Part shown: piece after piece, positions 1-35,726 of the stretch
Position numbering within the stretch: position 1 is the stretch's first letter
Layout: every line of letters starts with the position of its first letter
Assembly (NCBI GenBank): GCA_003094555.1
Contig: NATW01000091.1
Location: 1-35,726, forward strand
DNA length: 35,726 bases
From: a gamma proteobacterium symbiont of Ctena orbiculata
Lineage (GTDB): Bacteria; Pseudomonadota; Gammaproteobacteria; Chromatiales; Chromatiaceae
Direction: 5' to 3'
The notes under the pieces: generated by a model
What the model was told of the DNA's origin: nothing
Database searches by the model: none
The model's input: only the letters and a program-made list of their open reading frames with translations
Position numbers and translations under genes: made by a program

Positions 1-498
1 GTGGGCCGGGTCCGCGCCATGGGGCTCTATCCGGAGGACAACGATGAGCTGGAGGGATTGGACGATCGGGATCCCGGTTTTGATCTCGGTGTCACTGCCC
101 GTTGGCAGACCGGTTTCGGCGAACTGAATGCACAGCTGCTGGCCGACGTCAGTGACACGTCCGATGGTCAGGAGGTGATTCTCAGCTATGCCTATCCCCT
201 CAAGCACGGTCAGTGGACTTTACGTCCGGAACTGGGGGTGAGCTGGCAGAGCAGTGATCTGGCTGACTACTACTTCGGGGTCGACACTGACGAGGCGACT
301 GCCCGTCGTGCGGTCTACGAGGTGGGATCAACAGTGACACCGTACGCCGGCATCGAGTTCGAATATGCCTTTGATCAGAAGATTGATCTGATCGGTGGCG
401 TCGGTGTGGGTCGCTTCGGGGACGAGATCAGTGACAGTCCGATTGTCGATGAAGCTAATTTGGCCGGTGGCTACCTCGGGCTGAGCTACAAGTTCTGA
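1..498 (+). CDS. MipA/OmpV family outer-membrane protein, C-terminal part (5' end outside window)
   Basis: The reading frame is open from the first base, so this is the C-terminal ~165 residues of a protein that in its family is normally about 250 residues long. It shows alternating polar/hydrophobic beta strands, the acidic loop-rich pattern of MipA/OmpV barrels, and ends in a terminal phenylalanine (GLSYKF), the usual outer-membrane insertion signal. MipA of E. coli is an outer-membrane scaffold protein that binds the lytic transglycosylase MltA; other members are linked to envelope stress and drug tolerance. It ends 5 bp before the HlyD adaptor gene, so it is probably the first visible gene of an envelope export operon. 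The family call rests on overall pattern, not on a unique motif. Confidence 0.7.
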   Translation: MGRVRAMGLYPEDNDELEGLDDRDPGFDLGVTARWQTGFGELNAQLLADVSDTSDGQEVILSYAYPLKHGQWTLRPELGVSWQSSDLADYYFGVDTDEATARRAVYEVGSTVTPYAGIEFEYAFDQKIDLIGGVGVGRFGDEISDSPIVDEANLAGGYLGLSYKF

Positions 499-503
499 GA
501 CCG

Positions 504-1586
504 ATGGTCATGAAACCGGGACGCATCCTTATCGCCCTGCTTGTTGGTTCGCTACTCCTCTCGGTTGCCTACCTGGTCCTGAGGGAGCAGCCACGGGAGG
601 TGGAGACCCTGGCCGTGGAGCGGGGCGACATGGAACTGGTGATCAGGGTGACCGGGGAGGTGATCAACGACCGACAGGTTGAGATCACCGCCCTGGTGGA
701 TGGTCAGGTCAACCGTGTCGACACCACCCTGGGTGCAGAGGTCGAGGAGGGAGAGATACTCGCCACCATGGACAATCGGGCGGCTGCCGCAAGCCGGCAA
801 CGGGCCAAGGCCTTCCTGCAGCAGCAGGATGTGCATCGACGTGAACAGCTGATGCGTTACCGGCGCTTGCAGAAACTTGCAGAAAAGGGCGCCGTCTCCA
901 CGGAGAAGCTGGAGGAGGCGAAACTCAACTGGGAGGCTGCCAGTGCGGCCTGGGAGGTGGCCCGGGCCGACCTGAGTCTGGCCGACGTGGCCCAGGAGTG
1001 GCAGCAGGTGCGCGCCCCCTTCGATGCGGTGGTGATCGGTAAATCGACGGAGGTGGGACAATGGGTGGAGGCCGGCACCAAGCTCTTCACCCTGGTGGCG
1101 CTGGCGCGTTGGGAGATCGAGGCCCATGTGGACGCGGTGGACAGCGGACGGGTACGGAAGGGACAGTCGGTGGTGGTTCGCTGCGACGCCTTTCCGGGGC
1201 GGGAGTGGCGATCCGCCGTCAACTGGATCGGACCGAGCGTGGAGCGGGAGCAGGACAAGCGTCTCAACACCTTTCGCGTGCGCCTTGGCCTTGGAGAGGA
1301 GCCCCCTCCGCTGCTGCTGGGACAGCAGCTGGATCTGGAGATCGCCGTGGAGCGACGCGATGGGGTATTGAAGCTTCCCTTTGCGGCCCTGCGGGAGAAC
1401 GATGAACGCACCGAGGTGGTGTTGATCGAAGCGGGAAGGGTGCGCTATCACGCCATACAGACCGGCTTGGAGGGCGACACCCACGTGGAGGTTACCCAGG
1501 GTCTCGAAGAGGGTATGAGAGTGGTGCGCCTGGATGGCCGGACGCTCGACCAGGGATTGCGGGTGAGTGCGGAGATAGGGCCATGA
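504..1586 (+). CDS. HlyD/MacA-type periplasmic adaptor (membrane fusion protein)
   Basis: A 360-residue protein with one N-terminal membrane anchor (about residues 7-26), then a split biotinyl-lipoyl domain (first half near 60-95, second near 170-195), an alpha-helical hairpin rich in Glu, Gln and Ala between them (about 95-160), and a beta-barrel C-terminal part. This is the layout of adaptors that link an inner-membrane pump to an outer-membrane channel. It overlaps the following ABC ATPase gene by 4 bp, and a FtsX-like permease follows, so it is the adaptor of a MacAB-like tripartite pump. No TolC gene is visible. The start could also be the ATG at 510; neither has a strong ribosome binding site. 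Substrate unknown. Confidence 0.88.
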   Translation: MVMKPGRILIALLVGSLLLSVAYLVLREQPREVETLAVERGDMELVIRVTGEVINDRQVEITALVDGQVNRVDTTLGAEVEEGEILATMDNRAAAASRQRAKAFLQQQDVHRREQLMRYRRLQKLAEKGAVSTEKLEEAKLNWEAASAAWEVARADLSLADVAQEWQQVRAPFDAVVIGKSTEVGQWVEAGTKLFTLVALARWEIEAHVDAVDSGRVRKGQSVVVRCDAFPGREWRSAVNWIGPSVEREQDKRLNTFRVRLGLGEEPPPLLLGQQLDLEIAVERRDGVLKLPFAALRENDERTEVVLIEAGRVRYHAIQTGLEGDTHVEVTQGLEEGMRVVRLDGRTLDQGLRVSAEIGP

Positions 1587-2245
1587 TCGAAATCGAAGGC
1601 CTCTGTAAATCCTACTGGCGGGCCGGTGCGGAGCTGACGGTGATCCACGATGTGGATCTCAAGGTCGATGGCGGTGAGTTCGTCGCCATCATGGGGCCTT
1701 CCGGTTCGGGCAAGAGCACCCTGCTCAACATTATCGGCTGTCTCGATGTGGCGGATCGCGGCCACTATCTGCTCAGCGGTGAGGTGGTGGACCACGCCAT
1801 CCCCCATCGGCTCGCCCGCCTCAGGGCGCGCTATATCGGATTCATCTTTCAATCCTTCAATCTTATTCCGACCCGCACCGCGCTGGAGAATGTCGCCCTG
1901 CCGCTCCTCTACCAGGGGATCGCGGGTTCGGCCCGGCAACAGCGTGCCCTCTCCGCCCTGGAACACGTGGGCATGGCGGACCGGGCCTCCCATCTGCCCA
2001 ACCAGCTCTCCGGCGGCCAGCAGCAGCGGGTGGCGATCGCCCGGGCCCTGGTCAACCGGCCTTCACTGCTGATCGCGGACGAGCCCACCGGCGCCCTGGA
2101 CAGCCGCAACGGCGCCCAGGTGATGTCGCTCTTCAAGAGTCTGCACGCCGAGGGACATACCCTGCTGATGGTGACCCATGACCCGGTCATCGGCGAGGCG
2201 GCCGACCGCATAGTGCGTCTGCGCGATGGGGAGATCCTCCCATGA
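1583..2245 (+). CDS. MacB/LolD-type ABC transporter ATP-binding protein
   Basis: A 220-residue stand-alone ABC ATPase with all motifs intact: Walker A GPSGSGKS at 38-45, Q-loop Q90, signature LSGGQ at 142-146, Walker B LLIADE at 162-167 and the switch histidine H199. Length and sequence style (QSFNLIPTRTALENV, DEPTGALD) fit the MacB/LolD/FtsE group, which powers extrusion from the periplasm by mechanotransmission instead of transport through the membrane. The start overlaps the adaptor's end and the stop overlaps the permease start by 4 bp (ATGA), indicating tight translational coupling. Unlike canonical MacB, ATPase and permease are separate polypeptides here. Confidence 0.93.
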   Translation: MIEIEGLCKSYWRAGAELTVIHDVDLKVDGGEFVAIMGPSGSGKSTLLNIIGCLDVADRGHYLLSGEVVDHAIPHRLARLRARYIGFIFQSFNLIPTRTALENVALPLLYQGIAGSARQQRALSALEHVGMADRASHLPNQLSGGQQQRVAIARALVNRPSLLIADEPTGALDSRNGAQVMSLFKSLHAEGHTLLMVTHDPVIGEAADRIVRLRDGEILP

Positions 2246-3486
2246 ATCAGTTGCTTGTCTCTATCGAATTGATAAAAGAGGCGTTGCGGGCGCTCAGGGA
2301 GAATCGCCTGCGCTCCCTGTTGAGCCTGGTGGGCATAGCCATCGGCATCGCCGCGGTGATGACGGTCAGCGCGGTGAGCAGCGGCGGCAAGGTCTTCGTC
2401 ATGAAAGAGCTGGAGACCTTCGGGCTGCGCTCCGTCTGGGTCTTCCGTGACTATAACGACAAGGACCCAAACCGGCGGGTGCGGACAGGATCGGGTCTGC
2501 TGGAGCAGGACCTGGATCTGTTGCGAGGCGACTGTTGTCCTGCGGTACGCAACATCAGTCCTGTGTTACTGATGGAGAGTGAGTCGATCATCCAATGGGG
2601 CAATCGTTACAGCAATGCCGCGATCAAAGGGGTGAATGCGGACTTTCTCAGTATCAATAACGATCACCTGAAGCAGGGGCGTGGATTCAGGGAACAGGAG
2701 ATCAACGCCCGACGTCCGGTGGTATTGATCGGCGAGACAGTGGCCAAGGATCTGTTCCCCCAAGTGGAAATTCCCATCGGCCGGCATCTGCGCATAGGTG
2801 GAAGGAAATACCGGGTGATCGGTGTGCTGCAATACAAGAGCCGTGACCTGCTGGCGAGTATCGGCTCCGAGGGTGGCGAGGATGCCAATAACCGGATTCT
2901 GCTGCCCTATACCCTGGTACAGCAGATGAACGGCAATCGGGAGATCAGTTACCTGCAGGCGGAGGCGGTCTCTTTGCAACAGGCGGAGCGGGCGGCGGAG
3001 CAGATGAAACAGGTGTTACAGCGGCGACATCGGGGTGCATACCAATATAGCCAGGTGACACTCGCCTCCTATCTGAAGACAGTGGACCGCATTCTCGGCG
3101 GTATCACCGCCATGGGGGTAGTGGCGGCCTCCACCTCCCTGCTGGTGGGCGGAATCGGTGTGGCGGGGATCATGAGCACCGCGGTGGTGGAACGGATCCG
3201 CGAGATCGGTGTGAGGATGGCGATCGGGGCGACACGCCGGCAGATACTTTTCCAGTTCCTGGCAGAAGCGGTGCTGATCAGTGTCATCGGTGGCTTTGCC
3301 GGACTGACTATTGGGCTGATCCTGGGTGGCCTGCTCGATCTTGTAACCGGCTTTCCACTCATTCCGACGACCACAGGCATCCTGGTCGGTTTCCTGGTCT
3401 CGGTACTGGTGGGTTTGGCTTCCGGCTACTATCCGGCACAGCGTGCCGCGGGTTTTTTACCGGTTGAAGCGTTACGGAGAGACTAG
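2242..3486 (+). CDS. MacB-like ABC transporter permease (FtsX/MacB_PCD)
   Basis: A 414-residue permease with the MacB topology: an amphipathic N-terminus and first membrane segment (about residues 25-46, containing GIAIGIAAV), a large periplasmic domain (about 50-280), then three C-terminal membrane segments (about 283-310, 330-360, 370-398). The conserved cytoplasmic stretch REIGVRMAIGATRRQI sits between membrane segments 2 and 3, as expected for FtsX-family permeases. It pairs with the ATPase encoded immediately upstream. The pump probably expels a periplasmic compound or lipoprotein; nothing in the sequence names the substrate. Confidence 0.9.
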   Translation: MNQLLVSIELIKEALRALRENRLRSLLSLVGIAIGIAAVMTVSAVSSGGKVFVMKELETFGLRSVWVFRDYNDKDPNRRVRTGSGLLEQDLDLLRGDCCPAVRNISPVLLMESESIIQWGNRYSNAAIKGVNADFLSINNDHLKQGRGFREQEINARRPVVLIGETVAKDLFPQVEIPIGRHLRIGGRKYRVIGVLQYKSRDLLASIGSEGGEDANNRILLPYTLVQQMNGNREISYLQAEAVSLQQAERAAEQMKQVLQRRHRGAYQYSQVTLASYLKTVDRILGGITAMGVVAASTSLLVGGIGVAGIMSTAVVERIREIGVRMAIGATRRQILFQFLAEAVLISVIGGFAGLTIGLILGGLLDLVTGFPLIPTTTGILVGFLVSVLVGLASGYYPAQRAAGFLPVEALRRD

Positions 3487-3491
3487 ACATT

Positions 3492-4610
3492 ATGGGAATT
3501 CGACATCACATATCTACTCGTCGCATTGGCGCCAATGAAAAGAGTCGCTATCTGCTGAAAGAGGATGTCACCGATTTCATCGAGCAGGCAAGGCACGAAA
3601 ACAGTATCCCCGCCATGGCGGTAGTCGTCATGGACTCGGAGCGAATGCTTATCGCGGATATCCAAGGTGAAAGGGTAGTGGGCTCGAACAGCAGCGCCAC
3701 CCTGGATGACTATTTTCATATCGGCTCCTGCACAAAATCGGTCCTGGCTGTAATGGCCGGCAGATTGATCGAGCAAGCAAAACTAAGCTGGAATACGCGA
3801 TTCTTCGATCTCTATCCAGACTTGAAGGCGCTGTCCAGAAATGAATATCTCACTATTACCCTGGAGGATCTGTTGCTGTGTCAAGCCGGCATCATCCCGT
3901 TTACGGCTGGTGAAGAGTACTCCGGGTTAGATGCAACGGTGTCCAGATCAAGAGAGGATTTTATAGCCTATCTGATACGACAGAAACCGGCCGCAAAGAG
4001 ATCCAGGCATGGTTTTAAACATCTCTACTCGAATGCAAGTTACACCATGGCTGCAGCCATGCTGGAGCAGGTTGCGGGATTGACCTGGGAGGAGTTGGTC
4101 CAGCAAACCCTTTCCCGTGATCTGCAGCTGCCGGTCATATTCGGTTGGCCGAATAAGCACCACAGGAATCAGCCCTGGGGTCACGCGGAGATCGACGGCA
4201 CGCTGAAGGCCCTCTCTCCGGAACATGAATACAGGCTTCCTGACATCATCGCCCCCGCCGGCGACCTTAGTCTGAAACCCTTGGACTATGCAAGCTATGT
4301 CCAACTTCACCTGCAGGGATTAATGGGCAAAGACAACTATCTTGCCGCAGGCACCTACCGGACGATTCACTATCGCCAACGGGGATTCTCCTTCGGTGTG
4401 GTAAATGCAAGCGCTTGGGGTGAGCGTTATTCAATGTTCGATGGCAGCGCCGGTACCTTTTACTGCGCAACCATGCTCTTTCCCGACTCCGACTTTGCGT
4501 TTGTCGTCATGACCAATTCAGGTACGGCTCCGGCCGTAAAAGGAATAACCTGGATTTCCAAAAAGATTATAAAAAAGTATTTCAAACTGTGGTGGATGTT
4601 CTGGATGTGA
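3492..4610 (+). CDS. Serine hydrolase of the beta-lactamase/class C esterase family
   Basis: A 372-residue protein with the family's active-site features: SCTK at 79-82 (SxxK; nucleophile S79, base K82) and YSN at 179-181 (YxN). The third motif is probably DGSAG near residue 317. These enzymes act as esterases, D-peptidases or amide hydrolases; true beta-lactamase activity is rare. No signal peptide is visible, so it may be cytoplasmic. It begins 5 bp after the permease stop and belongs to the same transcription unit. The lower-GC style compared with the pump genes suggests a different history. Together with the pump it could modify or detoxify an exported compound, which is inference. Confidence 0.82.
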   Translation: MGIRHHISTRRIGANEKSRYLLKEDVTDFIEQARHENSIPAMAVVVMDSERMLIADIQGERVVGSNSSATLDDYFHIGSCTKSVLAVMAGRLIEQAKLSWNTRFFDLYPDLKALSRNEYLTITLEDLLLCQAGIIPFTAGEEYSGLDATVSRSREDFIAYLIRQKPAAKRSRHGFKHLYSNASYTMAAAMLEQVAGLTWEELVQQTLSRDLQLPVIFGWPNKHHRNQPWGHAEIDGTLKALSPEHEYRLPDIIAPAGDLSLKPLDYASYVQLHLQGLMGKDNYLAAGTYRTIHYRQRGFSFGVVNASAWGERYSMFDGSAGTFYCATMLFPDSDFAFVVMTNSGTAPAVKGITWISKKIIKKYFKLWWMFWM

Positions 4611-4644
4611 TTTCTGGGGCTGGTTTCAATGAAAAGGTGAAGAG

Positions 4645-5487
4645 ATGACAGTGCGACTTTTGAATGGCTTTGTAATGGCATTGATCTGTGTCTGCTTGCT
4701 GACGGCTTGTACAACACTGCGTAATGTCAAACATCAACCGATAGAGGGTACACGGATTGGTTATGCCTCGCTTGGTCAAGGACCGGCAACCATCGTTCTG
4801 GAAGCGGGGCTGGGTGACGGTATGGCGAGCTGGGACGGGATCATGGATGAGCTGTCGGAAATCACTAGGGTCTTTGCCTACAGTCGGCCGGGGTATTTCC
4901 CCAGTAGTGCAACGGATAGACTGCGAACGCCGCAACAGGTCGTGGATGATCTGCGCCACTTGCTGAAGCGGACGGGGCATCGACCTCCCTATCTGCTGGT
5001 TGGGCACTCTATGGGTGGACTCTATGTCCTCAATTTCGTCGAGCGCTATCCGGATGAGGTGGCTGGTGTGGTGCTGGTGGATGGGCGTCACCCCATGACC
5101 ACCCAGGCCTGTCTTGAAAGAGGGCTTAGTGGCTGCAATATGCCGCATCTGATGCAGGCCCTGCTTCCCTCCCATGCCCTCGAAGAGTACCAGGCCGCGC
5201 AATCCACAAGAATGCCCGTCACCATGGGTGACAAGCCCTTGGCGGTGATCAGCAGGGCGCCGGATCGAGGTATGACGTCGGCGGCCTGGCGGGCGTTATG
5301 GTCGGAGATGCAGGAGGATTTGTCAGAATTGAGTGGTCGCAGCAGGCACCTGGTTGCAGAGCATGGGGGGCACTATGTGCATAAGGACGAACCGGAGAGA
5401 GTGATCGAAGCTGTCAACTGGGTCTTCTCCAACTGGCGCGCCGATGTTGGAAGCGTGTCTGATCCAAAGCTTGGTGTGAGCAATTAA
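4645..5487 (+). CDS. Lipoprotein alpha/beta hydrolase
   Basis: A 280-residue protein with a lipoprotein signal: hydrophobic segment 8-20 and a lipobox LTAC ending in C22, so it should be lipid-anchored on the periplasmic side. The alpha/beta-hydrolase core carries the nucleophile elbow GHSMGG with S122 and an aspartate in LVDGRHP (D146). A late histidine in the EHGGHYVHKDEP segment is the likely catalytic base. The nearest family members are esterases or lipases. It starts 34 bp after the serine hydrolase and probably ends this operon. Substrate not predictable. Confidence 0.85.
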   Translation: MTVRLLNGFVMALICVCLLTACTTLRNVKHQPIEGTRIGYASLGQGPATIVLEAGLGDGMASWDGIMDELSEITRVFAYSRPGYFPSSATDRLRTPQQVVDDLRHLLKRTGHRPPYLLVGHSMGGLYVLNFVERYPDEVAGVVLVDGRHPMTTQACLERGLSGCNMPHLMQALLPSHALEEYQAAQSTRMPVTMGDKPLAVISRAPDRGMTSAAWRALWSEMQEDLSELSGRSRHLVAEHGGHYVHKDEPERVIEAVNWVFSNWRADVGSVSDPKLGVSN

Positions 5488-5555
5488 AAGTCGTCTCACG
5501 CCACCCCAAGATATTATTTAGCGGCCATCCAGAAATACAGTCTTTTTTAAAAACA

Positions 5556-5627
5556 CGTCATCCCGGCAAATGCCGGGATCCAGAGAAGTCAATGAGGTAC
5601 TAGATTCCGGCATTCGCCGGAATGACG
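5556..5627. repeat. Inverted-repeat element made of two hairpins (MITE/REP-like)
   Basis: Two 28-nt arms (5556-5583 and 5600-5627) are inverted copies of each other with four differences, separated by 16 nt. Each arm is itself a hairpin with an 8-bp stem and 4-nt loop (ATCCCGGC/GCCGGGAT on the left, ATTCCGGC/GCCGGAAT read on the opposite strand on the right). Two of the four differences are compensatory: C-G in the left stem is replaced by T-A in the right. It lies in the intergenic region after the lipoprotein hydrolase gene. Such CCGGnnnnnnCCGG-type repeats are frequent in proteobacterial genomes; here it could also act as a transcription terminator. Confidence 0.8.
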
Positions 5628-5700
5628 AGAGTTGCAATTTCCGGATGGGCACTATTTAGGTTTATCCTGTTGCGCTATGCATGGATTGGCGAATCAGCTA

Positions 5701-5718
5701 AAGTCGATCGATCGACTT
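5701..5718. promoter_or_regulatory. Perfect 18-bp palindrome upstream of the TSUP permease
   Basis: AAGTCGATCGATCGACTT is identical to its reverse complement over all 18 bases. It ends 16 bp before the ATG of the permease gene, where it would overlap the 5' leader or promoter. A perfect palindrome of this length is a plausible operator for a dimeric repressor, or an RNA hairpin masking the ribosome binding site. The core GATCGATC is also simple-sequence-like, so function is unproven. Confidence 0.45.
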
Positions 5719-5734
5719 GGTGCAACGGGTGGTC

Positions 5735-6496
5735 ATGACTTACCAACTGCTATTTCTGTTCGCTGCAGGATTCTTCGGTGGCGTACTCAACGCCATTGCG
5801 GGCGGTGGCAGTTTTATCACATTCCCCGCATTACTGTTTGTCGGTGTAGCCCCCATCAGCGCCAATGCCACCAACACCTTTGCCTCCTGTGCGGGCTATA
5901 TGAGCGGCGCCTATGCACTGCGCAAGGAGCTGCTGGCTTACCGTGCCCAGTTGCCGCGACTCATCATCGTCAGCTTGGTTGGTGGCAGTACAGGTGCGTT
6001 ATTGCTGTTGCTTACCCCGGAGTCGGTGTTTCGTCAAGCCATCCCCTGGCTGCTGCTCTTCGCCACCCTGTTGTTCATCTGTGGCGGGCGGTTCAATCGA
6101 GCCTTGAAGCAATATGCCTCCGGACATCCGCACGCTTCCCTGTTGGGCGGTCTGTTGCTGCTTTTACTGTTGCTGGGGATCTCGGTCTATGGCGGTTTTT
6201 TCAATGCAGGTTTGGGGATCATCATTCTCAGCTATCTGGCATTGGAGGGGTTTGGTGATATCAATGCCATGAACGGACTGAAACTGCTCATATCATCCGT
6301 GGTGTCGCTGATTGCCATCGCCCTGTTTATCGTTAACGGGGCCATCGCCTGGTACGAAGGGATTGTGGTCATGTTTGGCACCCTGGTGGGTGGGTATGTG
6401 GCGGCCCATCTCTCCCGCCAGTTGCCTCAGACCTATGTCAGGATCTTTGTTGTCCTGGCCGGCAGTGGCATGTCCCTCTATTTCTTCTTGAATTAG
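5735..6496 (+). CDS. TSUP family membrane permease (TauE/SafE, sulfite/organosulfonate exporter family)
   Basis: A 253-residue very hydrophobic protein with about 7-8 membrane segments. The N-terminus LFLFAAGFFGGVLNAIAGGGS contains the hallmark GxxxGxxxxxxGGGG-type motif of TSUP proteins. The family moves sulfite, thiosulfate, sulfoacetate or related organic anions across the inner membrane. The frame also has TTG and GTG codons upstream (5717-5729), but ATG 5735 gives the standard family N-terminus. It stands alone between the lipoprotein gene and a convergent minus-strand gene, preceded by a palindrome and an inverted-repeat element. A role in sulfur metabolism fits the suggested lineage but is inferred. 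Confidence 0.88.
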   Translation: MTYQLLFLFAAGFFGGVLNAIAGGGSFITFPALLFVGVAPISANATNTFASCAGYMSGAYALRKELLAYRAQLPRLIIVSLVGGSTGALLLLLTPESVFRQAIPWLLLFATLLFICGGRFNRALKQYASGHPHASLLGGLLLLLLLLGISVYGGFFNAGLGIIILSYLALEGFGDINAMNGLKLLISSVVSLIAIALFIVNGAIAWYEGIVVMFGTLVGGYVAAHLSRQLPQTYVRIFVVLAGSGMSLYFFLN

Positions 6497-6531
6497 TGTT
6501 AACAGGCCCTAAGCTGAACACGTCTGTGTTG

Positions 6532-6996
6532 TCAGCTCGTGTATGATTTCAGTGATACGCTTATCCAGTCTGGCTTCAACAACCTTGAGTTTGTTTTTTT
6601 TACATTGATTTCGCTGCCGGCAGGTTGTGACAACTGCCGCAGCATCGGGACAAGTTCAAGCGCATAATCGGGTTGATGATTGTTTTCCAATGCCTGTAAC
6701 AAAGCCTGATCGGCATTACGATAGTCGCGTAGTTTACAGTAGACGCAGCTGATGCGCAGGTAGATGGCAAACTGCCGCTTTGTCGCATCACTGAGGCCGT
6801 GGTCAAGGACGGCATAGTGCTCCTTTGCCTGATAATAGTCGGCTGCCTCGAATGAGGCATCAGCTTCAGACAGGAGTCGAGAGTTGCAGTTGTCGATCCA
6901 GAAATCGATACGGTCGCCGTAAAGGTTGAATTTATGATTTCTGAACTCTGCCTTGGTCAACCATTCACGTGCTTCCAGGTATTGTCCCAGTCGCAT
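6532..6996 (-). CDS. TPR-like protein, probably the C-terminal half of a gene split by an in-frame TAG
   Basis: From ATG 6996 this encodes 154 residues with paired amphipathic helices of the tetratricopeptide type (for example around GQYLEAREWLTKAEF, YYQAKEHYAVLDHG and KLRDYRNADQALLQALENN). The same frame is open for another 32 codons upstream, up to a TAG at 7093-7095, and those codons also read as a TPR helix pair (about IVKDNFEQEKKRY to IIGRHYM). The gene therefore probably did not originally begin at 6996. No good ribosome binding site precedes 6996. TPR proteins are interaction scaffolds; no partner is evident. It ends convergent with the TSUP gene. Confidence 0.5.
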   Translation of the reverse strand: MRLGQYLEAREWLTKAEFRNHKFNLYGDRIDFWIDNCNSRLLSEADASFEAADYYQAKEHYAVLDHGLSDATKRQFAIYLRISCVYCKLRDYRNADQALLQALENNHQPDYALELVPMLRQLSQPAGSEINVKKTNSRLLKPDWISVSLKSYTS

Positions 6997-7092
6997 GTAG
7001 TGACGGCCGATGATGAATGCGCTTTGGGTATATCTTTTCTTCTCCTGTTCGAAGTTGTCTTTGACTATATTGATGATGCCTTGAGAGTCCTG

Positions 7093-7335
7093 CTATTCAA
7101 TGTTAAGTTCCAGGTCCGCAATCACATCGTGGTGTTTACGTGAATGCAGGCTCATCTCATGCAGGGCTTCTCTGGCCGCTTTGTGGACCTCTTCAGCCTC
7201 CTCCTCATCGGAAATAATATCCGCCAGCACCAGCAAGGCCCCAACGTCGCGAGCCTCCCCCAGTGCTTTGGCGGAGGCGCAGCGTTGAGTGACATCATCC
7301 GACCTCAACAAAAACTTCATGCAAAAGAGCATCAT
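7093..7335 (-). CDS. HEAT-repeat fragment, in frame with the downstream TPR reading frame
   Basis: An 80-residue product with a HEAT/PBS-lyase-like helical repeat (RCASAKALGEARDVGALLVL, then DEEEAEEVHKAAREALHEM). GGTGAG lies directly before the ATG at 7335, so the start may be this or the next ATG (7332 or 7320). It stops at TAG 7093-7095 while the same frame continues open into the TPR segment, so the two are probably one former gene of about 267 codons (HEAT plus TPR) broken by a CAG-to-TAG change. Function unknown. Confidence 0.5.
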   Translation of the reverse strand: MMLFCMKFLLRSDDVTQRCASAKALGEARDVGALLVLADIISDEEEAEEVHKAAREALHEMSLHSRKHHDVIADLELNIE

Positions 7336-7367
7336 CTCACCAATATGCTCTTGCTTGCGTCCCCACT

Positions 7368-7676
7368 ATGTACACTGAGGGTATCCCCGGCAGCATGAAG
7401 TTCATCTGCTATCACGAAGCTGGTAATTCCACTTATCGAGTATCTACGACACTGTTGCAGGGGATGGTGTTGTTGGTTGTGTCGTTTGATGGCGAGCCGC
7501 ATAGTGTTGTCCGCTGTGGTGCGAGAACCTCTGTTTCTAAGCTAAGTCCAAAGTACTGGGTGAGTCAATTAGAAGATACTGGAATATCCATTGTGCATGG
7601 CCCAGCAGGCGCTCATTTGATTCCTAAACTCGATATCTATCATCACTGCGAAGGTATGCGTGCATGCCACTGGTGA
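7368..7676 (+). CDS. Hypothetical protein, 102 residues
   Basis: An open frame of 102 codons divergent from the HEAT fragment, with a possible internal start at ATG 7395. I do not recognise a family. The translated sequence has a plausible mix of hydrophobic strand-like stretches (TTLLQGMVLLVVSFDG) and polar residues, but there is no clear ribosome binding site. It may be a small real gene or a remnant in a degraded stretch that also includes the interrupted HEAT/TPR gene. The following 200 bp up to the ppk2 gene show no supported gene. Confidence 0.3.
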   Translation: MYTEGIPGSMKFICYHEAGNSTYRVSTTLLQGMVLLVVSFDGEPHSVVRCGARTSVSKLSPKYWVSQLEDTGISIVHGPAGAHLIPKLDIYHHCEGMRACHW

Positions 7677-7877
7677 CGAACCGCAGGAAAGGTTTGGCCG
7701 CTCGGATGGGTTCGCTCAGCAAACTCATGGTTGACGCTGACGATTTCCATTGGATACTGACGCGAATATCTTTCATTATCGGTACCACATAGAACTTGAG
7801 GTAATATGTGCAATGGAATTGTAACAGTCCCCGGGAGCAGCCGTGATATTTTTATCTCATGAATGCGGAGCAACAAG

Positions 7878-8798
7878 ATGACAGATAGAGACAACCAGTT
7901 TGAGGGCATGGATTGGCTCCGGGCGGAGCTGGAGGACGCCCTGGACGAGGACTATGAACTTGAGATGTCAGAGCCGGCCCTATCCATGGAGTTGCGCCGC
8001 ATCTATAAAAAAATGCATCCGCCGACCCTGGATCGGAGGGAGTACTTCAAGGCGCTGCTGACCCTGCAGGCGGAACTGATCAAGCTACAGGATTGGGTTG
8101 AACATAGCGGGGAGAAAGTCGTTATTGTCTTTGAGGGGCGGGACGCTGCCGGCAAGGGGGGTGTCATCAAGCGTATCACGCAACGGTTGAATCCCCGGGT
8201 ATGCCGCGTTGTGGCTTTGAGCAAGCCCACGGAAAAGGAGAAGTCCCAATGGTATTTCCAGCGTTACGCAGCCCACCTGCCGTCAGCAGGCGAGATCACC
8301 CTGTTCGATCGCTCCTGGTATAACCGCTCAGGGGTCGAGCGGGTGATGGAATTCGCGACTCAAGAGCAGGTGGAACAGTTTTTCCAGGATGTCCCGGATT
8401 TCGAGCGTTCCCTGGTCAGGTCGGGGATACGCCTGATCAAATACTGGTTCTCCATCACTGACGAGGAGCAGCAGTTGCGCTTTCTGATGCGTGTCCACGA
8501 TCCCCTCAAACAGTGGAAACTAAGCCCCATGGACCTTCAATCCAGGGTGCGCTGGGAGGATTACACCAAGGCCAAGGAAGAGACCCTTGCACGCACCAAT
8601 ATACCCGAGGCGCCCTGGTTCATCGTGGAGGGCAATGATAAGAAACGTGCGCGTTTGAACTGCATCCACCACCTGCTCGACCAGATCCCCTACAAGGATA
8701 TACCCAACGAAGCCATTACCTTGCCGGATCGTGTCTTCAATCCCAATTACGAACGCCAGGTATTGCCGTCATCACTCTACGTACCTAAGCGATATTGA
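7878..8798 (+). CDS. ppk2: Polyphosphate kinase 2 (PPK2 family)
   Basis: A 306-residue PPK2 that transfers phosphate between polyphosphate and nucleoside phosphates, most often making ATP or GTP from polyphosphate. Visible motifs: Walker A GRDAAGKGG at 87-95, Walker B LFDRSWYNR at 142-150, and the lid region around RWEDYTKAKEETLART (about 225-240). The C-terminus with NYERQVLPSSLYVPKRY is typical of the single-domain class I group. ATG 7878 is chosen over 7863 because GGAG lies 7 nt upstream of it. The gene is followed after 7 bp by the DUF502 gene, probably co-transcribed. Class I assignment is from general resemblance. Confidence 0.93.
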   Translation: MTDRDNQFEGMDWLRAELEDALDEDYELEMSEPALSMELRRIYKKMHPPTLDRREYFKALLTLQAELIKLQDWVEHSGEKVVIVFEGRDAAGKGGVIKRITQRLNPRVCRVVALSKPTEKEKSQWYFQRYAAHLPSAGEITLFDRSWYNRSGVERVMEFATQEQVEQFFQDVPDFERSLVRSGIRLIKYWFSITDEEQQLRFLMRVHDPLKQWKLSPMDLQSRVRWEDYTKAKEETLARTNIPEAPWFIVEGNDKKRARLNCIHHLLDQIPYKDIPNEAITLPDRVFNPNYERQVLPSSLYVPKRY

Positions 8799-8805
8799 AC
8801 CTGTT

Positions 8806-9480
8806 ATGACTGAGATAAAATCGAGACCGCTGCATATCCAGCGCTATCTTATCAGCGGCGTAATCACCCTTATCCCGCTTTGGGTCACCTGGCTGGTCTT
8901 CAAATATGTATTCAATCAGCTTTCAAAGTTGGGTGCGCCTTGGGTCAAGATACTTTCACACAGTATCAGGAACGAGTATCCGTCCCTTGCTCAATGGCTG
9001 CTTGAGCCATGGTTTCAAAACACCCTGGCCGTGTTCCTGATGCTGGTGGGTCTGTATCTGGTCGGTTGGTTCGCGAGTCGAATGATCGGCCGGAGAATCC
9101 TCAACATCTTTGAATCGACCGTGCAACGCCTGCCGGTGATTCAGAATGTCTATGGCTTGGTGAAGAAGCTCATTTCGGCGTTAGGGGATAAACCGGAAAA
9201 TGTACAACAGGTTGTGCTGATCGAATTCCCATCCCCCGAGATGAAGACGGTGGGATTCGTGACACGTACCATGGTGGATGACAACAGTGGACAGGAACTG
9301 GCGGCGGTGTATGTGCCAACCACGCCGAATCCCACCTCGGGCTATTTGGAGATAGTTCCCATCGAGAGGCTTGTGTCGACGGATTGGAGTATCGATGAAG
9401 CGATGAACTTCATCATCTCAGGGGGTGCGGTGGCGCCGGATACTGTGCCTTATACAAAAAATCAATCAGACAAAGCATAG
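8806..9480 (+). CDS. DUF502 family inner-membrane protein
   Basis: A 224-residue protein with two membrane segments (about residues 14-33 and 60-85) followed by a soluble domain, matching the DUF502 family. The conserved core around RLPVIQNVYGLVKKL and the segment YVPTTPNPTSGYLEIVP are hallmark features. Function in bacteria is not established. The frame extends upstream into ppk2, but ATG 8806 gives the usual family N-terminus and leaves a 7-bp gap after the ppk2 stop. It probably forms a two-gene unit with ppk2. Confidence 0.88.
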   Translation: MTEIKSRPLHIQRYLISGVITLIPLWVTWLVFKYVFNQLSKLGAPWVKILSHSIRNEYPSLAQWLLEPWFQNTLAVFLMLVGLYLVGWFASRMIGRRILNIFESTVQRLPVIQNVYGLVKKLISALGDKPENVQQVVLIEFPSPEMKTVGFVTRTMVDDNSGQELAAVYVPTTPNPTSGYLEIVPIERLVSTDWSIDEAMNFIISGGAVAPDTVPYTKNQSDKA

Positions 9481-9563
9481 CGCTAATCTTCGTCTATTCA
9501 TTGTCAGATAGCTCCTTTTAATTATTGCGATTTTCCAATTACTGGCAATACAGTTTGACTATT

Positions 9564-9591
9564 GCGGGGACCGTGCAGCCCCGGTCCCCGC
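9564..9591 (-). terminator. Stem-loop just downstream of the peptidase gene
   Basis: GCGGGGACC (9564-9572) and GGTCCCCGC (9583-9591) form a perfect 9-bp GC-rich stem around a 10-nt loop, 8 bp beyond the stop of the minus-strand peptidase gene and about 80 bp after the plus-strand DUF502 gene. There is no clear T-run in either direction, so termination efficiency is uncertain; it could serve both convergent genes or protect the mRNA 3' end. Confidence 0.5.
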
Positions 9592-9599
9592 TGAACGGT

Positions 9600-12500
9600 T
9601 TAACAGGCGTCGTCATCCTCGGCACGATCCTCGTCGAAGCAACAGGCATCGATGCTTTGGGGCGTACAACCGCGATCACAACAGCACTCACTGCAGCCGC
9701 ACTCGCCGCACTCCTTACCCGAGGCCTTTTCCCAGACGGTGTAGGCGAGCAGGTCGAGGGTTGTTTTCGGGTTCTCCGGATCGTCGCTCTTGATCACCAG
9801 TCCCTGGGCGCGCGGGCATTTCTCCTCGGCTTTGTAGCGTATCAGGATGTCGAGGCTCGCCCCCGGTTGCAGCGTCGCGGGGAAGGGGTTGTTGACCAGC
9901 TTCCAGTACTTACTCGGCCGCGCGAGGCCCACATGCGTCACGTGTAGCGGGCAGTGGCCGACGTTGGTCAGAGTGAGGGTCCGTTCGCCTGCGCAGCAGG
10001 CCTTGACGCCGCCGATGCAGGTTGAGCCGGTGATCGATAGACGTCCCGGAGGCGCAGTGCCAGTGACCTGGATCGTCTTTGGTCCCTGGGGATCGTCACT
10101 GTTTATCTTCAGCGCGCCCGCCTTGGTGCCAAAGTCGGATGGCTGGAACCGGATCGGGATTTGCAGGCTGTCGCCCGCACCGATCACGATGGGGAAGCTG
10201 AGGACGCTTGGCAGGACGAACTCGACACTCGACGTGGCGATGCTCTGGATCGTCAGCGGACAGGGGGCACTGTTGGAAAGGGTCAATAGCCGGTCGGTGA
10301 AGTCACCGACGCAGGTCTTACCGAAATCCCCATTGTCAGCGATTACCGAAACCAGGCGTGGTGGCGCCGCTTTGCCCGAGACCCTGAGCACGCGAGGCCC
10401 GCCGGGGTCGTTGGAAAAAACGGTGATCAGCGCCGTCTTGTTGCCGAACGAGGTGGGTTGGAAGCGTATCGGGATGTCGATGCTGTCTCCCGAGTCAATC
10501 ACGATCGGGTAGGCGTTGACCCCGGGGGCAACGAATTCCCCCGAATTGGAAGCGATGTTGGTGATCGAGAGCATACCGAATCCGCTATTGGAGAGGGTCA
10601 GGATCATGTCCTTCGCTGTGCCGACGCAGACATTCATGAAGGCGCCATCGTCGGGCAGCACGGTGACGAGCCGCGGGCGGAGTTGCACGGTCCGGATTGC
10701 GATGTTGTTGTCGTTGGGCACGAGCCGCCAGTCCTCGATGGTGCGGCCCGCGTGGTATTTGTCCGCATTGTCCGGATCGCCCTCGGCCGAGACCACCATC
10801 ATCATGCTGTCATCACCGTCTTCGTTCGGGTTAGGCGCCCAGGCGAAGGGGCCGACGACGATCTCCTCGGCGTCGTTGGGTTGGATCGTGGGTGCACCGA
10901 TCTCCGGGGTGTCCATGGCCTTGAAGTCGGTGGGCCAGACATGTCCCTCGAGCGGCTTGCAGTGGAAGCCCCGGACATTGACCTGGTTGGCGATGGAGCT
11001 GCCGCGGTTCTTCACCCGCACATAGGCGTAGTTGGTGCCGATCACCGGATCCTGGTGGGCGCCGCCCGCATCGGGCTGGTGTCGGTTCCAGATGGTTGCG
11101 GTGGCCCGGTGGTCGGCGAGATACTCGTATTCGCCACCGCGCCCGTCGTCGATATAGACATCCACGAGGGGTGGGTCGCCGTCATTCAGATCCTGTTTCT
11201 CGAAGGACCATTCGAGCACCTTCTCGTAGGCGCCCCCCGAGAGGCCGCGGGTGGTCCAGTCACCCGCATCGGCGGTCAACAGCGCGTCTAGGAAACCTGC
11301 CGGGGAGCCTGGGTTGGTGGCAGGGGAGAGGGTGCTGACTGCGCGGAGCATGAGATAGGTCATGACATGGGCCGAGAATTCGCGTCGTGTCAGTGCCGTG
11401 GCGTCGCCGCCGATGCTGCGATAGGCGCGGAACAGGGTCGTCGACAGGATCTGCTCGGAGGAGTAACTGCCCACATCATTGGTGCCGCCCCAGCCCCAGC
11501 CGGCGGCGGGATCCCGGTCTGAGCGCCGCCCCAGGTTGGAGTAGGGCCAGAGCATGAAACGGTCGTTGTTGCCGCCATTGTGCCATCCGGAATAGGGGTC
11601 GTTCAGGATCATACCGAAGCTGTCCCCGGCGCTGTGTGCAAAGCCGAAGTTCGCGCTGTTCACATGGTCGTAGAGGATGCCGTGTCCGCCAAGTTCGTGG
11701 AGCACCAGATACCAGTCCGAGGCATTGCCCGTGGGCGTCCCGCCGGTGTTGTCGATGCGACCGTAGCAGGCGTGTTCGATGCCATCCCCGTCACCGTAGC
11801 AATGGCCGTTGTTGCTGCCGCTGAAACCCCTGTGGTCAACCTTGATGGGAAAGCTGGTGCCGTCGAAATAGGTATCCAAGGGAAAGCCCAACTCCTCCAC
11901 CAGACGGAAAAAGCGGTCGTTATTATAGTAGGCATTGACGGCGAGAAACTCATCGGTACGCACGTCGTAGTCGAAATCCACACCATCGGGCTGGGTGGGT
12001 GGTGGGATGTTGGGATTGTGCACATTTATCACTTGCACGTATTCGCCAGTCAGCGATTGGGTGCCGCCCACGGCCGGGTCCAGGCCGAGCAGCTCCACGT
12101 CGTCCCGCAGCGGATTGAGCACCGCATTGCTTTGGCTGGCGTCGTTTGCCGTGTCCCCTGTGGAAATGATCGGATCGTAGGTGAAGACGAGCCCGTTCAC
12201 GTGGGAGGTGAGCGCCCGCAGATAGAGAATCTCCCCGGTCGCGACGCTGACCAGGAAGCGCCAGTTCATGTGATGTCCCTCGTGGGGCAGCCGGACGATA
12301 AGTTCGGCCACGAGATGCCAGCTGCCATCCTTGAGGGAGTCGGGAAGCATCGCCAGGGGCAGGGTTGGGAGGTGTTCCTCCTCGATCGGCTCTGCGGGAT
12401 ATTTCTCCGGCTTTTCCGCGGGCTCCGGATGGTCATGCTGGCGCCGCGCCCGGTCGAGCTGATAGACGTAGAAGCGTCCGGAGATGAGTTCGGGCTTTGC

Positions 12501-13061
12501 GCGGTCCTTGCCCTTGCTGGAGCCGTCGAGGCATGAGCCAAGAATCTCGGAAAGCTGGGTTGTTGCCGCGCCTAGTGCCTGTTTCGATGTGCCCTCCCCA
12601 GCCCCGGGGCCTGACTCGCCGGCGGAGAAGAGCTTACGGTAGCGGTTGATGTCGCGGGCCGGGGGTAGCTCGGCATCAATGCACGTTTTACTCGTGTTGA
12701 CGATCGAGATGATGCGGCCGGTTTCCTCATTTCTGGTCGCCGTGATCCCGGCGCCCCAGACCGGTGTATCGAGATAGGTCTGGGTATAGACGTAGGTGGT
12801 GGTATCGAAGAAGGTCTTTTCATCGGCAAGGTGAAAGGAGGGGCCTGATTTTTTTGGCTCTATATGGCTCGCTTTACGGCCAAGCTCGCTCAGCTCCGCG
12901 ATGTCGATACCGAGTTTACCGGCGAACTGGCGGACATGGGATTTCGCCGAGGCGCTGCTCGGCGTTGCCGAGCCGTTGTTAGCAAAAGTGATCGCCCGTA
13001 TGGTGCCGTCACCATCCCGGGTTATCGTGGCGTTTAGATCTGCTTCGAGACTGTGTTTCAT
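9600..13061 (-). CDS. Fungalysin/thermolysin-like metallopeptidase-related protein with three choice-of-anchor-D domains and a Cys-rich tail
   Basis: An 1153-residue protein starting at ATG 13061, which has GGAGG about 5 nt upstream. Segments: an FTP-like propeptide (about 75-125); a peptidase domain (about 290-600) with the zinc motif HELGGH at 455-460 and a second helix whose usual glutamate position appears to be AGDSFG (D480); a beta-rich CARDB-like region (about 630-795); three tandem choice-of-anchor-D/ASH-like domains (about 798-898, 899-1003, 1005-1108), each with a repeated RFQP/SDDP-type signature; and a tail with ten cysteines between 1118 and 1153. No signal peptide is visible at the N-terminus, although such enzymes are normally secreted. 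Catalytic activity is likely but uncertain because Asp replaces the usual third zinc ligand. It stands alone. Confidence 0.75.
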   Translation of the reverse strand: MKHSLEADLNATITRDGDGTIRAITFANNGSATPSSASAKSHVRQFAGKLGIDIAELSELGRKASHIEPKKSGPSFHLADEKTFFDTTTYVYTQTYLDTPVWGAGITATRNEETGRIISIVNTSKTCIDAELPPARDINRYRKLFSAGESGPGAGEGTSKQALGAATTQLSEILGSCLDGSSKGKDRAKPELISGRFYVYQLDRARRQHDHPEPAEKPEKYPAEPIEEEHLPTLPLAMLPDSLKDGSWHLVAELIVRLPHEGHHMNWRFLVSVATGEILYLRALTSHVNGLVFTYDPIISTGDTANDASQSNAVLNPLRDDVELLGLDPAVGGTQSLTGEYVQVINVHNPNIPPPTQPDGVDFDYDVRTDEFLAVNAYYNNDRFFRLVEELGFPLDTYFDGTSFPIKVDHRGFSGSNNGHCYGDGDGIEHACYGRIDNTGGTPTGNASDWYLVLHELGGHGILYDHVNSANFGFAHSAGDSFGMILNDPYSGWHNGGNNDRFMLWPYSNLGRRSDRDPAAGWGWGGTNDVGSYSSEQILSTTLFRAYRSIGGDATALTRREFSAHVMTYLMLRAVSTLSPATNPGSPAGFLDALLTADAGDWTTRGLSGGAYEKVLEWSFEKQDLNDGDPPLVDVYIDDGRGGEYEYLADHRATATIWNRHQPDAGGAHQDPVIGTNYAYVRVKNRGSSIANQVNVRGFHCKPLEGHVWPTDFKAMDTPEIGAPTIQPNDAEEIVVGPFAWAPNPNEDGDDSMMMVVSAEGDPDNADKYHAGRTIEDWRLVPNDNNIAIRTVQLRPRLVTVLPDDGAFMNVCVGTAKDMILTLSNSGFGMLSITNIASNSGEFVAPGVNAYPIVIDSGDSIDIPIRFQPTSFGNKTALITVFSNDPGGPRVLRVSGKAAPPRLVSVIADNGDFGKTCVGDFTDRLLTLSNSAPCPLTIQSIATSSVEFVLPSVLSFPIVIGAGDSLQIPIRFQPSDFGTKAGALKINSDDPQGPKTIQVTGTAPPGRLSITGSTCIGGVKACCAGERTLTLTNVGHCPLHVTHVGLARPSKYWKLVNNPFPATLQPGASLDILIRYKAEEKCPRAQGLVIKSDDPENPKTTLDLLAYTVWEKASGKECGECGCSECCCDRGCTPQSIDACCFDEDRAEDDDAC

Positions 13062-13550
13062 CACACTCCTCCATTTTCTGGACAATCAACCTTGTTGGAA
13101 ATCCGCAACGAATATGCAGCCTTCCAACATCCTTCTTAAGAAAACTTTTTACAACACAGTTTTCTTTGTCCTCAGTCAGCCATGAAATATCTAAATATTT
13201 GATTTGCGGGATTAAGATACCCTGCGGATTATGCAAAACCGAGGTTGGAAATCCTTTCCCTATGGGCCGCCAGGGGCGCCGGGCATGCGACGACTCAGGA
13301 GAGCGTACATGGGAATATAAATCCTAGTGTAGAAGGGCCGTGTGAGCCTTACAAAGTGAAAGTTACCGTGCAATTGGATAAAAAATCGGGTATGGGAATG
13401 CTGACACGCCTTTCTGCAGACTCAAATATGATATCAGCTATAACATACAAAGCTGACCTATATGATGAAACGCAATTGGTATATTCAGCCTGATATGGAG
13501 ATCTGCCCTTCCCATGGCATTACGTGATGGATTCTTAGGCAAGTTAACAA
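13062..13550. other. 489-bp intergenic region, only one weak small reading frame
   Basis: This is the upstream leader of the peptidase gene on the minus strand and lies beyond the 3' end of the GGDEF/EAL gene. GTTGGAAATCC occurs twice in direct orientation (13094-13104 and 13244-13254), 150 bp apart. A plus-strand frame at 13245-13493 (82 codons from TTG) has a protein-like second half (KVKVTVQLDKKSG) but no ATG near its front and no ribosome binding site; I do not call it a gene with confidence. Confidence 0.4.
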
Positions 13551-15929
13551 TCAATCAATGCCTTGTACCAGTGCATTGACCCTGGCATATAGCTTATGAC
13601 TGCATTCGTGTAACTTTCCCAGCTGCTCGTGCACCAAGCGGGCATCGCCAGTGCTATGTAGTTCGATCAGCCTGTCTGCGATTGCATGGACCTCCTGATG
13701 AAGCCCCCTGATGTGCTTAAATGAAGGCTGGTGTGCATAGCGATTCTCACCGATACCATCTATCCAGCGGCTGAACCGGCATTCGTTCTCACCCAGCAGT
13801 GGTGCGGAGTCCTGTCCATTCTGGAGATGCCGCTCGATATCCTTGATCCAGGCACGATGCTCGACAGCAGCTATCAGGGTTGGTACATCCTCCCGGTCAA
13901 TACGCTTCTGTCGGCGCCAAGTTGGGTCCGGCTGCCATGCAACTGCCCAGCCTGGAAGTCCCTCCGCCGGCATGGGGTGCGAAATCGCATAACCCTGCGC
14001 CAGTTCATAGCCAAGCTGCAATAGCATTCGCCCGCGTTCAATCGTCTCCACACCCTCAGCGATGATTTCACGATCCAGCGCCCTTGCCAGGTCGTGCACC
14101 GCGCCCAGGATGACGAGATCCTCGGGATTGTCGAACACACCGAGAAGGAAACTCCGGTCGACCTTGAGTATATCGACCGACAGACGCTTGATGTAGCCCA
14201 GTGACGAAAAGCCGGTTCCAAAGTCGTCGAGGGAAAAACGTATGCCCAACTCGTTGCATGCGTTTATCACCTCCGAGACGTGATCAATATCCATCAACGC
14301 ACTCGACTCGAGTATCTCTATCTCCAGTAACTGAGGTGGTACGCCAGGATGGGCAGCCAGCAATGCCCGTAAACCCTCGACGAAATCGGGCTGTTGCAGG
14401 TGCATGGCCCCGATATTGATGCTGACGGACATTTCGAGACCTTGGGACAGCCATGACTCAATCTGAGTCAGAGCGGTCTCCATCACCCACTTGCCGATGT
14501 CGACGGAGAGCGGATGTGTCTCGATCAGGGGTAAGAATTTAGCTGGTGCCTCCAGGCCGCGCCGGGGATGTTGGCGACGGATTAGCGCTTCCACCCCGAT
14601 GATCTTGCCAGTGCGCATATTGACTTTTGGCTGGTAGTACAACAGGAATTCATTCTGATTTAGGGCGCGACGCAATGCCTCGATGGTTTCGTGATGTTCA
14701 CGGATGCCGCGATCCTGCTGCTCGTCGAAAAACTGGAAACGGTTCTTACCGATCAGCTTGGCCTGGTACATTGCCCGATCTGCTTGGCGCAGCAACTGAT
14801 CGGCGTTTACTTCCTCGTCCTGTGGATAGGTGGTGACGCCTATGCTTGCGGTGACCTTCAGCAGGTGCTCCTCCATTGGCACCGGGCGCGAAACGCAGTC
14901 GAGCAGGCGATTTAGCAGTGGTACGCAGTTTTTGGTCTCATCGAGATCGATCAACACCGCGACGAACTCATCGCCACCAAGGCGACCAATGGAATCACCC
15001 GAGCGCAGGATCTTGCGTATGCGTTTCGTAATCTCGGTTAGGAGATGATCACCCGCGGCATGGCCGTAGGTGTCATTGACATCCTTGAAACTGTCGAGGT
15101 CTATATAGGCAACCGCGAGTTGGCGACGGTGACGAGAAGACTGGGCCAAGGCCATCTGCAAGCGATCGATCAATAGGGTCCGATTGGGCAGGCCTGTCAA
15201 GGTGTCGTGATGAGCGATGTACTCGAGCTCGGTCTGATGAGCCTTTTGTTTGCTGATGTCCGAAAAAAGGCCTATGTAGTGGGAGGTAGAGCCATCTTCA
15301 TTGCAAACGGAGGAGATCGTCAGGTTCTCCGGATATGCCTCGCCGTCTTTGCGTCGGTTCCAGATCTCGCCCCGCCAGTGTCCTTCATCCAGGAGGCTTT
15401 TCCACATGCCAGTGTAGAAAGCCTTTTGGTGACGGCCGGAAGCGAGAATCCTGGGATTCCGGCCTAGAATTTCTTTGCGTGGGTAGCCGGTTATGCGGCA
15501 GAAGGCATCGTTTACTTCCAGAATCGTCGCGTCCGTATCAGTGATAACTATACCCTCGTGTGCATGTTCAAAGACGCTGGCAGCCTGTTTCAGTTTCTCT
15601 TCGGTGTGCTTGCGTTCAGTGATATCGTGCATAGAGACCAGCCAAGCCTCTTCACCCTCCCAGACGCCGAGTCGAACCGACATCTCAGCAGTCACGGTCA
15701 GGTTATTCGGTTGCACAACAATGACCTCGCGCGGTGTGCCGGTGACAATGGGGAAGGAGAAGGGTGAGCCGATGAGTTCGGTTGCGGGGCGTCCAAACAA
15801 CGCTGACGCGGCCTCATTGGCAAAGATGATGATGCCCTCGCCGTCGAGCACAATCACACAGTCGGACAAGGCGGCAACCAGCTGTTGCCAGTCCGAGTGG
15901 TATGGTTTAGCCGTCTTTTCCGCGCACAT
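13551..15929 (-). CDS. PAS-PAS-GGDEF-EAL-CZB protein (bifunctional c-di-GMP enzyme), kai operon
   Basis: A 792-residue cytoplasmic c-di-GMP enzyme. Domains: PAS 1 (about 12-105), PAS 2 with PAC (about 113-232), GGDEF (about 235-400), EAL (about 410-665) and a C-terminal chemoreceptor zinc-binding CZB-like domain (about 683-790). The cyclase motif GGDEF is intact at 318-322, with the inhibitory RSGD at 309-312 exactly five residues before it. The phosphodiesterase motifs EAL (447-449), DDFGTG (568-573) and EGVE (625-628) are intact, so both activities are possible. CZB ligands expected from the family are visible: H691, C717, H744 and H748. Its start overlaps the end of kaiB by 23 bp, so it is co-transcribed with kaiB/kaiC and is a candidate output enzyme. 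Confidence 0.93.
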   Translation of the reverse strand: MCAEKTAKPYHSDWQQLVAALSDCVIVLDGEGIIIFANEAASALFGRPATELIGSPFSFPIVTGTPREVIVVQPNNLTVTAEMSVRLGVWEGEEAWLVSMHDITERKHTEEKLKQAASVFEHAHEGIVITDTDATILEVNDAFCRITGYPRKEILGRNPRILASGRHQKAFYTGMWKSLLDEGHWRGEIWNRRKDGEAYPENLTISSVCNEDGSTSHYIGLFSDISKQKAHQTELEYIAHHDTLTGLPNRTLLIDRLQMALAQSSRHRRQLAVAYIDLDSFKDVNDTYGHAAGDHLLTEITKRIRKILRSGDSIGRLGGDEFVAVLIDLDETKNCVPLLNRLLDCVSRPVPMEEHLLKVTASIGVTTYPQDEEVNADQLLRQADRAMYQAKLIGKNRFQFFDEQQDRGIREHHETIEALRRALNQNEFLLYYQPKVNMRTGKIIGVEALIRRQHPRRGLEAPAKFLPLIETHPLSVDIGKWVMETALTQIESWLSQGLEMSVSINIGAMHLQQPDFVEGLRALLAAHPGVPPQLLEIEILESSALMDIDHVSEVINACNELGIRFSLDDFGTGFSSLGYIKRLSVDILKVDRSFLLGVFDNPEDLVILGAVHDLARALDREIIAEGVETIERGRMLLQLGYELAQGYAISHPMPAEGLPGWAVAWQPDPTWRRQKRIDREDVPTLIAAVEHRAWIKDIERHLQNGQDSAPLLGENECRFSRWIDGIGENRYAHQPSFKHIRGLHQEVHAIADRLIELHSTGDARLVHEQLGKLHECSHKLYARVNALVQGID

Positions 15930-16197
15930 ACAGGTCCAGTCCGACCAGGATACGTTCCCGATCCGATAGATCGCCTATGATCCTGCGCATGGGCTCCGGC
16001 AGTTTTTTGATCAATACCGGCGTAGCGAGGATGCGCTCCTCCTCCGCCAGGGTGGGATTCTCAATCAGGTTGATAACCTCGAAATCATAGTGGGCGGCAA
16101 CCTCCGGCTCTTTGCACAGGGCATTCAGGTTGTCGATAGCACGCCGCGTCACTGGGGTATTGCCGATGATATACAGACGTAGGGTGTACTTGGGCAC
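15907..16197 (-). CDS. kaiB: KaiB clock protein homologue
   Basis: A 96-residue KaiB with strong similarity to the cyanobacterial protein: LRLYIIGNTP at 6-15, ILATPVLIKKLP at 56-67, RRIIGDLSDRE at 71-81 and GLDLY at 86-90. In cyanobacteria KaiB switches to a thioredoxin-like fold and binds the CI ring of phosphorylated KaiC. The start is GTG 16197 with GAGG upstream. It lies 56 bp after kaiC and overlaps the GGDEF/EAL gene by 23 bp. Every block that surrounds the fold-switching half is kept, so KaiC binding is likely. Confidence 0.95.
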   Translation of the reverse strand: MPKYTLRLYIIGNTPVTRRAIDNLNALCKEPEVAAHYDFEVINLIENPTLAEEERILATPVLIKKLPEPMRRIIGDLSDRERILVGLDLYVRGKDG

Positions 16198-16253
16198 GGG
16201 TTAACCTCTATGCTTGTTGATGCTCGAACAGAGTCGAACTATTAGTAGTGATA

Positions 16254-17909
16254 TCACTCTTCTCTCATTTCCTGCATGCTAGCCCGCAACCCCGTCACCT
16301 GGCCGGCCTGTCTTTTCAGCTCGTCGAGCCGACGCATCAATTCCTGCTTTTCAGACTCGAATTCAGCCCCTAATACACGTTGCTTGGATTCATAAGCGGT
16401 TTGCAGTCTTGATAGGGCCTGTTCAACCTGCTCCAGCTCAAAGCGTTTTCGCTCCGCCTCCTCCTGGTCCTGTTTGACACGCGACATCTTGGCGCTACCG
16501 ACCACCAGATTTCCCTCGCCGATATAGGGATCTTCTATAACGATACCCTTTTCTCCGATGGTGAACTCCTTGACCTGATTGGAGGTTTTGGAGCCGCGGG
16601 ATTTGACTACATTGATCAGGCGGTTGAGCTCGCCGTTACTCTCTACCTGACGCAATCTGAACCAGGTATCCACCAGGCTGGAGATGGCCAGCTCACTGTA
16701 GTCGTCGGATGCATCGGGCAGCAGTTCGGTCAGCAACAGGCTCGAGCCCAGCTCTCTGATGTAGGAGATGAAGCGGATCATCAGCATCTTTACCATCTGT
16801 GACGATCCCATATCGATCAGCGCGGAGACCGGATCGAGCACCAGCAACTCCGGTGAGGTCTTGTCAACCAGATCGATGATGGTGATCAGATGGTCCTCCA
16901 GTCCCATCTCGATTGCGCGGCCGGAATGGATCACCAACTGTCCGCTATCACAGTACTCGGTCAAGTCGATTCCCACGGACTGCAGATTGCGTATCATGTC
17001 GCTTTCAGACTCCTCGAAGGTGACATATATCGCCTTTGCCCCCTGTTGCAGCACCTGGTGGGCCATGGTGTTGGCAAAAATCGTCTTGCCGCTACCTGAA
17101 CGGCCACTGATCATCAGGCTGGCCCCCTTGAAATAGCCTTCCCCCCCCAACATGTTGTCGATACGGGGAATACCGGTGCTGACCCGGTCTGTCATCATCC
17201 TGTGGTCGAGGCGAGTGGCGGTGATCGGGAGCAGAGAAACGCCACTGTGGTTGAGACTGAACGGATAGCTGTTGGAGCCGTGGGCCGAGCCGCGCATCTT
17301 GAGTACCCGCAGATAGCGGGTCATCAGCTGGTTGTTGAGATTCTGGCTCAAATGGATCACGCAATCCACCGCATACTCCTCAAGCAGGCTTGGCTGCAGG
17401 CCATCCTGTGCGGCCGACATAGTGACAAGGGTGGTCACCCCTTTCTCGCGCACCCAATCGAAAAGTTCCAGTATCTCTTTGCGTGGCTCAGTCACCCCAA
17501 GCCCCATCATCAGGTTTTGCAGGGAATCGATGACCAAGATCTCTGCATTACTCTTTTCTATGGCATAGCTGATGCGTAACAGAATGGGTGACAGGTCGTA
17601 CTCGCCGACAACGGTTTCGTCCAGATTGGGGCGAAAATCGAGGATCAGAAGTTTTCCCGAGGCGAGATGTGCCGAACCCTGCATGCCAAACTTGTCCATA
17701 TAGCCGACCAGGCGTTCGGGGGATTCGTCGCAGGTTGCGATGACCGCCGAACCTCCCTGTTGCAGTTGGGCATGAGCAAAACCGAGGCTGAAAACCGTTT
17801 TCCCTGTGCCTGGTCCACCTTTGATCAAGGTAGGACTGGCCGCCGGGTATCCCCCGTTCAAAATAGTGTCTAGACCTTTGAGGCCAGAGGATATTTTATG
17901 ATTTTTCAT
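16254..17909 (-). CDS. kaiC: KaiC-type double-RecA ATPase with C-terminal coiled coil
   Basis: A 551-residue KaiC (cyanobacterial KaiC is 519). ATG 17909 is used because GGGAG lies 5 nt upstream. CI: Walker A GPGTGKT at 32-38, with the paired catalytic acids D61-E62 where cyanobacteria have Glu-Glu. CII: Walker A GRSGSGKT at 269-276 and E299-E300. The residues aligned with the S431/T432 phosphosites are S410-S411, and the T426 position aligns with S405. After about residue 470 the KaiA-binding tail is replaced by a charged heptad-like coiled coil (about 474-545). KaiC hydrolyses ATP slowly and autophosphorylates; no kaiA is present in the window. It lies between two kaiB-like genes. Confidence 0.95.
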   Translation of the reverse strand: MKNHKISSGLKGLDTILNGGYPAASPTLIKGGPGTGKTVFSLGFAHAQLQQGGSAVIATCDESPERLVGYMDKFGMQGSAHLASGKLLILDFRPNLDETVVGEYDLSPILLRISYAIEKSNAEILVIDSLQNLMMGLGVTEPRKEILELFDWVREKGVTTLVTMSAAQDGLQPSLLEEYAVDCVIHLSQNLNNQLMTRYLRVLKMRGSAHGSNSYPFSLNHSGVSLLPITATRLDHRMMTDRVSTGIPRIDNMLGGEGYFKGASLMISGRSGSGKTIFANTMAHQVLQQGAKAIYVTFEESESDMIRNLQSVGIDLTEYCDSGQLVIHSGRAIEMGLEDHLITIIDLVDKTSPELLVLDPVSALIDMGSSQMVKMLMIRFISYIRELGSSLLLTELLPDASDDYSELAISSLVDTWFRLRQVESNGELNRLINVVKSRGSKTSNQVKEFTIGEKGIVIEDPYIGEGNLVVGSAKMSRVKQDQEEAERKRFELEQVEQALSRLQTAYESKQRVLGAEFESEKQELMRRLDELKRQAGQVTGLRASMQEMREE

Positions 17910-17943
17910 GTTATCTCCCATTTCTCTCAATTGCTTGGCAGAT

Positions 17944-18303
17944 CTATTTTAATTTGTTGCGCAGATGAGCTACTTTCTGCACCATTTTACCTGCATTTCG
18001 CTTCATTTCTTCAGCATCATGATACATGCCAATGGCAATTATGAAAGATTCTGAAGTGGAGAGATCACCGACAAAGCGATGCTGTTTGGATTCAGGCGTT
18101 GTGACTTCCAGCGTGGGTACGGCAATGATCCGTCGTTGCTCTGAGAGCGCTGGATTTTGACGAAGGTCGATGACCTCCAGTGTATAGGGATTGGATAAAT
18201 GTTTCTGGCAAAGTTGACGAAGCCTGTCAATAATATCTGGTGATTTCTGTTTTACAGAATCGACATAAAGGGCAAGATGATACTTCTCATCAATGTTATT
18301 CAT
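17944..18303 (-). CDS. Divergent KaiB-like protein (second copy)
   Basis: A 119-residue protein with the KaiB fold pattern: strand YHLALYVDS, then TLEVIDLRQNPALSEQRRI (about 41-59), AVPTLEV (61-67) and FVGDLS (77-82). It lacks the GNTP motif and the full RRIIGDLSDRE block of true KaiB and adds a basic helical tail (about 95-119). It is the first gene of the operon, 34 bp before kaiC. It may compete with KaiB for KaiC, or be an adaptor to another partner. Classification as KaiB-domain is good; its function is unknown. No obvious ribosome binding site precedes ATG 18303. Confidence 0.8.
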   Translation of the reverse strand: MNNIDEKYHLALYVDSVKQKSPDIIDRLRQLCQKHLSNPYTLEVIDLRQNPALSEQRRIIAVPTLEVTTPESKQHRFVGDLSTSESFIIAIGMYHDAEEMKRNAGKMVQKVAHLRNKLK

Positions 18304-18907
18304 TGGAAGGTCAGCTGAAATAATCCAATCTACACAACACGATTACAGTATAGCTGAGGGTTGAGTTCTGATGTCTGATATTGGCTGAAAACAGTGCTTG
18401 CTTCGGTACCTGCCAAATGGATCAGTCATCCAAATCGGGACTGCTGGCTTAGACCAGAGCATCGTTCTCAAGCCATTGTAAAATTCAGCCAGTATATGTG
18501 GCAGTCTGGCACGGTACTGTTTTCCGATAACCAGGTTATGCATTCTTCTATATGCGCGGTTATATTTCATATTAACCTGCTGTATGGATTGCTGTAACGG
18601 ATGGTGGAAATCGCTGAATAAAAAATCCACTTATTAATACATGGTATTTGATTTGCTTTGTATTCACGGTAAGACAATACCTTGCTACAAATCGGAACCC
18701 TGATTAGTAAACAGTCAACTTAAGAGGTCAGACTGTCATCCTGCCAAGATTGGGTTGCGTGCATTGAGCTATACTGATGACGATAAAATATTAATACATT
18801 GAGTCGTTAGGAAGGGTTGTAAAAGAGATAATTTTCAATCGCGGTAAGACGATCCGCTGAGCTTGTGAGTGGATATTGATCTACGGACGGAGCGGGGAGC
18901 TCTACGC
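18304..18907. promoter_or_regulatory. 604-bp divergent spacer between the kai operon and the RND-GGDEF fusion gene
   Basis: This AT-richer region must hold the promoter of the kai operon (minus strand) and that of the transporter fusion (plus strand). CGGTAAGAC occurs twice in direct orientation (18667-18675 and 18842-18850), the second copy about 58 bp before the fusion's ATG. A minus-strand frame of 95 codons (18343-18630, GTG start; internal ATG 18570 with AGG upstream) is present, but I recognise no family and have no strong support for it. No clear sigma70 hexamer pair was found by eye. Confidence 0.45.
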
Positions 18908-21900
18908 ATGATGAATATCATCCTAACCGCTGCACGCTATCCAGGCTGGGTGCTACTGGTACTTGGATCTATCACGCTTCTCGCGATCACCCGTTTGCCG
19001 GATTTACGCGTCGAGATCACCGCCGAAGGGATGATGGTCAACAATCCCCCGGCTATCGCCGAATACCAGCGCACCATGGACACCTTCGGCAGTGAAAATA
19101 TCACCGTCATCTATCTGGAAGATCCAAATCTGTTTGAACCAGAGAACCTTTCAGCCATCCGCCAGGCATTGAAGGTTATTGAGGCCATTCCTCATGTCAG
19201 CCGGACCGTCAGCCTCTTCTCGGTGCATTATCTGCGTACAGTGGATGGATATATCTATACTGATCCCTACCTGAAATCCATTCCACAGACCCGTGAAGCC
19301 GCTGATGCTTTGATACAAGCGGCACTGATCAATCCCCTGATCGAAAGAAATCTGCTCTCCAGAAATGGCTCTGTCATGGCGATCAACCTGTTTTTCGACA
19401 TGGAGCATTACCATCGCGGCTTTGATGAGGAGGTTGCGTTTGCACTGGATGATGCGATTAAGCCTTTGCAACAGCGCTTCCGGCAAGTATTTCATTTGGG
19501 CGATCCCTCGGTGCGGAAAGATATTTCAGAACAGATCCGCTCCGATCAACGCCTGATTCTACCACTCGCCCTGATGGTGCTTGTGGTTACCCTTGCGCTC
19601 ACCCAGCGCCACTGGCTAGCCCCAATGATCCCGTTACTGACCGCCGGCATGAGTGTGGTTTGGATTTTGGGTTTGATGGCGGTCCTCGCTATCCCGGTAA
19701 ATGTCATGACCTCGATTGTGCCGGCCCTGCTGATCATCGTGGGTTCAACCGAAGATATCCATTTGCTGTCTGAGTACCAGGCTGCCATTCGCAAGGGAAA
19801 GAAGCATCTGGCGGCGATCAAACTGATGGCAAAGTACATGGGGATAGCTATCGTATTGACCTTTGTGACCACTTTTATGGGTTTTCTTTCGATCTCCCTC
19901 AATCGTATTGATCTGCTGCAACAGTTTGGTCTGATCACCGCCTTGGGATTGGCAATGAATTTCCTGGTCACCATCACCCTGGTCCCGGCCTGTCTGCAAC
20001 TAACCCGGCAATTTGGTCTGGAAACACTCTCTACAACCCACTACCCATTTGCGTCATTTACAACCTGGCTCTATCAGCAGCTGTCCCGCTATCCGAAGGC
20101 GATCATTGGCTCCGTACTGATGTTGATGGCGATCTGTCTCTTGTGGGCAACCCAGATCAAGGTCAATAACAATGTAATGGACTACTTTGATCATCGCTCT
20201 GAAGTACCACAGCAAGCCAAATTTCTACATCAAAACCTGTCTGGGATGGATGCGCTCTCAATCGTGCTGAGCGGAACCCAAGGCACCTTCCTGCAAGTGC
20301 CTTATCTCGAGGAACTGGATAGGCTCCAGGACTATCTTGACGAGACAGGTCATTTTGACAAGAGCTTTTCATTTGCCGATTTCATTGGTGTGGTCCACAG
20401 CGGTATCGATGGTGAATGGCCCGGCACTATCTATCTCCCTGCGCGTAATGAAGTGGTCAAGGAGTATATGTCCCTGTTGGATCATGTAAATGCGGCGGCC
20501 TTTGTCTCAGCCGATTACAGCCAAGCCCGTGTTCTGGTCCGGCACGCCATCAGTTCATCCCATGAACTGAACGAGGCGGTTGACGAGGTCAAGCAGTACG
20601 CCGAGCAATGGATGGACCCGACCTTGGATGTGATGATCACGGGTAGCAGCTATCTTAACAGTCAGGCTGTGGATTACATGGCGGACGGCCAGGCAAGGTC
20701 ACTGTTACTGATGCTGTTCGTGATATTCCTCCTGGTGGCCCTGCTGTTCATGAACATAAAAGCAGGTTTGATAGCCGTGATAGCCAATCTGTTTCCGATT
20801 GTGGTGTTATTCGGTGTCATGGGGATGTTTGGTATTGCATTGGATACCGGCACCACCATGGTGGGAGCCATCGCCTTAGGTATCTGCGTCGATCACACCA
20901 TGCATTTTATGGCGCGTTACCAACGCCTGGCTAAAAACTGCCGATCAGGATCGGAGGCCCTGGTTCAGGTCATCCAGCAGGAATCAACCCCCATCATAAC
21001 CACGGCACTGGCCTTGGCTGCCGGCTTCGCTACATTGACCTTATCCAACTTTCCCCCGGTGACCCTGTTTGGCCTGTTGAGCGCCTTGGTCATGTGTCTG
21101 GCTTTGCTCGGGACCTTTGTGCTCATCCCACTGATGTTGCGAAACACCCGCCTGATTAGCGTATGGGATCTACTCTCGCTACACCTGAGAAGAGATGTCC
21201 TGGATAAATGCCAATTGCTTAAGGGCATGCGGCCATGGCAGGTCAGAAAACTGGTGGCAGTGAGTCATATCAGGGAGTATGAACCGGACGAAGCGATTCT
21301 TCTGCAGGGTACTTCATACGATACCATGCTGGTGCTGCTCAAGGGTCAGGCCGAGGCCTGGCGTACCCGGCATGATGGCTCAACCTATCTGGTCAGTAGC
21401 TATGAACCTGGTGATGTTTTCGGCGTGTCATCGCTGGTTACCAACCGGGAGCGATTGGCTGATGTGGTTGCTGTCGGTAATGTGCAGGCATTGTCACTAC
21501 GCTGGGAAAGTATCCATCGAATCGCTCGACTCTATCCCCGTATAGCTTCCAGATTTCATGAAAATCTTTCCACCATCATCGCTAAACGGTTGTTTCATGA
21601 AACCGATAGTCTCTCTTATCAGGATGAACTGTCGGGTCTTTACAGCGCCTCCTTTCTACAAGAGTTGTTGAACTTCACAGCAGAGAAGGCGAATCGATAC
21701 AAAGAGCCACTCTGTCTGATCATGCTTACCATAGAAGGTGAAGAGGTGATAATTCAAAACCATGGGCGGCAGGCGCTGCGCTGGGTGTTCCGTGAGATTG
21801 CAAAAGCGGTAAAACAGGCACTACGCAAAGTCGACTTGCTCTCTCGTTGGGGGGTTGGGGAGTTTATTATCATGTTACCAAGAACGGACCACACTACATT

Positions 21901-22084
21901 GGAGGAGATTGTGTGGCGTTTACAGGATGCCCTTCGAGAAGCGGATTTCAGTGTGGTCGATGTGCTGAATATACAGGCGCGCTGGGCTAACCTTCGGGAT
22001 GGCGAGACCGCTCAATCTCTGGTGACACGGGCGAAATCCCATGATGCTATTTGGGAGTTAAAGCAAGTCAAAAGTGCTGAGTGA
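18908..22084 (+). CDS. RND/MMPL-type transporter fused to a cNMP-binding-like domain and a degenerate GGDEF domain
   Basis: A 1058-residue fusion. ATG 18908 is preferred to GTG 18869 because GGGGAG lies 8 nt upstream. Residues 1-750 form an RND-superfamily (MMPL/HpnN-like) unit: membrane segment 1 at about 4-28, a periplasmic loop, a membrane cluster at about 215-365, another segment near 397-415, a second loop, and a cluster at about 598-747. Repeated polar motifs STEDIHLLSEYQ and CVDHTMHFMARYQ sit in each half. About 772-897 is a CRP/cyclic-nucleotide-binding-like beta barrel (YEPGDVFG). About 902-1052 is a GGDEF fold in which GGDEF is replaced by GVGEF (982-986), while the inhibitory RxxD site (R973, D976) is kept at the right spacing. 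It is probably a c-di-GMP-sensing, not c-di-GMP-making, transporter; substrate unknown. Confidence 0.85.
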   Translation: MMNIILTAARYPGWVLLVLGSITLLAITRLPDLRVEITAEGMMVNNPPAIAEYQRTMDTFGSENITVIYLEDPNLFEPENLSAIRQALKVIEAIPHVSRTVSLFSVHYLRTVDGYIYTDPYLKSIPQTREAADALIQAALINPLIERNLLSRNGSVMAINLFFDMEHYHRGFDEEVAFALDDAIKPLQQRFRQVFHLGDPSVRKDISEQIRSDQRLILPLALMVLVVTLALTQRHWLAPMIPLLTAGMSVVWILGLMAVLAIPVNVMTSIVPALLIIVGSTEDIHLLSEYQAAIRKGKKHLAAIKLMAKYMGIAIVLTFVTTFMGFLSISLNRIDLLQQFGLITALGLAMNFLVTITLVPACLQLTRQFGLETLSTTHYPFASFTTWLYQQLSRYPKAIIGSVLMLMAICLLWATQIKVNNNVMDYFDHRSEVPQQAKFLHQNLSGMDALSIVLSGTQGTFLQVPYLEELDRLQDYLDETGHFDKSFSFADFIGVVHSGIDGEWPGTIYLPARNEVVKEYMSLLDHVNAAAFVSADYSQARVLVRHAISSSHELNEAVDEVKQYAEQWMDPTLDVMITGSSYLNSQAVDYMADGQARSLLLMLFVIFLLVALLFMNIKAGLIAVIANLFPIVVLFGVMGMFGIALDTGTTMVGAIALGICVDHTMHFMARYQRLAKNCRSGSEALVQVIQQESTPIITTALALAAGFATLTLSNFPPVTLFGLLSALVMCLALLGTFVLIPLMLRNTRLISVWDLLSLHLRRDVLDKCQLLKGMRPWQVRKLVAVSHIREYEPDEAILLQGTSYDTMLVLLKGQAEAWRTRHDGSTYLVSSYEPGDVFGVSSLVTNRERLADVVAVGNVQALSLRWESIHRIARLYPRIASRFHENLSTIIAKRLFHETDSLSYQDELSGLYSASFLQELLNFTAEKANRYKEPLCLIMLTIEGEEVIIQNHGRQALRWVFREIAKAVKQALRKVDLLSRWGVGEFIIMLPRTDHTTLEEIVWRLQDALREADFSVVDVLNIQARWANLRDGETAQSLVTRAKSHDAIWELKQVKSAE

Positions 22085-22162
22085 TGGGCCTGTGATCAAT
22101 CAAATAACTTTGTAATGTAATGCTGATTGACTGATTCTATCCATCCCAATCTGCCTATAGAA

Positions 22163-22184
22163 CCCCGCCTCAGATAAGGCGGGG
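22163..22184. terminator. Bidirectional terminator-like hairpin between convergent genes
   Basis: CCCCGCCT (22163-22170) and AGGCGGGG (22177-22184) make a perfect 8-bp GC-rich stem with a 6-nt loop, followed on the plus strand by ATGTTT. It sits between the RND fusion gene (ends 22084) and the minus-strand cold-shock gene (ends 22203), so it can end transcription from both sides. Confidence 0.7.
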
Positions 22185-22202
22185 ATGTTTAAAATCAACA
22201 GG

Positions 22203-22412
22203 TTACAGGGGAACTACATTTTCCGCCTGAGGGCCTTTCTGGCCAGCGGTTTCGGTAAATTCGACTTTTTGGCCGTCTACCAGGTTGAGATGGCCTTCAC
22301 CAACGATGGCACGGAAATGCACAAACAGGTCTTTTCCTGATTCGCGCTCGATAAAGCCATAACCTTTTGCACTGTCGAACCACTTGACGGTTCCGGTTTG
22401 TCTTTCAGACAT
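22203..22412 (-). CDS. Cold-shock domain protein (CspA family)
   Basis: A 69-residue single cold-shock domain with RNP1 KGYGFI (16-21) and RNP2 LFVHF (29-33) intact. It binds single-stranded RNA/DNA and acts as an RNA chaperone or antiterminator. ATG 22412 is chosen over the upstream in-frame start because GAGG lies 9 nt before it and it gives the standard N-terminus [12 protein letters not shown]. It is transcribed alone; as in other csp genes a long 5' leader may lie upstream. Confidence 0.96.
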
Positions 22413-22802
22413 CTTTAAATACCTCAATCAATATAAAAATTCATCCGTCTCCAAGAGCGGACACTCACCACAAATCTTGGATAACACTATGAAGCACGAT
22501 TCGGGTGTAACTGTTGAGGAAACAGCGAATGTTAGGCGTTAGGACTAAGATCTTGCAGATAATTTACCATATACAGCTTGCTACTGAATTGCAATCGGTT
22601 ATTTTCTGTGATGGCTAAATTTTAAACAACAAATCAGGCATGAATAGAAAATGAGACCGGTCCCTGATAAATAAATAATCTATATGATACGACTTCAACT
22701 ATAATTACCCTATCGTGGACTTGTAGACTAAAGGATTAAGCCGTCTTTCATAAATACTATAGCCGCAATTGGATGGAGCGGCGTCAGTAAGCAGGCCTCA
22801 TC
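22413..22802. other. 390-bp AT-rich intergenic region upstream of csp and DUF1488 genes
   Basis: No supported gene. It must carry the promoter and possibly a long, structured 5' leader of the csp gene on the minus strand, and the promoter of the plus-strand DUF1488 gene. The content is strongly AT-rich around 22560-22740. I could not define a -10/-35 pair or a cold-box with confidence. Confidence 0.4.
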
Positions 22803-23102
22803 ATGACTTGGACCAACAGAAGAATATCCGTTTCAGACGATACAGTGATCCATTTTCCCGGATATGAGTCATGGAACAGCATGACAGAGATGGCAACAGT
22901 TGCAGCAGATGTCAACAAAGAGCGTGTACTCTGTAGAGTGTCGTTGAATATCCTGGAAGATAAATTTGGTGTTATGGATGACACACCGGTGCGTTGTATC
23001 GCTCTCCATCGTGCAGAAATACAAGAGGCGGCTAGAAAGTTGATACAGAGCGAATCCTTCGAGGATGACGGATCAATACTGATTCGATCAGGCGATATCT
23101 GA
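22803..23102 (+). CDS. DUF1488 family protein
   Basis: A 99-residue protein with the DUF1488 pattern: a beta-rich start with FPGYESW, a central segment RVLCRVSLNILEDKFG and a helical end HRAEIQEAARKLIQ. The family is small, common in gammaproteobacteria and beta-proteobacteria, and of unknown function. An overlapping minus-strand frame (22784-23128) is the shadow. The ribosome binding site is weak. It converges with the NYN-domain gene. Confidence 0.7.
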   Translation: MTWTNRRISVSDDTVIHFPGYESWNSMTEMATVAADVNKERVLCRVSLNILEDKFGVMDDTPVRCIALHRAEIQEAARKLIQSESFEDDGSILIRSGDI

Positions 23103-23157
23103 CAATAATATCCGGACCTTCTCAGCAAGCTGATTTTATAAGGTTCTCAGGTTTTGA

Positions 23158-23976
23158 CTAGGTGGCATTTTTGATCATGTAGCCACCGGATTTTTCATCG
23201 GCTTCCAAGATCACTAATTTTCGTTTCTTTGCCTCTTCGAGTAGCGCGTTGAAGGTATTGAAGCCATGATATCGCTCGCTGAAACCGGGTTTACGACGCT
23301 TCAAGGTCTGCTTGACCATGGAACCCCATACCTTCCCTGTTTCTCCACGTTCCTGGATCAGGTCTTCTACCGTGGCGACGACCAGGTCCAGTGCCTCCTG
23401 CTTTCTCTTCTCCTCTTCACTGGGTTGCTTCTTTGAGGCTTTCTTTTTAACCGTCTGTTTGCTGGAGCTTTTGCGTCGGCTTTGGGTGGACCTTTTACTC
23501 TCTCTCACCAGGTCGTCATAGAAGATAAACTCATCGCAGTTGGCGGTAAGCAGGTCTGATGTGGAGTTCTTAACCCCGACACCAATTACTATTTTGTTGT
23601 TTTCTCTCAACTTGCTGACGAGTGGGGAGAAGTCGGAGTCTCCGCTGATAATGACGAATGTGTCCAGATGAAGCTTTGTGTAGCAGAGATCCAGGGCATC
23701 AACCACCATCCGGATATCAGCCGAGTTCTTTCCTGACTGGCGTACGTGGGGAATCTCTATCAGTTCGAATGCCGCTTCGTGCATGGCGGCCTTGAACTCT
23801 TTGTAACGATCCCAATCGCAGTAGGCCTTTTTAAACACGATATTGCCTTTGAGCAGCAGATGCTCCAACACCTTTTGAATATTGAACGCCGCATAGTTGG
23901 CATCGCGTACCCCCAATGCAACGTTCTCGAAGTCGCAGAAGACGGCCATGTTTTGTGTTGAGCTTGATTCAGGCAT
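23158..23976 (-). CDS. NYN-domain (LabA/DUF88-like) protein with C-terminal LOTUS/OST-HTH domain
   Basis: A 272-residue protein. The N-terminal NYN domain (about 8-155) is a PIN-like nuclease fold with the conserved acidic residues D15 (FCDFEN), D87 (SADIRM) and D113/D115 (SGDSDF), predicted to bind a metal and cleave RNA. A Lys/Ser-rich linker (about 158-190) leads to a winged-helix LOTUS/OST-HTH domain (about 192-270), which in other proteins binds RNA. AGGA lies 9 nt upstream of the ATG. It lies 75 bp after the pyruvate oxidoreductase gene on the same strand. NYN proteins include cyanobacterial LabA, a clock-output factor, but most family members have no such link. Confidence 0.85.
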   Translation of the reverse strand: MPESSSTQNMAVFCDFENVALGVRDANYAAFNIQKVLEHLLLKGNIVFKKAYCDWDRYKEFKAAMHEAAFELIEIPHVRQSGKNSADIRMVVDALDLCYTKLHLDTFVIISGDSDFSPLVSKLRENNKIVIGVGVKNSTSDLLTANCDEFIFYDDLVRESKRSTQSRRKSSSKQTVKKKASKKQPSEEEKRKQEALDLVVATVEDLIQERGETGKVWGSMVKQTLKRRKPGFSERYHGFNTFNALLEEAKKRKLVILEADEKSGGYMIKNAT

Positions 23977-24051
23977 TGGTCACTGTCCTGTTAAAGGTGT
24001 CTTTTTCTTGTTATCACGGAATGGGGTTCATACATTCTAGTCGCATATATG

Positions 24052-27000
24052 CTAATCATCCGACTCCCCCACCGCCAATCTCGCCAACTGTTCATAAAGT
24101 TGATAACGGGTCTTGATATGCTGTTGTGCCTGACGCAGAAAGTGTTCCGAGTGCTCAGGGTGGGTACGTTCCAATACGCTGAATCGGGTCTCTGTGGAGG
24201 CGAAATCCCGGTAGGGGATGGATGGCTCCTTGGAGTCCATTTTCAACGGGTTCTCACCCTTTTCACTACGCCGCGGGTCATAACGGAACAGGGGCCAATG
24301 TCCCGAATCCACCGCCAGCTCCTGCTGTCGGATGTTGTTCGACAGGTCGACCCCATGGGCGATGCAGGGAGAGTAACAGATGATCAGGGAGGGACCGTCG
24401 TAGGATTCGGCCTCGAGAAAGATGCGCAGGGTCTGTATGTCCTTGGCGCCGAATGCCACCTGTCCCACGTAGACATTGCCGTAGGCCATGGCCATCAGGG
24501 CGATATCCTTTTTGTTGGTCGGCTTGCCACTGGCAGAGAACTTGGCAACGGCACCCAGGGGGGTGGCCTTGGAGGTCTGGCCGCCGGTGTTGGAGTAGGT
24601 CTCCGTATCCAGCAGCAGGATGTTGACGTTGCGCCCGGCGGCGAACACATGGTCCACACCGCCATAACCGATGTCGTAGGCCCAGCCGTCGCCCCCCACC
24701 AGCCAGACGCTTTTCTTTGCCAGGCTGTCGGCCACCGCCAGCAGGCGCTTCGCCTCGGGGGTGTCGATCTGCGCCAGTTTCTGCTTCAAGGTGTCGATAC
24801 GTTGACGCTGTTCGAAGATCTCGGCCTCGCTCTGCTGTTCTGCCTTGAGCAGGGCATCGCTCAGTTCGCCACCCAGCTGGTCCCGCATCCCGTTGATCAG
24901 GGTGACTGCCTGGTCCCGCTGCATATCGATGGCGATGCGCATGCCAAGACCGAATTCCGCATTGTCCTCGAACAGGGAGTTTGACCAGGTGGGGCCGCGG
25001 CCCTCCGGGTTGGTGGTGTAGGGAGTGGTGGGCAGGTTGCCGCCGTAGATCGATGAGCAGCCGGTGGCGTTGGCGATGAGCATACGGTCGCCGAAGAGCT
25101 GGGTCGCCAGTTTGATGTAGGGGGTCTCGCCGCAACCGACGCAGGCGCCGGAGAATTCGAACAGGGGCTGCATGACCATGGATCCCTTGATGGTGGTCTC
25201 CTTGAGCCGGGTCCGGTCGTATTCGGGCAGGCTGAGAAAGAACGCCCAGTTGCCCCTTTCCTGTTGGTGATAGGCCTCGTCATCCACCATGTTGAGGGCC
25301 TTGCGCTGTGGATTCTTCTTGTCCCGGATGGGGCAGATCTCCACGCAGAGACCGCAACCGGTGCAATCGTCTGGCGCTACCTGATAGCTGATGTGGCTGC
25401 CCGGCTCGAAATCCTTGGCCCCCTTGATCGGGGTGTGGAGGAAGCTGTCGGGGGCATCCTCGGTCAGGGCTTCGGGGAAGATCTTGGAGCGGATGGCGGC
25501 ATGGGGACAGACCAGGGGACACTTGCCGCAGTGGGTGCAGAGATCCATCTCCCACTTCGGCAGCTGCAGGGCGATATTGCGTTTCTCATAGGCGGTGGTG
25601 CCCAGGGGCCAGGTGCCATCGTTGGGCATCAGGCTGACCGGCACCGCATCACCCAGGCCGGCGATGATGAGGGAGGTGACCTGCTGCACGAAGGCAGGCG
25701 CATCGGCAGGTACCACGGCTTTGGGACTCTCCTCCTTGGTTGTCGCCTCCGGCAACGGAACCTGATGCAGGCCCGCCAGGGCGGCGTCGATGGCGTCGTA
25801 GTTGCGTTGCAGCAGGCGCGCACCCTTGCGGCCATAGCTCTTTTTCACCGCCTCCTTGATCAGTTCGATGGCAAGATCCTGCCGCAGCAGGCCGGAGATG
25901 GCGAAGAAGCAGGTCTGCATGATGGTGTTGATACGCCGTCCCATGCCGGTCTTGTCGGCGATTTCGTAGGCATCGATGATGTAGAGGCTCAATCCCTTGT
26001 CGAGCATCTGCCGCTGCATCTTACCCGGCAGGGTATCCCACACCTCATTCGGGCCGGCACTGGTATTGAGCAGAAACACACCACCAGGCTGTGCCATCTC
26101 GAGCATTTCGTAGCGGCCGAGAAAGGTGGGTTGGTGACAGGCCACGAAACTGGCTTCGTCCTTGCCGATGAGGTAGGTACTGTTGATCGGATCGGGACCG
26201 AAGCGCAGATGCGAGACGGTTATCGCCCCCGACTTTTTCGAGTCATACTGAAAATAGCCCTGGGCATGATTCTTGGTCTGTTCGCCGATGATCTTGATGG
26301 AGTTCTTGTTGGCGGAGACGGTGCCGTCGGCACCCAGGCCATAGAAGAGACAGGCGGTGACACCTTGCGAGGCGGCGGGACGGAAACTGCTGTCCCAGGG
26401 CAGGCTGGTCTTGCTGAGGTCGTCGATGATGCCGACAGTAAAGGGATTTCGCGGTGTCTCTTTTGCCAGCTCGTCAAAGATGGCCTTCACCATTGCCGGG
26501 GTGAACTCCTTGGAGGAGAGACCGTAACGTCCGCCGATGATGCGTGGCAGGTGAGCGCGGCGCCCCTCGTTATAGGCCTGGGCAAAGGCCCCCAGGACAT
26601 CCTTATACAGCGGCTCGCCGTCGGCGCCGGGCTCCTTGGTGCGGTCGAGCGCGGCGATCTTTTTCACTCCATCGGGTACCGCATCCAACAGCTGCTCTGC
26701 AGCGAATGGGCGGAACAGGCGTACCTTGACCATGCCCACCTTTTCCCCTGCCGCAACCAGGTGCTCCACCGCCTCCTGGGCTGCACCGATGCCGGAACCC
26801 ATGAGCATGATAATCCGCTCAGGATGCTCTGCACCCAGATATTCGAACAGGCTGTATTGTCGTCCGCTGAGGCGGGCGAATCTGTGCATGGTGGATTGCA
26901 GGATTGCCGGCGCCTTGGCATAGAAGGGGTTGACAGTTTCCCGGCCCTGGAAATAGACATCGGGATTTTGCGAGGTGCCGCGGATCACCGGGTGATCGGG

Positions 27001-27627
27001 TGAGAGCGACCGTTCACGGTGGGCGATGATCCACTCCTCGTCGATCATCGCCCTGATGGTCTCTTCCCGGGGCAGTTGAATCTTGTTGACCTCGTGGGAG
27101 GTGCGAAAACCATCGAAGAAGTGGAGGTAGGGGATACGGCTTTCGAGGCTGGCCGCCTGGGCGATCAGGGCGAAGTCCGCCACCTCCTGCACACTGGCGG
27201 AGCAGAGCATGGCATACCCGGTGGCGCGGCAGGCCATGACATCGCTGTGGTCACCAAAGATGGAGAGGGCCTGAACCGCCAGGGAACGGGCCGAGACATG
27301 TAAAACAGTCGGGGTCAGCTCACCGGCGATCTTATACATGTTGGGTATCATCAACAGAAGGCCCTGGGAGGCGGTAAAAGAGGTGGAGAGGGACCCCGCC
27401 TGCAACGCCCCGTGCACGGTTCCCGCGGCACCGGCCTCGCTCTGCATCTCGATCACGTCCGGCACCGAACCCCAGATGTTTTTTATCCCCCGGGCGGACC
27501 ACTCATCGGACCACTCCCCCATGGGTGATGCGGGGGTGATCGGGTAGATGGCGATGACTTCATTGGTGAGGTGCGCGATATGGGCGGCGGCTTCGTTACC
27601 GTCGATGGTCACCATCTCTTTTTGCAT
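24052..27627 (-). CDS. nifJ: Pyruvate:ferredoxin (flavodoxin) oxidoreductase
   Basis: A 1191-residue single-chain enzyme, the expected length. It converts pyruvate and CoA to acetyl-CoA and CO2 while reducing ferredoxin or flavodoxin, and is reversible. Domains: N-terminal pyrimidine-binding part with YPITPASPMGEW; the gamma/EKR region; a two-[4Fe-4S] ferredoxin domain with CTHCGKCPLVCP (about 695) and CTGCGLCVEICP (about 755); and the TPP-binding C-terminal domain with CVGCGETPY (about 827) and GGDGWAYDIGYGG (about 980). ATG 27627 has AGGA upstream, whereas the longer frame begins at TTG 27681. It is divergent from the hydrogenase operon. It indicates anaerobic or microaerobic pyruvate metabolism or carbon fixation. 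Confidence 0.97.
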   Translation of the reverse strand: MQKEMVTIDGNEAAAHIAHLTNEVIAIYPITPASPMGEWSDEWSARGIKNIWGSVPDVIEMQSEAGAAGTVHGALQAGSLSTSFTASQGLLLMIPNMYKIAGELTPTVLHVSARSLAVQALSIFGDHSDVMACRATGYAMLCSASVQEVADFALIAQAASLESRIPYLHFFDGFRTSHEVNKIQLPREETIRAMIDEEWIIAHRERSLSPDHPVIRGTSQNPDVYFQGRETVNPFYAKAPAILQSTMHRFARLSGRQYSLFEYLGAEHPERIIMLMGSGIGAAQEAVEHLVAAGEKVGMVKVRLFRPFAAEQLLDAVPDGVKKIAALDRTKEPGADGEPLYKDVLGAFAQAYNEGRRAHLPRIIGGRYGLSSKEFTPAMVKAIFDELAKETPRNPFTVGIIDDLSKTSLPWDSSFRPAASQGVTACLFYGLGADGTVSANKNSIKIIGEQTKNHAQGYFQYDSKKSGAITVSHLRFGPDPINSTYLIGKDEASFVACHQPTFLGRYEMLEMAQPGGVFLLNTSAGPNEVWDTLPGKMQRQMLDKGLSLYIIDAYEIADKTGMGRRINTIMQTCFFAISGLLRQDLAIELIKEAVKKSYGRKGARLLQRNYDAIDAALAGLHQVPLPEATTKEESPKAVVPADAPAFVQQVTSLIIAGLGDAVPVSLMPNDGTWPLGTTAYEKRNIALQLPKWEMDLCTHCGKCPLVCPHAAIRSKIFPEALTEDAPDSFLHTPIKGAKDFEPGSHISYQVAPDDCTGCGLCVEICPIRDKKNPQRKALNMVDDEAYHQQERGNWAFFLSLPEYDRTRLKETTIKGSMVMQPLFEFSGACVGCGETPYIKLATQLFGDRMLIANATGCSSIYGGNLPTTPYTTNPEGRGPTWSNSLFEDNAEFGLGMRIAIDMQRDQAVTLINGMRDQLGGELSDALLKAEQQSEAEIFEQRQRIDTLKQKLAQIDTPEAKRLLAVADSLAKKSVWLVGGDGWAYDIGYGGVDHVFAAGRNVNILLLDTETYSNTGGQTSKATPLGAVAKFSASGKPTNKKDIALMAMAYGNVYVGQVAFGAKDIQTLRIFLEAESYDGPSLIICYSPCIAHGVDLSNNIRQQELAVDSGHWPLFRYDPRRSEKGENPLKMDSKEPSIPYRDFASTETRFSVLERTHPEHSEHFLRQAQQHIKTRYQLYEQLARLAVGESDD

Positions 27628-27931
27628 ATCCTGAATTCCTGGTCTGGTTGCCGGGGCAATAACAATTTCCGAGTTGATCAATAACAGCTGTCGATGGTCT
27701 GTGCGCTCCTATCCTTGCTCCGATTCAGTGCAACCGATTTCCATGATTGATGAAGGTCATACTACAGCTTGTTTTGTGTTTAATTTACCTACCCAGCATT
27801 GAATCCTTGACTAGAATTAAGTCGAAGAACAATGCAACTTTCATTGCGAATTCTTTAGCAGTTCGAAAATGTTTTTTTAACTTTACGCTTTTTTTCCAGT
27901 GATGACCAAGTAACGGTCTCAAGGATCCAGT
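27628..27931. promoter_or_regulatory. 304-bp divergent promoter region between nifJ and the hydrogenase operon
   Basis: It holds promoters for both directions. Two T7 tracts (27872-27878 and 27889-27895) lie 17 bp apart close to the hydB start, and a TTGACT hexamer at 27807-27812 is a -35 candidate for hydB but lacks a convincing -10. I saw no clean FNR/ANR box (TTGATnnnnATCAA) and no clear sigma54 GG-N10-GC site, though shared control by oxygen would be expected from the genes. Confidence 0.4.
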
Positions 27932-29062
27932 GTGAATTCTCAGCACCACTCAGCGGTCGAAAGACGCCCGGGTTATTTAGCTCGTTCGTCATTGCAGACA
28001 CTATTTACAGTTTTGAGTCAATCCGGTTACAAGATATTGGGCCCACGGGTACGTGACGGAGCGATTCAATTCGAGCCCCTTGACGGCCCGGATGCATTGC
28101 CTGTGGGTGTGACCAATGACCAGCAGCCGGGGCACTATCGGTTAAACCACGGAGAGAGTCAGCGGCTCTTCGACTGGAACCACGGTCCCCAGGGTTTGAA
28201 GCCACTCTGTTTCGCCCCCCGTGAGGTGCTCTGGCAGGAGATTGCCGATCCCTTCACCTTCAATCGAACCCTGCCGGAGGTGAAACACACCGCGGTGCTC
28301 GGTGTGCGGGCCTGCGATTTGGCGGCACTGTCGATTCTGGATCACCATTTTGAGCTGGAGATGCGCCCCGATCCCCATTACAAGGAGCGCCGTGAAAGCC
28401 TGTTGCTGATCGGCGTCGATTGCGCCCATTCCGCCTCCACCTGCTTCTGTCTCTCCACCGGTGACGGGCCGGCCTTGGATGGCGGTTACGACATCGGCAT
28501 GGCGGAACTCGAGGAGGGTTTTCTGATCTGGCACCTGAGTACAAAGGGTGAGGCGATCACCAGCCAACTGGCACTGCAGGCCGCCGATGATGCCCAGCTC
28601 GAGGCGATGTTGCAGGCCACCGATCAAGCAGCCAGTGAACAGCAGCGTCAGCTGCCCGGGAGTGAAGCGCTGCAACAACTCTACAAGCGGCTGGATCATG
28701 CTCAGTGGGATCAGGTTGCAGAGCGCTGCCTGTCCTGTGGCAACTGTACCGCGGTCTGTCCCACCTGCTTCTGCTATCAGGTGGGTCATGAGGTGGCCCT
28801 GACCGGCGATGTGGCGGAGATGGTGCGTAATTGGGACTCCTGTTTCAGTCCCACCCATAGCGATATGGGTCACTTCCAGGTCCGGAGTAATATCAAACAC
28901 CGTTATCGTCAATGGATGACCCATAAATTGGCCGGCTGGCAGGTACAGCAGCGGCGTATCGGGTGTACCGGTTGTGGTCGTTGTATCACCTGGTGTCCGG
29001 TGGGTATAGATCTGACCCAGGAGGTTACAGCTGTGTTGGAGGAGGACAGTCTCGATGTTTGA
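27932..29062 (+). CDS. hydB: Group 3b [NiFe] hydrogenase (sulfhydrogenase) beta subunit, 4Fe-4S dicluster protein
   Basis: A 376-residue electron-transfer subunit with two C-terminal cluster motifs: CLSCGNCTAVCP (about 266-277) and CTGCGRCITWCP (about 346-357), with extra cysteines between them (CFC, DSCFSP). It matches the beta subunit of soluble NADP-linked hydrogenases such as Pyrococcus hydrogenase I, which carries electrons between the FAD subunit and the NiFe core; in archaeal enzymes the beta/gamma pair also supports sulfur reduction. The GTG start is preceded by AGGA. Gene order beta-gamma-delta-alpha is exactly that of group 3b operons. It overlaps the next gene by 8 bp. Confidence 0.93.
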   Translation: MNSQHHSAVERRPGYLARSSLQTLFTVLSQSGYKILGPRVRDGAIQFEPLDGPDALPVGVTNDQQPGHYRLNHGESQRLFDWNHGPQGLKPLCFAPREVLWQEIADPFTFNRTLPEVKHTAVLGVRACDLAALSILDHHFELEMRPDPHYKERRESLLLIGVDCAHSASTCFCLSTGDGPALDGGYDIGMAELEEGFLIWHLSTKGEAITSQLALQAADDAQLEAMLQATDQAASEQQRQLPGSEALQQLYKRLDHAQWDQVAERCLSCGNCTAVCPTCFCYQVGHEVALTGDVAEMVRNWDSCFSPTHSDMGHFQVRSNIKHRYRQWMTHKLAGWQVQQRRIGCTGCGRCITWCPVGIDLTQEVTAVLEEDSLDV

Positions 29063-29885
29063 TCCCCATATGCCACATGTCGCAGTGATCGACCAACGTA
29101 TCCAGGAGTCGCCAACCATCTTCACCCTACGGCTGCAGTACGACTGGGAAGTGCAAAAGGCCTATGAATTCGATCCCGGTCAGTTCAACATGGTCACCCT
29201 GTTCGGTGTCGGTGAGATCCCCATCTCCATCGTCAACGACCCCTTGGACAACCACTACTTCGACCACACCATTCGGGTGGTGGGTCGTGTCTCGGAGGGC
29301 ATGTCGAAGCTGCAACCGGGTGACCGGGTGGGTATACGTGGTCCCTTTGGCCGGGGTTGGCCCCTGGCGCGGATGAAGGGCAAGGATATCCTGCTTATCA
29401 CCGGCGGACTGGGCTGTGCCCCGCTGGTCTCGGTGATCCGGTTCATCATGCGTCGCCGCGAATACTACGGTCGTATCCATATCCTGCAGGGGGTCAAGCA
29501 CTCGGATGATCTGATCTGGCGCGATCAGTATGACGAATGGGCGAAGTTGCATGACGTGCATATCCTGCTGGCGGCGGATGTCGCCGGCAAGGGCTGGAAA
29601 GGACAGCAGGGAATGGTTACCGAACTGATGAGTCAGATCTCGGTACGACCCCATCGAACCGTCGCCTTGCTGTGCGGACCGGAGCTGATGATGCTGGCAG
29701 CGATCGCCGGTTTGCGCGACATGGGCCTGGCCGACGGCAGCATCTGGTTCAGTATGGAGCGCAATATGCAGTGCGGCATCGGACAGTGCGGCCACTGCCA
29801 GATAGGTCCTCACTATGTTTGCCAGGATGGGCCGGTGTTCTGTTATTCGGATCTGGCGGATTTCTTGGGGGCTAAAGGATTTTGA
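29055..29885 (+). CDS. hydG: Group 3b hydrogenase gamma subunit, FAD/NAD(P)-binding
   Basis: A 276-residue ferredoxin-NADP-reductase-like protein: FAD-binding barrel (about 1-105), NAD(P)-binding Rossmann part with ITGGLGCAP (about 115-123), and a C-terminal [2Fe-2S] site CGIGQCGHC-x7-C (about 239-255), as in PyrK/HydG. It passes electrons between NADPH and the beta subunit. The start overlaps hydB, indicating coupling. The next gene is separated by a 195-bp gap filled by a repeat element, which is unusual for this operon. Confidence 0.94.
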   Translation: MFDPHMPHVAVIDQRIQESPTIFTLRLQYDWEVQKAYEFDPGQFNMVTLFGVGEIPISIVNDPLDNHYFDHTIRVVGRVSEGMSKLQPGDRVGIRGPFGRGWPLARMKGKDILLITGGLGCAPLVSVIRFIMRRREYYGRIHILQGVKHSDDLIWRDQYDEWAKLHDVHILLAADVAGKGWKGQQGMVTELMSQISVRPHRTVALLCGPELMMLAAIAGLRDMGLADGSIWFSMERNMQCGIGQCGHCQIGPHYVCQDGPVFCYSDLADFLGAKGF

Positions 29886-29890
29886 CTGAA

Positions 29891-30053
29891 GAGTTTTGAG
29901 TTTTTAGTTTTTAGTTTTGAGTTGTTTTGTGTGCGGGGAGCCGCACCACATCGATTCCATCTCCCTTGGGGAGAGGGACAGGGTGAGGGGATATACAACG
30001 TGAGCGAAGCGAACACATTTAACTCAAAACTAAAAACTCATAACTCAAAACTT
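29891..30053. repeat. 163-bp element with 33-bp terminal inverted repeats inside the hydrogenase operon
   Basis: Arms at 29891-29923 and 30021-30053 are inverted copies with 30 of 33 positions identical. Each arm is built of 7-bp units: GAGTTTT, GAGTTTT, TAGTTTT, TAGTTTT on the left and the complement on the right. The 97-bp middle contains a small hairpin CTCCC-TTG-GGGAG (29961-29973) in a purine-rich stretch. It begins 5 bp after the hydG stop and ends 27 bp before the hydD ATG. No coding capacity. It is probably a non-autonomous repeat. In mRNA it would fold into a long AU-rich stem. Confidence 0.85.
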
Positions 30054-30080
30054 CCATATTAGATGGGACGGAGTATAGAT

Positions 30081-30869
30081 ATGACAGGCACCAAACCAAA
30101 GCTCGCGGTCCACAAATTCAGCTCCTGCGATGGCTGTCAGCTGGCGCTGCTGAATCTGGGTGAGCCGTTGCTACTGCTTCCGGAGCTGGTGGATATCGTG
30201 CATTTCGCCGAGGCCGGTCCCAGCGATCCGGTGGCTGATGCCGACATTGCGCTGGTGGAGGGTAGCGTCTCCACCCCGGAGGATATCGAACGCATCAAGC
30301 AGGTGCGGGAGCACAGCGGTTTGCTGATCTCCATCGGTGCCTGCGCCACCGTGGGTGGGTTGCAGGCACTGGCCAATTTTACCGACCGTGGCGCCTGGAT
30401 GGCGGCGGTCTATGATCGGCCCGACTACATAGAGGCGCTGGAGAGCTCCAATCCCATCTCCGAATACGTCAAGGTCGATTTCGAGATCCCAGGTTGTCCG
30501 GTCAATTCGCGCCAAGTGATAGGTGCCTTGCGTGACCTGCTGAACGGTGTCAAACCTCGTCCGGAGACCCGATCGGTCTGTATGGGATGCAAGCGCCTGG
30601 GTGTGGTCTGTACCATGGTCACAAAGGGTGAACCCTGCATGGGGCCGGTGACCGTGGCGGGGTGCGGCGCGCTCTGTCCATCCATAGGCCGGGGTTGTTA
30701 CAGCTGTTACGGACCCCTGAAGCTGGTCAACGATCGCTCCCTGGCCAAGCGTTTTGCCGAATTGGGCCTCGACCGCGACGCCATTGCGCGACGCTTCCAT
30801 TTTATTGCCAATCACGCCCCTGCCTTCAAACAGGCGGGTGAGCGGCTGAAAGATAACACCCATGAATGA
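30081..30869 (+). CDS. hydD: Group 3b hydrogenase delta (small) subunit
   Basis: A 262-residue [NiFe] hydrogenase small subunit binding the electron-relay Fe-S clusters. The proximal-cluster motif SSCDGCQ lies at about 12-18, followed by GACATVGG (about 91-98), GCP (about 138-140), and later cysteine-rich motifs CMGCKRLGVVC and GCYSCYGP. ATG 30081 is preferred over ATG 30063 because GGAG lies 7 nt upstream. There is no Tat signal, consistent with a cytoplasmic enzyme. It overlaps hydA by 8 bp. Confidence 0.95.
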   Translation: MTGTKPKLAVHKFSSCDGCQLALLNLGEPLLLLPELVDIVHFAEAGPSDPVADADIALVEGSVSTPEDIERIKQVREHSGLLISIGACATVGGLQALANFTDRGAWMAAVYDRPDYIEALESSNPISEYVKVDFEIPGCPVNSRQVIGALRDLLNGVKPRPETRSVCMGCKRLGVVCTMVTKGEPCMGPVTVAGCGALCPSIGRGCYSCYGPLKLVNDRSLAKRFAELGLDRDAIARRFHFIANHAPAFKQAGERLKDNTHE

Positions 30870-32163
30870 TTCAACACGCGATATTCATATCCATGTGCCG
30901 GTGCTGACCCGGGTCGAGGGCGAAGGCGCCCTGAAGATCGATGTGGCGGACGGTGCCATCCAGAACCTGGCCCTGCATATCTACGAGCCACCCCGGCTGT
31001 TCGAGAAGTTTGTCGAGGGCTACGAGTGCGATCAGGTGATCGATATGGTGGCGCGCATCTGCGGTATCTGCCCGGTGGCCTACCAGATGAGCGCGGTGCA
31101 GGCCTTCGAGGAGTTGTTCGGTCTGGAGCCCCCCGGCTGGTTAGAGGAGATGCGCCGTGCCATGTATTGCGGCGAATGGCTGCAGAGCCATGCCCTGCAT
31201 ATCCATCTCCTGGCGGCCCCGGATTTTCTCGGTTTCGATTCCGCTATCGCCATGGCGTCCGACTATCCGGACGCGGTGCGGCGCGGTCTTGAACTGCAGA
31301 CCCTGGGTAACGATCTGATTGCACTCTTCGGCGGTCGTTCGGTGCATCCGGTGGGGGTTCGTGTGGGTGGCTTCTACCGGCCGCCGAGGCAGGATGAAGT
31401 GGATTCCATGCTGCGCCGCCTGCAAGCGGCACTGCCGGCAGCGGAGGCCCTGGTGGGTTGGACGGCGGGGCTCGATTTTCCGGATGATGAACAGTCCTTC
31501 ATCAGCGTTGCCATGAGCCACCCGGATGAGTACGCCATCAATCGGGGTAATCTGATCTCGGGACAGGGACTCGAGACGGAGATCAATTTCTACGAGAGCT
31601 CTTTTCAGGAGCACCAGTCACCCCACTCCACGGCGCTGCATTCGACCCTGGATGGACGTCCCTACCTGGTCGGTCCCCTGGCCCGGATCAATCTCAACTT
31701 CCACCAGTTGCCGCCACCGGTGCGCAAGAGCCTGGACGAGTGCGGGATACATTTCCCCAGCCACAACATGTTCCACAGTATCGTGGCCCGGGCCATCGAG
31801 CTGCATCTGGCCCTGTATGAAGCGATTCGGCTGCTGCAGAACTATCGTCTGCCCGATGAACCCTATATCCCGCTTCAGCCCCGGGAGGGTAATGCCTTCG
31901 GTTGCACCGAAGCGCCCCGGGGAATCCTGTGGCACCGCTACGATGTGGATGAGCAGGGGATAGTGCGGCATGCCCGCATCATACCCCCCACCAGTCAGAA
32001 TCAGGGACGCATCGAAGAGGACATCCGCCTCTCCCTGGAGCGGTTCGGTCTGCACAATCCGGACGACGCCCTGCGGCTGAGGGCGGAACAGGTGATTCGC
32101 AACTATGATCCCTGTATCTCTTGTGCCACTCACTTTCTCACCCTCGACGTTCATCGCCGATGA
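30862..32163 (+). CDS. hydA: Group 3b hydrogenase alpha (large, NiFe) subunit
   Basis: A 433-residue catalytic subunit. The two CxxC motifs that bind the NiFe centre are RICGIC (65-70, ligands C67 and C70) and DPCISCATH (416-424, ligands C418 and C421). Nine residues follow H424 and would be removed by the maturation protease encoded next. The N-terminal RVEGEG motif is also kept. The group 3b enzyme is a cytoplasmic, reversible NADP-linked hydrogenase. It overlaps the protease gene by 4 bp (ATGA). Confidence 0.96.
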   Translation: MNDSTRDIHIHVPVLTRVEGEGALKIDVADGAIQNLALHIYEPPRLFEKFVEGYECDQVIDMVARICGICPVAYQMSAVQAFEELFGLEPPGWLEEMRRAMYCGEWLQSHALHIHLLAAPDFLGFDSAIAMASDYPDAVRRGLELQTLGNDLIALFGGRSVHPVGVRVGGFYRPPRQDEVDSMLRRLQAALPAAEALVGWTAGLDFPDDEQSFISVAMSHPDEYAINRGNLISGQGLETEINFYESSFQEHQSPHSTALHSTLDGRPYLVGPLARINLNFHQLPPPVRKSLDECGIHFPSHNMFHSIVARAIELHLALYEAIRLLQNYRLPDEPYIPLQPREGNAFGCTEAPRGILWHRYDVDEQGIVRHARIIPPTSQNQGRIEEDIRLSLERFGLHNPDDALRLRAEQVIRNYDPCISCATHFLTLDVHRR

Positions 32164-32591
32164 CCCGGGTCATAGGGGTCGGTTCACCCTTTGGGGCCGA
32201 TCGCCTGGCCTGGCTGGCAGTTGATCACCTTGCCGGATTGGGGTTGCAGGATTGCGAGCTGCTCAAGCTCGATCGCCCCGGCAGTCAACTGGTCAGCTAT
32301 TTTCAAGGTGTAGATCAGGTTGTGATTATCGATGCGGTGCGCCTGTCGGATAGACCGGGAGGCGTAATGAGGATTGATGTCGAGCGCTTGCATCAGCTGG
32401 AGTATCAGACTTCCAGCCATGGTTTTGGCGTCGCCGAGTCGATCGCCCTGGCCGGGCAACTGGGTGATTTGCCAGCGCGACTGCACCTGCTGGGTATTCA
32501 GACAGGTGAGGATATCGACCGGCTGCCGAGTATCGATCTGGGAATGCTCACAAGCCTGATCAACCGGTTACTGGATAGGGCATCCTGTTAG
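32160..32591 (+). CDS. Hydrogenase maturation protease (HybD/HyaD family)
   Basis: A 143-residue endopeptidase that cuts the C-terminal tail of the large subunit after nickel insertion. Nickel-sensing residues corresponding to E16, D62 and H93 of E. coli HybD are D14 (in GVGSPFGAD), D58 (VIIDAV) and H87 (SSHGFG). The usual GxGN is GVGS here. ATG 32160 overlaps the hydA stop. No other hyp maturation genes are in the window, so they must lie elsewhere. Confidence 0.93.
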   Translation: MTRVIGVGSPFGADRLAWLAVDHLAGLGLQDCELLKLDRPGSQLVSYFQGVDQVVIIDAVRLSDRPGGVMRIDVERLHQLEYQTSSHGFGVAESIALAGQLGDLPARLHLLGIQTGEDIDRLPSIDLGMLTSLINRLLDRASC

Positions 32592-32694
32592 CGCGGTCAT
32601 TCCGACTCCCCCGCGGCCACCGCCGGTCGCAGCATCGGCATCAGGTTTTCAGTGGCTGGCCGATAAGTATCATGGGGATAATCCAGGAGAGGTG

Positions 32695-35073
32695 ATGAAG
32701 CCTAAAAAGATCGGGCGATTTCAGGTTGGTGAACAACTTGGCGTGGGCAACCAGGGTACTGTCTATCTCTGCCATGACAGCCAGCTGGAGCGCAAGGTTG
32801 CGATAAAACTGCTCAACAAGTCGTTGCAGGAGTCAGCGTTTCAGGATGAGGCCCGGGCCGCGAGCAAGCTCCAGCATGCCAATATCGTCTCCATCTATGA
32901 GGCGGGTGAGCACCAGCAGGTCCCCTATCTGGTGTTCGAATATGCGCAAGGCGAGCTGCTCAAGGACCTTATCAACGGCCAGCCCCTGGAACTGGGGGAT
33001 GCGCTGCAGATCTTTCAAGGCCTGCTGGAAGGCATGAGTCAGGCCCACAAGGCCGGTATCGTGCATCGGGATCTGAAACCGGCGAATATCGTTATCAACA
33101 AGGAGAAGGTGCCGAAGATCATGGACTTCGGTATCGCCCGCCTGCTCTCCGAGGCCAGGGGGCCTGATCAACAGCTCATCGGCACACCCCGTTACCTGGC
33201 GCCGGAGTATATCCAGAAGGGCGAGGTCGGGCCCCAGGCGGATGTGTTTGCTCTGGGGCTGATTCTGGATGAGATGCTCACCGGTATGCCGGTCTTCAGT
33301 GGCCATAAGCAGCAGATCGTTATCGACGCAATACTCAAGCTGGAGGTCAAACCACCCTCCCAGTTCAACTCGGCAGTGGATGAGAAGCTCGACAGTTTTA
33401 TCCTCAAATCCCTCGAAAAAGATCCTGTGTTGCGCTACAGCGATGCAACCGAGATGTTGCAGGCCTTCAATGAGATGCGGGGCAACAAAGGGGAAAAGCT
33501 GAGTGTCGAAGAGGACGCCAGCGGTACCGTGGAGTTTCTGCTACGGCGCATGAAAAGGAAGAGTGATTTTCCCGCCTTGTCCCAGTCGGTGCGAAGTATC
33601 AATGCCATGGCCGATGCCAGCAACAAGGATGTGAATCAGATGGCGGGGGTCATCGTTAATGATTTTGCCCTCACCAACAAGATCCTGAAGGTGGTCAACT
33701 CCGCCTACTATGGACGCTTTTCCGGCAGAATCGGAACCGTGTCCCGGGCAGTGGTGGTTCTGGGTACGCAAGCCATACGCTCCCTGGCGGCCTCGTTGAT
33801 CTTTTTCGAACATATCGAAAACAAGCAGCAGGCCGAACACCTTCGGGAGTTGGTCTCTTCGGCAATGTTTCGGGCAACCCTGGCGCATAAGGTGGCGGGT
33901 GAGATCGACCAGGCCGAAGCCGAGGCCTATTTCCTCACTGGTCTGTTGAACGACCTGGGGAAACTGCTGGTGGCTTTCTATCTGCCTGACGAGTCCAAGG
34001 AGATTGAACGCTCGATCAGGGTGGAGGGAAAGGAAGCAGTCGCGGCACAGCATGCGGTATTGGGTGTGAGTTATGAAAAGATCGGTATCGAGATCGCCGG
34101 TCAGTGGAATTTCCCCAAGTCGCTGATCGATAGCATGAAGTGCTGGCAGGGTGAGCATAAACCCGTGAATCGATTGGAGCGCAGGCGTCTGGTCACCGCC
34201 TTCGCCGATGATGCCATGACGGCGATGGTCGAATCGGGGCTCGATGACACATCCGCCATGGAGGCCATCACAAAGAAATATGCCAAGGGACTCAATATCA
34301 CAAACAAGCAGGTAAGTCGTTTCGCAACCCAGTCCATCGATGAGTTTCAGGAGATTGCGAAAGCGATATCCGGTGACATATCGGATCAGTTCGTGAAAAA
34401 ACTCACGGCCAAATCGGAGGATCTGCAATCCCACAAGGGGGTGGAAAAAAGCAAACCCAAAGGGATAGACAAGGATGGTCTGGGTGAAACCCAGATCCTG
34501 GATGAAGAGGGGACCCAGACAGTCGAAACCACAGCGGCAGGCGTTGCTGCCCCAACAACCCCGGAAGACGCCGAAGCCCTGCTCATGGATGGCCTGCAGG
34601 AGGTGACGGGCATGCTGGTGGGTAACCATAGTGTGTCCGAGATATTTAACGTAGTGCTCGAAACCATGTATCGTGCGGTGGGTTTTCAGCGAGTCGTATT
34701 GGCGTTACTGGATCGTAAGCGGGGTGAGATGGTGGGCCGGTTGGGTTTTGGCGATACCGCCGAAGAGTTCGTCAAGCTATTCCACTTCCCCACGATCTAC
34801 AAAGTGGATGTGTTTCACGGGGCATTGAAGAATGCCGTCGATGTCTATATTGCAGACACCACCGAAGACAAGATCCAGGCTGATATTCCCGAATGGTATA
34901 AGAAGATCTCCAGTGCCGGATCGTTCCTGCTCTTTCCGCTGGTGGTCAACAACAGGGCAGTGGGTTTGATCTACGCGGACCACTCCAGCCCCCGCGGTCT
35001 GGAGATCGATAAAAAGCGACTCAATCTGCTGAAGTCCCTCAGGAATCAGATCGTGTTGGCGGTGAGATCCTAG
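32695..35073 (+). CDS. Ser/Thr protein kinase with HDOD and GAF domains
   Basis: A 792-residue soluble signalling protein. Kinase (about 7-265): glycine loop GVGNQG 16-21, K38, HRDLKPAN at 124-131, DFG 144-146 and APE 169-171 are all intact, so it is probably active. HDOD domain (about 275-485), a degenerate HD-like domain found in bacterial signalling proteins. A low-complexity linker (about 560-625) leads to a GAF domain (about 630-785) that may bind a small ligand. ATG 32695 has AGGAG just upstream. It follows the hydrogenase operon by 103 bp and may be independent. No membrane segment is seen. Confidence 0.92.
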   Translation: MKPKKIGRFQVGEQLGVGNQGTVYLCHDSQLERKVAIKLLNKSLQESAFQDEARAASKLQHANIVSIYEAGEHQQVPYLVFEYAQGELLKDLINGQPLELGDALQIFQGLLEGMSQAHKAGIVHRDLKPANIVINKEKVPKIMDFGIARLLSEARGPDQQLIGTPRYLAPEYIQKGEVGPQADVFALGLILDEMLTGMPVFSGHKQQIVIDAILKLEVKPPSQFNSAVDEKLDSFILKSLEKDPVLRYSDATEMLQAFNEMRGNKGEKLSVEEDASGTVEFLLRRMKRKSDFPALSQSVRSINAMADASNKDVNQMAGVIVNDFALTNKILKVVNSAYYGRFSGRIGTVSRAVVVLGTQAIRSLAASLIFFEHIENKQQAEHLRELVSSAMFRATLAHKVAGEIDQAEAEAYFLTGLLNDLGKLLVAFYLPDESKEIERSIRVEGKEAVAAQHAVLGVSYEKIGIEIAGQWNFPKSLIDSMKCWQGEHKPVNRLERRRLVTAFADDAMTAMVESGLDDTSAMEAITKKYAKGLNITNKQVSRFATQSIDEFQEIAKAISGDISDQFVKKLTAKSEDLQSHKGVEKSKPKGIDKDGLGETQILDEEGTQTVETTAAGVAAPTTPEDAEALLMDGLQEVTGMLVGNHSVSEIFNVVLETMYRAVGFQRVVLALLDRKRGEMVGRLGFGDTAEEFVKLFHFPTIYKVDVFHGALKNAVDVYIADTTEDKIQADIPEWYKKISSAGSFLLFPLVVNNRAVGLIYADHSSPRGLEIDKKRLNLLKSLRNQIVLAVRS

Positions 35074-35609
35074 GGACAATAGCCATAAGCCCGGCGCATA
35101 CCATTCCCCAACTCCCGGTTGTATGTATTAGGTGAATCCAACGCCCTAAATATCTTGCGGTTTACCCCTGAATGTTCTAAAAAAGAAGCCAGTTCAATTT
35201 CTCCGCAGTCACAGGGATGCTTTTCGGAATGGAACAGAAGAAAACGCTTGATCCAGGCAAGGTGGCTTTTCTCGGTGTTTGGAGAATAATCCAAAACTCT
35301 CATGAAAATCAGATATTTCCGGTAAATATCCGGGAATTTCCTCGCCAATCTGTTGTTGGGATCCTTCACCGCCTTCTCGATCATTTCGTAGCGTCTTGCC
35401 ACTGGAGGATGATCTTTCCCAAGCGTTTTGGAACCGGAAATCCAATGATCCTTGAGTCCCGTATCGGGATGGTCGTCAAGGAAGAATTCAAGATGCCGCC
35501 GATAGCAGCTAATCGACCGCGCGGGGATGCGGAAAAGCTTCAGTACATCACTGTATTTAAGCCAGAAAATCTCTATTCAGGGATCTTTGGAAGATTCTCT
35601 TTTTTCCAT
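35070..35609 (-). pseudogene. Decayed integron-type tyrosine recombinase, N-terminal remnant
   Basis: From ATG 35609 the frame reads 10 codons, then TGA (35577-35579), then 168 further codons to a stop at 35070. The segment YRKYLIFMRVLDYSPNTEKS and following HLAWIKRFLLFH matches the SAM-like core-binding domain of integron integrases, and a preceding RHLEFFLDDHPDTGLKDHW part resembles the extra N-terminal unit of related recombinases. After about position 35160 the similarity stops; the catalytic domain with the R-H-R-Y residues is missing. The first normal start after the stop is GTG 35402. Its stop codon shares the CTAG with the kinase stop. Nonfunctional as a recombinase. Confidence 0.7.
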
Positions 35610-35655
35610 GAGATGGGTCGCTCCATGCGATTAAACTCTCTAGAGAACAAACATA

Positions 35656-35723
35656 GAACATATTTCCACATAACACATTATTTGTGCCGGCGTCATAAGT
35701 CACTCTTTGTGCCGTCCACATAA
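35656..35723. repeat. Three 18-bp direct repeats at 25-bp period upstream of the recombinase remnant
   Basis: Units at 35656-35673, 35681-35698 and 35706-35723, each separated by 7 bp. The right two share TTTGTGCCG and CATAA (14-15 of 18 positions); the left and right units share TCCACATAA. On the minus strand each begins TTATG. They lie about 50 bp before the ATG of the recombinase remnant and reach the window edge, so more copies may follow. The even spacing suggests protein-binding sites (recombinase arms or an operator). Confidence 0.6.
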
Positions 35724-35726
35724 TCC

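What the first reader, a model, noticed from the sequence alone, without database searches (positions are those of the whole stretch)
13551..18303. KaiA-less Kai operon hard-wired to a c-di-GMP enzyme
Four minus-strand genes lie in one unit: KaiB-like, KaiC, KaiB and a PAS-PAS-GGDEF-EAL-CZB protein; gaps are 34 and 56 bp and the last pair overlaps by 23 bp. Domains and overlap are seen directly. KaiB and KaiC are clock proteins in cyanobacteria. The overlap argues that the c-di-GMP enzyme is made with KaiB and is the output of the module, so a slow KaiC ATPase or phosphorylation state could time biofilm, motility or host-association switches. From memory, a Legionella kaiBC operon with a GGDEF/EAL gene has been reported; I cannot verify this here.
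Basis: partly seen in the sequence, partly recalled or inferred. Interest (0 to 1): 0.9.

Follow-up and report, generated by a model that had tools for sequence, protein, structure and literature searches.

The report
Clock-protein operon with c-di-GMP enzyme
In a relative of clam symbionts, clock-type KaiB and KaiC genes share an operon with an enzyme predicted to make and break the signal c-di-GMP; this kind of operon was already known, but the enzyme's first domain is of a type that, in many of the kai-bearing genomes examined, sits mostly beside kai genes, which suggests where the two halves might connect.

Summary
In detail: kaiB1, kaiC, kaiB2 and PAS-PAS-GGDEF-EAL-CZB lie on the minus strand, gaps 34 and 56 bp, last overlap 23 bp. 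The kind is known: a 2011 paper (PMC3164672, section read) reports GGDEF/EAL genes beside kaiC-kaiB. Nine of ten fetched Legionellaceae kaiC loci carry kaiC-kaiB-PAS-PAS-GGDEF-EAL. The window adds a divergent upstream KaiB.
'Hard-wired' is too strong: KaiC is in 3 of 22 genus genomes, one without the enzyme; a same-species genome has an empty site.
New here: in 36 kaiC-bearing genomes with a match to the enzyme's first PAS domain, the best hit lies beside kaiC in 31 (22 of 27 outside Legionellaceae), on kinases as well as GGDEF proteins; for its second PAS domain 8 of 33 (0 of 24). Among 72,556 plasmid records PAS1 had one hit at E<=1e-8, 47 bp behind a kaiC. Against: 25 of 63 kaiC-bearing genomes have no PAS1 match, and most Kai-linked GGDEF-EAL enzymes of other gammaproteobacteria lack it. 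Timing, binding and c-di-GMP effects are untested.

The parts
17944..18303 (-). kaiB1: divergent upstream KaiB, 119 aa with C-terminal extension
   Evidence: Pfam KaiB 58.8 bits; with its G019 and G008 counterparts a separate long-branched clade; GC 42% against about 55% for the other three genes
16254..17909 (-). kaiC, 551 aa, CI and CII domains plus C-terminal extension
   Evidence: Pfam and NCBIfam; best PDB matches 8dba, 8fwi, 8db3 (that these are Rhodobacter KaiC is recalled); Walker A in both domains, D61-E62 in CI, E299-E300 in CII, S410-S411 aligned with SS of 8dba and EE of 8fwi
15907..16197 (-). kaiB2, canonical KaiB, 96 aa
   Evidence: Pfam KaiB 80 bits; PDB matches include 4kun Lpp1115; placed with modest support near Legionellaceae KaiB
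13551..15929 (-). PAS-PAS-GGDEF-EAL-CZB c-di-GMP enzyme, 792 aa
   Evidence: GGDEF, RSGD (I-site-like), EAL, DDFGTG and EGVE motifs present
15594..15929 (-). PAS1 (residues 1-112), the Kai-linked PAS subtype
15240..15593 (-). PAS2 (residues 113-230), used as control
14739..15215 (-). GGDEF domain
13974..14681 (-). EAL domain
13668..13859 (-). CZB domain with His and Cys residues for a possible zinc site
15907..15929 (-). 23-bp overlap of kaiB2 and the enzyme gene
   Evidence: same overlap in G008
13398..18394 (.). stretch without counterpart at this site in same-species genome G039 (the four-gene cassette)
18395..18522 (+). 128-bp fragment (91% identical) of a DUF1648 gene that is whole in G039

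Best explanation
It is a KaiB-KaiC switch or hourglass of the KaiC2/Rhodobacter type, independent of KaiA, whose dedicated output is a bifunctional c-di-GMP enzyme. Proposed mechanism: KaiC, a double-domain ATPase with an SS pair and a C-terminal extension, sets a slow state that depends on ATP/ADP. Canonical KaiB2 binds and turns over that state. The PAS1 domain of the enzyme reads KaiC (or KaiC-KaiB2), or a ligand common to both, and shifts the balance of GGDEF and EAL activity; CZB may add a zinc or oxidant input. Divergent KaiB1 may compete with KaiB2. Shown: anatomy, intact motifs, family placement, Legionellaceae counterparts, presence or absence as one block, and the Kai linkage of PAS1 in many but not all lineages. 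Inferred: KaiC autophosphorylation and slow kinetics, PAS1 as the contact, and the direction of control.
For: Four-gene unit with overlap, also in G008. The set is present or absent as one block between flanks 98% identical to a same-species genome. Nine of ten fetched Legionellaceae kaiC loci carry kaiC-kaiB-PAS-PAS-GGDEF-EAL; the window enzyme aligns from residues 4-25 onward at 34-41%. PAS1 best hit lies beside kaiC in 31 of 36 genomes against 8 of 33 for PAS2 of the same protein; outside Legionellaceae 22 of 27 against 0 of 24. A profile of 40 Kai-linked PAS domains from 24 loci outside the genus and Legionellaceae gives PAS1 97 bits and PAS2 6 bits, though its members were picked by similarity to PAS1. 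The subtype sits in HK, GGDEF and GGDEF-EAL proteins. Plasmid scan: one hit at E<=1e-8 in 72,556 records, beside kaiC. KaiC's best PDB matches are Rhodobacter KaiC (organism recalled), which PMC11372060 (passages) describes as a KaiA-independent hourglass whose C-terminal extension joins hexamers. c-di-GMP genes are enriched beside kaiC (18 class-sample loci: 8 of 28 partner genes against 7 of 151 others, p 4e-4; 30 other loci of the phylum: 13 of 76 against 7 of 256, p 4e-5).
Against: G019 keeps kaiB1-kaiC-kaiB2 without the enzyme and without a PAS1 match. 25 of 63 kaiC-bearing genomes have no PAS1 match at 1e-8. Of seven Kai-linked GGDEF-EAL enzymes in the class sample only L062 carries PAS1: L051, L057 and L060 score 13-17 bits, and the genomes of L052, L054 and L058 have no match. 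So c-di-GMP outputs can sit beside kaiC without PAS1. PAS1 was not searched in Kai-less chromosomes; 12 of 62 hits in kaiC-bearing genomes are unlinked. The PAS2 control used a stricter limit (1e-12) and only the 38 genomes with a PAS1 match. No interaction, phosphorylation or c-di-GMP data. CI has D-E where the aligned Rhodobacter KaiC has E-E.
Confidence: 0.5

Rival explanations
1. A stress-response module, not a timer. KaiC and KaiB2 act as a stress or energy sensor, PAS1 senses its own ligand, and the c-di-GMP enzyme is a parallel arm of the same regulon without physical contact.
For: Passages seen state that Legionella Kai proteins and Pseudomonas Kai proteins act in stress responses. A shared ligand would also explain shared PAS1, and Kai-linked enzymes without PAS1 exist.
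Against: PAS1 follows kaiC across kinase, GGDEF and GGDEF-EAL outputs in eleven family labels outside Legionellaceae, which a shared regulon alone explains less simply.
Confidence: 0.33
2. Adjacency without coupling: the four genes travel as a cassette and are co-transcribed, and the enzyme works on its own.
For: The cassette is present or absent within one species; G000 has 64 GGDEF matches; G019 lacks the enzyme.
Against: PAS1/PAS2 contrast, plasmid scan, enrichment of c-di-GMP genes beside kaiC, Legionellaceae counterparts.
Confidence: 0.12
3. Reverse direction: the c-di-GMP enzyme or its product tunes KaiC.
For: Expression of a phosphodiesterase lengthened the Synechococcus period by 0.6 h and pulses shifted phase (PMC13001216, passages).
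Against: [quoted passage not shown] the sensory domains lie on the enzyme side.
Confidence: 0.05

Closest known systems
Legionella kai operon (Loza-Correa et al. 2014, seen only as a title in a reference list; unnamed Legionellaceae loci examined here)
   Same: kaiC, then kaiB, then PAS-PAS-GGDEF-EAL, co-directional, with short gaps or overlaps; KaiC 39-47% identical in the nine loci; enzyme alignable from near its N-terminus
   Different: no upstream KaiB detected in the ten fetched Legionellaceae loci; CZB match in only 2 of them
kaiC-kaiB context with downstream HK or GGDEF/EAL gene (PMC3164672, 2011, section 17 read)
   Same: the same general context, already described outside cyanobacteria
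   Different: that section names PAS domains in neighbours but no PAS subtype shared by different outputs
Rhodobacter sphaeroides KaiBC hourglass (PDB 8dba, 8fwi, 8fwj, organism recalled; PMC11372060 passages)
   Same: double-domain KaiC with SS pair and C-terminal extension, KaiB, KaiA-independent
   Different: second, divergent KaiB; c-di-GMP enzyme in the operon; D-E instead of E-E in CI
kaiC-kaiB-kaiB-HK clusters in the 79 named loci (mostly other phyla)
   Same: KaiC with two KaiB in 63 of 79 loci
   Different: there usually both KaiB downstream and a histidine kinase partner (55 of 79; c-di-GMP gene in 4); PAS1 subtype in 8 of 79, one of them strong

Membership tests
Legionella-type kai operon | kaiC-kaiB followed co-directionally by a PAS-PAS-GGDEF-EAL gene | tested here: met
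Legionella-type kai operon | enzymes of the two groups share one origin | tested here: inconclusive
   GGDEF-EAL tree of 42 rows: one clade not recovered (0% of bootstrap trees) but not rejected either (AU p 0.474)
KaiC2/Rhodobacter-type KaiC | two KaiC domains with Walker A motifs and an SS phosphorylation pair | tested here: met
   that KaiC2 homologues of cyanobacteria have two serines: PMC5520375 passage
KaiC2/Rhodobacter-type KaiC | extended C-terminus joining two hexamers | tested here: inconclusive
   extension present and alignable to residue 527; the assembly was not tested
KaiC2/Rhodobacter-type KaiC | KaiA-independent autophosphorylation with hourglass kinetics | not testable with these tools
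   needs purified protein
Cyanobacterial KaiABC circadian clock | KaiA encoded with kaiBC | tested here: not met
   no KaiA among the operon genes; the rest of the genome was not searched for KaiA
Bifunctional c-di-GMP enzyme | intact GGDEF and EAL motifs | tested here: met
   activity not testable here
CZB zinc-binding domain | Pfam CZB match with His/Cys ligands | tested here: met
   42.6 bits, cut-off 29.4; H and C positions; the ligand motif itself is recalled

The most novel reading that the evidence does not exclude
In several lineages of Pseudomonadota a specific PAS subtype is the interchangeable plug by which Kai modules drive their outputs. It takes the place of the KaiB-like domain of SasA, is fused to histidine kinases, GGDEF or GGDEF-EAL enzymes, and in this cassette couples a KaiBC hourglass directly to c-di-GMP.
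Probability: 0.3. Interest if true: 0.78.

Novelty: new member of a known kind. Interest (0 to 1): 0.5.

Why it matters
How non-cyanobacterial Kai proteins act on the cell is largely open: the passages seen speak of stress response or unclear function. A Kai-linked PAS domain gives a small, testable contact point with an internal control (PAS2) in the same protein. If PAS1 reads KaiC, one domain would explain kinase and c-di-GMP outputs alike. The within-species presence or absence of the cassette offers a natural pair of strains to compare.

Tried and rejected
Local recruitment of the enzyme: a first GGDEF-EAL tree (57 rows; bootstrap not settled) put the window enzyme among genus paralogues and showed the nine Kai-linked rows as several lineages (8 changes, at least 5 forced by starred branches, no bootstrap tree with one; label shuffles are as low in 180 of 500). 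With Legionellaceae rows added, a common origin with them was not rejected (p 0.474), so local recruitment is not claimed. Several origins among other gammaproteobacterial lineages still stand, but the unlinked rows were chosen by similarity to the window enzyme.

PAS1 as the only plug, or a universal one: rejected. 25 of 63 kaiC-bearing genomes lack a match, most Kai-linked GGDEF-EAL enzymes of the class sample lack it, and 8 of 79 named loci have it. On checking my draft I lowered the best explanation from 0.55 to 0.5 and the novel case from 0.35 to 0.3 for this, and raised two rivals slightly.

KaiC tree (72 rows, quick method, long branches warned of): the c-di-GMP label (29 rows) needs 17 changes, at least 15 by starred branches, yet is more clustered than shuffles (3 of 500 as low). 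Two labels there (L048, L052) were set by hand. Promoter and terminator scans were at chance level (4 found, 5.0 expected; 5 found, 4.3 expected). Cassette ends: no match beyond the window's own loci and the G039 fragment among the fetched loci. The divergent MMPL-cNMP-GGDEF gene was considered a part and rejected: it lies in the shared flank. Structure prediction and fold search were not run.
Full report
Observation. The enzyme gene shows no obvious ribosome-binding site of its own and starts inside kaiB2. Homology to Legionellaceae enzymes begins at residues 4-25, so the overlapping start is plausible. GGDEF, RSGD, EAL, DDFGTG and EGVE motifs are intact.

Source. Genome G000 has 4.07 Mb in 193 contigs. 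Its congener G008 corresponds to the named record NAUB01000026.1, a gammaproteobacterial symbiont of Stewartia floridana (contig length 140154 in both). That the host is a lucinid clam and the genus Candidatus Thiodiazotropha is recalled, not a tool result.

Distribution in the genus. KaiC was found in 3 of 22 genus genomes. G008 has the full set, with KaiC 79%, kaiB2 90%, enzyme 75% and kaiB1 61% identical. G019 has kaiB1-kaiC-kaiB2 just after a sigma-54 response regulator and no enzyme behind it. The same-species genome G039 gave no KaiC match. In the 19 kb fetched around the site its flanks are collinear (window 7760-13397 at 98.4% and 18762-31319 at 98.5%), while window 13398-18394 has no counterpart; G039 instead has a 164-aa DUF1648 gene, of which a 128-bp piece remains in the window, and window 18523-18761 is also unmatched. 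The simplest reading is that the cassette entered and broke that gene; loss in G039 with separate decay in G000 is not excluded.

Other Pseudomonadota. A sample of 369 gammaproteobacterial genomes gave KaiC in 19, the window included. I fetched all 18 others. By script, 8 of 18 have a GGDEF, EAL or HD-GYP gene in the co-directional cluster. By hand two more qualify: L048 (REC-HD-GYP 139 bp behind kaiB) and L052. A sample of 398 genomes of the phylum gave 33 with KaiC, the window included; all 32 others were fetched, and 13 of 32 have such a gene. Among non-Kai genes of the clusters c-di-GMP domains are commoner than in the rest of the same loci: 8 of 28 against 7 of 151 (18 class-sample loci, p 4e-4), 13 of 76 against 7 of 256 (30 other loci, p 4e-5), 2 of 5 against 0 of 21 (two more, p 0.03), and 5 of 142 against 9 of 826 in 79 named loci (p 0.04). 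In those 79, kept as best of 571 matches and mostly from other phyla (L064 left out), 4 have a c-di-GMP gene and 55 a histidine kinase.

Legionellaceae. Of 93 genomes of the family, 13 have a KaiC match. I fetched 10 of these 13 (not G770, cut by a contig end, nor G793 and G803, partial matches). Nine of the ten have kaiC-kaiB-PAS-PAS-GGDEF-EAL; the tenth (L261) does not. The enzyme frame is 665-793 aa in eight and a 609-aa first frame in one; identity to the window enzyme is 34-41%; kaiB and enzyme frames overlap by 11-26 bp in six of the nine. No upstream KaiB was found there. So the operon kind is that of Legionella plus one KaiB. Of the Legionella paper I saw only the title in a reference list; it is not held.

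PAS1. Residues 1-112 of the enzyme were searched in 63 kaiC-bearing genomes (3 of the genus, 18 of the class sample, 32 of the phylum sample, 10 Legionellaceae). 38 had a match at 1e-8 and 25 had none. Without G000 and G008, the best match of 31 of 36 genomes lies within 3 kb of kaiC; the five exceptions are G226, G563, G346, G271 and G405. Of all 62 listed matches 50 are within 5 kb. The control, PAS2 of the same protein, was searched at 1e-12 in the 38 genomes with a PAS1 match; three (G514, G533, G764) had none. Best matches lie beside kaiC in 8 of 33 genomes without G000 and G008: 8 of 9 Legionellaceae (the ninth, G781, is a near tie, 4.9e-28 against 6.0e-28) and 0 of 24 others. Many genomes are relatives, so counts are not independent; the 22 linked cases outside Legionellaceae span eleven family labels. 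In the ORFs of the Kai loci the subtype is found 60 times at 1e-8: histidine kinases 29, GGDEF 16, GGDEF-EAL 13, other 2; this counts several per locus, Legionellaceae and the window, and G008 twice.

Limits of PAS1. The profile was built from 40 Kai-linked sequences found with PAS1, so its preference for PAS1 (97 bits against 6 for PAS2) is partly built in. Of seven Kai-linked GGDEF-EAL enzymes of the class sample (L051, L052, L054, L057, L058, L060, L062) only L062 carries the subtype (109 bits). So the subtype marks some lineages of Kai outputs, not all.

Plasmids. PAS1 has one match at 1e-8 or better among 72,556 records (E 2e-14): a PAS-HK-REC-REC gene 47 bp behind kaiC on a Sphingobium plasmid, with a short KaiB-domain gene in front. 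Five weaker matches (6e-6 to 8e-5) exist; one Azospirillum was opened and lies in a chemotaxis neighbourhood, the Rhizobium one has no annotation, the other three were not opened. PAS2 gives 300 places in 224 records at 1e-8.

KaiC and KaiB. The best PDB matches of KaiC are 8dba, 8fwi and 8db3, Rhodobacter KaiC by recollection. S410-S411 align with SS in 8dba and EE in 8fwi. CI has D61-E62 where these two have E-E. kaiB2 is canonical and sits with modest support near Legionellaceae KaiB; kaiB1 forms a divergent clade of the genus with lower GC. Short KaiB sequences make that tree weak.

Literature. PMC3164672 (section 17 read) states that outside cyanobacteria almost all kaiC-kaiB clusters have a histidine kinase or GGDEF/EAL gene immediately downstream. 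PMC6627678 (passages) notes a PAS protein in the Rhodobacter kaiBC operon. In the listings I saw no paper on a Kai-linked PAS subtype or on kaiC in Thiodiazotropha; only open-licence papers are held, so this is weak evidence of absence.

Verdict. A real unit of an already described kind, conserved in one congener and present or absent within its species. The new element is the contrast between PAS1 and PAS2, which adds an argument from domain content to the argument from adjacency and points to a specific contact to test.

Noticed in passing
window 18869-22084 (+): MMPL transporter fused to a cyclic-nucleotide-binding domain and a GGDEF domain whose motif reads GVGEF, divergent from kaiB1 but outside the cassette.
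   Followed up: partly
L262:3251-6815 (Sphingobium plasmid): Short KaiB-domain gene, kaiC and a PAS-HK-REC-REC gene in a row on a 1.28-Mb plasmid.
   Followed up: partly
L048:7573-10645: kaiC-kaiB followed by a REC-HD-GYP-type gene, a different class of c-di-GMP enzyme beside Kai.
   Followed up: partly
L222, L230, L233, L235, L236: kaiB-kaiC-kaiB-GGDEF order in genomes of the same phylum but outside the class, in four of five followed by a histidine kinase in the same cluster; both kinds of partner carry the PAS1 subtype.
   Followed up: partly
window 27932-32163 (+): Four genes resembling a cytoplasmic NAD(P)-linked (sulf)hydrogenase, below the equivalog cut-offs.
   Followed up: no
window 9600-13085 (-): Large protein with choice-of-anchor D / ASH-type repeats and an HELGGH stretch.
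   Followed up: no
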